The notes beneath the pieces were generated by a model, which was given only the letters and a program-made list of their open reading frames with translations, did not search any database and was not told where the DNA came from. A program made the position numbers and the translations under genes. A stretch of 64,000 nt of DNA, taken from Trametes villosa. Taxonomy: Eukaryota > Basidiomycota > Agaricomycetes > Polyporales > Polyporaceae. Each line of letters begins with the position of its first letter. Positions within the stretch are counted from its first letter, which is position 1. The stretch lies in assembly GCA_002964805.2 (NCBI GenBank), contig PUDQ02000003.1:4154001-4218000 (forward strand), written 5' to 3'. Of the stretch, positions 1 to 64,000 are shown piece after piece.

Positions 1-308
1 GCCAGAGCGCGACAAGAACGAGGACGCAGCAGCTATCGGTGTAAGTAATGCAGTCGATGTCGCCACGGGACCACTACGTCTCACTCCCACGTTCGCACGT
101 TGTTGTCGCCCAGTGCTCATGATATCGATCTCCCGCACACCCGCACATATCTGCTGTCATCGATTCGTGAACGGCGAGAGCGAAGGCGGCGTCGCTCCCT
201 CGTTGCAACGTTTGTTCACTCTGGGGGGCTTGTTGAACGATTAATCTGCCACATCTCTGCTCGCTTTTTCCTGCTCGCTTTTTCCGAGGACCTGCTAGCT
301 ATCTCCTG
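1..308. other. Upstream region of DUF6535 gene 1
   Basis: No coding sequence is supported here. It lies directly 5' of the first ATG of the DUF6535 gene and probably holds its promoter and 5' leader. I saw no convincing TATA box. Confidence 0.3.
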
Positions 309-2996
309 ATGTCTAACATGCCGAACGAAGCAAGCCAGCCTCGGTCAGCGGACGACCCATCTCGGATGCCAGCAAGCCATCCAGCTGGAGATGAGCCCCG
401 CATACCTGTGGGAGACGTGCCTACTATTGAGGCGGGCGTTATTGGCGACAGTGTGAGCTCTTTCTGTTCGCATGTTTGTCTGCAGCTGAAGATTATGTCT
501 GCCAACAGAAAGATAAAGCGAAGCTAAGCGAGAGAGAATCTGTACGCCCAGAGATCCCGGATTTGCCAGACATATATGCATGTGTCCCCTATGCGGCGTC
601 GGGAGCTGGCTAACACTCGGAAATATCTCTTAGGATGTAACTCGTCAGCTTTATAAAGTGTACACCCAGGAGGAGAAAACGAAGGCCTGGTCGGATGCAG
701 CGGGGATGGTGCAGACGTACAGCGACGAGATGATTAAGAGATGGAAAGAGGAGATCGACACATATCTGGTATTTGTATGTCTCTCCTTCGCTTCGATGAA
801 CGTCGGATTATTGCTAAACGAGCTATACAAGGCCGGTCTCTTCTCAGCGGTTCTCACAACTTTCAGCGTGCAAACATACGTCCTCCTCAACCCTGCCCCG
901 CCGGATCCCTCTTTCGCGGTATTGCGCGAAATTTCCTCGCAGCTTGCCAGCTTTTCAATCCATCCACCTTTCGTCAACTCTACCCAGCAGCCGGGTTCTG
1001 TTCTCAGCACGAACCCCGACAATTCCGTGGCTATTCCGCTCTGGGCCATTTGGCTCAACGGTTTCTGGTTCTCGGCACTCATTCTCAGCCTCGCCGCTTC
1101 AACAATCGGCATCATGGTCAAGCAATGGACAAACGAGTTCACGAGCGGTGTTTCAGGAACGTCTCACAGTGCTGCTCGCCTTCGTCAACATAGGCTTAAC
1201 AACCTCAAGAAGTGGCGTGTTGAGGACATCGTCGGTATCATCCCCGTGCTGCTGCAGCTCGCCCTCGCTCTCTTCCTCGCAGGTCTCCTCGTTCTCCTGT
1301 GGAACCTCCATAATGCCATCGCTGCTGTCTCCTCTGTTCTTGTAGGCATCCTAGGTCTCTTCGTTGTCGTCACTACCCTCCTCCCACTGTTCCACACGAG
1401 TTGCTCCTACCTCACTCCACAAGCACGCGCTATCTACCTCTGGGACCCAAAGTACCTCGCTTACTGCATCCACCATGCAGTATCTTCCGGCGCTCGCAGG
1501 CTCGCGAGCATTGTCAGTCCGCCTTTTTCATTTTGGGCACCTTTCCGTATGAATTGCATCAGCGCCTTCAGACGAGCTCAGGTGTCCATATCCTCCTGGA
1601 GTCGCTCCATCGCACACATCACATCTCCGCCCGATACCTGGCGGAAACCGAGGCAGACGTGGCAGGGACGGGAGCGGACGATCGTAGGGGATCTCGTGGT
1701 TAACTTAGACACGCAAATCTTGGTCGAGGCTTACAGCGCCACCTTGCACCCCGAGGCCCTCTCTGCGGCGACCGTTTGTCTTGCGGGAGATTACCCTGGT
1801 GTGGTAGTCGAATACTTTCGTTTGCTGCACAAGTGCGCGCAGGAGCATTTTGGCCCAGCAGCGGACTCGTTGGAAGGACTATCGGGATGGGCAGAGCAGC
1901 AGAAGTTTCTGTGGTTGCAAGTCATTTTGTGCGTGATTTTCATGGATCGCACTACCGCTCTCTTACCAGAGGAGAAACTCGTCCTATGTGCTTACTTCGA
2001 GGGAGGATACTGGTCGTCCAGCATGACTGCAGCCCAAATAGAATGGGCAATCCTAGCAATCAACATTGTGGCCTCGTACAACTTGAAACACGAGTTCACG
2101 GCCTATCGGTTCCCCCTCCTGGCCGCAACCCGACTTGCGAGAGAGAAGCGGGACCTCATGCACGGTGCTTCTGAAAACGGATACAGCATGGTAAAGCTTT
2201 TCCTGGACGGTGAGATTGTATCTGCTCGTGGATATAGAATGCCCGGCTAAACCGTGGGCAAGCTGCGACCAGGGCATACCACGAATTCCGCCTCGCCGAA
2301 AAGCCTGGAGTCGCCCACGACTCAGATGCGACAAATCCACTCATTCCCTATCTTGATCATGTCGATCGTTTTCTGGAATCAGTCGACAGAGCATTCGACA
2401 CACCTCTTCCCTCTACTCACCTCAAGACCATTCCTTCCTACACGCGGGACGTCCTCACGCAACTGACTCGCACGGTGCTGAGCAGCTTCCCGGACGACGA
2501 CGGGCAGGTCACCCAAGAGGTTATCAACAGTTATGTTTGCTCGAGAATCCTCCAGACGCTCGCCAACGGTGTATCGGACGACGTACTACGATGCGTTGAT
2601 GACGAGCTAGTCCCGGATGTCCTACACATGGTTGACACACTCTCGAGACTCTGCGATGCTAGACTAGGCATCATCAACGTACCGGAGTTGGCACGCATGC
2701 TGAAGGAGAAGGTTATCCGGCTCAAGGGCGACCCCAGAAAAGAGTCAGTACCCTTCTGACTATATTTTCCGCGGGCGTGTCTCTAACCCTTCGCGTTTCC
2801 CCCCAGGAAATCACCTCAGTCTTCTTCGGCGAGACTCGACGATGTGACGGCGGTGGCTTCTGCAAGCCAGCCAATACCTCCCCAGGGATCTCCCCTCAGG
2901 CCTCCCTCCGGCGCTGTCGCTTCTCCTGTGAGCCAGGAAGCCAACTCCTCACTGATTACCGCCGCTTTGCCCGCGCCCGGGGGGCTCCCCTCGTAG
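309..2996 (+). CDS. DUF6535 multi-pass membrane protein, copy 1
   Basis: Role unknown; the DUF6535 family is expanded in Agaricomycetes. A first exon with a Pro/Ser-rich start (ATG at 309) is followed by a Lys/Glu-rich exon near 490-590 with uncertain borders. After that the exons are 634-774, 832-2209, 2263-2743 and 2807-2996. The DUF6535 core begins VYTQEEK..W and runs into AGLFSAVLTTF. Four hydrophobic spans are visible: AGLFSAV.., IWLNGFWFSALILSL, IIPVLLQLALALFLAGLL and VLVGILGLFVVVTTLLPLF. A helical C-terminal exon and a low-complexity Ser/Pro tail ending at TAG 2994-2996 complete it. The intron at 775-831 is 57 bp and stop-free, so it can be misread as coding. The splice model is supported by the paralog at 10232-13462, which has matching junctions. 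The family call is firm, the first two exons less so. Confidence 0.8.
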
Positions 2997-5900
2997 GCGA
3001 CCATCACCCTCCCTCTGCCAATCACTGCCCCTCAGGCTCGGTGGAGGGTTCCAATTGCACGCGGAGTCTTTCCTTGCGAGTTACCGGGTTGCCGTTTGCC
3101 TACCCTCAGCTCCGACATGCCCTCCTCCCTCACGTTCTCACTGTCGCCATCCAACGCCCTTCGCCTTCTTGCGGCGTCGCCGCCAAATGGCCTTCCGCGA
3201 CGCGTACGCACTGCCTCAGCGTAGCGCACCTGCACCCATCACTCCGCACCCCTCCGGGGAATGCTTCACAACCATCGAAACTCTCTGTTTGCTCCTAACT
3301 CGCTGTCATCCGCACGCGGTACCGGTGCGTACCTCAGAACAGCCTCCCGTGCATCGTCATGTCTGTTGGATCCCTTCCACCCCTCTACAATCCTGACAAT
3401 GCTCCCCGAAATCCGCTCCAATTTTGCGCGATCACGTAGTCTTCAAGTACTTTGCCTTCCGTCTTGCTATGTACGATACTCATGTGTACGCTGTCTTCCC
3501 TCCGCTCGTGATCCTTCCACCGCACGCATGTTACGCGCTCTGGCCCTTACTCGTCTCCCTACTATGTACCCCGTTACTCCTCTCCCACCCGTTTCGCTAC
3601 ACGCCCTTGTCGATCGCGTTTCTCCCTCCTTACCTTCACCTAGCATTGCGAAATTGACGTGATTCCTTTGCTCACATCACACGTCGATATTTAGTCCAGA
3701 CAGTGTACGTACCAACTCCGAGGCCGACATCGCGTTCTTCCGAGGCAGAGTACGGACGTCGCACGCCTTCTAGATAGCTGGCTCGATAGCGCTCGAGCCG
3801 ACCTTGCGTCTGTGTCCTGGACTCGAAATACAGTATCTATTCCGTGAACGCGTCTCGCGCATCGCGATACGACCACCCTCGCGCGGTGCGCGTCACAAAA
3901 CAATGCGCCGAATGTACGTCTGCGGGCCCTTCCCAGAATATCGGCCGGCCGCGGGTGACACGGATCGCGCTCGCGCCTCCCTACCCTGAGGCCCACATGT
4001 GAAGAGCAGCATACGCATGCGCCTGCCGGTACTCGTGCGATGGGGGTAAGCGCGACGCTCATCACCGACGACTTAGGCCACGGTGTGATTGTCTCGGCGA
4101 CACGGCGAGCGACCCCACGTATGCGCACGCGTACGGGCGGCGCAGGTATGCCATCGCACAGCCGAGTGCGTCTGTGTCTGCGGCCGCATCAGCGGAGACT
4201 CCGAGGCAGTCTGCGGATAGCCGGGCGTACCTATGAGAGCGCGTCCCCCATGTTTGTATTGAGGAGAGCGCGTCGAGCATGCGCGACGAGAATCCTCGAG
4301 CTCGAGCGTGCCCGTCCCATTCGACGAGCGCGCAGTGGGCTAGCTGGATGCGTGTGCTGAGAGTGGCGGGAGGACGCACCGACTCGTTGTCGCGCTGAAC
4401 GTCGCGATGTCGGTGTTGAAGGATATAGGTCCAGCACGCGTCTGGACGCGTTTCGATACCAGTACGATACCGCGCTGAGTGCGCGCTTATTAGCTTACAT
4501 AATACGTCGCGCCGGTCTTTTCACCACCGTCTCTCGTCTTCCCTCCCTCAGCTGCTACACCCTACGTGCCGCAGACTGAGGTGAGAACATTCGTTATTCT
4601 TCTGTTCCATTCGCATTACTCACACAGTACTGTAGTCTAACCGTCTCGTACTATAGGTAATGCAATACAGCTGCTACACCCTACGTGCCGCAGACTGAGT
4701 CTAACCGTCTCGTACTATAGCGTCCGCGACCCCCGACAAAAGTCGGATGGTGCCCTCGAGGGGGCGGCGCGGCATCTCCGCACCATCGGCGCAGTCGGCG
4801 GGGTAAGGAACCTGAGCGGAGACTGTGTGCGAGCTCAGAACTGCAGGGTGCGGCGCGGCGCGGAGTTCTGAGCACTCACCGTACAACCTGAGATGCGGAC
4901 GCAGATAGCGCGCCGGGGAGCTGCCGGCGAGCGATGGCCTAGAAGGCGACACACAGCAGACGACCGGCGTTTTCCGTGTTCCTTGTTGACGTGAAGCCAG
5001 CGAGGATGCCCATGCCTGTCGGGGTCGCGCGCTGGTAGTCGCGTCGAGCACTTGCATATTGAATCGCGAGACGCAGTCCGCGGCACTCGGAGGCGAGGTC
5101 GTCCGATTGCGCGCTCGCCCGCTTGTGCCCCCGCGGAGGAGAGCGGGCGGGTGGGTAGGCTGAGGACGAGCATAGACTCGATAGATGGGCCGGTGAGATG
5201 CTTCGAGTCCGGGTGTACTGACGAGGAGGGAGAGACTCACTGGGCGACGGTAGGCTCCACGATGCGATGACAGCCTAGCTGAGGCGAGGTTGAGGTGTAG
5301 TGGGGGCGTAGAGTGTAAGGAGACCGCGCAGCGCAGCAGGGTTTACGAAGGGTACCGGACACACGAGGCCGAGAGCGAGCTTCGGAAAGCCTGCCAAGCA
5401 TTCCAACACCACACGGAGAGCACGTATGTGCAATATGCGATCCCCGAGGACGCAGTCTGTACGCGGTAAGAACATTGATACTTGGGCAGGGCAAACAGAA
5501 ACGTCAAGAGCTCAGACGTACAGGGAGAGAGCGCGCAGAGCTGGGTTCAGGAGCCCTGAAGAGGCTGTTCCCGGTATGCGCGAAAGGCTTGTGACGCGTA
5601 TGTTGGGAGGATGATAGGATGAGCGAGGGTGGTGACCGGAGGGTGATCATCCGGTTGTGGCACCCGCGAACGGCGAACGCGCACTTGCGGCTGGACGCTC
5701 GCATCATCATGAGCGCTGGGGCCACTTCGCGGGCGAATGTCGCACGTCTTGGAGCGCGTCTTGGAGCGCGCACCGACATGCGGGATGAGTGAAGTGCTCC
5801 GAGTAATTCGGGAGCGTCTTGACCGCCTCGGTTGCAGGGATACTGCCACGGGCTCGGATGAAACGAGGATCCGGGAGTGAGGGCGTTCGTAGAGAACGCA

Positions 5901-6495
5901 AAGAGGGAAAATTGCTGTCGGCGACCAAGCTCTTGGTGAAGAGGTGGGGCGCGAGCAATGCCGTCGTAGAGCCTGCGTCGGCGTTGAGATGATGCGCTGG
6001 GTTCGCAATGTTTCAACTATGGGCCTACGGACTGTATTGCATATACATCAGCCTTCAAAATTATGAGCTTCACTCACTTTAGATTCAATACACAAGGAGA
6101 TGACGTGCGGAGAGCTCGACCGGTTTCGAATGTGCGGGCGAGGGCGGAAGAGTTTAGACAATGCCATGCTCGAGTTATAGAATCCACCGAGTCAGGTTGG
6201 ATATGAGGCGCAGATGTCATCCATCGCTACGCTTGCATGAACGCCAGAACCGTCCGCTGCGCGCGAATCCCGCTACTTTTTGCGAGTGTCGAGGTTGGCG
6301 AGGCGTTGTCGGGAAAAGCCGAAGGCACGGGAGGATAGTCGCGCCGCACGAGGTCGGGAGACACTAGAAGAGCAGTGGGCAAATCCGAGATAAAGATAAA
6401 TGACGAGATCGTAACCGCTGCAGAGGAGAAGAGTGTACAGGCGTTGCGGATGAGAGAACGAGAGAGAAAGCTGAGCCCGCGCGTCGGTCGTCAGT
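2997..6495. other. Gene-poor stretch, no recognised gene
   Basis: Pyrimidine-rich DNA to about 3.7 kb (probable 3' region of the DUF6535 gene), then GC-rich DNA. Many overlapping open frames occur, but none has a recognisable domain, a consistent exon structure or a paralog in the window. The only structured part I found is the duplication at 4549-4720. Confidence 0.4.
4549..4720 (+). repeat. Tandem duplication; second copy lacks an intron-like segment
   Basis: Copy 1 is 4549-4656 and copy 2 is 4668-4720. Copy 1 contains 4581-4635, which begins GTGAGAAC and ends ACTGTAG. Copy 2 joins the two flanks exactly at those borders (..GACTGAG then TCTAACC..). The rest of the two copies is identical, 32 plus 21 bases. 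This is what a spliced transcript copied back beside its source would look like; an intron gain in copy 1 is the alternative. Confidence 0.75.
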
Positions 6496-6590
6496 TAGAT
6501 GACGTCACAACTTACGACCTCCAGACTCCGGCGCCTGACTGACACGCCTCTTCTCTCGCATCCTTCGTGTCGTTTCCTGCCACTGATGGA
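6496..6590 (+). repeat. Dispersed repeat with TGACGTCA, copy A
   Basis: Shares an ordered series of blocks with 18227-18320: GATGACGTCA, an ACCT block, CTCCGGCGC, CACGCCTCT and a TCGT..CTGCCAC-like block. The common part opens with a CRE-type palindrome. No coding potential is obvious. Probably an old dispersed repeat or shared promoter piece. Confidence 0.4.
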
Positions 6591-6813
6591 CGCCTTGTTC
6601 GTGACACACCCCAACCACCCTGATCTTGGCACACGTTTCGGCGACAGAGCTTTAGAGAGCCGCACATGTTCCGTTGTTCTCCCAGCTCGGACTGTCGGGG
6701 CACGGTAAGCGTCGACTTCTCTCCACCACGGCCAGCGCTCATTTGTCTGTGCAGGCCGATGATAGGGAAGAGCTTTCAACAGACGTCACGCTCACTCGAT
6801 CGCGAGCGGCTAG

Positions 6814-7918
6814 AGCTCATATTGCTGGTTGCACGGCGCTTGTCGCGGGCGCGAAATCGCGAATTTTGCGCACCGCGCGCGTCCGGAGGGGGTCGACGGA
6901 GAACGTCCATAGCTCGCTCAGCTCTGCATGTATCTACTTCGTTTTTCGATATTCGTAATCTCATCGTCGATGCGCAGGGCACGGTATCATTTTTGTCCCG
7001 AAAATCGCACTTTGAAAAATTCGCCCCTCGAGCCCCGCCGCTGCGCGAGAACGCGTGTAGCTCGCAAACGCGGGCGAATCTGAGGGTCAAGCAGCCTGAG
7101 GTATGGTACGGCAGCATATTGTGAGGGTTCGGTGTACGTTCCGTTGCAAAGGGGAGGGAGGTGAGTACACTGTAACCTTCAGGCACTTGAAGCCCGGCGC
7201 CTGCCAGCGTGTGGCTTCGTCCCAGCTGCTCTCTTCTCCGCGTCAGTCACCCAAGACACGCTCTCCGGCTTTATCAACGACTTCTGCTTGATTCCTGTGA
7301 ATATGCACCAATTTTACGGCCCCGATCTCAAGGACTTCAGCAAGCATACGGAGTACGACTTGCACACGGCCGGACACATGCTGCTGCTCTTCAAGCGTAC
7401 CGGGAACACCTTTCCAACGCCGGAGCTACTTACTAGGGGAAATGAGGTGGATTGGGGGTACGGCGAGGGTATCTGGGCAGTCGAGAGTAGAAGAGAGGGG
7501 GGACGAGGAGTACAAGACTTCACCGCGGTGTACAAGCCCAGACGGCGAGTCATCCATACACGTCTCTTTCAACACGAAACCCCTTCCTTTCTGGCACCGT
7601 GCCCTTCATATATCCCGCCGTACCATAACCCAGTTTATCCCGCCCTCGATTTCGCCCGCGTTTGCGAGCTATACGCTTTCTCGCGCGGTGGCAGGTCTCC
7701 GGGAGCGGATTTTTCAAAGTGCGAATTTCGCGACAAAAATGATACCGTGCCCTGCGCACCGACGAGGCGATTACGAATATCAAAAAACGAAGTAGATACA
7801 TGCAGAACTGAGCGTGCTATGGACGTTCTCCGTCGACCCCCTCCGGACGCGCGCGGTGCGCAAAATTCGCGATTTCGCGCCCGCGACAAGCGCCCTGCAA
7901 CCAGCAATAAAGCGAGCT
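6814..7918. repeat. Foldback element, arms of about 300 bp
   Basis: The left arm (about 6814-7115) is the reverse complement of the right arm (about 7611-7918), high-80s percent identical by eye. The outer edges read AGCTC../..GAGCT. The spacer is about 500 bp. One reading frame stays open through both arms when each is read toward its outer edge (minus strand on the left arm, plus strand on the right), with the shared peptide AMDVLRRPPPDARGAQNSRF. No transposase is nearby, so a non-autonomous foldback or an inverted duplication fits. Confidence 0.8.
7240..7437 (+). pseudogene. Exon-like fragment of unknown origin in the foldback spacer
   Basis: A plus-strand frame reads SVTQDTLSGFINDFCLIPVN and then MHQFYGPDLKDF and HMLLLFKRTGNTFPTPELL. 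This is protein-like sequence of mixed hydrophobicity, unlike the Arg/Pro-rich shadow frames around it. There is no upstream ATG in a sensible context and no continuation after about 7437. I do not recognise the family. It may be a captured exon or a relic of a gene disrupted by the flanking inverted arms. Confidence 0.3.
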
Positions 7919-10231
7919 TCCTCTACCTTCGAGCAACGTTGCCTTCCAGACGGCCAGTTCCACACGGCCCGCCGGAGAAGCAACCCGGCAATGGGTGCAA
8001 GTCCACCGGTATCTGTCCTCAGAGGAGCTGCTGTGCGCATGCACCGAAAGCAGTTGCTCGTGCGACGCCGCGTTTTGCTCCAGCTCCTGCGACGAGGCTT
8101 GCGGCCTGCAGAGGCGTGTACTAGCTCTGGCAGAGATTGTGTGTGTACGTGTTCGTGTGTTTGTGACGATACCTATTCGCTAACACCCGTCACGTTGTAG
8201 AGATTGTCTCTGGACCCTCCGCGCTCCACGCGTGCACTCTTCTGCTTCGAGCCACAAATGCTGGTCTGTACCTCGTCAGCCGTGCGATGTTGACCCCTGG
8301 GCACGTACCCTGGGCAGCGTTCAACGCGCGGACCAAGCAACCCCCACGATATCTCGGCCTGGCGCTTGGTCGACATTCCGACTCGCTCGCCTGCGCTGTG
8401 CCGGACCGTCGTCGCGCTCGCCTTCTAGATGCCTCCGAGGGAAAGAGCACACCGCTACTTTCACAATACGTCGAACCTCAATCTTGGCTGTCCTCCACTG
8501 CAAATACTCCCCTATCGCACCTGTACGTCCTCGGGCTCGCTGTCTTCAAGCCCACACGCGCCGCGGTAGGATGCTGAGAAGACCGCGCTCCCGCGCCTCA
8601 CCCCACTGCCACGGAGGATGTTTCTCAAGCGCGCTCGAGGCGGTGTGCTGCGCAGACGGCGAGGTCGGCGAGAAGCAGTCGGCGCGAGCGCGCGGGGCCG
8701 CGGGCGTAAGAGCCTGAGAACGCGGCCACGTGACCGCGCTTCTCCCGCGCCGCGTGGCCTACGCGAGTCGCTCGACGGGGGCCATCGTCGTTACTCTTCC
8801 TCTCACCACCGCGCTTTCGCTCTCGAGGCTGGGAACTGTCTAAACCTGTGATACAGGCTTTATGGAACTCTCGCTCCCAAGCAGCAGAGGATAAGGGCGT
8901 GCTGTAAGTCTTCGTTCGGTCTCTCGTGCCGCCAGATCTACGCTAACGCCCATTCGGCATCCCAGTGGGCTGTACGGTCGGTTCTGAACGCTCCAACGAG
9001 CACGCCGTGGGTGACGTGGCTGTGGTCATCCGACGCGTCTATATCTTAGCGACGGGAAACAGGAAGACTCGTGAGCAGGCTCGTCCGACTCGTGAGCCTG
9101 CCCGCTGGACGTCTCTGTCCTGTTCGACTTGTCCACCCATCGCGCCTGCCAATACACTTGCACGCACACGAGACACCCTTTAGACGGAAGTCTTGCTCAA
9201 TCCTACAGGTTATGATAAGAGAAAGAACCCTATACCACGCGATGCCGAGACGGAGGTTGGGAGTCCGGTCGATGGTACGGCGATTTTACGGTGAGTGTAT
9301 TCGAGCCCGGGCTGCTTCGGAGGGGTTGCGTTTTGCACATACTATCTGTTTACTAACGTTATGTGCCCTTCTCGTCTCCCCAATCCAGCCGCGTGGATGC
9401 GGAGTTGCTCTTCGTGTCTGGGACTCCAACAACGGCTACAGGCAGACTATTCCATCGCTTTTCCCCACCCAGACCATCGTCTCGAAGAGCTTTGCCCGAA
9501 AGCACGTACACAAAACCGCCCTTCACGACACAATGGCGCAAGCCTCTTCCGAGTGGGGACTTGGGAAAACCGTGTGTAGCATGATGTCCGTCTGTGCGAG
9601 AGGATGCTCTCCAGATGGCAGATAGCGGTATCAACGGTAGAACAACGCGCGCCTTTTGCGCGATCAGCCCTTCGCGCAATCAGCACACGCGCTGAGACCA
9701 GCGTGTTGAGTTTGCATTCCGGCCGGGAGTGGGGGCGAGGGCGCGAAAGAAGTGGAAGTCATGTAGTATCGACGTTTATTCATCTCGTTCTGCACGCACG
9801 CCGTACGCATCTGCTCGGATTCAATCTCCGTAGCCAGCCGTGCTTATACAGCCAGCCTGAAAGTGTCTGATGGAGGAATGTGGTGTGTGTGTGTACGCGG
9901 TCCAAGACCTGGGCCGCAAAACCGAAACAGCTCATGCAGTACCCTCGCAGGTAGGTGTGCAGCAACTCGTTCTTTCTATCGCGCCCAGGGTTGCTCCACG
10001 GAGCCTCCCCGGGGACGCATATCGCAGGTCCCGCGCTCGCGGTGCTATGCATGAGAGAGCGGCGGCAATCGTCCTGTGGGTAGACTCGGACGGAATCATA
10101 GTTGGCATCCGACATAGAAGACGAGGAAGCACTGCCGCGCGGCCCTCATAAAGCCGGAGGCTCGCCGAGTGCTCGCTTGACGACAACCCCCCTCGCTTTA
10201 CCAAGACTCACAACCTACACCCAACAACCAA
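7919..10231. other. No recognised gene
   Basis: GC-rich DNA with short, mutually overlapping frames. Nothing has recognisable motifs or a coherent exon chain. The last few hundred bases probably hold the promoter of the DUF6535 copy 2 gene. Confidence 0.35.
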
Positions 10232-13200
10232 TGTCTAGCACGTCGCACGGTCCAAGCCAACAGGTGGCGAACGAGCCGTCTCACTCAGGCAGCCGCCCCT
10301 CTGTAGACCCGCGCCCGACATCAAAAGACAGAAAGCCTGTGGAAGAGAGCGTTGTTGGCAACAGGGTGGGTTTCTCCTACTTGCCTATGGATCGGCAGCT
10401 GAGTTCGTCGTTGTTCTTCAGAAAGAGAAGAAAAAGGCGAGAGAGAATAAATCGCTTGCGCGGCCAGAAATTCCAAAGGTGGAAAGTATACGTGTATGTC
10501 CTGCCCGTCTGGAGTTGAGTGCTAGCTAATTCTGCAATTGTATGCTCTAGGACGTTAGGGATAGGCGTGACAAGGTGTACACTCAGGAGGAGAAAGCGAA
10601 AGCCTGGTCAGACGCGGCGGGTATGGTGCAGACATACAGCGATGATATGATCAAGCGATGGAAGGAAGAGATCGACACCTACCTGGTATTTGTACGTGTC
10701 CTGCGCGCTCCTATCAGGCTAGATATGACTGATCATGGTGGAAAAGGCGGGTCTATTCTCTGCGGTCCTCACGACGTTCAACGTCCAGACATACGTCCTC
10801 CTCAGTCCCAACTCACCCGATCCCTCGGTTGCGATTCTGCAGCAGATATCTTCCCAACTCGCTAGCTTCTCCATCCACCCGCCCTTTGTAAACTCTACCC
10901 AGCAGCCGACTCTCGGGATTCTGGCCAATTCAATCCAATCCTCCCCAATCCCGCGCTGGGCCATCTGGCTCAACGGTCTCTGGTTTTCGGGACTCATCCT
11001 CAGCCTCTCCGCCGCTACTATCGGCATTATGGCCAAGCAATGGACCAACGAGTACCTGAGCGGTGTTGCGGGAAATTCTCGCCCTGCCGCTCGTGTACGC
11101 CAGCATCGGTTGAACAACCTCAAGAAGTGGCATGTGGAGGACATCGTCGGGATAATCCCAGTGCTGCTCCAGCTAGCTCTCGCCCTCTTCCTTGCCGGCC
11201 TCCTTCTCCTCCTGTGGAACCTTCACAACGCCGTTGCCGCCATCTCCTCTGTTATTGTGGGTCTCCTAGGCGTCTTCGTTGTCATGACCACCCTCCTTCC
11301 GCTGTTCCATACGAGCTGCTCTTACCTCACGCCGCAAGCACGCGCCATCTATCTCTGGGAGCCGAAGTACTGGGTTCACTGCTTTCACTCCGGCCGTCGC
11401 AGAGCCATCAAGTACATTGTCACTCTATTTACCAATTACACTCGAGCTCTCTCAAGTACCATTGAGGCCCTTTCGCAATTCAGAACGTCAACGTTCTCGT
11501 TGCTCCAACTCGTAGGGAGAACTCTTGTACACGTCGCGTTCCCACCGGACGACTGGAGGGAGCGCAAGCAGACGTGGAGGGGACGCGAACAGGAATCCAT
11601 AGGCGATCTCACAACGGAGTTGGACACGCGAATCCTGGTCGAGGCTTACAGCGTGACTCTGCACCCGGACGCCCTCTCCGCGGCTACCGTCTGCCTCATC
11701 GACTGCTCGACTACAACCGTTGTTGACTACTTCCGCCAATTGCACAAGTCCGCACAGGAGCACTTTGGCCCAGTAGCGGACTCGCAGTACGGGCCCTTGG
11801 GAAGGGGAAATCAACAGCAGCTGCTGTGGTCTCAGATCTCCCTCTGCGCACTCGTCTGGGGCGATGTTTCTGTGTTGTCAAAACCAGAGAAAACGGCCTT
11901 AGAAACATACTTCGAATACGGATGCTGGTCATCCAGTATGAAGGCGGCGGACACAGAATGGGCATTGTCAGCAATGGACGCAATCATAGATTACATCGGG
12001 CCCAAGGACACTTCGCCGCCCCTCCTAAATGAAACATTGATCGCCAGACAGAGGGAGCGCCTCCTTTACCATCCCGACATCTCTGACGACAACATGGCCA
12101 GGGCCTTCTTGCATGGTGAGTGTGCACTCGCTCGTGAACCCCGCCTATACTGACTGCACCGTCTGCAAGATCTACGCTGGAAGTATCGCAAATTCCGCCT
12201 CGCCGAGGAGGGCGCGCCTGTGGAAGATGAAAAGGCAGCACTCACAATCTACCTCAAGCGTATCGAGACGTATCTGCGATGTGCTGACAAAGCCATGGAG
12301 GCACCCCTACCAGACGGCGACTTGGAGACCGTTCGCGCATACACGCGGGATGCTCTCTCTCAGCTCGCTCGCACTCTGCAGGAACGATTCAATGGCGAAC
12401 AGGTGCCGCATATTCCGACGGCGGTCGACGCCGAGGCACTCCGCGACGTCATGTTCACACTCGCATTCCTCGTATCGAACAAGGTGTTACAGTGCATTGA
12501 TGGCGAGCTCGTCTCAGACGTCTTTCACATGGCCGAGACGCTCGCACAGTCTTACGACTACGGCGACTACTACCACGGAATTGAAATATCGCTGTCGGCA
12601 GGCACACTGACGGAGAATGTTATCCGCCTCAAGGGCGGGCCCGGGGCCGAACGCGGTGCGGCTGTTGCCCTCTTGCAAGGTGAGCTTGTACTCACGCACA
12701 GATACCGCGTGTACTGACCGGATCGCGTCAAAAGCCGCAATTAGGACGTATCACAAAGTCCAGCTCGCCGTAGATCGCCCAGTCACCGACAATGCAAAGG
12801 CAGCCCTGAGCACTCATCTCCAGTGTATCGCCCGCTTCCTACCCTATGCCAACGCCACCTTGAATGCGCCCCTCCCCTCTCACGACCTCGATACTGTTCG
12901 TGTGTACACCCGGAATATTCTCGCGCATCTCACCCGCACTTTGCTGAACCCATTCACGGCAGACCAGGTGCAGCACATCCGGACAACGGTCGACGCCAAG
13001 GCAGTCTGGCGCGTCATGTCTACACTTTCCAGGCTCCCATCGGACGACGTGCTGAGATGCATTGACGGCGATCTATTCCCAGACGTCCTTCGAATGACCG
13101 ACATACTCGCCAAGCGTTATGACTACGACGACTTCTTTGGGGCATCAATACCGGAGGTTGCCCGCAAACTGAAGGGGAGGGTTATTCGCCTCAAGCCGAG

Positions 13201-13462
13201 CGACCCCGGAGAGAAGTTAGTACCTTTCGGCTGCCTGCTTCGTGTTCACATGTCTAACGAATCATATGTTCCACTCAGAGCTCTCCTCCAGAAACCCTCA
13301 GCGACCGTCCAAGATGCGGGGGCGACAGTCTCCTTGAGCGGACCACCCCCACCCCAGGAATCCCCTCTTCAGTCTCCCTCGAGCGCGGTCGCCCCCTCAG
13401 CGACCTCAGCGAACGCTGCCCCTACTGAAGATGCTGTTCCTCCAGGACATGGCTCCTTGTAG
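10232..13462 (+). CDS. DUF6535 multi-pass membrane protein, copy 2, with duplicated C-terminal unit
   Basis: Paralog of the gene at 309-2996, same orientation; role unknown. ATG at 10232 opens a Ser-rich exon, followed by a Lys/Glu exon near 10405-10490 with uncertain borders. Then come exons 10551-10691 (VYTQEEKAKAW), 10747-12115, 12170-12679, 12735-13215 and 13279-13462 (TAG). The DUF6535 core and four hydrophobic spans match copy 1 closely (IIPVLLQLALALFLAGLL, PLFHTSCSYLTPQARAIYLW). It has two consecutive helical C-terminal exons where copy 1 has one. Both contain a YTR(D/N)xLxxLxRTL block and end near VIRLK, so the unit was duplicated together with its intron. The tail is Pro/Ser/Ala-rich. 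The family call is firm, the 5' exon borders tentative. Confidence 0.82.
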
Positions 13463-16400
13463 GCAAACAGTACCCTCCGCCCTCTATGAATGCGCTTCTG
13501 CGCGTCGAATATGCCGCTAAGGCGCAGCTCCCTGGTCTCCTTATCGCCCTCCCCCTCTCTATCCAGGTCCGATTCTCCCTCCTCCCTTTTCCTTTATCCG
13601 TCTCTGCCTAATCTCATTTCCCCTCTCGTAATGTCCATACCATCCGACGGTTTCCAGTGTTCTCGCATCTCCCGGCACGCTTCTTGAGCATGCCTTCGGG
13701 ACCCCTTACCTCGCACGCGGACGTCTCAGTATCCCAGGACGCGTTCTTCGTCTGCTTCCCACTCATCACTCTCACACCGCGCTCAATGAGCCGCTACGAT
13801 CGCTCTTCCGGTCGCAGCCGCGAACCTCTCGACGCGTTCTCAACACATCTTGCAAGCCCATCTCACGCTTCCTCGCGTTCGTATCGATGCCACCGGCGGA
13901 CGCGACGGGCGTCGCCTCCCTGTCGACGGCGCACTGCGCGTCTCGCCGGGCACGTTGGGCATGGCCGGGGCTCGCGCCGTGCGTGGCACCGCTCCTTCAC
14001 CGTTATATGGCCTGTTGTCTCGCTCTCGTTCCGACCCTCGAATGGGCTGTACTAGACTCCGTGATTCGCTCTGGTGTTGTATGATACGTACGTACGTCGT
14101 CTCATCCCTCGTTTCTGCCCTACGTCTTCCACCTCGTAAACAATACGCGCCCCGGCTTGCCTCCGTCGCGCTCTTTATGTACCCATTCTTTCCCAGATAC
14201 TATCCACGGCCAATGCTCCTTGCTCCGCTGCCCTCTCGTATTCCCATCCCGTTTCTCTTCAGATCGCATTGTATTCACCAGTATCCATACGTACGCTGGT
14301 CCGTTCATGTAGCGATCCTGACAGCCTCGGCAGCCTCGGCTTAACACTCAGAGTACCTATGTATACGTTCTCGTAAACGCCCTGCTTTGAACGACACAGG
14401 TTCCCTGGCCCTCATACGCCTGACCGCTCGCGTCCGCAGCGTAGTCCCAGCGCTGATGCTCCATGGACTGACACAGAGAACGTGCGGGCCGCGCGAGACC
14501 GGCATCGAAGCTCGACAACGAGCCCGGGGCGTCGCGCATCTGCAGCCTTTATGCACAGGAGTGTGCGCGCGTTAGAGTGTCTGCTCCCCGAGGCGGCCTC
14601 CTGCAGGACAACACGCAAAGACTTGCACATTGGTAAGACAGGTGTATGAACGCGATACGGAGCCTCGCACCTGCACCGCTGCGGGGGGTTGCGACACGTC
14701 GCACATCGAGCAGAGCGGCATTCCGGCCTCACGATAACAGACCAGAGTTGGCGTCGGGCTACGATAAATGACTGCGGAGGAGGTCAGCGAACGGGCAGTC
14801 TCATTTGCGGAATCGTTGACGTACCGTGCGGGACTACCTTACATGGGCGCAGCATGTACCACACGATGTACCCCCGCGACGCGATTCCATGAGCGCAAGC
14901 GCGACGCGTAGTTTGACGGACCTCTGATATTCGCGAGCTGTCCTGCCAAAAAGGTAAAAGCATGTCAAGACGGATAGGGTGCCGCCGCAATGATAGCTTG
15001 CGCCTGCAGGCGTTCTACTCGTCCTCGAGCTATCTACATGCGTAGGTGAGACGGAAAATCAGCGGCGGGGTCCCGAAGGACTCGCAGTTCTCCGGATCGC
15101 GCAGCTCGCCAGCGCGTCGGACGCTTTCCGAGCAGATGCGCATCCGCTGGCGCCCGGTCTCAGCAAAATGTCGCGGTGTTGCCTGCAAGGCGTGCGCAAT
15201 TCCTTGCCAAGTAGACTCTCTGAGCACGGAAGAGGCTCGGCTGTACGGGTGTGGAGCCGGGGTGCATTAGATTGCTCCTGCTGGGCTCCTGTGGAAAGTC
15301 GGTACGAGTGCCGTTCCCTCGGAGGAGTACGCCGACATACGCACGGCGAACAACGCACGAGGGCAGCGCTACGAGCGCGACGGCAGCGTCGGCCATACGC
15401 AGAGATCCAAGATGCGGAGCACTCGTCGCGCCTTCACATGGGCTTCTGCGTCGGGAGCAAATCATAGTCGGCGTGCGCGTTTGCGCGAGCGATCCTGGCG
15501 GGAACCTGGCAGCGTACTACGCCAGCCTCGTATAGATCATCGGTGTCCTCGGATGTCGGTCGGAGTGCGGGCCTTGGTGATATCGCCGCAGAAGCGTACG
15601 TCGCGCACACCCCACGCGAATGCGACATGTAGGGCACGCCCGGGCAGGGGCGCAAGCACGGTTACGAGGTACCGTACTTCTTCACGAGCACGGGCGGAAT
15701 CTGAGCCGCGCCGGGGCGCGGTTTCGCTTTGGCCAGACAGCGCGGCCGGGAGGTACAGACAGTAGCACGGGAACGTCCCGTACAGGTCCGTACAGCTCGG
15801 CGGAGCGGGGGGAAACAAGGGCGCGCCCTAGGCACGCGTCTACGCCAGTCAGAAGTATTTGGTAGTATGCGCGTTGAACACTTACCGAGTATACTGACGT
15901 TCGCATGTGGCCGCCTGGCGTCCACCTGCAGCTCGCGTCTAGGTAGCGCATTTGTATACTCGTAAGAACTGACGCTGGAGAGACGCGTGCCATGGTGCTG
16001 TAGCTTGCGCGGCGCATGCGCGAGGGAGGATGCTCCCCGGGCGACGGCCGTGACGGTGCGCCGAGAGCGCTTTCGCGAGAGGAGGCAGGAGTGCGCGGAG
16101 AGATGTCGTCAGGAGCCATGTAAAGAGATGTCTGGCCAGACAAGTGCGGGTTTCTTGGCTGTGGAACGGAATGCGACGTCGCGAGAGGAGGCTGCAGAAC
16201 CAATGGCGGTGCGCTCCGTGTGTTGGCGTGCTCCTGACCGGCGCCGGATGGAGTTAACAGACACGTTAAACTAGGTGACGTACTAGACAGACAGCAAAGG
16301 GTCGCCTAGATAGACCCTAGCGATTGTGACGCATAAGCAAGGCTGGCGCGATAGATTTGGAGCGAGTACATCGGGAGGAGAGCGGAAGGACAGACCGGCA

Positions 16401-17677
16401 CGCCGCCCCGGTCCGATCCCAGCGCGCGCATACGCACACGGGCAGCTAGGTGCGCGCGCTGCATCCCTGGGCAAACGGGGAGGCTACGAGCGGGCGTGCG
16501 ACGTTGTACCGAGGACGTCAAAGCGCGCGGGGTGGCCGAGGTACGCCGTGTCTGTGTGAGCAGCGTGCTCGTCGTTCAGAGCGTAAGCGCGGAGACTGCG
16601 TGCTCCTGGCGGCCATGCTGCCGGAAGGTGGGGTGGAGGGCATTAGAGAGTCCATGATAAGGCGAGGCGTGCGAGCGGGTGGTCGTCCTTGAGCAAGGCA
16701 ACCGAGGCTGCCCCAGTCCGCTCGATTGGCGGCTGGATGTCCACACGAAGAGCGCGCCCGAGGGGCAGCTGTGATATCCCGAGCTCTTCAGAGCAGCGGG
16801 AGCGTTTGCTAAGCCGTAGGCGAAAAGCCCGGCGGAGGTTGTCGTCGCACACGTGCCCGGCGGAGGCGTCGAAACGATGGAGCGTGTACGAGGGAATAGT
16901 GCATGCAATCGCCAGGCGAGGTATAATCATGGCAGCTGCAGATACGTTGGCAAACAAAGTCAAGGCCCCTATAGAAACAAAAATAACGCACAGTACACCA
17001 TTTGTCGGGCATCGTCGGACACAAGGGATGCCCCGGGCAGGGCGAGTAGCTAGGCCGCCTACGTCAATTCTCCAAGAGTCCCGCGGAGGGTACCAGTATC
17101 CGACTGTACGAGCACAAGAGCCAAAGCCCCGAGAGACAGAGATGGATACTGGAGTGTCCGCGTAGCGTGAGGGTTGAACATCCCAGGTGTAGCGGGGGCG
17201 TCGACCCTCGCACCGGGCGCAGCGGACATCCGATGAAGTTGTGACCTTGCAAGCTGCAACGGTACGTTCGTGCATTGGACGGGGGTACACGTTGGCTCTC
17301 GCTATTCGAAACCTCATCCATGCGCGGAGAGCCCAACAGTTTGCGAATACGAGGGGCCACCTCAAATCCGAGTGACTGTCACAACGCCTAACACGAATGA
17401 ACAAGGCACAGGCGGTCTGCATAACAGCGGGGAGAGCACATGATGTACCCCGGACTATGCTTACCTGGATACCAGATGCCACCTGTCGAGTAGTCCGCTG
17501 GTGTTTCATAGTACCGAGGTCCTAGGAGATTTGCGATTCAGAGGTGTCGAGTCGGGCGAAGAGAGATGCCAAGTGGAGTTCCACTGCACGAGAAACAGGA
17601 GGTGAGTGACAGTGTAGGAGTCCAAGGTCAGTACGAGCGCTACAGAGACGAATAGCTTAACTGTTGCAGACGAGCGA

Positions 17678-17724
17678 GCGGGTGAGTGAGAGTTGGGACG
17701 AAGGAGTGAGTGAGTGAGTGAGTG
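17678..17724 (+). repeat. GAGT microsatellite
   Basis: Interrupted (GAGT)n, with the cleanest run near 17704-17723. A simple repeat of no evident function. Confidence 0.7.
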
Positions 17725-18226
17725 TATATTCGACCGCCTGCAAGCATACAATCCTCCGATCTAGTCGGCGCTACAACAAGTCCACGCGTATTCCTAAGCT
17801 ATGCGACTATCCACAACACCAACGAGACGTATGCTATGCATCGGATCTCGACACGCACTTAAATGCCCAACACATACGTACTGTTCCTCGGCCGACAGTT
17901 CTCTACACTACTAGCTCTTTGCTCCGTTGCACCCCACTCTCGTGTATCCTCAGGCTTTTATCGCTGTGTAGCACACACCGCGACAAGCAGGCGCCGGCAT
18001 CCCCTGAGGGGCGGCATTACCTGGGCGCAAACCTGGGGAAAAAAATGTAAAAACCCAGGTGTCTCGATACACTCCTGTGTACCGACACAAAAACACGCCC
18101 AGGCCCAAGGATTGTGGTGCGCAACTTTGCGCGAAGCGTCCGCGTCTAGAACCGTGTGGGCAGGGTCCGGCTCCGTGTCTGCGCAGAAAGAGAGCGCGCG
18201 GACGCGTCGGTTGCCAGCGCTACAGT

Positions 18227-18320
18227 CGATGACGTCATGGCGACCTGTAGCCAGGCTCCGGCGCTTGGACTTCAACACGCCTCTCGCCTCCAGTCCGCGT
18301 CGTCTCTTGCCACGCACTCG
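18227..18320 (+). repeat. Dispersed repeat with TGACGTCA, copy B
   Basis: Partner of 6496-6590 with the same order of conserved blocks (GATGACGTCA, CTCCGGCGC, CACGCCTCT, CTTGCCAC-like). The two copies are 11.7 kb apart in direct orientation. Confidence 0.4.
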
Positions 18321-19401
18321 ACTGTACCCTGCTCCTAGGCTTCGCAGAAATCGCTATGAATTACTCAAGGACGCAGGAGAATTTGCTGAAGGAATCACGC
18401 TGCGCGCCGTTGCATTCACCGCCAGCGAATGATGGTATTCTTCGGGTGCTCGCACCAGCATTCTCGCACCAATACGTCTAGATGTACACGAAGAGTGGGC
18501 AAATGCAGCGTGGCGCGGTAAGCGACAGTGATGACTGACTTGTAGCCCGATACTGACGAAGATGAGCGTGTACGCGTAGTTGTACGAGCGTGGAGTAGTC
18601 CTGTACCGCATTGCATGCATGGTCCCCGCTTCATCCGCCGACGTCCTCGAGCAAACCTGCAACGTTACTCTTCACGATAAATACTAGCCGATTCGTAAGT
18701 CAACTAATCTTCTATGCTATTTTGCTCACTTACCCCACGTAGGTGCGTACCTACGTCGCGGAGCCTCCGGCGCCGTTGAACGCAAAATAGTCGTTCAAGC
18801 GCTCATCGGAGAAGCCCCGCGCTCGCAGTGACGCTCGGAAACCCGTGCGACCTCTGCCGGCGCTGTTTTATCTCTGTGAGTGGTATGAGACCGTTTACTG
18901 GACAAAACCCAAATCGCTGCTCACATTCACGACGGCTCCGCCCGAATCACTGCGATTCCTTTCGACGCAACGTATATCACTCCCGTTCATGCTCATTCCC
19001 CGTCGTTACACACGGTTCATAACGACTCCTTGCGGTTCACCATGATTCACCACGGGACGTTTGCGAAATGCATTACACAGATGCCGTATAGTTCCCTAGC
19101 TTTCATTACAACATTGTATTTTACCCCTCGGTCATGCATTGTGCAAATATAGGAAGGGCCCTGTCGTTCCCTGCCATTCACAAACACGGAACGCAGAGCA
19201 ACATGTCAAGATGCTGCCCGCCCTGTCCCACGCAATATGGTTCACTGAGATTCACTACTCCGATCAGACGGGCGCCTATCCCTTGGGCGCTGCCCGTCTC
19301 GCGCCCCGAGCCCTCTACGCCCTCCCCGGGAGGCAATACATCCCGCTCCCACTGGCCACCAACCCCCTGACACCGATAACCCTCGTGCGGTTGCTCGCCG
19401 G

Positions 19402-21228
19402 ATGGATCCCCGCCTAGACAATCTTCGGCGCGCCTATGTCGAGCTCCTCGGCCGCGTTAATACTGCGCTCCGCACTCAGGTCGGCGATACCCATCGCCTC
19501 AACGAAGTGCGCGCTCAAGTGCAGTCGCTCAGTTCCGCAGCCACGCAGGTACCGCCCCTGCCACTCTAAGCTCTCTTCACGGTCCCAGATGCTTACTCCC
19601 TTGGCAATCTTGTGCAGCATCGGCCAGTATTCCCTCCCGGCGAGTACACGACCTTACAGGAGAGCCTCGACCGGATGGAATCCCACCTCACTGCTGCTCG
19701 CCATCAGTCCCTCGACCCTCCTGATGCACCTCCCCTCGTCGTCTCACAGTCTGTGCAAACAGGGCGGCCTGGGAGGCCCCGGATCGAGATCGATTCGCAG
19801 TTTCTCCAATTCGCCCTCGACATGCGCGGGCCAACACGTATAGGCCAGTTGCTAGATGTGCATCCTCGCACTGTTCGGCGACGTGCTCTTGAGCATCGGC
19901 TTGTCGAACCCGCGCCTCCTGTTTTCCAGACGACCATCAACTCTGCTGGCGCAACAGTCCAAGTACACACAACGGCTACCAACCCCGTTTCCACCCTCAC
20001 CGATGCAGAGCTGGATGTCTGTGTCGCCGCTGCTCTCGCCACCTTCCCGAACTTCGGGCGACGCATGCTCGTCGGTCATCTCCGTGCCGCAGGGCACCAT
20101 GTGCCGGAGGACAGGGTTGCTGCTTCGTATATCCGTGTCCGCGGCGCGCCCGCCATTTTCGGCCAGCGCATAATCGTCCGCAAGAAGTATCAGGTCCCTG
20201 GCCCTAATTCGTTGGTGCACCACGACGGGCAGCATGGTAGATGTCATGCTTGCTCATGGAGTTGTCCTGGCGTACTCACTGCTGTTGTTTCAATATCAGG
20301 CCTTATACGGTGGAAACTCGTCACACACTGCTTCGTCGATGGCCATGCGCGCTTCATGACCGGAATCGGTGTCCACACCAACAACCGTGCGGCCACGGTG
20401 CTCGAACTCTTTCTCAAGTCCGTCTCGTGCCACGGAGTACCGAGCCGTGTGCGAGGCGATCACGGAACCGAGAACATCCGTGTCGCAGAGTGGATGGAAG
20501 AGAACCGCGGACTGGATCGTGGCTCCTATATCTGGGGACGGTGGGTCGCACGTGCATGCCGTGCTCGCTGACGCATTGCTGACATGTGTGCGCTTGGTTA
20601 TAGAAGTGTTCACAACACGCGCATCGAACGCTTGTGGTACGACGTCACCCGGGGGTTTGGAGCTAAGTGGAAGTCGTTCTTCCTCCTACTCGAGCAGGAC
20701 TACCAGCTCGATCCCGAACGCACATCCCATCTCTGGCTCATCCACCATCTGTTCCTCTCTGCAGTCAACGAGGATGCGCATGACTGGGTGGAGAGCTGGA
20801 ACGCTCACCGCCTTCACATCGCTGGGGAGCATGCAGCGAGTCCACGCGAACTGTTCATGTTCGGGATGATCAGACATGGTGCTCGGGGTATCGAGCACCT
20901 AGTAGAGCCCGCCGAAGACGAGCTTGACGAGGGTGAGCTGCCTGGATATGGGATTGACTGGGATGTCGTCGACGATCCTGTTCTCATGGCTCACCACACC
21001 GAACATAACCCTTCATCCGACGGCGCCTCCAGTATGTTTGGGTCTCTTTCCGGCCCACAGCAGCTTTCGGAGGTCACCTGTGACCCGCCTCTCTGTCCGT
21101 TGACTACCGCACAGGTAGCTATGCTCAACATACACCTCGCCCACCATTGCGACCTTACCGCACGTAGCATGGAAGTTAGAAAGGCTACCTGGATTACCGC
21201 CTTGGACTTTTGTACACGCATGTTCTAA
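19402..21228 (+). CDS. Integrase-core (DDE, retroviral superfamily) protein of a probable DNA transposon
   Basis: The protein resembles the stand-alone integrase core proteins common in Agaricomycetes. A DNA-binding-like region (VHPRTVRRRALEHRL) precedes an RNase H-fold domain. Candidate catalytic residues are Asp in HHDGQH, Asp in VRGDHGTEN and Glu in TRIERLW; the block GSYIWGRSVHNTRIERLW is a hallmark of this family. Two introns are clear, 20237-20299 and 20541-20603, and both are needed to keep frame. The 5' end is unsettled: ATG 19402 opens a 49-codon exon ending at a GT at 19549, but no acceptor I tried joins it in frame to the 19.6 kb exon, so either another start is used or the 5' end is broken. 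It would cut and join DNA ends of its own element. It lies head-to-tail with the disordered-protein gene that follows. Confidence 0.72.
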
Positions 21229-21384
21229 AATAATAGAATCCGTCTTCCATTTGCTTGTATACCTACTGGGGCGTGTTTCGGCAGTCCGTGCATTTCGCAA
21301 TGATCTACGGGGAGATAAGATATAGATTGGCATGATTCGGACTTCTAGTGGCTGTGCCAGCTGCTCGCTTTGCCTTTCTCCACG

Positions 21385-23175
21385 ATGCCCCCTGCTCGAC
21401 AGCGGCCCCGGGAACCTCCTGCACAGTCAAACCTAGCCGATTCAGATTCCCAGCCACTCGAAGGAAGCGCCCGCGCTCTCCGCGCTGCACGGCGGGCACA
21501 GCGAGATGCTTCTTCGGCTGTCGCTCTACCGCTATCGCTCGCACCGGCCGACTCCGAGCCGCAGGCTTTCGACCCTCATACCAACCCCAATGCCACACTG
21601 TACCAAGTTCTACACGAACCGCTGCAGTCCACACCAGCTGTGAACGGGGAGCATAACTCCGCTTCTGATGCACACTCAGAGTGCTCTAGCTTGTCGAGTC
21701 TTAGTGCCAGTGGGGCGATCAGCATGGAAGCCGGTATGTCTCTTGCAGCTTCTCCTCCCAGCCATGCTTGTTCGTGGATGGTGCTTCGGCGACTCACTTT
21801 GTCATTTCCCTCTTGCAGAAGACCCAAATCGCATAGCCCGTCCATGCATAGTCGTCGACCCTCTCGCCGAACTCGAGCGTGAGTTTCTTGATTACGGTGA
21901 TAACGATACGGTGCGTGGCATTCCAGTGGCCCCTAATTACTATAGCCATGCAGACTCAGCTTCAATTAATGCCTGTACAGGCTGATGTCAACGATGTGCT
22001 ACCCGGTGCACCTCGCCAAACTGAAGAACCTGAGCTGTCTATCCCTTGCACTACCGTGGTGCTCGCTCTCCCGGATCATCCGATGGGGCTGACTGTAGAT
22101 CATTCTGAAGCAGGTACGGCTAATCAATTCATTATCATGCCACCAATTGACTTCATGATCCTGCTGGATATGATAGGCACCCCTGCTGCTGAACCGATGG
22201 ACACGACCGAGTCTCGCAGTCAAGCCCGTCCTGCCCTTCCATTTCGTCCACCAATCGCCAACCTGGCACGCACCCATTTTGTGCGCCTATGCAGTGTATG
22301 ACATCTCAGCCTCCACTCCCGTAATGCGAGTACTAACATTGCTATACCGCCACAGCAGACCTGTACCCCACCTGGGGACACTCTCGAGCACACTCACGAG
22401 GCAGCCACGGAGTCATCCACCGAGCCAGTCCCCGAACACGGTGGTGCATCTAGAAATGACAATTCACCTGACATGGCAGGTATGCGACCATTAACTGGAT
22501 GGTGAGGGTGTGTTGTACTAACCTGTAGAGGTTACAGACGAACACACGGAAGAAAGCCGTGCATCGTCTCGGGCAGCGACACCTGCAGAATCAGCACACA
22601 CTGTACTTGCGGAGGAGGTGCAAGAATATCTTGACAGCAAGTTCGCCCTTCAGCGTTCTCAGCTCGCCGCCCTCTCAAAGCCTCCCTTTCCGTATCTTAC
22701 CGCCTACCGCGACATCACTACCGTCAAAACGATCCGCTCGATCTTCGATCAGATCGGCCTGTCAACCACACGCGGACATACATCGGTCACCGTCGACAAT
22801 GCAGCGGGCGAGCAGTTCACCATTTCGATCACCGACGTCACCGAGTGGGCAAACATAGGCAAGTATTCATCGTACCGCAACGCTCGGACACGAGTGGCGT
22901 TGTTTCATGCCACGCACGAGTGGTTGAAGACTGTCCCCGACGGGGAGCTAGATGCACAAAGCAAAGAGCTACGCGACGTTCTCGCGATCCTATGGCGTAC
23001 CGAACCGCTACACACCATTCAAGAGCTCAACAGCATGCCCGAAGAGGAGGTAGAGGTTCGGATGAAGGACGCAGTGACACGCACGACCAACGGTCTTGAG
23101 CGTGCAGTGAAGGAGGTTCTGGCGAGCCGTGGGATTAACAAGAGCAGCCTTTCCAATCTGATAGCAATGTATTGA
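21385..23175 (+). CDS. Uncharacterised protein of the integrase cassette, disordered N-terminus
   Basis: Family not recognised. ATG 21385 starts MPPARQRPREPPAQ. The N-terminal half is Ser/Ala/Pro/Glu-rich and probably disordered, spread over small exons. Introns read by eye start near 21736, 21881, 22113, 22290 and 22480. The last exon is ordered and helical (about 22530-23175): YLDSKFALQRSQLAALSKPP, ITTVKTIRSIFDQIGLST, then EWANIGKYSSYRNARTRVAL and a helical tail ending AMY. It starts about 150 bp after the integrase stop, in the same orientation, and its stop lies 27 bp from the stop of the opposing gene. The spacing suggests the three belong to one element. Function is open; an accessory DNA-binding or assembly subunit is only a guess. 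Confidence 0.6.
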
Positions 23176-23202
23176 GATAGAAGTAGACGGCTAAACTATA
23201 TG

Positions 23203-24836
23203 CTACTCCATCTTCTCCAACACACCCGCTGCGATCTGCGCCATGAACTCCTCAGCAGCTGCTTCGGCCGCAGCATCCGCAGCCGTCCAACGTTTACCAA
23301 ATTTGACCGGCGGCCCAGAAGGCTCATCCATGCGGGAGCTATAGGCATCGAATGTCTTCTTGTACTTCTGATGAACTGTTCCCAAACGGTTTGAGGTCGT
23401 GTAGCATGTTCCCGATTGGGCATATGGAGGACAGGGATCGTGCGGTGAGAAGGCAGCTAGGCTCGTGCCATGTAGGTCGGCTGGACGCCAGGCGATCATG
23501 GTGTCTGCCGTTAGCGTGATGCGCACACCATAGGAAGCGATGTAGAAGTGGCCGCCGTACGACTCGTCGTGGGTGCGCTCTGTGATCCACTGAACTGCGT
23601 AGGTATGGGGCTGACGCTCGAAGTGAATGGCTCTGTAACCACAGGTCAAATTTGCTGAGCAGACATTGACAAAACAAAGACGGCGGTACTGTACCGTGAA
23701 TAGTTCCAGTTCAGCAGGCCACTTCCAGGTGCAAGCTCTGCGTCATGGAACACAATGATGTTGTCGCCGTACTGGATCTGGTAATCGCCCGTGAGATCGG
23801 CTGTTCCTACACCCCCGTCCATCGCCGGCAGCTGATTCTCCCGGAGAAATGCAAGCCAGTCCGACATGAGTTCCTCCGGGAAGCGTGACCGGAAAATGTT
23901 CCAGCCAACAGCGAGCAGGCAGCTCGTGGCATAGTCCGACGAGGCCAGAAAGTCGGGCGAGAGAGTACTCCTCTCAAGGTTGCGCACCCACGCAAAAAGC
24001 GGCCGGTTGCGCAGTCCAGGGGTATAGCCGGTCTCAATCATGAGCCCCGGATCGTCGCGCTATGGCCATAGATTAGCATTATCTTGCAATTGTGCAGGAG
24101 ATAGACCTACCCGTATGGAACGCCGCCCGGTGATGCCGTCCTTGATGGCTTCAGCCGCCCAACCGAGGAATTCGGCATGACCCTCCGACTCGGTGGCCTC
24201 CCGTAGTACAACCGCAATGATCGATCCATCGTCCTTGTCTACAAGGATGCAGTCTTCGTCGGCAGCCACGTTCAGCGTGAGGCGGTCTGAATCAAGACGG
24301 TGAAGAGGGTGTCGCTGCGTGCGTGGCTCTGCCTGGGGTCCGGTCTCGAGATGCCTGCGCCATAGACTGTCTATCTCATCGCTTTCGACGATGTGCTCGC
24401 GTAAGGGAGGGTAGGGGACATCGAGCCGGCTTAGATAGTACTTGCGAGCATGAGCCAGCCAATTACGCCCCGAGGCACGATTGAGACCGAGGCGGTTGAC
24501 GATATGGCGATGGATCTTGCGGTTTAGTGTGCGGTCCGCCTGGTACCGTGAGACGGCGGCTGCAACAGCTTCGGATGTGCGGTTCTTGGTAGTCCAGTTC
24601 AGCAGGTCGCTAAACAGATCTGAGTTGGCCGCATGCAGTAGCGTAGCAGCCTGACCACCCATAGCCTCCACGACCGTTCTGAGTGTAGACACGAGCAGGG
24701 AGCGGCTCTGAGGAGCAGCAGATTCGCCTAGGAGCCTGAGGAGATGCCCATCTTCGCTGATGATTTTGACGAGGGTGCGCATGAGATCGGCCCGCGCCCG
24801 CCTGACACCAGCCGGAGTCTTTGAAGTGCGAGTCAT
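23203..24836 (-). CDS. Uncharacterised cassette protein with possible HxE...H beta-helix (oxygenase-like) region
   Basis: 506 aa in three exons: 24836-24111, 24059-23695 and 23632-23203. The introns are 51 and 62 bp and both restore frame. The start is MTRTSKTPAG at 24836; in-frame codons continue upstream, so a longer start is possible. The N-terminal half is helical. The C-terminal half reads DDPGLMIETGYTPGLRNRP, then SRAIHFERQPHTYAVQW, then GGHFYIASYGVRI and MIAWRPADLHGTSL. The spacing of HFE, the GG-strand and LHG resembles the metal-binding core of double-stranded beta-helix (2OG-Fe(II)-like) enzymes. TET/JBP oxygenases are known to travel with other fungal transposons, which makes this worth testing. 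The fold call is inference; coding status is well supported. Confidence 0.6.
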
Positions 24837-25185
24837 GTTAGAAAGACCAGGGTTGTATCTGCTAGTAGCAGGTCGCAGGATGCTGTATTCGGTAGGAGCG
24901 TGTAGTCCTAAGTCCAGCTCAGTAAGACCACCATGCATAGACAAGTACACACGGCCGGGATCACGTACAATGACGCCGGCCACAGGTGTAGCCTCTCGAC
25001 AGCAGCTACTATCCGTGATGCAAGGGAACAGCAGAGCGTCCAAAAAGCCAAGCTATGCGGGCGGAGTACACGTCGGCGACGGTGCGGCTCTGCCAGTACT
25101 ACGAACTAGTAAGTTCATAGTCTGCGGGTCAGCGACCAGCTATAATAATAAGGTGAATTCACCAGTGCAAACACGTACCTACCCC

Positions 25186-25377
25186 GGAGCAGAACTCAGG
25201 TCTGTCTGCCCGAGCGGCGGAGCCTAAGGTCTTCTACTTTGACTCCGAAGGACAAGAGACCAAGTCCGAGGGCGTGGTCAAACACCGGCGACTAAGAGCT
25301 GGCGCTGCGGCGGCCGGCCGCTTGCAAGTATTCGCACGGCGGACGCCGGGGTGCCACGTCTCGAGCTGGAGTTGAAC
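25186..25377 (+). pseudogene. Exon-like fragment, unknown
   Basis: One frame reads EQNSGLSARAAEPKVFYFDSE and on to a stop at TGA near 25375. It looks more like protein than the surrounding C-rich shadow frames. No upstream exon or start could be joined. It may be a terminal exon of a small plus-strand gene or a relic at the right edge of the integrase cassette. Confidence 0.2.
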
Positions 25378-28300
25378 ATGTCGTGCCCACCACCCTCATC
25401 CTTCATTCTGGCTGCCCGGGCCCAGCAGCGACATCGCAGCCGCTGCTGGTGCAGCGCGCATTGTGGCCATGGTGTGGGGCAGTCACTTGGATTACCAGTG
25501 GCTACCCCTACCGCTAGTGCCGCGATGCTGCCCGCCTGCCGTTCTATCGACTCAGATTTCCGCGATCATGCATTCAACAACTTGCCATCCCTATCTGCTC
25601 GCTCGACTCGGGGCACTTCCACCATGCTGCCTCTCCACACGCGCGCCGCCGCCCCCTCACGTTCTCTGCCCCCCACTTCTTATCGTCCGCCACCATCCGC
25701 CACCGCCTCCGGCGTCGGCTATGATACCACGCCCGCGTAGGGGCCGCCGCGCACTATGTCCAGCAGCCACGCCCAGCTTGGCAATTTCAGCTCGCGCCGC
25801 CGCATTCTTTGCTCACACAATGCTCATCTCCCCGACTGCCTCCGCCAGCCTTCCCGCGCATATACCTGAACATGCCTCAATGGCTCATAGGACTGCCCCG
25901 CACATGCCTGATACAGCCTGGGCGGAACGGATGCGCAATGAGTGAGTTACACGGCCGCCAAAATCCGCGCCCCGCGCCCGCAAGCTCCCCGCGCTCCCGT
26001 CTCGCCCCTCCACGCCCCGCCCCGCCAAGCTCAGGGGACGTTAAGCAGACGTTCGCTATGCCGCCATTATGCGGACGAAGCCGCCGCATGCGTCGTTCAA
26101 GCGGGATCGCCGGCGCACCGCGACCGTCTTGCCCGCCTCTTCCCTCGACGCCCCGGCACTCTGAGACAATTGGCGTGTGCGGCGGCGGTACAGACAGACA
26201 GAGGATACGATAACGGCCCTACGGGTACCTTTACAGTTTCTCTGACTACGATTCAACCGCTCACAACGCCCCTCTTTCACAGCACCCACCCGCTAAGCCA
26301 CCGATTATCACCTCAGCACACACCCGGAAAGCAGGAGAAGACCCGCATACACGGCCTGCCGAGGCCCTGGACAAGTCCCGCACCGGGCGGAGACTCGGTT
26401 CTCCAGCCCCTGCCGCCCGCCTTCCCGCCCTCCTCCCGCGGATGCCCCGTGGTTGCCCCGCTTCGTATCTACTGCAAGCGACGTTCGCCGGCCACTCCTC
26501 GCCCGGGTACGTTTCCCAAGCGTCTGCACGCGATACGCGCTGACGACCTCCATTTCTTAGACAGTCCACGGCCAGACTCGGAACCCCCGCTACATGGGGT
26601 CCACTCGCGTTCCCCTGCCCGTTTTTGTACCGCAGACACGCCCAATGCACCGCTTTGGCACTCCCCACCGCATCAGAGCCGTGCATTGTCGTCCGGGCCC
26701 GCGCTGGGTACGTGTGCCGCCTGCCGCCGCCCTCGAGGAGGCCGCCACAGCGTGCCTCCACGGGCGCGCTGCACGCTTAGAATGCGTGCGGTGCGTGCGT
26801 GGAGGCACACACTGCGCACTTGGGTACGCGCGCACGGATGCGTCACGGCCGCGCCGTGTGTAGCGCCGCTGCCCCGCCAGTACGCCCGCCCCCGCCAAGC
26901 CGGCGGCACCCTCCAACGCCGTCCCCCGCCCAGACCGCCGCACAAACACAACGCGGGGACACACACACCACACTGCAGCCGCTGCGGCCGCCCCGGCGCG
27001 ATCCGCGGCAAAATTCTCACCTCAATCATGCGCAATTTCATGGGCGCAGCCCGTGGCATGCCCGCACAGAACTGCACGCCACCGACCCCGCCGCGGTCCT
27101 TCCGCCGTGCCTGTGCGGAGGCACACTCCCTTAGCCCTGCCTTATCCTCTGTCGTCGGCGGGAAGCCCGGGCGGCGAGTCTGGGCTCCACCCTTCTCGTC
27201 GACCCCGGGGGGCGGCCGACCGCGCACTCGTCCCACTGAATGCCCGCACCTTCAAACCGCGCGCAACGCCCGGGAAGCGGCCGGCTCTCTTTCCCGCCGT
27301 ATGCTTCGAGCACTCACCACTCGCTCCGCGCGGCAGGGAACCCGCCAGCCCCCGGGCCCGTCTGCAGCAGGCCAAGTGGAGACCACTCCGGGAAACGTTG
27401 CCCGGCGGACACCTGTACATCACATCACATCAGTCTATTTATCTCCGATCAGCCAGTCGGCCTGTGCGGGTCTAATTGACTTGAATCTCCACATCCCCCT
27501 CTCTACTAATAAAACTACCAATAATTCGCCCGTTCCCTTTTGCGGAAAGAGCTCCCTCCCCCTAGTGCGCAAGTCCAAAGCGCCCTCCTCCCTTCCCCGG
27601 CAAGTCCCGGGCGTTGATAGCAGCCACCGCCTAGCCCGCCCGGCGCCTTCCCCTCGGCAACCGGGCTCCGCGCGCCTCGGACTCCGCCCCGCCACCCCGC
27701 CCCAGCGCTCCCCGCCATCAAACGCCCGTCGGCGCCGTCCCCAACGATGAGCAAGCCCGCCCCGCGTTCCCGCCGTGTTTCCCGCCCTTTTCGCCCGCTT
27801 CTTTTTGTAACTAAGGTATATTAAAGTGTATATAACGGATCCTAGGGTCTACATAGTGTCTAGTACGCGCCGAAGCGCAGGGGGTAAGTAGTGGCGGGTA
27901 GTGGCAGATCGGTCATCTTATCAGTAGATCTCACGGCTGATAAGAGCTCTCCCCGCGTAAGCCGGAGACGCGATCGCGCGTTCCCACGCGCTCCCCCCGC
28001 CGCCAAGTCCCCTCCCCGCCCCCCGCCCCGCCTCATGTCAACGAGCTACGGCGTGCAATGCAAGTGTGCTTTGTAGCACAAGCAGCACCATAGAGTGCTC
28101 TCCAAGAGCGTGGGCGGGAGGAGAAGTGCGATGACGCGGGGAGCGTCATCGGCTATCTCGGCTCATCCGATCGCTTCGCGAGCTCTTAAGTAATAGTATC
28201 ACTTACAAGTGTGTTTACATGTACTTACTGCCTCCCACTTAAAGTCTTACAAGTTCATATAACAGTTTGAGGGACGTGACAAGATAGCTGTATAACAAAG

Positions 28301-28486
28301 AGAGCACTAAGGACTTGCAAGACATACTATGGGATGTACTGATTACAAAAGCGAGGTATATGAGGACTTAACAAAGAGCACCGACCACTCGAGCAGAGCC
28401 TCCTGGCGTGCGCGGCGAAGAAGACGCGGAGGGGGGGGGCACCGTAACGACGGCGTCGAGGGCGCGCGCGCGACCATTGAGCAGCT
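25378..28486. other. Strongly C-rich segment without supported genes
   Basis: From about 25.4 to 27.8 kb the plus strand is very rich in C and CpG and poor in A/T, so stop codons are rare and long frames appear in several registers, including a 602-codon frame at 25942-27750 made almost wholly of Pro/Arg/Ala/Ser. That frame has no domain and shares its openness with frames on the other strand, so I do not call it. From 27.8 to 28.4 kb the sequence turns AT-richer and then meets the foldback. A run of nine G lies near 28431. Confidence 0.4.
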
Positions 28487-31050
28487 GCTGTTGCAGTTCT
28501 GATGCATCAGGTTCCGTCAAACGGCCTGCACCTTATTGCATCAGGTTCCGTGCGCGGCCTATGCCGTAATTCTGCCCCCGGTGAAGCCCCGTGAAGCCCC
28601 CGGGCCCTGCTATATATGGTAGGAGCCCGGCGGCAGCAGTGCTATCAGCCCGAGATAAGCTCATTGGGCTTATCTTGGCTAGATAGCACTGCTAGCAGAT
28701 CTCCGGCGCCCCCGGGCGCTTTTTTTTGATCAGCCACATCCCGATTAGGCAGGCCTGCCTCTGCCCACCACTATAGGGCAACCCTCTCCTCGATTACTCG
28801 GCGACCCCTGGGCGGATTCGCCTCGCAAATGGCGCGTTTTATTCGCATTTCCAAGGGCTACAGGGCGCAGCAAACGCGCAGAGATTTGGGTAAGTACTGA
28901 CTGCTTTATCAGGTGGTGTAGTAGGCAGCTTAGGGCGACGCGATCTGGGCGATAGCTCGCCCGTTTCGCGTCGCCCTCGCACGCGCATGGGCTCCCCAGA
29001 AAGCCGTGATACAGGGCTTTCGAACGAGCCCACATGCGCGCAAATTGGCCCAGCGGTTGTGACGCTGCCCTCTACCCACTCTGGGCAGGAGGGCAGGGTC
29101 ACCTTCCTCCCCCAGATCTCCATGGATTCGCATCTTCTGCTGCCCATACGATGGCTAACGTTCTAAAGTATTTAGGGCATGCTCTGATGGAGAATCCGGG
29201 CACGGTGGGAGCCCTAGGGGAGGCCCTGGAGCTTCGCTCTGTGGGCCAGCTCCTGGGCGACAGTTTCGGGCGTAGCGCAACGACGCCTCCGCGCGCCGCT
29301 ACGATACGCATATCCCCGGAAAGCTGCTGAATGCAGCTTTCCGTTGGTATGCTTACCGTAGCGATCCGACCGCTGGGTGAAACGCGGCCACCTCTGCTCC
29401 TTGACACACCCCCGGGGCCCTTCATTTGCCCACTACTCATCCACATCCCGGCCGTTTTGGCTGATTCCTTCTTGCTGTACTTTGGAACACATAGCTCAAC
29501 ATGCCCATGGTTTGCGATCAAATTTAATCTCCCTCGCTGTCTGGCTGTGTGCTTATCAGTAGCTCCAGCAGGGGGTGCACTTTCCAGCGCCCTCCCCGAC
29601 CTTCCCTCCACCCGATTAGCCTGAAAATTCACAATGCGCTAGCATCAGGGTATAACTATCAGTGTGAAAAAAATCTAGGGAATGCGAGCTCTCGTGGGGG
29701 AGTTATGGATGAATCACCTCGGGCAGTGCTCAGCCACAGGCCGTCTTAAGACGGTCTCGGCGGCTGCCCGAGGCTTGCACACAATGTAGCACTGTAGGGA
29801 ACCCCTGTAGAAGGGTAAAACATGTATCTCTGCAAGTTCCTATCCGTTTTCTTTCATTCAAGTTACAACCAAGAGCTGTACTTATGCACTATGTACCCAG
29901 GACGTCAGTGAGCTAACCCCAGGCTTCATTAGTAGACAAAGGAGCATAATGTTTTGTACTCTCTGCTACCTGAGATATGCAATATTGAAATAACGGAGAT
30001 TGGAGGGGATATCTAGGCATATTAACTACTTGGACATAAACAATACTTGCTAGGAAGACTCAGAAATGAACCGAGGGGGGCATGGACTGGCCGCTGGAAC
30101 ATAGGAGGGCAGGGGAGCTATAGGGTGGTGTGGCGAGGTGAAGAGACGACCGCACAACAACGAGCGGTCGGATCGCCACGATAAGCATACCAACAGAAAG
30201 CTGCGTTCAGCAGCTTTCCGGGGATATGCGTATCGTGGCGGCGCGCGAAGGCGTCGTCGCGCTACGCCTGAAACAGCCGCCCAGGAGCTGGCCCACAGAG
30301 CAAAGCTCTAGGGCCTTCCCTAGGGGTCCCACCGTGCCCGGAGGTTTGATGAGAGCATGCCTTGCGTGTTTTGAGACGTCAGTAAACGTCCGAGGGGTAC
30401 CCGGGGTGAATCTGTGAAGATCTGGCTCAGGGATGTGGCCCTGCCCTCCTGCCCAGAGTGGGTAGAGGGCAGCGTCACAACCGCTGGGCCAATTTGCGCG
30501 CATGTGGGCTCGTTAGAAAGCCCTGTATGAGGGCTTTCCGGGGATCCCACACGCGCGCAAAGGCGACGCGAAACGGGCGAGCTATCGCCCAGATCGCGTC
30601 GCCCTAAGCTGCCTACTACACCACCTGATAAAGCAGTCAGTACTTACCCAAATCTCTGCGCGTTTGCTGCGCCCTGTAGCCCTTGGAAATGCGAATAAAA
30701 CGCGCCATTTGCGAGGCGAATCCGCCCAGGGGTCGCCGAGTAATCGAGGAGAGGGTTGCCCTATAGTGGTGGGCAGAGGCAGGCCTGCCTAATCGGGATG
30801 TGGCTGATCAAAAAAAAGCGCCCGGGGGCACCGGAGATCTGCTAGCAGTGCTATCTAGCCAAGATAAGCCCAATGAGCTTATCTCGGGCTGATAGCACTG
30901 TTGCCGCCGGGCTCCTACCATATATAGCAGGGCCCGGGGGCTTCACTGGGCTTCACCGGGGGCAGAATTACGGCATAGGCCGCGCACGGAACCTGATGCA
31001 ATAAGGTGCAGGCCGTTTGACGGAACCTGATGCATCAGAACTGCCACAGC
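28487..31050. repeat. Giant foldback: 888-bp inverted arms around a 788-bp spacer
   Basis: The left arm 28487-29374 and right arm 30163-31050 are reverse complements with mirror positions summing to 59537 at both the outer and inner ends, so any indels are balanced. The outer ends carry the palindrome CTGATGCATCAG. Each arm contains its own stem-loops, e.g. 28636-28692 (arm GCAGTGCTATC, inner stem GATAAGC), 28933-28976 (arm GGGCGACGCGA, inner GGGCGA) and 29318-29342 (arm GGAAAGCTGC). A TATATAT lies at 28611-28617 with its mirror in the right arm. No transposase is inside. The right end abuts the gypsy protease reading frame. I found no convincing target-site duplication. Confidence 0.92.
29375..30162. 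other. Spacer of the giant foldback, AT-richer, with a central hairpin
   Basis: No gene seen. It contains a stem CCTCGGGCAG (29717-29726) pairing with 29764-29773, enclosing the perfect palindrome CCGTCTTAAGACGG at 29741-29754. This lies about 23 bp from the geometric centre of the foldback. The right part of the spacer is AT-rich and unstructured. Confidence 0.6.
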
Positions 31051-31514
31051 TTGTGCTACAGGCCCAGCGCACACTATGCGCTGAGATTACAATCAATAAG
31101 GTCACAGCTCTGGCCTTATTCGACTCGGGCTGCACGACCGATTCGATCACGCCAGAGTTGGCGTATCTGAGTCGCGCAGATCGTATCGATCTGGCGCAGC
31201 CTGTAGGGCTGCAATTGGGAACCAAGGGCAGCAAGACGCGCATCAATTATGGTGCGCAAGCAGAGCTCAAGGTGGGCTCTGTGAATACTACGCAATACTT
31301 TGACGTAGTAGACATCGATAAGTACGATGTCGTGTTGGGAACTACCTTCTGCAGGAAGCATGGAGTAATCCTAGACTTCCGTGCAGGTACGGTAGTAATC
31401 AACGGCAAAAGTTTGCCGTTGTTCGATCCTGAGGTTTCGACGACTGCGAAACCCGAACCCAAGAAATGGGTTCCTCGATTCCAATTCGAAGGTACTGCTA
31501 AACCTAAGCAGTAG
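31017..31514 (+). CDS. Gypsy aspartic protease (retropepsin) region, 5'-truncated
   Basis: A retropepsin-like domain that would mature the Gag-Pol polyprotein. The active-site motif is FDSGCTTDSI (catalytic Asp in DSG) near residue 40. A flap-like segment follows, then YDVVLGTTFCRKHGVILDF, matching the second conserved hydrophobic block of gypsy proteases. The frame is open from about 31005 but has no ATG before the motif, consistent with loss of gag and the 5' part. It ends at a single UAG (31512-31514). The next ORF is in the same frame, so protease and RT were one polyprotein, joined either by stop readthrough or formerly by a sense codon. Confidence 0.85.
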   Translation: MTEPDASELPQLVLQAQRTLCAEITINKVTALALFDSGCTTDSITPELAYLSRADRIDLAQPVGLQLGTKGSKTRINYGAQAELKVGSVNTTQYFDVVDIDKYDVVLGTTFCRKHGVILDFRAGTVVINGKSLPLFDPEVSTTAKPEPKKWVPRFQFEGTAKPKQ

Positions 31515-34500
31515 GACAACGTAGCGAGTTCCACAAGAGTGGAACCTCCCCACTCTCGTTACGACAAGTCCGGAGGGTCGTCAGGAGGGGGAGGGAACAG
31601 TGTAGAAACCGTTAAGATTCCTGAACGACACCAAGGGCGAGCCAAAGATAGCTCGCCGCCGAACATTGGCGAAAAATTCATTCCGACGATGCATTCGTCG
31701 CGAGGTCCTAGAAGGGACAAGTATGGGTACGAGGACCCATACGGCATCAACGAGCTCTTGGACAAAATAGCCAAGGAGCAGTGGGAGGACGAACAGATCC
31801 GACGAACCCACGCTGGGTTCGTCATAGACGAGGAAGAGGAGGAGCTGAAAGCTCTTCGTGACCGCTGGTATGCGGCCACCGAGGACATTATGCGTCCTGC
31901 GCCGGAGCATCTCCCGCCGTTCCGGGAGATCAATCACCACATCCCGCTCATCGATGAAGCGAAGAAATATCGCTATCATCTCCCACGTTGCGCGGACGTG
32001 GTGAAGCCAGAGCTCATAGCGAAAATCAATCGCTATGTGAAGGCAGGCTGGTGGCGACCGGTAACGGTCACGCAAGCAGCGCCTCTGCTGTGCGTTGCCA
32101 AGAAGAATGGCAAGCTGCGCACCGTGCTCGATGCGCGACAACGAAACCAGAACACGGTGCACGACCTGACACCGTTTCCGGATCAAGACCAGATCCGGAT
32201 GGACGTTGCTCGAGCGAAGTATCGCTCGAAGATTGATCTGTCCGACGCCTACGAACAGATCCGCATAGTTGCGGAGGACGTGTGGAAGACCGCGTTCGCG
32301 ACGCCTTACGGGACGTTCGTGAGCGAGGTCATGCAACAGGGCGACACCAACGCCCCGTCCACATTCCAACGTCTAATGACAGCCATATTCCGTGACTGTA
32401 TCGGAAGGTTCGTCCATGTCTATTTGGACGACATTTTCGTATTTTCGGACTCCAAGGAGGAGCACGAAGAACACTTAAGGATAGTGTTCGAAAAGCTTCG
32501 AGAGGCGAAGCTTTTCCTAAGCCGCAGCAAGTGCGACTTATACTCCAAAGATTTGGATTGTCTCGGTCACCGAATAGATGACAAGGGACTACACGCCGAT
32601 ACGGACAAGATGAGCCGTATCAGGAACTGGCGAACACCTCGCTCGTATAACGAGGTGCAGCGGTTCCTCGGGCTAGTAAACTATCTGGCACATTTTATGC
32701 CAGATGTAACGGCGTACACATCGCCGTTATCGGACATGGTCCATAACGACCGTCCGTTCGTATGGCGCGCACTGCACGACAAGTGCTTTGAGTCTATCAA
32801 AGCACTCGCGTGTAAGGTGCCCATACTGAAGCCGATAGATCCGGCTTCCACAGATCCCATTTGGTTGATCTGTGATGCGTCCGTGTATGGACTCGGAGCG
32901 TTATACGGGCAAGGACCCGACTGGCAAACTTGCAGGCCAGCCGGGTTCCTGTCGAAGAAATTTACGTCCGCACAACGGGCGTATCGCACCTACGAGCAAG
33001 AAGCTCTAGCCATCATGGAAGGCTTGTTCAAGTGGGAGGACAAGCTCATAGGACGAAAGCTCAATATAGTCACTGACCATAGAGCTCTCGAGTTCCTTGA
33101 GGGACTCGAGCGTCCTAACCACCGTCAGATACGGTGGTACGAATTCTTGTCGAGGTTCGACAAGACGATTACCTATATTCCAGGTAAACTGAACAAAGTA
33201 GCGGACTGTTTGTCCCGCTACTTCGAACATGACGACATAGAGGAACTAGCCGAAGATTTCGACTATGTTAACGCCGACTTGCGGCTAGACCCTGAAGGGG
33301 ATGATCTCCCCTTCTCCCGACTCATCGAGCTACGCGCAGCTCGAGTGTTGCGTCGATCTGCGCGGAAACTCGCGCAGCTAGAGACAGACAACGCGCACGC
33401 TACACGCGTGCAAGAACCAATAGAGGAACGAGTCGTAGAGTCGGCTCGTTACGCTGCACACGCACCTATCTCGGTGACTGCAGCAGCCACGGACAGCGAC
33501 AATGTGACGCTGTCGGACTCGCTATCTGCGGGTCCCTCTTTGCGTGTCTGGGTAGAAGGAGACGACGGCTTCCTGAAAGCCGTCAAGTCAGGTTATGTTA
33601 ATGACCCGACGTTCCAGAAAATACTGGAACGGCCTACTCAGCATCGCGCATTCGTAATGCGCGAGGGTGTGATATACACCAAGAACCGTGAAGGCGACGA
33701 GGTATTGTGTATACCTCGTGGTCTGTATCGGAAACGGGCCCTTCAGGAGCTCGTGTTAGACCAAGCGCATAGCGCGCTTGGACATCTTGGACCTCAGCGC
33801 ACGTCAGAGTACGTGCGCAAGTGGTTTTGGTGGCCCGCGTTACGCAAGGATGTAGACAAGTTCTGCATTTCGTGCGGCGTGTGCCACACCACGAAAATAA
33901 GTACACAGCCCCCTATAGGGCTGTTACACTCGCTACCGATACCTACGGTGCCATGGACGTCTATGTCCATGGATTTCTTCGGTCCGTTTCCGCCCTCGCA
34001 CGGATACGACTACATATGGATTGTAGTCTGTCGGTTGACCTCGATGGTACACCTCATACCCATCAAGACAACCGACACAGCGTCAGACCTGGCGCTGGTC
34101 TACTTCAGGGAAGTAGTCCGTCTACACGGGCTACCGGACTCCATAGTCTCTGATAGAGACTCGAAGTTCACTTCCAAGTTCTGGAAGGAGCTGCATCGCC
34201 TTATGGGGGCGAAGCTGCTTATGTCCACGTCGTTCCATCCACAGACGGATGGATTATCTGAGCGTAGTATACGCTCAGTGTCGCAGATACTCCGTGCACT
34301 GGTAGCTCCTGACCAGTTGGACTGGTATGAGAAGCTACCGATAGCGGAGTTCGCTATCAACTCTGCGGTAAGTTCTACCACAGGGTTCGCTCCGTTCGAG
34401 TTGAACTACGGGTATCTCCCGCGTTCTATGAACGGAATCGGAACGGACACTCCGTTTCGAGGAGTGCGAGAGTTCGCACTCAGAGCCAAGGCGAACCTGG

Positions 34501-35060
34501 AGATGGCGCATGATGCCATCATCGAGGCGCGAGTGCGCCAGACACACTATGCGAATAAGCATAGGCAAGCCGAACCCGACTTTGAGGTCGGGGACAAGGT
34601 ATACCTATCGACAAAGAATTTGTCGATACCTAAGGGCCGGGCACGAAAGCTCGTGCCTAAATACATCGGACCGTATGCTATAATTGAGAGCATACCCAGT
34701 ACGTCAAACTACGTACTGGAGTTACCAGAAGAACTCCGGAACCGAAGGATACACCCTCGGTTCCACGCGTCGCTATTACGACGCTATGAGCCAAACGACG
34801 ATGCGGTATTCCCGCATCGTGAGGCGAAGTCGTATTACGACTTCGGCAATGAAGACTCCACCGAATGGTTGGTGGAAGAGATTATCGGCCACGAGTGGAA
34901 TGGCAATAAGTGCCAGTTCCACGTGCGGTGGACGATGGGGGACCATACATGGGAACCCTACGAGCACTGTAAGGAGCTCGTAGCATTAGACGAGTATTGT
35001 CGTCTAATGGGCGTGTCATCTTGGCGCGCGTTGCCCAAGAAAACATCCGCCAAGACTTAG
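31515..35060 (+). CDS. Gypsy reverse transcriptase - RNase H - integrase - chromodomain polyprotein
   Basis: Copies the element's RNA to DNA and inserts it. Counting from 31539: RT with the polymerase motif YLDDIFVF at about residue 295 and KIDLSDAYEQ before it; the connection FLGLVNYLAHF; RNase H with Asp in ICDASVYGLGA, Glu in YEQEALAI and Asp in VTDHRALEF; integrase with an HHCC-type finger (LGHLG..CISCGVCH) and DDE residues in SMDFFGPF (about 812), SDRDSKF and GLSERSIRS; and a chromodomain at about 1108-1155 (WLVEEIIG..CQFHVRW..HTWEP), which in chromoviruses targets heterochromatin. All catalytic residues are present and no frameshift is seen over about 1170 codons. The sequence is saturated with stem-loops. 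There is no obvious independent start; expression probably depends on the upstream frame. Confidence 0.93.
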   Translation, partial: DNVASSTRVEPPHSRYDKSGGSSGGGGNSVETVKIPERHQGRAKDSSPPNIGEKFIPTMHSSRGPRRDKYGYEDPYGINELLDKIAKEQWEDEQIRRTHAGFVIDEEEEELKALRDRWYAATEDIMRPAPEHLPPFREINHHIPLIDEAKKYRYHLPRCADVVKPELIAKINRYVKAGWWRPVTVTQAAPLLCVAKKNGKLRTVLDARQRNQNTVHDLTPFPDQDQIRMDVARAKYRSKIDLSDAYEQIRIVAEDVWKTAFATPYGTFVSEVMQQGDTNAPSTFQRLMTAIFRDCIGRFVHVYLDDIFVFSDSKEEHEEHLRIVFEKLREAKLFLSRSKCDLYSKDLDCLGHRIDDKGLHADTDKMSRIRNWRTPRSYNEVQRFLGLVNYLAHFMPDVTAYTSPLSDMVHNDRPFVWRALHDKCFESIKALACKVPILKPIDPASTDPIWLICDASVYGLGALYGQGPDWQTCRPAGFLSKKFTSAQRAYRTYEQEALAIMEGLFKWEDKLIGRKLNIVTDHRALEFLEGLERPNHRQIRWYEFLSRFDKTITYIPGKLNKVADCLSRYFEHDDIEELAEDFDYVNADLRLDPEGDDLPFSRLIELRAARVLRRSARKLAQLETDNAHATRVQEPIEERVVESARYAAHAPISVTAAATDSDNVTLSDSLSAGPSLRVWVEGDDGFLKAVKSGYVNDPTFQKILERPTQHRAFVMREGVIYTKNREGDEVLCIPRGLYRKRALQELVLDQAHSALGHLGPQRTSEYVRKWFWWPALRKDVDKFCISCGVCHTTKISTQPPIGLLHSLPIPTVPWTSMSMDFFGPFPPSHGYDYIWIVVCRLTSMVHLIPIKTTDTASDLALVYFREVVRLHGLPDSIVSDRDSKFTSKFWKELHRLMGAKLLMSTSFHPQTDGLSERSIRSVSQILRALVAPDQLDWYEKLPIAEFAINSAVSSTTGFAPFELNYGYLPRSMNGIGTDTPFRGVREFALRAKANLEMAHDAIIEARVRQTHYANKHRQAEPDFEVGDKVYLSTKNLSIPKGRARKLVPKYIGPYAIIESIPSTSNYVLELPEELRNRRIHPRFHASLLRRYEPNDDAVFPHREAKSYYDFGNEDSTEWLVEEIIGHEWNGNKCQFHVRWTMGDHTWEPYEHCKELVALDEYCRLMGVSSWRALPKKTSAKT

Positions 35061-35307
35061 CGGATGTACGAAGCGCAACATGCGCTTCGTGGTCAAGACT
35101 ACCCGATTGAGTAGTCGTGGTGAAGGACAGAGCACGCGCAGAGAGCGCGTGACCGTGAAGTAGTACGTCACGTGCAGGCTCGCGTGCGCGAGGCAGCCAC
35201 CGACGCGTTCGGACTCCGCCGGCGCTTTAAGACGGCGACCTCGCGAGTGCAGGGTCATAACCGACCTCTGCCACCTCACCACCACCACCAACAACGACGC
35301 CCGCGCC

Positions 35308-37875
35308 ATGAACGACGCCCCGCAAGACAACACGCAAGCCAGCGGCTCCGGGCAGCAAGCCTCGGAGCAACAGGGGTCGCAACCTGCGGCCCCTCAACAA
35401 CAAAACATCCCCTTCCCCCAACCTTCGCAGTTCCTGCTGCCGCAACAAGCGGCAGCTCCCGCATTCTCGTCCATGCCGGGGGTAACCCACCCCCAGCAGT
35501 TCCCGCATGCCTTCTCGCAGGGCATGCCCGCCTACGGGTTTCCGTACGGCGGCGGCTTCCAGTTCCCGCATCAAGCGGGTCCTGCATTCCAGAGCGCGCC
35601 CAGTTCGAGCGCGCCGATGCCACAGACTGGTGGCATCCCCCTCATGCCCTTCTCGAGCATGACCTGGGCGCCCGTAGCGGGCCAACACTTGTTGGTCGCG
35701 CACAGCGACAACTGCGCTGTGTGCGCGGACTTTGTCCGCCACTACAACTCGGCGGCGTCAGACTCGACGTTCCGGGACGCGCAGACGCGCGTCCAGTCAG
35801 AACTGCAGCAGCGGTTCTGGCGGCACTTCGAGGAGCACCAGAGGGTGGAGGAGGGGAGGAGCCGCGATCGGATCGCGGAGCTCGAGGCGAAGCTCCAGAA
35901 GATGAAGGAGCTCGTCGACGAGACGAAGTCGATCCGGGACAGATACCGGAGCGAGCGCGAGGCCGCTCGCCAGGAGCGCGACGAGTACGAGCGCGAGCGC
36001 GATGAGGTGCGCTCGCAGTTGGAGGCTGAGCTCAGTCGGGCTCGGCACAGGAGGGCGTCGCCTCCGCGCGACGAACGACGACGCGACCCGAGGGAACTCA
36101 GCCCTCGGAGGAGGGATACTGCGAACGATAGGTCGTTCGCGTCGACATCAAGGAGCTCAGCGCCGTCCGCTGGGCCCAGCTTGATGCCGATCGTGTCGCT
36201 GCCCAGCGGGGCAGGACCATCGAGGACTGGAGCGTCGCAGATGACGACGCCAAATGTGGCAGGACCGTCGAACTCGACGGCGATGCCGACCTCGTCGACA
36301 TCCGCGGACCGGGACCACCCTATGGTGGACTGGGAGAACGCGACGAGCGACGAGGACGACGACATCGACGAGAGGCGGATCGAGAGACTCGTCTCTCGAA
36401 ACCGATATCGTCGTGCTCGTCGCGACACTGGCCCGGCACATGCTCCGGGTCAGGGCGCGCCGTTTGGCACGCAACCTCCGCCGCAACCAGCGACGGATGT
36501 GGCGAGGGTCCCCGGGTGGCCGTACCACCTGTTGGCCCTCCCCACCGACTCGGACCCGCGTCTCGCGGGGCACTGGTACAACTACGTGCCGGTGTCCGTC
36601 GCGGACGCCAACAACATCATCATGGCTGCTCGCCGTGATACGGGTGAGGCGGCTCACCGCATCCGCGACCTAATTGGTCAAGTGAACTCCCGTTCGGAGT
36701 ACACAGGAGTGGCTGGTCTCAACCAGCTACAGTCGTCGTGGCGTCGAGAGGCGCCGCCGCCGCTGATCGCGGCGGTTCAACGAGCCGACTCCCGGGGAAA
36801 CACTCCCCCTGGACTCGAGCACGCGTCGACGGCGCACTTGCCGCCGCCGTCGTCGACCCTCTCGCGCAAGCGGACGCCCGCCGAGTGGCGGGAGGTCAAA
36901 CTGAAGCTGCGTGCCCAGCGCACGGCGCCGGCCCCAAACCAGCCGAGCTTCAGTGACCCGCCTGCTGTGTGGCAGGCTTGGTATGGCGTCGATGAGCGCC
37001 GTATCCCTCAGTGGATGGAGCGGGAGCCAAATGGGCTTCCTACGACGCGCAGCGTGGAGTACCACGTTGCCGTTCGAGCGATGCTGCCGCGCGGCACGCC
37101 ACTGGGACCGCGAGGGCATTGGGTGACCCTCGCCCACTGGCTGTTTTCAGTGCCGGGGCTCTACCGTTACGTGGTAGAGCAGGGGCAGTACCCCGTGGGT
37201 ACTAGCTACCACCCGGGCCCCTACCCCAACGACGTCGCAAGCACGACGTTGTTCCATCTAGCGCGCTGGTTTGCGGCGCGCGGTCTTACCCCGACGGCTG
37301 CGGAGCGGTTCCTGCCGCTCGCGAGACTGTGCCGCAACGAGCGGAACGGGCGCGACCTTCGGTCGCTGCTGCCTCAAATGGATGGCGGCCCGAATTCGAC
37401 TCTCGACGTCGGAGTCGTGCCCAGTTCGCGGGACTTGGGACCAGTCGCCACAGGCGGCCCACTGCCGCCCCCCAACGCGCCCGCACCTGCGCCCGCACCC
37501 GTACCCGCACCAGCACCCGCACCCGTACCAGCACCCCCGCAGGCGCCCGAGGCGCCTGCCGTTACCACCGACGACGTCGACATGACCGACGCGTCCACTA
37601 CCACCGCCGCGACCGCCATAACTGCGGTCGCCGAACCGTCGAGCATTGCCTCGACCCCGTCACACATAGTGGCGGGTACCCATCCCGATGACGGAGTCCC
37701 ACCTCCGCCGTACTCCCCCGCTCGCGCGATGGAGGACGTGCAGGAGGCACCCGTCGCCGGTCCTTCCCAACCGCCTGCCGCTACTAGCGACAGGCACGAC
37801 GAGAGCGAGAACGCGACGGGTGAGCAGGGATCCTCCCCTCTCACCCCGTCATCGCCACACGACGACACCGCGTAG
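35308..37875 (+). CDS. Extra ORF downstream of gypsy pol, coiled-coil protein
   Basis: 855 aa, function unknown. It sits 247 bp after pol, where an additional ORF (env-like position) would be. ATG 35308 begins MNDAPQDNTQASGSG. Residues 1-130 are Gln/Pro/Phe-rich. CAVCADFVRHYN follows, then a long charged coiled coil (about 160-245, RDRIAELEAKLQKMKELVDE), a Ser/Arg-rich linker, and an ordered domain (about 540-700) with WQAWYGVDERRIPQWME and HWVTLAHWLFSVPGLYRYVV. The C-terminus is Pro/Ala-rich with a short tandem repeat near 37477-37540. No zinc knuckle, signal peptide or transmembrane span is seen, so it looks neither like a standard Gag nucleocapsid nor like an envelope. Coiled-coil self-assembly could let it act as a divergent Gag; that is inference. 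Confidence 0.75.
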   Translation: MNDAPQDNTQASGSGQQASEQQGSQPAAPQQQNIPFPQPSQFLLPQQAAAPAFSSMPGVTHPQQFPHAFSQGMPAYGFPYGGGFQFPHQAGPAFQSAPSSSAPMPQTGGIPLMPFSSMTWAPVAGQHLLVAHSDNCAVCADFVRHYNSAASDSTFRDAQTRVQSELQQRFWRHFEEHQRVEEGRSRDRIAELEAKLQKMKELVDETKSIRDRYRSEREAARQERDEYERERDEVRSQLEAELSRARHRRASPPRDERRRDPRELSPRRRDTANDRSFASTSRSSAPSAGPSLMPIVSLPSGAGPSRTGASQMTTPNVAGPSNSTAMPTSSTSADRDHPMVDWENATSDEDDDIDERRIERLVSRNRYRRARRDTGPAHAPGQGAPFGTQPPPQPATDVARVPGWPYHLLALPTDSDPRLAGHWYNYVPVSVADANNIIMAARRDTGEAAHRIRDLIGQVNSRSEYTGVAGLNQLQSSWRREAPPPLIAAVQRADSRGNTPPGLEHASTAHLPPPSSTLSRKRTPAEWREVKLKLRAQRTAPAPNQPSFSDPPAVWQAWYGVDERRIPQWMEREPNGLPTTRSVEYHVAVRAMLPRGTPLGPRGHWVTLAHWLFSVPGLYRYVVEQGQYPVGTSYHPGPYPNDVASTTLFHLARWFAARGLTPTAAERFLPLARLCRNERNGRDLRSLLPQMDGGPNSTLDVGVVPSSRDLGPVATGGPLPPPNAPAPAPAPVPAPAPAPVPAPPQAPEAPAVTTDDVDMTDASTTTAATAITAVAEPSSIASTPSHIVAGTHPDDGVPPPPYSPARAMEDVQEAPVAGPSQPPAATSDRHDESENATGEQGSSPLTPSSPHDDTA

Positions 37876-38349
37876 GTGTCTAATCACAACCTTCGAGTGC
37901 ATCCGTCATGCACTCGTCGTATACCACGACGGTATGACTGCAAATATTTGCAGTCCCCGTAGGAGACGATATTATCGTCTCCTCGGGCATAACGCAACCG
38001 ATCTGCGTCAAAAATTGATCGGTTCGTCCGCCATAGCTGCGGTACTAATGTACATAGCCGCACCCCACGGTGCGCGCATCCATAACCCAAAAAACAAAAA
38101 CACTACCATATCATGGTAGTGTAGTGGTATGACTGCTAATATCTGCAGTCGTGTATATATCCCACTACACTGCTGTGACCACACCGTGAGCCTACTTGGC
38201 TCACTAACTCATTGTATATATATGAGTTGCGCACGCACTATGCGCAACTCTTTGTATCATATAGTGCTATGACTGCGAATATCAGCAGTCGTTCCTTTTA
38301 CTATAATATTCTATTGTAGACCCGTACAACGGGTCTAGAGGGGGAGAGT
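37876..38349 (+). promoter_or_regulatory. Gypsy 3' untranslated region with repeated palindromes and polypurine tract
   Basis: It holds three related palindromes, each after a TAT: 37936-37955 (GACTGCAAATATTTGCAGTC, perfect), 38131-38150 and 38271-38290. It also has strong stem-loops at 37961-37983 (arm AGGAGACGAT, 3-nt loop) and 38101-38121 (arm CACTACCAT, 3-nt loop). The purine run at 38338-38349 is the likely primer for plus-strand synthesis. Confidence 0.75.
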
Positions 38350-38636
38350 GTAACGACCCTCCGTGGTCGTTACGGGTTATTGCAGGACATAGCGCTAGTT
38401 GCGCTATGTCGCGAGATGTACCTAGCGCTAGTTGCGCTAGGATAAGATACCGCGTAGATATCATGTATTAGATAGACGCGTACGACGCGCGGGTATTCGG
38501 AGCCTGCGCGTCTGGTGAGGGCAGCCTTCTACAACTGCCCCACCATCTCCCGAGTACGCCGAGCCCTAATAGAGCCCGGACCAGAGTACTTGGAGACTGC
38601 GGGCATCAGAAGTGCCCGACACCCGTGAGTTTTACA
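38350..38636 (+). repeat. 3' LTR of the gypsy element
   Basis: 287 bp, starting TGTAACGACC just after the polypurine tract and ending TTTTACA. It contains hairpins 38351-38374 (arm GTAACGACC), 38388-38410 (arm ACATAGCGC) and 38422-38442 (arm CCTAGCGC), the last two sharing the loop TAGTT. No matching 5' LTR is in the window, so the 3' end is inferred from the TG..CA ends rather than from a pair. Confidence 0.65.
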
Positions 38637-38820
38637 CCATGTCTACTGAGCTCCCACGCAGATCTGCCGCTGCACATACCAGAGGTGAGGGCACATACAC
38701 TATCAATAATGACATAGCTCATCTGCTTCCTAAATCAGTCCTGGGACGGCGAACGTTTCGTGGGTACCACACTCCGGGATCTCGGTATGAGAGCACGTAG
38801 TCGGACTGGGGCTGTGATCT

Positions 38821-38999
38821 GCGAGAGAAGACGAGCGGGCCTCAGTACGTGTGCTCGGGCGGGAGCAAAGACTAATATATTTGCATGTACCTGCGAGAGA
38901 AGACGAGCGGGCTAGGTACATAGTAAGCAACGATGAACGCAGTAATGAACGGACGGCGAGCTTACCCTCAGTACGTGTGCTCGGGCGGGAGCAAAGACT
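38821..38999 (+). repeat. Pair of short interleaved direct repeats
   Basis: Unit A (GCGAGAGAAGACGAGCGGGC) occurs at 38821-38840 and 38893-38912. Unit B, 33 bp containing CGTGTGCTCGGGCGGGAGC, occurs at 38841-38873 and 38967-38999. The copies are identical. They lie just 5' of the KDZ transposase and may be subterminal repeats of that element. Confidence 0.7.
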
Positions 39000-39196
39000 G
39001 AGGGGGCGGCATCGCGAGGCGGCTGGTATATGTGAGGGCGAGCGAGCGTGAGGTAAGGCACGTCGCGTGCGCCAAGGCGGCGCGCGACGTGCGTAGACGA
39101 ACGAAAAAGGGAAAGCGTAGCACTAAATATGGTAGGTATCGTAATCAGAGCGAGGCGGGAAAACAAACGGTACCGTATCGCGCGGGCGGACGGTAC

Positions 39197-42100
39197 ATGC
39201 GCGGGCTGGGCGCGCACCCCAACGCCGACCTGCCGCTCCTCGTGATTGAGGGCGGCGGTCGCGCTCAGGATTGCGCTCCAACACTCGGGCTCGTCCTGCA
39301 GCTCGGGCATCACGGCAGTTGCACGTATCCGGCAAAGTCTTCGCGAAGCGTAATGGTGGTCGACGTGGGCGGCGTACAGTTCGTCCAGATGCGCTTCTGC
39401 AAATGCGTGGGCGAGAACACGGTGGTGACACCGGAATGGACGCAGCTGCTCCGCGAGGGGTGGTTCCCGGCAACTACCACGCGCCTGGAAACGGCCTTCA
39501 CGTTCCGCGTGCTCGCAACGTTTCACGAATTGAACCTTCAAGGGAAAACGAACCTCTACGACTTCTGCAAGACACTAGAGCGCCTCACGGACAATTCGGG
39601 CACTGTAGATGTCTCGGTAACAAGCCCTCCTGTAGCCCTCTTCATGTATTGCGGTTTTGCTGATTCCATCGCTTCGTACAGAATATCTACAAGCCGATGT
39701 CGCACTCCGTGCGATTATGGCGGCACCTGACACTGCTCAAGCGGTCCGGCCGCGCCCATGATCCACTCCACGCCGAGGGTACCAAGGAAGGGCAGCTTGC
39801 CCTGGCATGTCCTGCGTGCCCGCACCCTGGCATCAACATCCCAAGCGACTGGCAATCCGCGCCTGCGAACGTTCGGTGCGTGGTTAGCTCGCTCGAGACC
39901 TCATAGTACCATAGGTGGCTGATGTCTATATAGGTGGCTGTACACGCTCTTTCTCATGATGGACGCAAACTTCCGCGCCCGTTGCAAGGACCGGGGTTTC
40001 GAAGATGTTCATCTTACCCCAGGATGGGCCTATTACGTGGAGGAATCGCGCTATCAAGAACATCTCAAGGCGCGCAGTGGCGACCGGCAAGAGGTACACT
40101 TAATCTGCGGGAGCTCGTGATCGAGTAGTAACACTGACATTATATGTTCAGGAAAACACTTGCTCCGTCGAACACAATGCGATCTTGAAGGCTAGCATCC
40201 GTCGGGAAGGGTATGTCGCGTCCGGCGTCGGCGCGGTTCTTTGCGCCCGTCACGCCCTTGTCCGTCCGAATGGGGCAGGGGACCTTCAGCTCGGAGAAAG
40301 GTGACGTCCCACGCGCTCCTTCTGGCATATGCACTCCTGACTCCCGAGGAACTGATTGCGATGATTCTACAGACAAGCCAACATGGACTATCTGGCGTTC
40401 TCGACCCTTGTGGGGTGCCTCCTCGCGCTGATGATATCATACGATATTGTCTGCCAGTGGTACCGGCACCTGTGGGAACGCATGTCGAACTTCCCGTCGA
40501 AGATGCGTCTTGATCGCTCCAAGATCCCGGAGATACGGTTCACCATCCCGAAAGAGCACATTCGCGTGCACGGGCCGGGACATTCCCGATTCTCGTTCAA
40601 TTTCCTCCCCCGCGTCGGCCGGACGTACGGTGAGGGGATCGAATCACAGTGGGCTTTCATGAATCCGCTCGCTCTGAGTACTCGTGAGATGAGTCTTGGG
40701 GCACGGCAAGAGCTAATGAATGATCATTGGGGATCATGGAACTGGTCGAAGATCATATCTTTTGGTGAGAGGCCTTGTAATATCTGTGGGGCTCACTAAT
40801 ACAATCGACTCATAGGGCCCGGTCTGTTACGCCCTCTAGAAGAGGCTCACGCTATGTCTCTCGAACAGGGGCGGGTGTTTCGTGCGTACTCAAAAACATT
40901 CCCGCCCGAGGTGGTCCAGACCTGGCAGGAGATGATCACTGCCTGGAACCGCGATCCGTCAAAGCCAGATCCGTATGAGGAGGCCAAGAGTAGTATGTGG
41001 CAGATGCGATCCCTCGATAAGGTTCGGCGGCTGATGTTGCTTCCATTCAGGCAGCTCATCATTGGCGCGTGTCAAGCACGAACTCGCCCTCGAGGAGGCC
41101 GCAGAAACCGGTCAGAACAGTGTTCCTGTCCACGACGTTTCCGTCGGTGTGTTCCTGCAAGTCGGACTCGACCTAGAGGATCAACAGTGCGTGCTGAGAG
41201 TTTGACTCAGGCTGTCTGCCCTGTATTGAGACAGCTAACAGTCTCTCCTCGTCAGGCGTTCCCTGCGGCTTCGGGGCCCGAATGGAAGCAGCATGACTGC
41301 GCTCGCCGAGCGCCAGGAAAAGCGGAACACGCTTGCCCGCCGTATCGAGCTGTGGCGCGCTATCCAAGATGTTCACATGCCGATGGCCGCCGCATTGCGC
41401 GCGGGCGCGAACTCTAACAGGGCTTCGTCTTCTCCCAACAACCGCGCCCGATCTCCTCACCCGGAGGACCTGCCTCTCCTGCTCCCCTCAGCTCTGCCCC
41501 CCGCCCTGTTATCTCTCGACACTCTGGCCAGTATAGTCAGCAAGGAACGGCGCCTCCGCCTCGCGCAGCTCGCGGATGCTCTGGATGACGTCCGACATCT
41601 GCGCCGGGTCCTCGCTGGCGCAGTTGATCATGCTCGTCGCAATGTGGACGGCGAGGGTCAGCGCGCGGTCACGCGCTTTCGCGACGTGTTCGAAAGCTTC
41701 CACGCGAAGGTAAAGCGCGCCGCAGAGCGTTATCGCGCAGCGCGCGAAGCTATGCTCGTCCTCGACCCGAACGGCTCCTGGATCCGGACCTATCAGCCCC
41801 TCCTGGACAGCGACATACGGGGCCCGCGACGCGACGACGACGAAGATGCCGGCTGGAGCGAGGGACGCTACGAGGTTAGTTGGATCTGGCTGGCGGCGAG
41901 CGTCTCTCGCGACGATCGCGACTTCGCGACGCCTGCGAGCGCAGAGGAATTCCAGGCCAGCATGCGCGTGGAGTGGGCTCGCGCGAAGGCACGCGCCGAG
42001 CGGTGGGAGGAAGAAGAACAGCTGCTAGTGGAGGAGATGCGTCGGGTCATCGCTTACTGTGAGTGGAAGAGCAAGTGGTGGACGACTCAGGAGGACCGCC

Positions 42101-42381
42101 GCTCGGGCGCGGTATCTTGCGAAGTCCGCCGCGGCCTGCGTGCGTACGCGGCCAAGCAGCGCACGGTGTGGGCCGGCCTTGCGCGAGCTTCCGCATCATG
42201 GTGGGTGACCTACCTCAAGACCCTCGGCCCTCTCCCGTCCTGGATCCTCCCGTACGAGTCGTACGCACGCAAGGTTCGCCCCCGAAAGTTCAAAACCCGT
42301 CCAAACACAGCTTCACCACTCGGAGAAGACTCGTCCGACGACTCCGAGTCGGAGAAATCAAGCACGGAGGACGAGGAGTAG
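39197..42381 (+). CDS. KDZ (Kyakuja-Dileera-Zisupton) transposase with CxC2-like N-terminal part
   Basis: Transposase of the KDZ superfamily of fungal and eukaryotic DNA transposons. The CxC2-like region shows LGHHGSCTYP, MVVDVGG, MRFCKC, QLLREGWFPAT, TAFTFRVLATFHELNLQGK and LTDNSG. Then come LALACPACPHPGINIP, the DDE residues Asp in LMMDANFR (39962), Asp in SYDIVCQW (40443) and Glu in GEGIESQWA (40641), plus CARHALVRPNGAGDLQ. The tail contains the usual WAGLARASASWW block and an acidic end. Introns include 39614-39692, 40094-40150 and 40310-40380; spliced frames stay open. The zinc-binding CxxC pairs normally upstream of PLLVIE are missing; upstream sequence is Arg-rich with no start, so the N-terminus is probably lost. 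39197 is the first in-frame ATG, not a proven start. Confidence 0.85.
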
Positions 42382-43019
42382 ATAGTACTGGTTCCCGCTC
42401 GTATTATGATTAGATCTTCGTGTCCCACCTCTCCTACAAGCTGATTAGGCCCTACCAGCGCGCCCTACAACGCTAGTGGGAGTATCTGATCGATTCCCGG
42501 CGCGCTCGGACGTCTCATATGTACTTCACGGATGTCCCGCGAGTGCATTGCTACGCACCTGCCGCACTACGTACCCGTCGAGTGCGCGTGTACGCTTCTT
42601 CGGTCTCACCGCAGGCGTGTAGTAGATAGAGCTAGCTACTGGGTGCGCTGGAGCATCGTCCGTACCGCAGCGTTGCACTCGGCGCTCCTCGCGCAAGTGT
42701 TGTCTGACCTGCGCGCGCGGCCGCGCTCAACCGTCCTGGCGGGGGCTGCTGTCCTCACCGTGCACAACAACTTTGAGAAGTCGGCGCCCCGGCCGCGCAC
42801 GCTCACGTCGCCGCGGCGCTCTAACCTGCGTTATACAACATAAGACGCTTGCTAGGGCACGCGCGGCTGAAATCAGGCTCGCGCGCGTTCGGCAACGGTG
42901 GACAAGCGCAATGTGGCGCATTAATCCAAGCCGCCGCGCGCTCACACGCTTTCCAAGAGCGGAGGACGCACTGACCGTTCTGCTTCAAGCTGCGGTCGGT
43001 GTTGCGCGTCGTTCTCGCC
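42382..43019. other. No gene; passes into the minisatellite
   Basis: GC-rich sequence after the KDZ stop. Sporadic TACAAC motifs (e.g. near 42829) look like decayed units of the array that follows. No coding signal. Confidence 0.3.
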
Positions 43020-44400
43020 TGCGTTCTACAACCCGCGAAGTGCTATCCCTTTTACTACATGTGGCGCACTCACGCACGATTCGCGACCTCTAGATACGCG
43101 CTCTAATTCAAGCTGCCACACGCGCGCACGTTCTACAACCCCGGAGCACCCTGACGTCCATAGTACAAATAAAGGGAGGCTTTCCGCGCGTTCTACAGCC
43201 CGCGCGCGCCTCGGCATGCGTTCTACAATCGCGAAGGACGACATCCTCGATTTACAACCTGCGGACGTCCGGGTCGTGTATATTACAGCCATTACGGCGG
43301 GTGGCTGTATACTACAACACACGTGCACTTCGACCGCCATTCTACAGCCCAGGCGGCAGCAGGGCACATTTCACAGAAAGCGGGAGACCGGGGGCACGCA
43401 TTCTACAACCCATCACGGCGCACGGCGGTACTCCAGTCGCCGTTCTACAACTCCGGACGGCTCGGGTGCATTATACAAGCACGGGACACCCGGGCGCGCG
43501 TTATACAACTCTTCACCGCGCGCGGAGGTGTTCTACAACCCCGGACAGTAGTACAACTTTCTGCGGACAGCCGGGGCGCGTATTCCGCGGACAGCCGGGG
43601 TGTGTATTCCGCGGACAGCCGGGGTGCGTATTCCGCGGACAGCCGGGGCGCGTACTACAAGCCAGCACCGCGCGCAGCTATGTTCTACAACACGCGGGTG
43701 CTCCGGCCGCAATTCTACAACCCAGGGCGGTAGTACAACTTCCCGCGGACACCCTGGGCGCGTACTACAAACCATCGCCACGCGCGGCTGTGTTCTACAA
43801 GATGTGGGCGCCCCGGCCGCCGTTCTACAACCCAGGACGCCGGGGGAGAGAGTTCTACAACGGGTAGCGGACCCTTCGGACTATATATTCTACAACCACC
43901 GCGTCGCACGGGTGTATTTTACAAGCTATGGGCGCTCTGGCCGCCGTTCTACAAGCCCGGACGGCACCGGCACGTTCTACAAGCGGGGGACAGCCCAGGC
44001 ACGTGTACTACAATGCTCTACCGCTCCCAGCCGCGTTCTACAAGCTGAGCGGACGGTGCGGGCGCGTTTTACAAGCCAAGAGCGCATGTACTACAACCCG
44101 CTACCGCGTACGGCTATATTTTACAAGGTCCGGGCGCTCCGGCCGCTGTTCTACAATCCGGGCCCGCGCGGGCGCGTTCTACAAGCGGGTAGGACCCCGG
44201 AACGGCCTATTACAAGCTGTAGGCTTGCGGAGGACGTTCTACAAGCCGAGAGACTTTCCCAGGGGTATATCACAAAGAGAGGGTGCCCTATACAGGTTTT
44301 ACAAGCGGGTAGGGGAAGGGGATGCCCGGTAGCCGAGTAATACAATATCAATTAGGGCTGCTTGCCTTGTATAAAGAGTAATACAACCGGGGGACAGTAT
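43020..44400 (+). repeat. Minisatellite of ~30-bp period with TTCTACAA core
   Basis: The 8-base core TTCTACAA (variants TACTACAA, TTTTACAA, TTATACAA) recurs about 35-40 times, with most intervals 28-33 bp. Examples of start positions, within a base or two, are 43443, 43471, 43500, 43530, 43683, 43712, 43762, 43792, 43823, 43852, 43917, 43947, 43975, 44004 and 44034. The roughly 20 bases between cores are GC-rich and all different, often opening with CCC/GCC after the core. The array drifts through all frames, so it is not one protein. It fades into AT-richer DNA by 44.4 kb. Confidence 0.85.
43561..43656 (+). repeat. Four 24-bp tandem units nested in the minisatellite
   Basis: Four head-to-tail copies of CGCGGACAGCCGGGG followed by a variable KGYGTATTC-type end. 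They interrupt the TTCTACAA rhythm and look like a recent local amplification, with only a few substitutions among units. Confidence 0.85.
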
Positions 44401-44680
44401 TACAGGCATTGCCCTGTTCTACTAGACCCATTGTTATATCTGTGGGCCAGATTGTAATTGTAATACTTGTCTACACAGAATACACTACAGTACACCACAT
44501 CTGTGGGCAGTTGTAATACAAGCTTGGAAACTACTGGTGTGCGGATGTACGGTAAGATATACACGTGAGACTGTCAACGATGACCACGTCCAAGTACCAT
44601 ACAGACTCTCGAAATCGGCGGCACTACCAGTGACGCCGCCTACCCGAATGCAGCGGGTGCTCACGGACGCCAGTGCGGGA

Positions 44681-47105
44681 TCATACCTTCAGCTGGGTGA
44701 CGCGAAGCGGCATCTCGGGCTCGATGCTGTCCCCGACGGAAGGATACATGACGCCGGAGGCGTTCCAGGAGATCGGTTTGTCCGTGAGCTCGAAGTTGAA
44801 TGCGGGAACGAGCATTGCGAGGACGACCTCTATAGAGTGATCAAGCAGGGCGTAAGTAAGCGGTTATCATCCGGACAGCGCGGGATGCGGTTAGACTTGA
44901 ATACGCACTCATCTCGAGTTGCGAGAACTTGAAACCGCTGCAACGTCGCTTCAGCGCTGCTCTACCGTTCAGCAAGACAGCATCGGCACTCACATGCACG
45001 CTCGCCCGCCACCAATGAACGTCATCCTGTCCCATATCAGCTACCCCAGCAGCGATGCATATGGATCAATACACTCACAGATGAGAGTACACCCCTGGGA
45101 TGTGCGCGTCCTCGACCGTAGGCGGGAGCGGGTTCAGCCAACGCTCCGGCTTCCAGTCGAACGCGTCCTCGCCCCAGAGCTCTTTGTTGGTGTTGCTGCC
45201 CCGGATATCAACCAAGATGGGCGTGCCCTCCTTAACCGGGATGCCGTGGATGGGCGTGCCGTCGACGCCGCGAATCGGGGCGGAGAGTGGCAAAACCGCA
45301 TCCTTGGTTACTCTGCAAGTGCGCGATTGGGGTCAGCATTCAGTGGGGACCACTGGCATCGCAAAGTGACTTACGTCCGCATAAGTCCTCCAACAGGTGG
45401 GAAGCTAACATGCACTCGGCGTAAGCGGAAATGGCAGCAGGGAAGTCATGGAACGCCTACCGTCGCAGAGTCTCGCGGCACACAGCGTCGAGGTAAGGTA
45501 GGTCCATCACTTCGTCGTAGTCGAGATCCCTTAGCTTGCCCGTTCCGTCGTCGCACGCCTGGATCAGCTCTTCGCGGAGCTTCTGTTGAACGTCGGGGTG
45601 TTCCGCCAAGAGATACAAGGTTCGCGCGAGTGCGTTCGAGGTCGTGTCCATTGCGGCGAGGACGAGCGTCCTGGTTTACGACGTACCGTTATCGAGTCGA
45701 TTAGGGAAGAGGGACCGAAGGGAAGGGGAAGCATGGACGTACGAGACCTGCGCGATGACCTCATCGTCCGAGAGACGATCTTCTTCCGAAGCCTTCGTAT
45801 TTTCACGCACTATTTCAGTCATACCACGATAGTCAGCGTCCTCCTGAGGGCACTGTTAGACACCCAATGTCTCACTCACGCAGCACGCTCATGATGTCCT
45901 TGCCCTCTCCAACCTGCAGCCGTAGCGCCTCGTCACCCGCCAAAAGCGCCTTCTTCCGTTCGCTAACGATCTCCCGCGAGCGCGCGGTGAGCGCGTCGCT
46001 GATGCGCATCATGCGGTGCGCGACGGTGTCGTGCGGGAACATCTCGATGAACTTGCGGCGGAGCACTGCAGGGCCGATGCGCACGAGCTGGGGCAGGAAG
46101 AGTCTGACTAACAGATTCATCTCTCCCTGGACGGGGCTGGTTACGCAGTCAGCAAGGCATTACGGCGTATAGGCCAAGGCAGGGGAAGGACGCACAAATA
46201 CGCCTTGACGGATTCTGTGAACTCGTCCGGGACATCTTCTGTAAGGGGGTCGAACGAATGTCCAAGGCCGCCTTGTCCAATCAATTCCAGAGCCGTGCGG
46301 CCCATCCAGTTCAGAATGTCAAGCTGTTGGGGCCCGTCCTTCACCCTGGAGGATATCGCGTCCTCGAGCTGAGGCTGATTTGAGAACGCGCGTAGTAGTC
46401 TACGAGTGGCTGCCACGCTCACCTTGTGGATGATGTTGGTAAAGATCGGTGTCATTTCGCGTAGATGCTTGGCCGAGAAGAGCGGGTTCAGCATCTTGCG
46501 CTGACGACGGTGCTGGTCCCCTATAGTCCGCGTCAGCATGCCTGACAACTATATCACACAGGTTTGCTCAGTCTGACCCAGCGTAGCGAGTAAGCCAGGG
46601 CCTAAAAAGAGGTCGAAGCTCCTGTAACGCAAATCAGTACGGGCTGGGACGGTATCCTAAGTATAGCATGGGCGTACGAGAGGAGCATCGCGCTTTCCTC
46701 ATACACGTCCTGCTCCTTCACGAAAATATGATGCAGCGCCCGCGGGTCTAGTGTGTACACGGCCTTTTGCTGTACGCATCGTCTTTCAGTACATGTCGCA
46801 AAGTACAAGGAAAGCGGATGTTACCCCGAATAGCCCATGTATGAGGGCTGCCCGGCCGTACTGCTCGACGAGTTTCCTCTGGTATTCGGGAGAATTGCGA
46901 GGGTCGAACATGTACCCCATGTTACCTGCAGGCCAATTAGCCAATGTCGAAGAGAACACACTGGGAAGATCTTACCTTGGATGTAGGACTTGTTCGGCGG
47001 GCCAGGTACATTGTCCAGGGGTGACTTGGCGAGCACCGAGCGGAGGAGCCGCCATCCGACGTAGAGCACGAAGACGTAGCCGACAACCTGCAAGACTGAG
47101 GTCAT
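44681..47105 (-). CDS. Cytochrome P450 monooxygenase, complete, many exons
   Basis: An ER-membrane heme monooxygenase; substrate unknown. ATG 47105 gives an N-terminal anchor (VLQVVGYVFVLYVGWRLL) then a Pro-rich hinge VPGPP. Exon 1 ends at 46976. Later exons carry QHRRQRKMLNPLFSAKHLREM (C-helix), the I-helix region just before MDTTSNALARTLYLL, the K-helix ETLRR (near 45460), PIRGVDGTPIHGIPV, a WKPERW block and the heme loop MTFIGGGRACI joined to GFKFSQLEM across an intron (near 44990), with the Cys ligand present. The last exon ends MPLRVTQLKV then TGA (44681-44683). All junctions I checked keep frame, so the gene seems functional. It lies between the minisatellite and a decayed gene. CYP family not assigned. 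Confidence 0.9.
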
Positions 47106-47149
47106 TGTGGTCTAGGGAAGAGAATTTGATCAGATTCCGGGCACGATGC

Positions 47150-48470
47150 TGTCGCTTTATGAGCGACGGAAGCGAGGGGATCCACGCCAGCGTGTGTAAC
47201 CGCTACCCCAGGAAGGAGGCTCGCCATAGCGGCACAGCAGGGCCAAAAACATGCATCGTGCCGACGCGTTGACGTTGCCACTTGGCACCGGGTCCGGAAG
47301 CAATCAAAGATACCACAGTGATCACGAAAACGTGCGCATGTTCGGCAAATGGCCCCCAGAGCCCCAATCTCCGAGTGCACGGGGAAGACCAGGTCTTGAT
47401 CGTAACTGGAGGCCGCGCAGCATTCGCCCTAAACAAGGGATAAGGCGCTTAAGAGCATCCCCATGTATTCGAAGACTTGTCAATGTAATGGCTTGAAGGT
47501 GAGCAGACCCGGAGCAAGAGGAAGGTGAGCATTTCGGAGGGATCAGCCGGAGGAGCTGATTCCCATGGCTCGACACGTAAGCCACGAACATACCCGCCGG
47601 GATGCATTGTATCCCTGGATTCCCTGCTGTGATGGTCGCTTCAGCCCGAGGTAGAGGAACGAGGTATATTCGTAGAGACGGCAAGATGCTTCAGGTGTCA
47701 GCACAAGTTGCTTGAGCACGGCCAATGCTGGCCAGTACCATTGGGTCTATGAACGTACCGTATTGCCAGGGCCGTGCAGCGCAGCCGGAATCTCGCTTCA
47801 GTCATTGTAGGTAACTATTGATGGACAATTAGTCCGAGAGCTTCCAACCATCCTACAACTTCGCCTAAACCTGTACTCACCGCAGCGAGCCATCATACCA
47901 TGCCGACGATGCAATAGTATCGCAGAAGAAAGGCGACCTTGCTAGAGGAGATTCGAAGCAAAGTGATGCCGATGGTACTACCGTCAAATTCTATTTCTCA
48001 GGCACTTGCCTTTTCAAGATAATCGTCGCAAATACCTACTACGCCGGCTGTATGTAGCGCCCGTAGGACTTGTGAAGCTACCGTCACCTAGCGATGATTC
48101 TTGACCGCGGCTTGAAAAGCTGCCCACCTACTCTGAGCTTGTGAGCAACGATCGTTCCTCAGTCGACCTTGCGGCCGCAGTCCGCGATCAAGGTCAGCCA
48201 GGTCATATTGCGAGTGCTGACGCTCACGAAGAAGATGGAGATGTCGAACACAAATAGTCCTCCGCTGCACCGTGATTCGTGATGGGCCTATCTGCGTCAG
48301 GCATGCCTCGCGGCTTGAAATTGAACTACAAGCCGCGCAAGGGAGGAGAAGATCAGCGAAACCAACTGTTGTACGCCGCAGACAGGTCCATCTAGCATCA
48401 CGTAGCCGTAAGAACTGTAACCGTGATGCGCCCGCCCGGCCATTCCCTGTTGGCATCCCCGGGCCCTGGA
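47150..48470 (-). pseudogene. Decayed gene, F-box/LRR-like remnant (tentative)
   Basis: Minus-strand fragments in shifting frames read like a leucine-rich protein: LTSLRIHGDALKRLIPCLG, then FLRLRDARWTCLRRTTV farther upstream. Frames break repeatedly and no start, splice chain or full domain can be built. The segment from about 47930 is also found near 51455-51960, part of the tandem duplication. F-box/LRR is a guess from the leucine pattern. Confidence 0.3.
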
Positions 48471-49020
48471 TAGAACCCGTCGTATACGAAAACGATCGAG
48501 GGGTACACGATCATATACAGACTACAGGCGAATCTGGCGCCATGTGTGAAGCATGAGGTGAGCCAGCTTCCACACCTTGCTCGAAGAAGCTGATAGTTAC
48601 CTTCTTGCAGTACAGTCAAGAGCTTGAGCTCCGGGAGCGGCCGGGGCAAATTCTATCGTCCTACAAGCCACTGAACGCCCAGCGGCGCCACAGGGGGTCT
48701 GTCACTGCGTCGAAGCATCAGCGGGAAGAGAAGTCTCTGAGATGAGCTCGTTCGACTGCCAGCCTTGGGCTGCGATACCCGCAGGCACTGGTTTCGTCGC
48801 CCTCCCTTCGGCCTATCTGCGCGTTCTCTTGCTCACGTGTAAGTATTCAGTTCCTCACGACACTCGACAACGCTGTGCGGAGTCAAGTAGGGTTCACCGA
48901 GAGCGCGGGCTGCCATGCTATAAGAGCCCCTTCCCGCGTGCCTTGTTCGCAAGGGTACCTCACCATCCTTCTTATCCAGGTTCGGCTCGGCGTCGGGCAA
49001 GTGGGACAGTTGCGCTACTC

Positions 49021-50561
49021 ATGTCACTCAGGCTCGAAGCTGCCAAGCTATTCATGCGCATCCTAGTCACCAGCATAACACTCGGGGCACTCGTCCAAGG
49101 ACTCAAGACCGTGACACTCCTCATCGACGACGCGGATCCGCGCATACAATACAGCGGCGCGTGGACCCACGTCCAGGCATCTGCGGACCCGCAGCAAGAC
49201 AACTACAGTGGCACGGTCTCGCACACCACCGAAAATGGAGTGTTCGCGAAAATCTCGTTCAATGGTACGTGCAACACGCGCGCACCTCCCCGAGTGGGAT
49301 GTCATTCTAACCAGCGGATTCCGCACTCACAGCGTCGCTCGTGACGGTCTTCGGAATGCTGTCAAACACGTCATTGCTGGAGAGGTCCCGATACAGCCTG
49401 GACCAACGGCTGCCGGCGTACTACTCGCCCCCAGCTGACGCAGAGAGCCCCCAGTTCCGCGTCCAGTTCTGGCAGTCATCCACCCTCGCCCTGTATGAGC
49501 ATACCCTCCGGGTGGAGAACATCGGCGACGACTTTTGGCTCGATTACATTGCCATCAAGGTGCCCGCCGACTCGGTGGTCGAGAGTGCTTCTCCTCCCGC
49601 AGAGTCTACCTCTCCGCCGACTCCGAGCTCGACGATGTCGCCAGTCGCATCACCAGTTTCCACTCCGCCCGCCGGCACGAGCCCCCCTCCAACTGCCTCT
49701 TCCCAGGACTCTTCACCCCAGCCCTTGTCGTCCTCATCCTCGTCACGGGCTTCGGACTCAACCTTCCCGTCATCGCCAGCAACCTCGGGACCCGGGTCCT
49801 CGGCTGCTACGGGGAGCTCCTCCGGAGCAGCCACCGCCTCTACAGCCTCTGTTGCTGTGATTTCCTCGGCAGCGCAGCAGGCAACAACAGGCGGGATCCC
49901 CGCCCAGCCCACGGCGCAAACCTCGGGAGCCCCTGCGGCAACGCTCACTAGAGGTGCCATCGCAGGCATAGCGGCGGGTGCAGCAGTAGTTGGACTGGCC
50001 CTCCTCGCCGCCGTGGCCTGGTGGTGCCGGCGGTGGAGGGGACGTATGCAGCCGGGTGCCGAGGAAAGCCCTCGATTGGGTAAGTCTCGCAAATTTCCAG
50101 AGGGGAAGATGGCGACTAATGCACCATACGACCGTGCCGCGTGCAAAGACGGCCCAGAATACCTCGATCGCTCCATGGAACAGCTCGTCCGGCCTCTCTC
50201 GCAATCGCCGCCCTCCAGCCGCTTGCATAGGGACGAAGAACCTATAGCACCCGGTGACGGGTACAACATCTCCGGCGTGACAGCGTCAGCGTCTGGCAAG
50301 TCGAACTCGACCGGGATGGCAGGAAGCAGGACAGCGCGTCCGTCATCAACGCCCCCGATTCCATCACGGTCGGCGAGCGCCATGGATATCGCGACCATCG
50401 CGCCCTGGGCGGAGATAGATGGGGGAGTACGGCTTGCGGGAGGGAGGCCGGGGGCGAACAATGCGAGCACGGTCGACTCAGGCGCCATCAACCCTCCGCC
50501 ATACTGTAGCGATTACGGCTATGAGTCGACGGCTCTTCCGGTGGGTTCGAATACCCCATAG
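49021..50561 (+). CDS. Single-pass membrane protein with Ser/Pro stalk, copy 1
   Basis: Function unknown; the architecture is that of a surface receptor or wall sensor. About 464 aa with introns 49265-49332 and 50080-50157 (the second is 78 bp and stop-free, so retention would also keep frame). An N-terminal hydrophobic segment (LFMRILVTSITLGALVQG) acts as signal peptide. An extracellular beta-rich domain follows, with LLIDDADPRIQYSGAWTHV, RYSLDQRLPAYYSPP and DDFWLDYIAIKVP. Then a Ser/Thr/Pro stalk, a transmembrane span (AIAGIAAGAAVVGLALLAAV) with a basic WWCRRWRGR stop, and a cytosolic tail. The tail ends with conserved IAPWAEIDGGVRLAGGRPG and a PPPY motif, a possible WW-domain (Rsp5-type ligase) site. 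Paralog at 52466-54004. Confidence 0.82.
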
Positions 50562-51019
50562 TTGTATTCCGTGTTATACCCTCCTGTCGGTAGTTCTAGT
50601 AGGCGTCGTGATACTCTCTTGCTTGTGCTCATCTGTTCTATCGTTGTAAGGGTGCTGGATGCTGAAGTTGATCGACGTTAGAATTTACCAGTTTTGTGAG
50701 TTAACGTTTGTGTTTCTCAGCTACTTGGTTACTGCGCATGCTCATCGAGCGTATGATGACCGCGCAGACTAAAAACCCGACGGTACTGGCCGCATTGCGT
50801 TGTCATCGGCTCGAATTTTCTCCGGGAGGCTGATAGTCGGTACAGGTCTTCGCGAGCTTGACAAAGACGAAGCGTCGGGAGGGGCGGAAGTATCGGGAGG
50901 GCAGGAGAGGGCAGGAGACTCTTCCCATTCGCAAGTAGGTACAAACCGACGAGCAGCGTTCGAAGGCAGGTCATGCGCGACGATAACGCTCGAGGGACGA
51001 GACGAAATTATACTAAGAG

Positions 51020-51420
51020 GGTAGAACTTCGAGCTCGGCGAGCCACTTGTTGCCATCGGCGAGCGCAACGGACACCAGGTAAAGCTTCTCTTTGGAGATG
51101 TGCTTCAAGTTTGACCTGATCGTCCAGAGCAGGCTGGTGCTTTGCCCTCGGTTGGAGCTTCTGCGGATCGACAACTTCGGAGGATCAGCATTGCCAATCC
51201 TGCGCAGCGAGGATAGACTAGAAACTCACTGCGGCGCGGTCCATCCTGCGCAAGTTGCCCGCGTGTGATGAACGTGTCGTCACCATCGCGCGTGTGCGGA
51301 TTTGTGCTTATATACCGAGCCACTACATAAGGCAACGAAGATAGGTCAACGCGACCCGTGCCGTCATCATCGCGTGCCTGGATGAATTCACCGTGGCGAG
51401 GATGCATGCAAAGGGCGTAC
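51020..51420 (-). pseudogene. Broken 3' fragment of the gene at 54700-56192
   Basis: Corresponds to the last two exons of the intact minus-strand gene. NPHTRDGDDTFITRGQLAQ is recognisable, but the stretch encoding EICARISKF is deleted and an indel shifts the frame before the final KEKLYLVSVAL block. The last bases (NKWLAELEVLP, stop) are conserved. The gene body upstream is absent, so this is a partial copy produced by the tandem duplication. Confidence 0.75.
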
Positions 51421-52465
51421 TTAGAAGTTAGTAGGAATACAGAAGAAAGCCGACGGAGAGGAAAGTCGAAGGAAAGTGATGCCGATCCGCGATGGTAGTA
51501 CCGCTGTAGCCTGTTGTAGCGCCCATGAGACTTTGTTCAGTAGTACCGTCACCGACTCTGAATCCCCACTACAGTTCACACTTGGCCCCATTCTTGCAGC
51601 TCTGAGTCATCCATCTACTCAGGCCTTGGCAGGCCTCATGGACAGCCGCATCTTCTCTCGAATCTACCTTGCGGTCTCAGTTCGCGTTCGAGGGCGGCGA
51701 GGTCAGATCGCGTACTGGCTCCGTGAGTCAGGAGTTTTATGAACGCTATCGAAGCAGAGCGGTTCATCGGCGCACGACGACTAGTGGTGGGCATGTCTGT
51801 GCCGAGCAAGCCCTGAATATCTGAATTTCAACTGCGGGTGGTGAAGCAACAAGTATCATGCGTCGCTGATAGATCCATCTAGCATCGCGCAGCCATAAGA
51901 AACGATGCGCCGGAGTGGTTCCTGGGATGGGTGTTCTGGTCGGTGGATGATCGATGAACACTAAGCACACAGGGTTATAACGGTTGCACCTTCAACTTAC
52001 GTGGGACTCAGGATCTGTATGGTGAGCCAGTAATGCTCGAACACCTTATTCTGATCGATTATAGTTGTTTGCACTTCAGCAACAGCGAGCTTGGGGAATT
52101 GAAGCCAAATCTGAGCCCCTCCAACTGCTACACAGACCATCTGTTTGACATTCTCGGTATCATACGAAGGTATATCATCGCCTCAAGCATCATATAGAAG
52201 AGAAGTAGTATCTCAGAAGAGCTGGTTCGACTGCTAGCGGTAGGCCCTTGTGCCAACGTCCACCCTATCTGCCTGTTTCCTAACTACCTGGATTCGGGCC
52301 CTCACAGCGCTCACTACACCATGGGAAGGGAGCTCGAACTCACCAGCGTCACCAGCTATCATGATATAAAGGCTCCCTCACGCTTCCCCTGTCCACGAGC
52401 TGACTCGAGTTCCTTTCGTATTCTAGACATACTGGGCTCGGGCGAGTGGGAGATACACGCCACCC

Positions 52466-54004
52466 ATGCCACACAGGCTCGAGGCTGTCAAGCTATCTAT
52501 ACACATCCTGGCTGCCAGCATAACGTTTGGGACGCTCGTCCAGGGGAAGACGCTCTTCATCGACGACACGGACCCGCGCGTAACCTACAGCGGCACATGG
52601 ACCCACATTACGGACCCACGACAGGACAACTACAACGGCACTGTTGCGTATACCACGGCAAAGGGGGCGTATGCAACGATCAGGTTCAATTGTACGTGAA
52701 GCATGCACGCCTTCCCCGAGTCGAATGCGCCGTTGACCACGAGTGCTACACTAACAGCAACGCTTGTATCCGTCTTCGGCATCCTTGCCAACACAACCAC
52801 AAGCAATATGAAGTCCCGTTACAGCCTGGACCAACGGCTGCCGGAGTACTATACGCCCCCCGCCGTCACGGGCAGCCCTCAATTCCGCGTCGAGTTCTGG
52901 AAGTCGGTCGACATTCCCCTGTACGAGCACGCGCTACGGGTGGAGAATAACGGCGACGAGTTTTGGCTTGACTACCTTGCCATCGAGGCGCCCGACTCAG
53001 CGATGGAGAGCACCTCTGCTCCTCCGGAGCCTACGTCCACGTCAACTTCGGCTTCGATATCGACCGCATCCCCAGCTTCAAACTCATCGACGAGCACGAC
53101 ACTCTCTCCATTCTCCGCAACTCAGGACGCTATATTCCGGTCCTCATCTTCCTCATCCTCAGCTTCAGAATCCACCTACACGCCACCGTCAACGACCTCG
53201 GGGTCCACTACTGCGCCCGAGGCTTCCGCGACCCTATCTCAGTCCTCCGGAGCGGTCAGCACCTCTGGAACCTACGCCGCCGCTACGGCCCCAGCAACCA
53301 CAACACAACGCGCACCAGATGGACCTCCCGCCCAACCCACGGGGCTGGCCCCGGAGGTGCGCCTGGCGACGCTTCCGAGAGGTGAGATCGCGGGCATAGC
53401 GGTCGGTGCATCAGTGGTGGGACTGGTCATCCTCGTTGCCGTGCTCTGGTGGTGGTACCGCCGGCGCAGACGCGCACGGACGGGATCCAAGGAGAACCCA
53501 CAGATCAGTAAGTTTACCAGTCGCTCCGACGGGTGATGTTTGGGTGATGTTGACCCAGCGATGCTATCACCGTCGTCAGACGGCACAGAACATCTCGGTC
53601 GCTCGATGGAGCAGCTCGTCCCACCCACATCCCCATCTCTGCTCTCTCCCTGTCCGGGAGAGCTCTCCGGCGACGCGCATGACGACGGAGGACTCTACGA
53701 ACATTGTGGCAGGTACAGTTTTGCTTGCCCGACAGCATCCGGCAAGTCGAGCGCGTGCCGAACAGCGCGTGCGCTCTCAACTTCCGCGATCTCATCACGG
53801 CTGGCGGCAGGGGCTACTGCAGACCACGACATCGCCGCCATTGCGCCCTGGACGGAGATAGATGGGGGAGTCCGGCTTGCCGGAGGTAGGCCGGGGGAGA
53901 ACGACTCGGGCGTGGTCAACCCGGGCGTTGTCTACCCCCCGCCGTACTGCAGTACCTACGGCTCCGCTTCGACCGTTTTCCCCGTAGATTCTGATACCCC
54001 GTAG
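52466..54004 (+). CDS. Single-pass membrane protein with Ser/Thr stalk, copy 2
   Basis: Paralog of the gene at 49021-50561; function unknown. 473 aa in three exons: 52466-52691, 52758-53507 and 53559-54004. The hydrophobic N-terminus (SIHILAASITFGTLVQG) is followed by TLFIDDTDPRVTYSGTWTHI, RYSLDQRLPEYYTPP and DEFWLDYLAIEAP. A long Ser/Thr-rich, probably O-mannosylated stalk comes next, then the transmembrane span IAGIAVGASVVGLVILVAVL with a WWWYRRRRR basic border. The cytosolic tail keeps GRSMEQLVPP, IAPWTEIDGGVRLAGGRPG and PPPYC. Ectodomain and tail end are the best conserved parts between paralogs and the stalk the least, as expected if binding and signalling ends are both under selection. 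Confidence 0.85.
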
Positions 54005-54670
54005 TCTGGCGCTCACTTACGAGTTATACGCTCATCTCCAGTAGGGCTGGTACACGTCGTGGTACTGTCTTGGTTGTACCTATCTTGTGTATCGTCGTAA
54101 GGGTGCTGGGTGCCGTAATTGATGGGCATAGAATCTGCTGGTGTGTTGTGTTGAGTCAACTACTGGCGTTACCGCGCGCGTTCATCGCGCGAGGACAGCG
54201 GCCGGCCGGCGTAGTTTGACGGCGCGCCCTCACCACCCGACAGCACCTGACTACGTGTGCTGGTTAGTACTTGCCGGTATCTTCTCCCGGAGGTTCATAG
54301 GGCAGAGGTCTTTGCGAGCTCGAAGAAGGCGGAGCGTCGGGAGGGGCGGAAGTATTGGAAGCGTAGGATACTCTTCCATTCGCAAATGTGTACGAGCCGA
54401 CGAGCAGCAATCGAGAGCAGATATAGCGAGACGATAACGCCCGCAGGACGAGACAAAACAACACTGCGCGCCCATTTAGAACGAATGAAGACGTCGGGCG
54501 CGCAGTGACTAGAGGCCGCAATGCGGCAAATCACTAGTCGTGACAAGATAGCGTACAGTCTGAGTTAGGGAGAGAGGCCGCATAGCATGGCGAGGTAATA
54601 GCGAGCATAGCAGTGTGGAAGATGCAAGAAGCGAGCAGAGAGGAGGTTGCGCGGTAGGGTTGCGATGCAT

Positions 54671-54701
54671 GAGGAGAGACAGAGAGAGACAGAGAGAGAT
54701 C
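54671..54701 (+). repeat. GAGACA microsatellite
   Basis: Interrupted (GAGAGACA)-type run directly after the stop codon of the minus-strand gene, in its 3' region. Confidence 0.7.
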
Positions 54702-56192
54702 AGGCTGAGGGTAGAACTTCGAGCTCGGCGAGCCACTTGTTGCCATCGGCGAGCGCGACGGATACCAGGTAAAGCTTCTCTTTGGAGATGTGATTTGGCC
54801 CGATCCTCCAGATCTTGTGCCTTGCCCTCGGTTGGAGCTTCTGCAGATCGTAAACGAGCGATTAGAATTGACGATCTTGCGCAGCGAAGACAGACTATGG
54901 ACTCACTGCGGCGCGGTCCATGAACTTGGAGATTCGCGCGCAAATCTCCTGCGCGAGTTGCCCACGTGTGATGAACGTGCCGTCACCATCTCGTGTGTGG
55001 ATATATGACCCCTTGTGCTCATAACCGGGCCACTAGAGCAGCGAATATAGGTCAACGCGACGCTGGAGTTGGGCGTACCCGCCGAGGTAGAACGCGGGGT
55101 ATTACTCACTGCGATCACTAGGCGGACATGGCGGAACCCCGTGCTCTCGAGGACGCGCTCGGAGTGCGCATCCAGGACAGCAGGGTCCTTCAGTACGGCG
55201 GATACCGGAACGCCCGGCACGCCGCCAACCTTGAAGGTCACCCTGGAGGTGGCCGTCCATTTGGATGTGTACGCGATCGTCTGTGGGATGGGCGTTCGGG
55301 GGAGCGGGGCGGGCGCAGAGGGCGCAGACGAGGGGCCGGGATACAGCAGGTGTGGATTGCTGGCGGGGGTGACAGGAAGGGTCGACGGGTCCAGCAGCAT
55401 CGGCGTGTAGTACACGGAGCCGGCACGCGACGCGGGGGACGCGCTGAGACTGTAGTAGCTGGACGCGGCACCGGGCGAGTTCGTCTGGGCAAAGCTATGA
55501 TAGGGAGACATGTACATGGAAGCACCCCCAGGCGAATTCGTGAAGTTCGGGCCATAGCTCTGCATCTGCTGGTCCATGAAGGGGAGAGGGAGCTGCGGGA
55601 AGGCGACATTCGGGTAGGCTGATGGTACCGACAGGTAGGTGGGTGAGGTAGGCGAGGTGACGTGTGTAGCCGTTAAGGAGGGATGAGTATGATATGGTGA
55701 GGGGTCGAGGAGTAGACTCGGCTGGGGATTGGACGGATTAGGTGGAATAACTGCGTTGGGTGGAGCAACCGCGCCCTGGGGTGGATGGAAATGTTGCATC
55801 TCCGGGAGAGGCAACGGAGATAGGACCTACAGAAGCCCATCCTACGATCAGCAAAGTCTAAAGCCCATACATAGGGATAGCGTACCTGATCCCGCGGGGG
55901 CGGCTTAGGAGCAGCCTGCTGATAGGCGTCGAAGTGTTGCCAATCATCATTGGGCACTTCGACGGCGTACGGGGGATCCATATGCGGAGCCGTGTCAGGC
56001 TGTGGAAAGGCGTCGTTCTGGAGCCACTCGTTATCCTACATTGCACGTTAAGTCCCCGTCGACACTAACGTGGACGAGAGAACCCACATATTCAAACAAA
56101 GACGACCACTGTGAGAGTGAGTACGACGTTGGGTCGGGACTAGCGTCAGGCGGGGAATCATGGGAAGCTGTCCAAGCGGTGTTCTCGTTCAT
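54700..56192 (-). CDS. Uncharacterised Pro/Tyr/Ser-rich protein with conserved C-terminal domain
   Basis: 418 aa, family not recognised. Five exons, all phase 0: 56192-56070, 56035-55886, 55826-55110, 55032-54907 and 54840-54700; this makes the model strong. The start MNENTAWTASHD is the first in-frame ATG; the frame is open to about 56300. The middle is disordered (Pro/Ser/Tyr-rich). The C-terminal 170 residues are ordered: TSKWTATSRVTFKVGGVPG, FRHVRLVIAWPGYEHKG, DGTFITRGQLAQEICARI and HISKEKLYLVSVALADGNKW. The last piece is duplicated as a pseudogene at 51020-51420. Without a signal peptide or membrane span it is probably cytosolic or nuclear. It diverges from the GH5 gene across a 1.5-kb intergenic region. 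Confidence 0.8.
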
Positions 56193-57734
56193 TAAGGGGA
56201 GGGCGCTGCCGACGTTGGCCGGGAGGCAGTCGGGATAGGGCCGAGCATCCTTCCCCTGAGATCGGACGTGGCTTATATCTGCGAAGGGGGGAGGGAACAA
56301 CGTGCGAGCCCTTCCTTCGCAAGGCGGTGAGAGTTATCACCACCGTCCACAGCTTCTGTCGTGTCGAAGGGCAGGCGAAACGCGACGTCTGCGAGCTGCA
56401 GAAGTCGGAACGCCGAGGAATTCTGGTCCGGGAGGATACCATGATGAAAACACGAGTGGGGCGGACGGCTTGACAGTCGGAAACAACTGAGCTTTCCAGA
56501 ATGCACCGCACTCCAGAGAGGGTAAGAGTGAGCGTGCGCTCGTACGCATTGGAAGTGAACGATGACGTGAAGACGGACCAGAGACAGGTAGGCAGTGTGT
56601 GGCCGCCTCGTGGATCTGGAAAGGGCTGTACAGGGCGTCAACGATGAATATCCGTATCGCTGAGAGGGGAGACGTCAAAATGGATCGTGTGCGAACCAGG
56701 TCCGCGATTGTCCATCAACACGCCGTATGTCCGTCGGAAGTCCGGGCCATCGAGTGAGTGAGAACGGGGGCAGAACAGGAACACAAGCCCCGACTGCGCG
56801 GACGTTTACGTCCTGGCTGTGCACGACGTACCCAAATTGAAGCCAGAGAAGTCCCCGACGCCTCGAACGATTCCGTCGAAATGATTTCTTGTTGCTCCCC
56901 GCGGGTCTTGAAGGCGACATCCTTGCATCGCACGTGAGCGAAATTCCCTTGGTTCCTGGCGAACCCCCGGCTTCTGAAGCTAGAACACAATATTGCGCGC
57001 GGTAAACGCGAGGCAAAAGCATGTTGCTTGATGACGGGGTAACACCGGGATTGTGGAGGGGGTTTGTCATGCCCGCAAGCTGTACGGAGAGAGATTGGGG
57101 GGGCACGAAGGACGTGCCAGGACGTGCCCCGCTCGTGCGGATCCCCCGCGCAGAGCTCCCGCTACCAAGCTCGACCTACGCTTGATCTCATGAGCTATCA
57201 TTCCCCTACCGGCATGGCCGAGGAGCTCACCTTGTGATAATAGCTCTTATTTGTCCGGCGAAGCTCGAGTGTCGATGAAGAAGCAGACACCGCGACATCA
57301 TAGACATTTGCCCCCGGAATGTGCAATGGCTCACAAAAGTTCCTGCACGCAGCATATGTGACGGCCGACTCTTAAACAAGGTACCGCGATCGGCCGCGTT
57401 CGACGGTGGTTTCGCTGATTACATGGTGACGGAGGGAAGGAAAGGTGCGTATGGCTGAGTGTGAGGGCGAGTCCACAGTTTGTAGGCATGGATTAGGGCG
57501 TGTTAGCATTCACGTTAATCGCGTTCTTAAGTGGAGTTTACTCTCGTTAGGCTGGAACTCAAGTTGCTTGTAATGCCGTCAAGCAGAGTATTACTAAAGA
57601 GCGTAACTCGGGCTGTTCTGGCTCCGAGCCGCCGCCGATTCCGGTGCTTGGTCTCGACTCTTCCCCCACTCACCCGGCACCGACTACGACCTCCGTGACA
57701 GTGTCAAGGACTCATCGTCGACGTTGCGTACACC
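56193..57734. other. Divergent intergenic region
   Basis: Lies between the minus-strand gene (54700-56192) and the plus-strand GH5 gene. Small overlapping frames on the minus strand (e.g. 56675-57106) lack domains and splice support. Probably holds two divergent promoters; no element is certain. Confidence 0.35.
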
Positions 57735-60431
57735 ATGCCAAGGGTGCCGACGATATCTCCGGCGACGGGCCAGCCGACTCCGTCACACTTCATCCATACC
57801 GTTGACACCAGTTTCGTCGACAACGCCGGTCGTACTGTCCTCCTCCGCGGCGTCAACCTCTCCGGCGCAGACAAGGCTCCCGTTAACGCACAATCACAAC
57901 AACTAGACGGCTTCTGGGAGGCTGGAGAAACCGGGGAGGAGAGCTTCGTCGGACGACCACTAAACCTAGAGGACGGTTCCGCCGATGTGCACCTTGCTCG
58001 TCTCAAGGGATGGGGCTACAACATGCTGAGATACGTTGTCACTTGGGAAGCTCTCGAACATGCAGGCCCGTGAGTATTACCTTTGCCTATCTCCTCCGAG
58101 TCTCACTCTTGCGTAGCGGCAAGTACGACCACGAATTCATCGACTACACCGTCCGCGTGCTCCGGAAGTGCAAGGAGTACGGCTTCCGCGTGTACATGGA
58201 CCCCCACCAGGATATTGTGAGTGAACCCGACTCAGGCTCTTCGCTGATACTGACGCCGTGCAAAGTGGTCGCGGTTCTCTGGAGGCTCCGGAGCCCCGTA
58301 CTGGACTCTCCTCGCATGTGGCATCAATCCCCGCAACTTCACCGCGACGCAGTCCGCCATCCTACACTCTGAATACCCCACTCCTGCTGACGCCAACCCC
58401 GTCGACCTCCCCGCTATGATCTGGAGCACGAACTATGGCCGCCTCGCTTCCCAGACCCTCTTCACCCTCTTCTTCGCCGGGCGCGAGTTCGCGCCCAAGT
58501 GCATCATTGACGGGCAGAACATCCAGGACTACCTCCAGGCGCACTTTATTGCCGCGTTTGCGCAGCTCGCGGACGCCGTCCGCGACGCGGGCGACCTACT
58601 CGACGAATGCGTGATCGGCTGGGACAGCATCAATGAGCCGTACGAGGGCTTTTGTGGGTACGCGGACCTCAACACCGTGCCGACGAAGCAGGGTTCGACG
58701 CTCAAGAAGGGCTCGTTCCCCACGCCCGCGCAGTCGCTCCGGCTCGGCATGGGCCGCGCGCAGACGGTCGACAACTGGAAGTTCACGACGATGGGCCCGA
58801 AGCGCGACGGAACGGTGACCATCGACCCGCAGGGGCAGAAGATGTGGTCGGACCCCGATAGCGAGGAGAAAGGAGTGCACCCGAAGTGGGGTTGGCGACG
58901 CGACCCCGGGTGGAAGCTCGGGACGTGCATCTGGGCGCTGCACGGCGTATGGGATATCGAGAGCGGCGCGGTGCTCGTCCCCGACTACTTCCGCTACCGC
59001 GCGGACGGCCAGGAGGTCGTCTTCATCGACGACTTCTGGCGGCCGCATTGGCGGGACTTTGCTGTGCGGATGCGGGAGTCTCACCCTGAGGCGATCCTGT
59101 TCGTTGCTCCTCCTGTCTTTGTCCCTCCGCCGGAGATCAGCGAGGACTACCTCAAGGGCCGCTGCTGTCTATCCACCCATTACTATGACGGCCTCACTCT
59201 CGTCACACGACACTGGAACTGGTTCAACGCCGACGCGCTGGGCATTCTCCGCGGCAAGTACTCCTCGAACCTCCCCGCTGTCAAGATCGGCGAGCGCGCC
59301 ATCCGCAAGTCTCTTCAGGAACAGCTTGGCTACCTCAAAGCCGACGCAGACATCCTCGGGGCGTACCCGACGATCATCGGCGAGATTGGCATCCCGTACG
59401 ACATGGACGGCAAGAGGGCGTACGGCTACACCGACGGCGGGAAGCACAAGGGCGACTACTCGAGCCAGCAGAAGGCGCTCGACGCGAGCATGAACGCCGC
59501 GGACGGCCCGAACGCGCTCAACTACACGATCTGGAACTACTGCCCGGACAACTCGCACGCGTGGGGCGACGGCTGGAACATGGAGGACCTGAGCATATGG
59601 AGTCCGGACGACGTGCGCCCGACGACGCAGTACCGGATGCAGAAGAGCGATTCGTTCCCTGTGCGGCACCACAAGCCGCATGGGAACACTACGCCGTCCG
59701 GTGGCTCGAGCTTGTCCCTCTCGACGATTGCCCCTGAGAGCCCATCAAGTGACGACACCGCTGTCTCTTCGCGTCTCCCGACCCCCAACTTGTTCGCCCA
59801 CTGGGACAGCGCGTACGACTTCCTCACGGACGGCACGCGCGCCGTCAAGGCGTTCTGTCGACCTTTCCCCACAGCGGTCGTCGGCATCCTTTCCAACATC
59901 CAGTTTGACATCGCCAAGGCCGAGTTCAAGCTCATCGTGCGCGTGCGCCCCGAAGACGCGCCCCGGCGCGCCGGCCTCGGGCTCGCATCCCCGTCCTCCA
60001 CGCGCTCCGACGAAGCAGAGCTGCCCACGGAGATCTACCTCCCGCTCGTGCACTACGCCAGTGACGCGGCGCTCGCGAGCGTGCAGCGTGAGCGGTCACC
60101 TGAGCCGCCCACCCACGGGCCCCTCGCGAAGTCCTTCGACACTCTCACCGGGGGGAAAGGACCCGGTATAGCCGTGGACGCTCTGGGGCTGTTCGGGAAG
60201 GGCGCCGACGCGCTTGCGTTGGCCGTTGACGTCTCCGCCGGGCGCTGGGAGGTCGAGGGCCAGACGCTCCGGTGGTGGTACCCCGTCCCGTCCTCGGGCA
60301 AGGCGCGCGAGTACACAATCACCGTCCGCCGCGCTGGCGGAGTTATCAAGACCGCCGGCGAGAAGGAGGGTGCGTGCTCGTTGTGGGGGATGCTCGCCTC
60401 GTGCTTCGGCGCATGCTGCACCGTCATGTAG
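57735..60431 (+). CDS. GH5 family beta-glucosidase of the fungal steryl/ceramide glucosidase type
   Basis: 866 aa; exons 57735-58069, 58117-58216 and 58266-60431, introns 47 and 49 bp. It resembles the GH5 subfamily 12 enzymes (Cryptococcus EGCrP/Egh type) that hydrolyse ergosteryl glucoside or glucosylceramide inside fungal cells. The TIM-barrel start is [14 protein letters not shown], followed by [40 protein letters not shown], the acid/base Glu in [10 protein letters not shown] and the probable nucleophile Glu in [32 protein letters not shown] closes the barrel, then a beta-rich C-terminal domain. The tail is Cys-rich ([15 protein letters not shown]), perhaps acylated for membrane association. 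No signal peptide. ATG 57735 has a good CACC context. Family firm; the sterol versus ceramide preference is unknown. Confidence 0.9.
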
Positions 60432-60890
60432 GGGGTTTTCCCTGGGGTGTATTCGTCTGCTTTTCTGGCATGGTTGGATTGGATTGTACTCTACTTACGC
60501 ATCGCTCGCTGTGGACACGCTCTCATGATACATGTACATATACGCATATACAGCATGTTCTAGGCTTCTCACACTGCGCAGTTTTTGCCTGCTGTCGCCT
60601 GCAGCATCGTGGCCTGGATGGTACGACATGTTCATTCAATATCGACGCCGACAAGCGAAATCTTGAGAGCTCCTCGAGCGTCCGGACCTTGACAAAGCAT
60701 GTCTTTACACTTCTCGAGCTAACGTACACTGCCCGATGCCTTCTTCATATTCAATGCGGCTTTCTCTGTGGGACAAGATCCGTGTAACGCTGCGCACTGT
60801 GTGTGGGAGCGATCTTCCAGGTGCTCACCTCAACAGATCCCGGGGCATGATGCATGAAGCTTGAGGTGGCGTGTGGTCGTAGCGGGGGGC
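60432..60890. other. Intergenic, convergent 3' regions
   Basis: Lies between the GH5 stop and the end of the small minus-strand gene. No coding signal is seen. Confidence 0.4.
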
Positions 60891-61184
60891 TCACAGCTCG
60901 TCCGTCCCCCGCTTCGCCCTCTGCTTTCGCCCCTCCTGCACGTCGACCCTCAGCACCCCAGGAAGCGCGTGCAATGTGTCGGTGACTTCGCCCGCGACGC
61001 GCGGCCAGCTATCGCGCGGAACGCTGAGTACCTGGACGTCCTGGAGCTCGCCGACGCGGCCGAGTCGCTTGAGCAGCGGGTGTACGGCCAGCCCCTCCGG
61101 ATTGTCGTGCAGTACGGAGGTGGGTGAGAGCGTGACGGTCAGCAGGACGTTGTCGTCGTGGTTTTGTGCGAGGGCGGTGGACAT
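60891..61184 (-). CDS. Small uncharacterised protein
   Basis: 97 aa, single exon, family not recognised. It starts MSTALAQNHDDNVLLTVTLSP and contains LLKRLGRVGELQDVQVLSVP and VTDTLHALPGVLRVDVQEGRK. Balanced composition with alternating hydrophobic strands suggests a small alpha/beta domain. The C-terminal TDEL recalls ER-retention signals, but there is no signal peptide, so it is probably coincidental. It shares a short divergent promoter (355 bp) with the inositol polyphosphate kinase gene. It could be a shadow frame, but composition and position argue for a gene. Confidence 0.5.
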   Translation of the reverse strand: MSTALAQNHDDNVLLTVTLSPTSVLHDNPEGLAVHPLLKRLGRVGELQDVQVLSVPRDSWPRVAGEVTDTLHALPGVLRVDVQEGRKQRAKRGTDEL

Positions 61185-61538
61185 CGTATACGGTCAGAGA
61201 GGGGATAAGATGATGGCGGTAGTGGACAAGGTGTGCGCTGCTGCTACTGAATTCGCCTTGCACTCGTACTGCGACCACGGCGGCGATGGTGAAACGCTTT
61301 CAGCCGTATACGCCCAACATTCTGTGCACTACCGGCATGCTACAACGCCGCACGGCAGGGCTAGTTCCTAACTTCTGATTGTCTTCACCGCCAAGCGAGA
61401 GCTTGCTTGTGCTCCCGACGCCGCCCAACCTTAGCCTGATACCATCACCACACTACCCCGCCACTCAAGTACTCCCGTACCAGTACTCGCCTTCAAAGCT
61501 TCAACCCACCCCCACTTCCTGCTGGAGGCCAGAAGAAC

Positions 61539-62689
61539 ATGTCCACATCGCTCGCACCCCCCTCCGACCCGATCTCGCGCACCCGCTCGGGCGCGGTGAC
61601 CCCGCTCGAGTCGCAGGTCGGCGGGCACCCGGGCGTGCTCGCGAGCGAGGACGGCGCGCTGCTGATCAAGCCCGCGCTCAAGCCCGAGGTCGCGTTCTAC
61701 CACGCGCTCTCGACCGACGCCGGCTTCGCGCCGCTCCGCCCGTTCGTGCCCAAGTTCTACGGCACGCTCCGCCTCGAGGGTCAGGTCGCCGAGGGCGAGC
61801 AGGCTGCGCCCGGGCCTGCGGGCATCGCGGTGACGAAGACCGAGGACAGCGGGAAAGATGAGTGCATTCGCCTGGTTGCGCGCGAGGGGGAGGGGCTTAT
61901 TGGGGGTTTGCGGATACACAGAGCATCGTGCTGGAGAACCTCGCGCACCGCTTCGCGAAGCCAAACATCCTCGACATCAAGCTCGGCACGGCGCTGTACG
62001 ACGACGACGCCACCCCGGAGAAGCGTGCGCGCATGGAGAAGACCGCGCGCGAGACGACGTCGCTCGAGACGGGCGTGCGCCTCACGGGCTTTCAGGTGCG
62101 TGTATATGCGGCGCGAAGGGGAGTCTCTGGCTGACGAGGCGCGCAGGTGTACGACTTGGCTAGTGGGAAGGCGGTGAGCGTGCCGAAGTCGTACGGGAAG
62201 TCTATCAAGGCCGCGGAGCTCCCTGAGGGCATCGCGCGGTTCTTCCCCGTCGCCCCCGAATCTCCAGAAGCCGCCGCGCCCGCAGTGGACGCGTTTGCGC
62301 AAGGCACCGGCCTCCCGAAAGACATCCTGGAGCCCATCCTGGAATCCCTGCGCGAAGACATCAAGGAGATCCGCGACGCGCTCGCGGAGGTGCACATGCG
62401 CATGGTGGGCGGCAGTCTGCTCGTCATCTACGAGGCGGACACGGAGCGCGCGCGTGCGGGCCTCAAGTGGCTCGAAGAGAGCGGCGACTCGGAGGACGAA
62501 GACGAGGAGGAAGAGGAGGAAGAGGAGGGCACGCCGCGCGTGGGCCCGCCGTACATCGTCAAGCTGATCGACTTTGCGCACACGAAGATCGTGCCGGGGA
62601 TTGGGCCGGACGAGGGCGTGCTCAAGGGCGTCGACACGGTGCTCAGGCTGCTGGACGGGCGGATAGAGCAAGTTAAGGCCGAGGCGTAA
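61539..62689 (+). CDS. Inositol polyphosphate (multi)kinase, IPK family
   Basis: 345 aa; exons 61539-61861, 61924-62095 and 62147-62689. Members phosphorylate soluble inositol phosphates (IP3 to IP4/IP5) and in yeast (Arg82) also act in the ArgR-Mcm1 transcription complex. Motifs: IVLENL, the IPK signature PNILDIKLGTALYDDDA (PxxxDxKxG), GGSLLVIYEAD for the SSLL-type block, and IDFAHTKIVPG carrying the metal-binding Asp. An acidic run (about 295-310, EDEDEEEEEEEE) sits before the last catalytic strand, as in Arg82-like enzymes. The length fits a compact multikinase rather than the much larger Kcs1-type IP6 kinases. Start chosen at the first ATG; the N-terminus is Ser/Pro-rich. Family is sure, exact subclass less so. 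Confidence 0.9.
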
Positions 62690-64000
62690 CTTGCGGTACG
62701 AGGTGTCCGGCGGCTCGCAGGATGCGGGGCGCGGACGATGTATGCACGGCAGCGCTCGGCCGGAATATATTTCGTTTGCGCGACGGACGGAGGCGGGCGG
62801 GGTGCCTGATCTGTACGCGGCATCTGGAGGCGTACGGGGAAATAAACAAGGCCTTACGACGTTCTGTGGGGGCAGGAGGCGGGGGAGGACGTTCTGTGGG
62901 GAGGTGTTTGGGTGTACTCGGGAATCGGGAGGAAACGACGTGTATTCATATCGGCGTACGGACACAAATATTTACATGGCCGACTCGGCCACGGACACCC
63001 TCCCTGCTCTTGCCACACGTCGGGAAACACACTCTAGCACAGTACAGAACGGACGAAGCCCGCACGATGAGGAGCCGTGCACGGCTGTCCTAAATCGATG
63101 CTCTGTGAGCCGCCACTCGCAAGACATACACGGGCCACTTGCCGCGTCGCAAGGCCGGCTTGAACAGTCGCGGTACCTCCTGCCAGGTGGAAATTGCCTC
63201 CTCAAAAACGGCCGCGCGATTGCGCTTCTGCGCGCAATTCGCTTTGACACCCGCCGCCGTCGCGCTGTGCATTAGCGACCGCCGCATCGGGTACTCGTGT
63301 TGGGCTACGCGCAGCTATCCTGCACCTTCCGAAGCTCGCGCGCCGCCCGTTTCCGGAACTACCCCGTTCGCTGCCAGTGAGAGGGAGTGCATGGCACGAC
63401 AGATGAGCACTCACTTCTTCATTCCCACGCCGTGCGCAAGATCTCGGCTCCCACCACTCGCCCGCCTGCCGCTCCGCCTCGCCAGCCTGAGGACTTGAGG
63501 ACCGGAGCTCGACCGAGCAGGGGGCTCACTGGCACACCATGTCGACGAGACCTCCGCGCAATAAACGGCGTAATCGCCGGCCTATACCGCTAGTTAGTAG
63601 TCTCTGAAGCCTCCGGGACCTGCAGGAGAACGTACCAGCCCGCACCACCCCGTTTCGCCACCCCGCCGTGTCCCAAGTGGTTGGGAGCCGCTCCGTCCTG
63701 CGTCAACCGCCCTCGCGTCGATTTCGTGCCGATCAGTCACGCAGCGTCCGTGCGGGTGCGCCGTGGAGGTCGAGAGCCGCCTCCTAAACGAACTGGCCCG
63801 GCGCGAGCGGCTCATGCAGCCGTCGGAAGCTGCAGCGCGAGACTGGAGCTCACCTCCTCGCGAGTAGCGCGCCCCGCCGGGTATCCTGACGCTCCGGTGA
63901 GCCTGGTGGAAGGAGGCAGCAGAACGGCAGCGCGTCGTTGCAACCATGGACGTGCGGTACACGTCGTATAGCGTTGGCGATGCTTCTGGCTGTCTTACTG
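62690..64000. other. No recognised gene
   Basis: Downstream of the kinase gene. Open frames on both strands overlap each other, are Arg/Ser/Pro-rich and lack motifs. Probably intergenic or the margin of a gene outside the window. Confidence 0.35.

What the first reader, a model, noticed from the sequence alone, without database searches (positions are those of the whole stretch)
31400..38450. Gypsy element saturated with short near-perfect stem-loops
Nearly every stretch I read closely in this element contains an inverted repeat with 7-11 bp arms and a tiny loop. Examples (left arm, span): AACGGCAAA 31401-31420; GTTCCAC 31528-31545; GACGAACCCA 31801-31823; TCGAGCGA 32210-32229; GAAAAGCTTCG 32490-32516; GACGGCTT 33564-33584; CGTTCCAG 33610-33631; TCGCGCAT 33644-33664; CCAAGCGC 33761-33781; GCGCACGT 33797-33818; CCATGGAC 33951-33972; CTGAGCGT 34258-34278; TATCGACAAA 34606-34628; CGAAGTCGT 34825-34845; ACATCCGC 35043-35067; ACGAAGCGC 35068-35090; CCGCGATC 35862-35878; GCGAACGA 36121-36140. 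For equal base use, a rough hand estimate is about 0.4 hairpins with 8-bp arms and 3-9 nt loops per 3.5 kb; I count more than ten in pol. They run through RT, integrase, the extra ORF, the UTR and the LTR, so codon choice itself seems bent to form hairpins while the protein stays intact. Possible causes are template-switch mutagenesis that turns imperfect palindromes into perfect ones, or selection for a folded genomic RNA (packaging, RNAi escape). I know of no description of such an element.
Basis: partly seen in the sequence, partly recalled or inferred. Interest (0 to 1): 0.87.

Follow-up and report, generated by a model that had tools for sequence, protein, structure and literature searches.

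The report
Fungal retrotransposon selected for tiny hairpins
A jumping element in a fungus has bent its codons so that its RNA folds into a dense row of short hairpins, an extreme form of a trait known from some RNA viruses and thought to shield RNA from the host.

Summary
All 18 listed hairpins are exact. 31055-38640 holds 93 perfect hairpins with arms >=7 bp, against 22 in 50 kb of flank. Pol has 31 with arms >=8 bp; 300 codon shuffles average 0.76, maximum 4.
It is a Ty3/Gypsy element: 33 of 47 matches in the genome are 94-100% identical. Relatives differ: families B and D1 are enriched, C, L041 and L046 not; 17 of 18 other retroelements fetched lack the excess.
Template-switch mutagenesis is not supported. 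Selection is: polymorphisms shared by several copies avoid arms (synonymous 9 vs 25.9 expected; loops 19 vs 12.1). The sense strand folds better than antisense in A and B, not in D.
[quoted passage not shown] Mean folding-energy excess over family A is 31.8%, against about 15% for SARS-CoV-2 and a quoted vertebrate-virus maximum of 23.4% (PMC7642675; methods differ). Stems rarely pass 10-11 bp, as reported for GORS.
The function, shielding from RNAi/RNases or particle packing, is inferred.

The parts
31055..38636 (+). 5'-truncated copy of the hairpin-saturated Ty3/Gypsy element (family A): protease - pol - ORF3 - 3' UTR - 3' LTR
   Evidence: homology starts at 31055 in 11 of the 12 longer family-A copies fetched; the twelfth, L018, begins at a contig end; LTR end
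31055..31511 (+). aspartyl protease piece (end of the gag-protease frame; upstream gag missing here, present in L010)
   Evidence: Pfam Asp_protease 5.2e-5, below its curated cut-off; the L010 frame 1-3015 runs from gag with a CCHC-like CYSCGQIGHFASDAKC motif (seen by eye) into protease
31539..35060 (+). pol: RT, RNase H, integrase, weak chromodomain match; 49 perfect hairpins with arms >=7
35308..37875 (+). ORF3, 855 aa, of unknown function, coiled-coil-like and low-complexity; a related ORF follows pol in family B (39% identity), a weakly similar one in C (23%); 19 hairpins with arms >=7
37876..38348 (+). 3' untranslated region with dense hairpins, ending in polypurine tract 38337-38348
38349..38636 (+). 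3' LTR (TGTAACGACC...TTTTACA, 288 bp)
   Evidence: 38469-38637 matches at 97.6% a stretch (L028 9585-9753) that lies just upstream of the C140 family-A copy
37936..38290 (+). three copies of one stem-loop, GACTGC-(N)AATAT(NN)-GCAGTC, at 37936-37955, 38131-38150, 38271-38290
28494..31043 (.). DNA transposon-like sequence with inverted arms of about 0.9 kb that abuts and truncates the 5' end; related sequences lie in the gag region of copies L011 and L013

Best explanation
[quoted passage not shown] Shown: the excess, its use of codon wobble, purifying selection on paired sites among copies, a sense-strand bias in families A and B, a stem-length ceiling near 10-11 bp, and restriction to some families of one Gypsy clade in this genome. 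Inferred: that the benefit is shielding of the RNA from host recognition and decay (RNAi is the leading candidate, since Argonaute, RdRP and Dicer domains are encoded), with compaction or protection of the RNA in virus-like particles as the main alternative benefit of the same trait.
For: Density against codon shuffles. Folding-energy excess (MFED) gag 29%, pol 38.6%, ORF3 21%, 3' end 53%, B pol 31%, D1 22% and two host stretches 0.5 and -0.1%; D2 16.5%. Context-matched polymorphisms: shared in arms 13 vs 32.4 expected (synonymous 9 vs 25.9), loops 20 vs 14.5; private differences without L019 22 vs 32.0, all 36 vs 61.6; rolled-mask null 0 of 3000 as low for shared sites with each of five reference copies. 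Sense more folded than antisense: A 31.8 vs 27.3% (p 0.005), B 25.7 vs 21.3% (p 0.0017); 8 other elements 4.7 vs 3.7% (p 0.19). Register bias 9/48 vs 124/273. Stem extension falls to background after 10 bp (5 of 24). Pairs local: 75% span <=30 nt against 46% in codon shuffles. Piwi, RdRP and Dicer_dimer domains found.
Against: G.U is hardly better tolerated than A.C in stems (obs/exp 0.64 vs 0.50), and stems with 1-2 internal mismatches show about as many A.C as G.U in A and B (A 38 vs 50, B 26 vs 27) and more A.C in D1 (12 vs 5): weaker than expected for pure sense-RNA selection. Loop A and T rise together, with no sense-specific A excess. The strand bias is absent in D (p 0.84), not significant for pol alone (A and B pooled, 33.5 vs 31.8, p 0.31), and one control, L045, leans the other way (p 0.042). 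Families with many RT matches, such as those of L035 and L036, lack the trait, so it is not needed for success. No expression, probing or small-RNA data.
Confidence: 0.72

Rival explanations
1. Mutational drive: template switching by reverse transcriptase or polymerase turns imperfect inverted repeats into perfect ones, with no benefit.
For: Would act along the whole element, coding and non-coding; near-equal numbers of G.U and A.C mismatches fit a strand-neutral process.
Against: A-B substitutions split evenly between the two arms (asymmetry 56 against 68.8 +- 8.1 under random splitting). Variants create hairpins no more than chance (17 vs 13.4 private, 7 vs 7.8 shared). Shared synonymous variants are missing from arms and not from loops. 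It predicts no sense-strand bias. A stepwise correction of single mismatches in either direction is less well excluded by the arm test than one-sided copying.
Confidence: 0.08
2. The hairpins mainly serve particle biology: compact folding or many Gag-binding stem-loops for packaging and protection of the genomic RNA in virus-like particles.
For: The bias is to the sense RNA in A and B; hairpins run through all regions; one stem-loop is repeated three times in the 3' UTR; an A copy's gag frame shows a CCHC-like motif.
Against: Hairpin positions turn over between A and B; families C, L041 and L046 with related pol do without (gag and a third ORF were seen for C only). No search for a shared loop motif was made.
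Confidence: 0.3
3. Selection acts on single-stranded DNA (cDNA intermediates or cruciforms) rather than on RNA.
For: G.U is only weakly favoured over A.C; the need for a loop holds for DNA too.
Against: Sense RNA folding excess exceeds antisense in A and B. I know of nothing in the cycle that would favour ordered minus-strand hairpins (inference).
Confidence: 0.1
4. Chance, base composition or codon usage.
For: None found.
Against: Codon, codon-and-dinucleotide and dinucleotide shuffles and 50 kb of flank; repeated in families B and D1.
Confidence: 0.01

Closest known systems
[quoted passage not shown] PMC3950689 passages, PMC7642675 passages and one section read)
   Same: Folding-energy excess along the whole genome, created by consecutive stem-loops; positions poorly conserved between relatives; present in some lineages and not others; predicted duplexes about 8-11 bp; diversity influenced by pairing.
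   Different: Carrier is a Ty3/Gypsy retrotransposon; MFED 31.8% on average over family A (regions 21-53%) against 7.5-10.7% HCV, 12.5% pegivirus, about 15% SARS-CoV-2 and a quoted maximum of 23.4%. Local peaks in viruses are as high (over 50% in SARS-CoV-2 ORF3a), and window size and shuffling differ. Many stems here are perfect Watson-Crick.
Ty1 and Ty3 retrotransposon genomic RNA (SHAPE-MaP; PMC11381356, abstract and passages read)
   Same: LTR-retrotransposon RNA with folded regions.
   Different: Stable, highly structured regions are given as up to 30% of Ty1 and Ty3; the passages seen do not mention codon-level saturation with hairpins, and 'synonymous' does not occur in its main text.
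Ty3/Gypsy elements of Trametes (pol 76-77% identity) and an unnamed Logan contig (86%)
   Same: Same pol domains.
   Different: Only their proteins are available here; their DNA could not be tested for hairpins.

Membership tests
Ty3/Gypsy (Metaviridae-type) LTR retrotransposon | pol order RT - RNase H - integrase | tested here: met
   RVT_1 187-346, RNase H 409-540, H2C2 733-787, rve 807-900 (below its cut-off), SH3_Tf2-1 1018-1083
Ty3/Gypsy (Metaviridae-type) LTR retrotransposon | two LTRs, primer binding site, polypurine tract | tested here: inconclusive
   3' LTR and polypurine tract seen; the window copy is 5'-truncated; for the C140 copy only part of a 5' LTR was seen and no primer site was sought
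Ty3/Gypsy (Metaviridae-type) LTR retrotransposon | gag with zinc knuckle, and protease | tested here: met
   family B: zf-CCHC and RVP_2 just over their cut-offs; family A: CCHC-like motif by eye and protease below its cut-off
Chromovirus | C-terminal chromodomain in integrase | tested here: inconclusive
   Chromo E 0.013, below cut-off, at pol 1111-1153
GORS | MFED above 3% across the genome | tested here: met
   regional means 21-53%; lowest single 250-nt window 2.6%. The threshold is lax here: C, L041, L046 (6-8%) and 7 of 14 other elements also pass it
GORS | duplexes short, never over 11 bp | tested here: inconclusive
   perfect stems, loops 3-10, pooled over A, B, D1, D2: 24 with >=10 bp, 5 with >=11, 2 with 12, both in B; family A's longest is 11
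GORS | pairing positions poorly conserved between relatives | tested here: met
   3 of 13 B pol hairpins are fully or all but one pair formed in A; few of 49 A pol hairpins are kept in B
GORS | constraint on diversity at paired sites | tested here: met
GORS | carrier is a positive-strand RNA virus | tested here: not met
   carrier is an LTR retrotransposon, so it works like GORS rather than being a viral member
GORS | compact, probe-inaccessible RNA | not testable with these tools
   needs RNA

The most novel reading that the evidence does not exclude
The element has made itself small-RNA-proof: because self-complementarity is packed into units of about 20-23 nt, both its RNA target sites and any siRNAs cut from either strand would fold on themselves, which defeats Argonaute guidance and RdRP copying, while stems stay too short for Dicer.
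Probability: 0.25. Interest if true: 0.92.

Novelty: new variant of a known kind. Interest (0 to 1): 0.77.

Why it matters
What large-scale RNA structure does for viruses is an open question in the papers read. Here it appears in a retrotransposon, on average above the whole-genome virus values quoted there, beside relatives with little of it in the same genome. Fungi with and without RNAi could turn the question into a direct genetic test, and it would show transposons evading defence through codon choice.

Tried and rejected
Template switching: not supported, by even arm divergence and no gain excess. A duplex-DNA palindrome code for dimeric proteins: unlikely, since at arms >=5 loops of 0-2 nt are not enriched and the listed arms differ from each other. 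A pressure on all retroelements of the host: not supported, 17 of 18 others fetched do not exceed their shuffles, although five have MFED of 6-10%. ORF3 as the cause: not supported, hairpin-poor family C has an ORF there too, but it is only 23% identical. A fixed 20-23 nt span rule: suggestive only; spans peak at 20-23 nt, but the cut at arms >=7 shapes that; arms and loops are negatively correlated in A (rho -0.29, p 0.0035 for loops 3-8), not in B; span predicts stem extension better than arm length in A; my null simulations did not match the arm-length distribution well, and a mixture of strong and chance hairpins could give the same sign. Known RNA families: none reach Rfam's gathering scores in 28000-39000. 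Viral contigs: no relative of pol.

Limits: DNA of relatives in other species was not reached: the genome has no relatives held and the metagenome cap is zero. Polymorphism counts used 15 aligned sequences (window plus 14); L008 was offered too but gave no alignment, probably because only the plus strand was searched. 305 private and 214 shared sites were found; 296 and 178 were used, where the window bears the commoner base; 21 biallelic shared sites where it bears the rarer one were counted apart (1 in arms, 3.8 expected); 15 sites that were not biallelic were dropped. Genome searches score only the best candidates, so copy counts are lower bounds.
Full report
What it is. The window lies in an unnamed 46.7-Mb genome, presumably of a polypore or related fungus: the nearest named pol homologues are from Trametes (76-77%). 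31055-38636 is a 5'-truncated copy of a Ty3/Gypsy element (protease, RT-RNase H-integrase, ORF3, 3' LTR). Of 47 matches to 32000-34000 in the genome, 33 are at 94-100% identity (family A; some may be pieces of one copy) and 14 at 67-75%.

Observation. All 18 listed hairpins are exact. Counts for 31055-38640 against 50 kb of flank are 93/53/23/10 against 22/11/3/0 for arms >=7/8/9/10. In pol there are 31 arms >=8 against a mean of 0.76 and maximum of 4 in 300 codon shuffles. At arms >=5 the excess is at loops of 3-10 nt and not at 0-2 nt, so the signal is about hairpins that can form, not about duplex palindromes; at arms >=7 a few 0-2 nt loops also occur (7 against 11 in 50 kb of flank).

Who has it. 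The twelve longer copies of A fetched carry it (L009-L020). Sister family B (69% nucleotide, 77% protein identity in pol) has 12 arms >=8 in pol and family C none. In the wider clade, D1 (L044) has 7 against 0.35 expected, while D2 (L047) has 2 against 0.38, not beyond its shuffles, though its folding excess is high (16.5%); L041 and L046 are at background. Of the 18 other RT elements fetched (L029-L046, L041, L044 and L046 among them) only L044 exceeds its shuffles. MFED: A gag 29, protease 45 (2 windows), pol 38.6, ORF3 21, 3' end 53; B pol 31; D1 22; C 7.5, L041 6.9, L046 6.3; L035 -1.5; host 0.5 and -0.1; 14 remaining elements -9.0 to 9.7. The weak members of the clade lie within the range of the unrelated elements, so an ancestral weak form of the trait is possible but not shown.

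Mutation or selection. With B for comparison, substitutions in A's 49 pol hairpins are shared evenly between arms (56 against 68.8 +- 8.1), and arms diverge as much as the sequence outside (0.32 against 0.31). Copying of one arm from the other predicts the opposite. Among 15 sequences, context-matched counts give shared polymorphisms in arms 13 vs 32.4, in loops 20 vs 14.5; synonymous only 9 vs 25.9 and 19 vs 12.1. Private differences, many of them probably later than insertion, are closer to neutral (22 vs 32.0 without L019; 36 vs 61.6 with it). New hairpins are not gained in excess. Rolling the arm mask along the element gave 0 of 3000 values as low for shared sites with each of five reference copies; for private sites without L019 the figure is 0.036 to 0.21. 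The rolled version leans toward depletion, because a hairpin broken in the reference is not counted, so one search is the cleaner figure. One two-sided change keeps a pair (L019, 35043/35067, A-T to G-C), and the hairpin at 34100-34116 is kept in B with both sides of one pair changed.

Built from codons. Third positions tend to pair with first or second positions; the 3-with-3 register is used by 9 of 48 pol hairpins against 124 of 273 in codon shuffles.

RNA and strand. Folding excess is larger on the sense strand in A (31.8 vs 27.3%, p 0.005) and B (25.7 vs 21.3%, p 0.0017), somewhat in C/L041/L046 (7.6 vs 4.7, p 0.035), not in D (p 0.84) nor in the 8 other elements given to that call (4.7 vs 3.7, p 0.19; one of them, L045, leans to antisense, p 0.042). 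Pol alone, A and B pooled, is not significant (33.5 vs 31.8, p 0.31). G.U is hardly better tolerated than A.C (0.64 vs 0.50 obs/exp), and loops gain A and T alike. I read this as selection on the sense RNA for strong, nearly perfect short stems; the strand evidence is moderate.

Shape. Pooled over A, B, D1 and D2, stems extend with probability 0.5-0.6 per pair from 5 to 9-10 bp and then at background (5 of 24 beyond 10). In A pol 75% of predicted pairs span 30 nt or less (46% in codon shuffles). Spans of hairpins with arms >=7 peak at 20-23 nt. A negative arm-loop correlation hints at a span limit in A, but not in B, and other causes are open.

Comparison. In PMC3950689 (passages) sequences with MFED above 3% are taken as GORS; PMC7642675 (passages and one section) quotes HCV 7.5-10.7%, pegivirus 12.5%, SARS-CoV-2 about 15% and a highest value of 23.4%, with local peaks over 50%. 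They also report poor conservation of positions between relatives, several hundred consecutive stem-loops, diversity influenced by pairing, and predicted duplexes mostly over 8 bp and never over 11. The element shows these sequence features, except that two perfect stems in family B reach 12 bp. It is not a positive-strand RNA virus, so I say it works like GORS rather than being a viral member. MFED depends on window size and shuffling, so the comparison of values is approximate.

Function. The genome encodes Piwi, RdRP and Dicer_dimer domains at several loci, some with stops or introns inside, so shielding from RNAi is possible; packing in particles is the chief alternative. Neither was tested. 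In the polypore Ganoderma sinense small RNAs of 18-30 nt and over 40 regions with small RNAs from both strands, 17 of them at chromosome ends rich in transposons, are reported (PMC4457147, passages and one section read).

Literature. Ten searches of the held open library listed no paper whose title or shown abstract describes such a retrotransposon; I saw listings and the passages named, no whole paper, and subscription journals are mostly absent.

Noticed in passing
28494-31043: DNA transposon-like sequence with inverted arms of about 0.9 kb (about 91-92% alike) abuts the truncated 5' end; diverged relatives sit in the gag region of two other family-A copies, L011 and L013 (window and 9 copies compared).
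   Followed up: partly
37936-37955, 38131-38150, 38271-38290: Three near copies of one stem-loop with stem GACTGC/GCAGTC and an AATAT core loop in the 3' UTR of the window copy; one to three exact matches in the seven other family-A copies that showed it. A candidate protein-binding hairpin.
   Followed up: partly
35308-37875: ORF3 (855 aa) has no Pfam domain at the usual cut-off; only 2 of 7991 candidates scored reached E 0.001 in a database of 5.8 billion proteins, one from Trametes coccinea.
   Followed up: partly
L028 9585-9753: The partial 5' LTR upstream of the C140 family-A copy lacks about the first 120 bp of the window's LTR.
   Followed up: no
40383-40799: ORF that resembles a KDZ-type transposase fragment (recalled, not tested).
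   Followed up: no
31055-38460, private differences among family-A copies: Private changes are mostly C>T and G>A (185 of 305), as expected from deamination of methylated cytosine or a RIP-like process (not tested).
   Followed up: no
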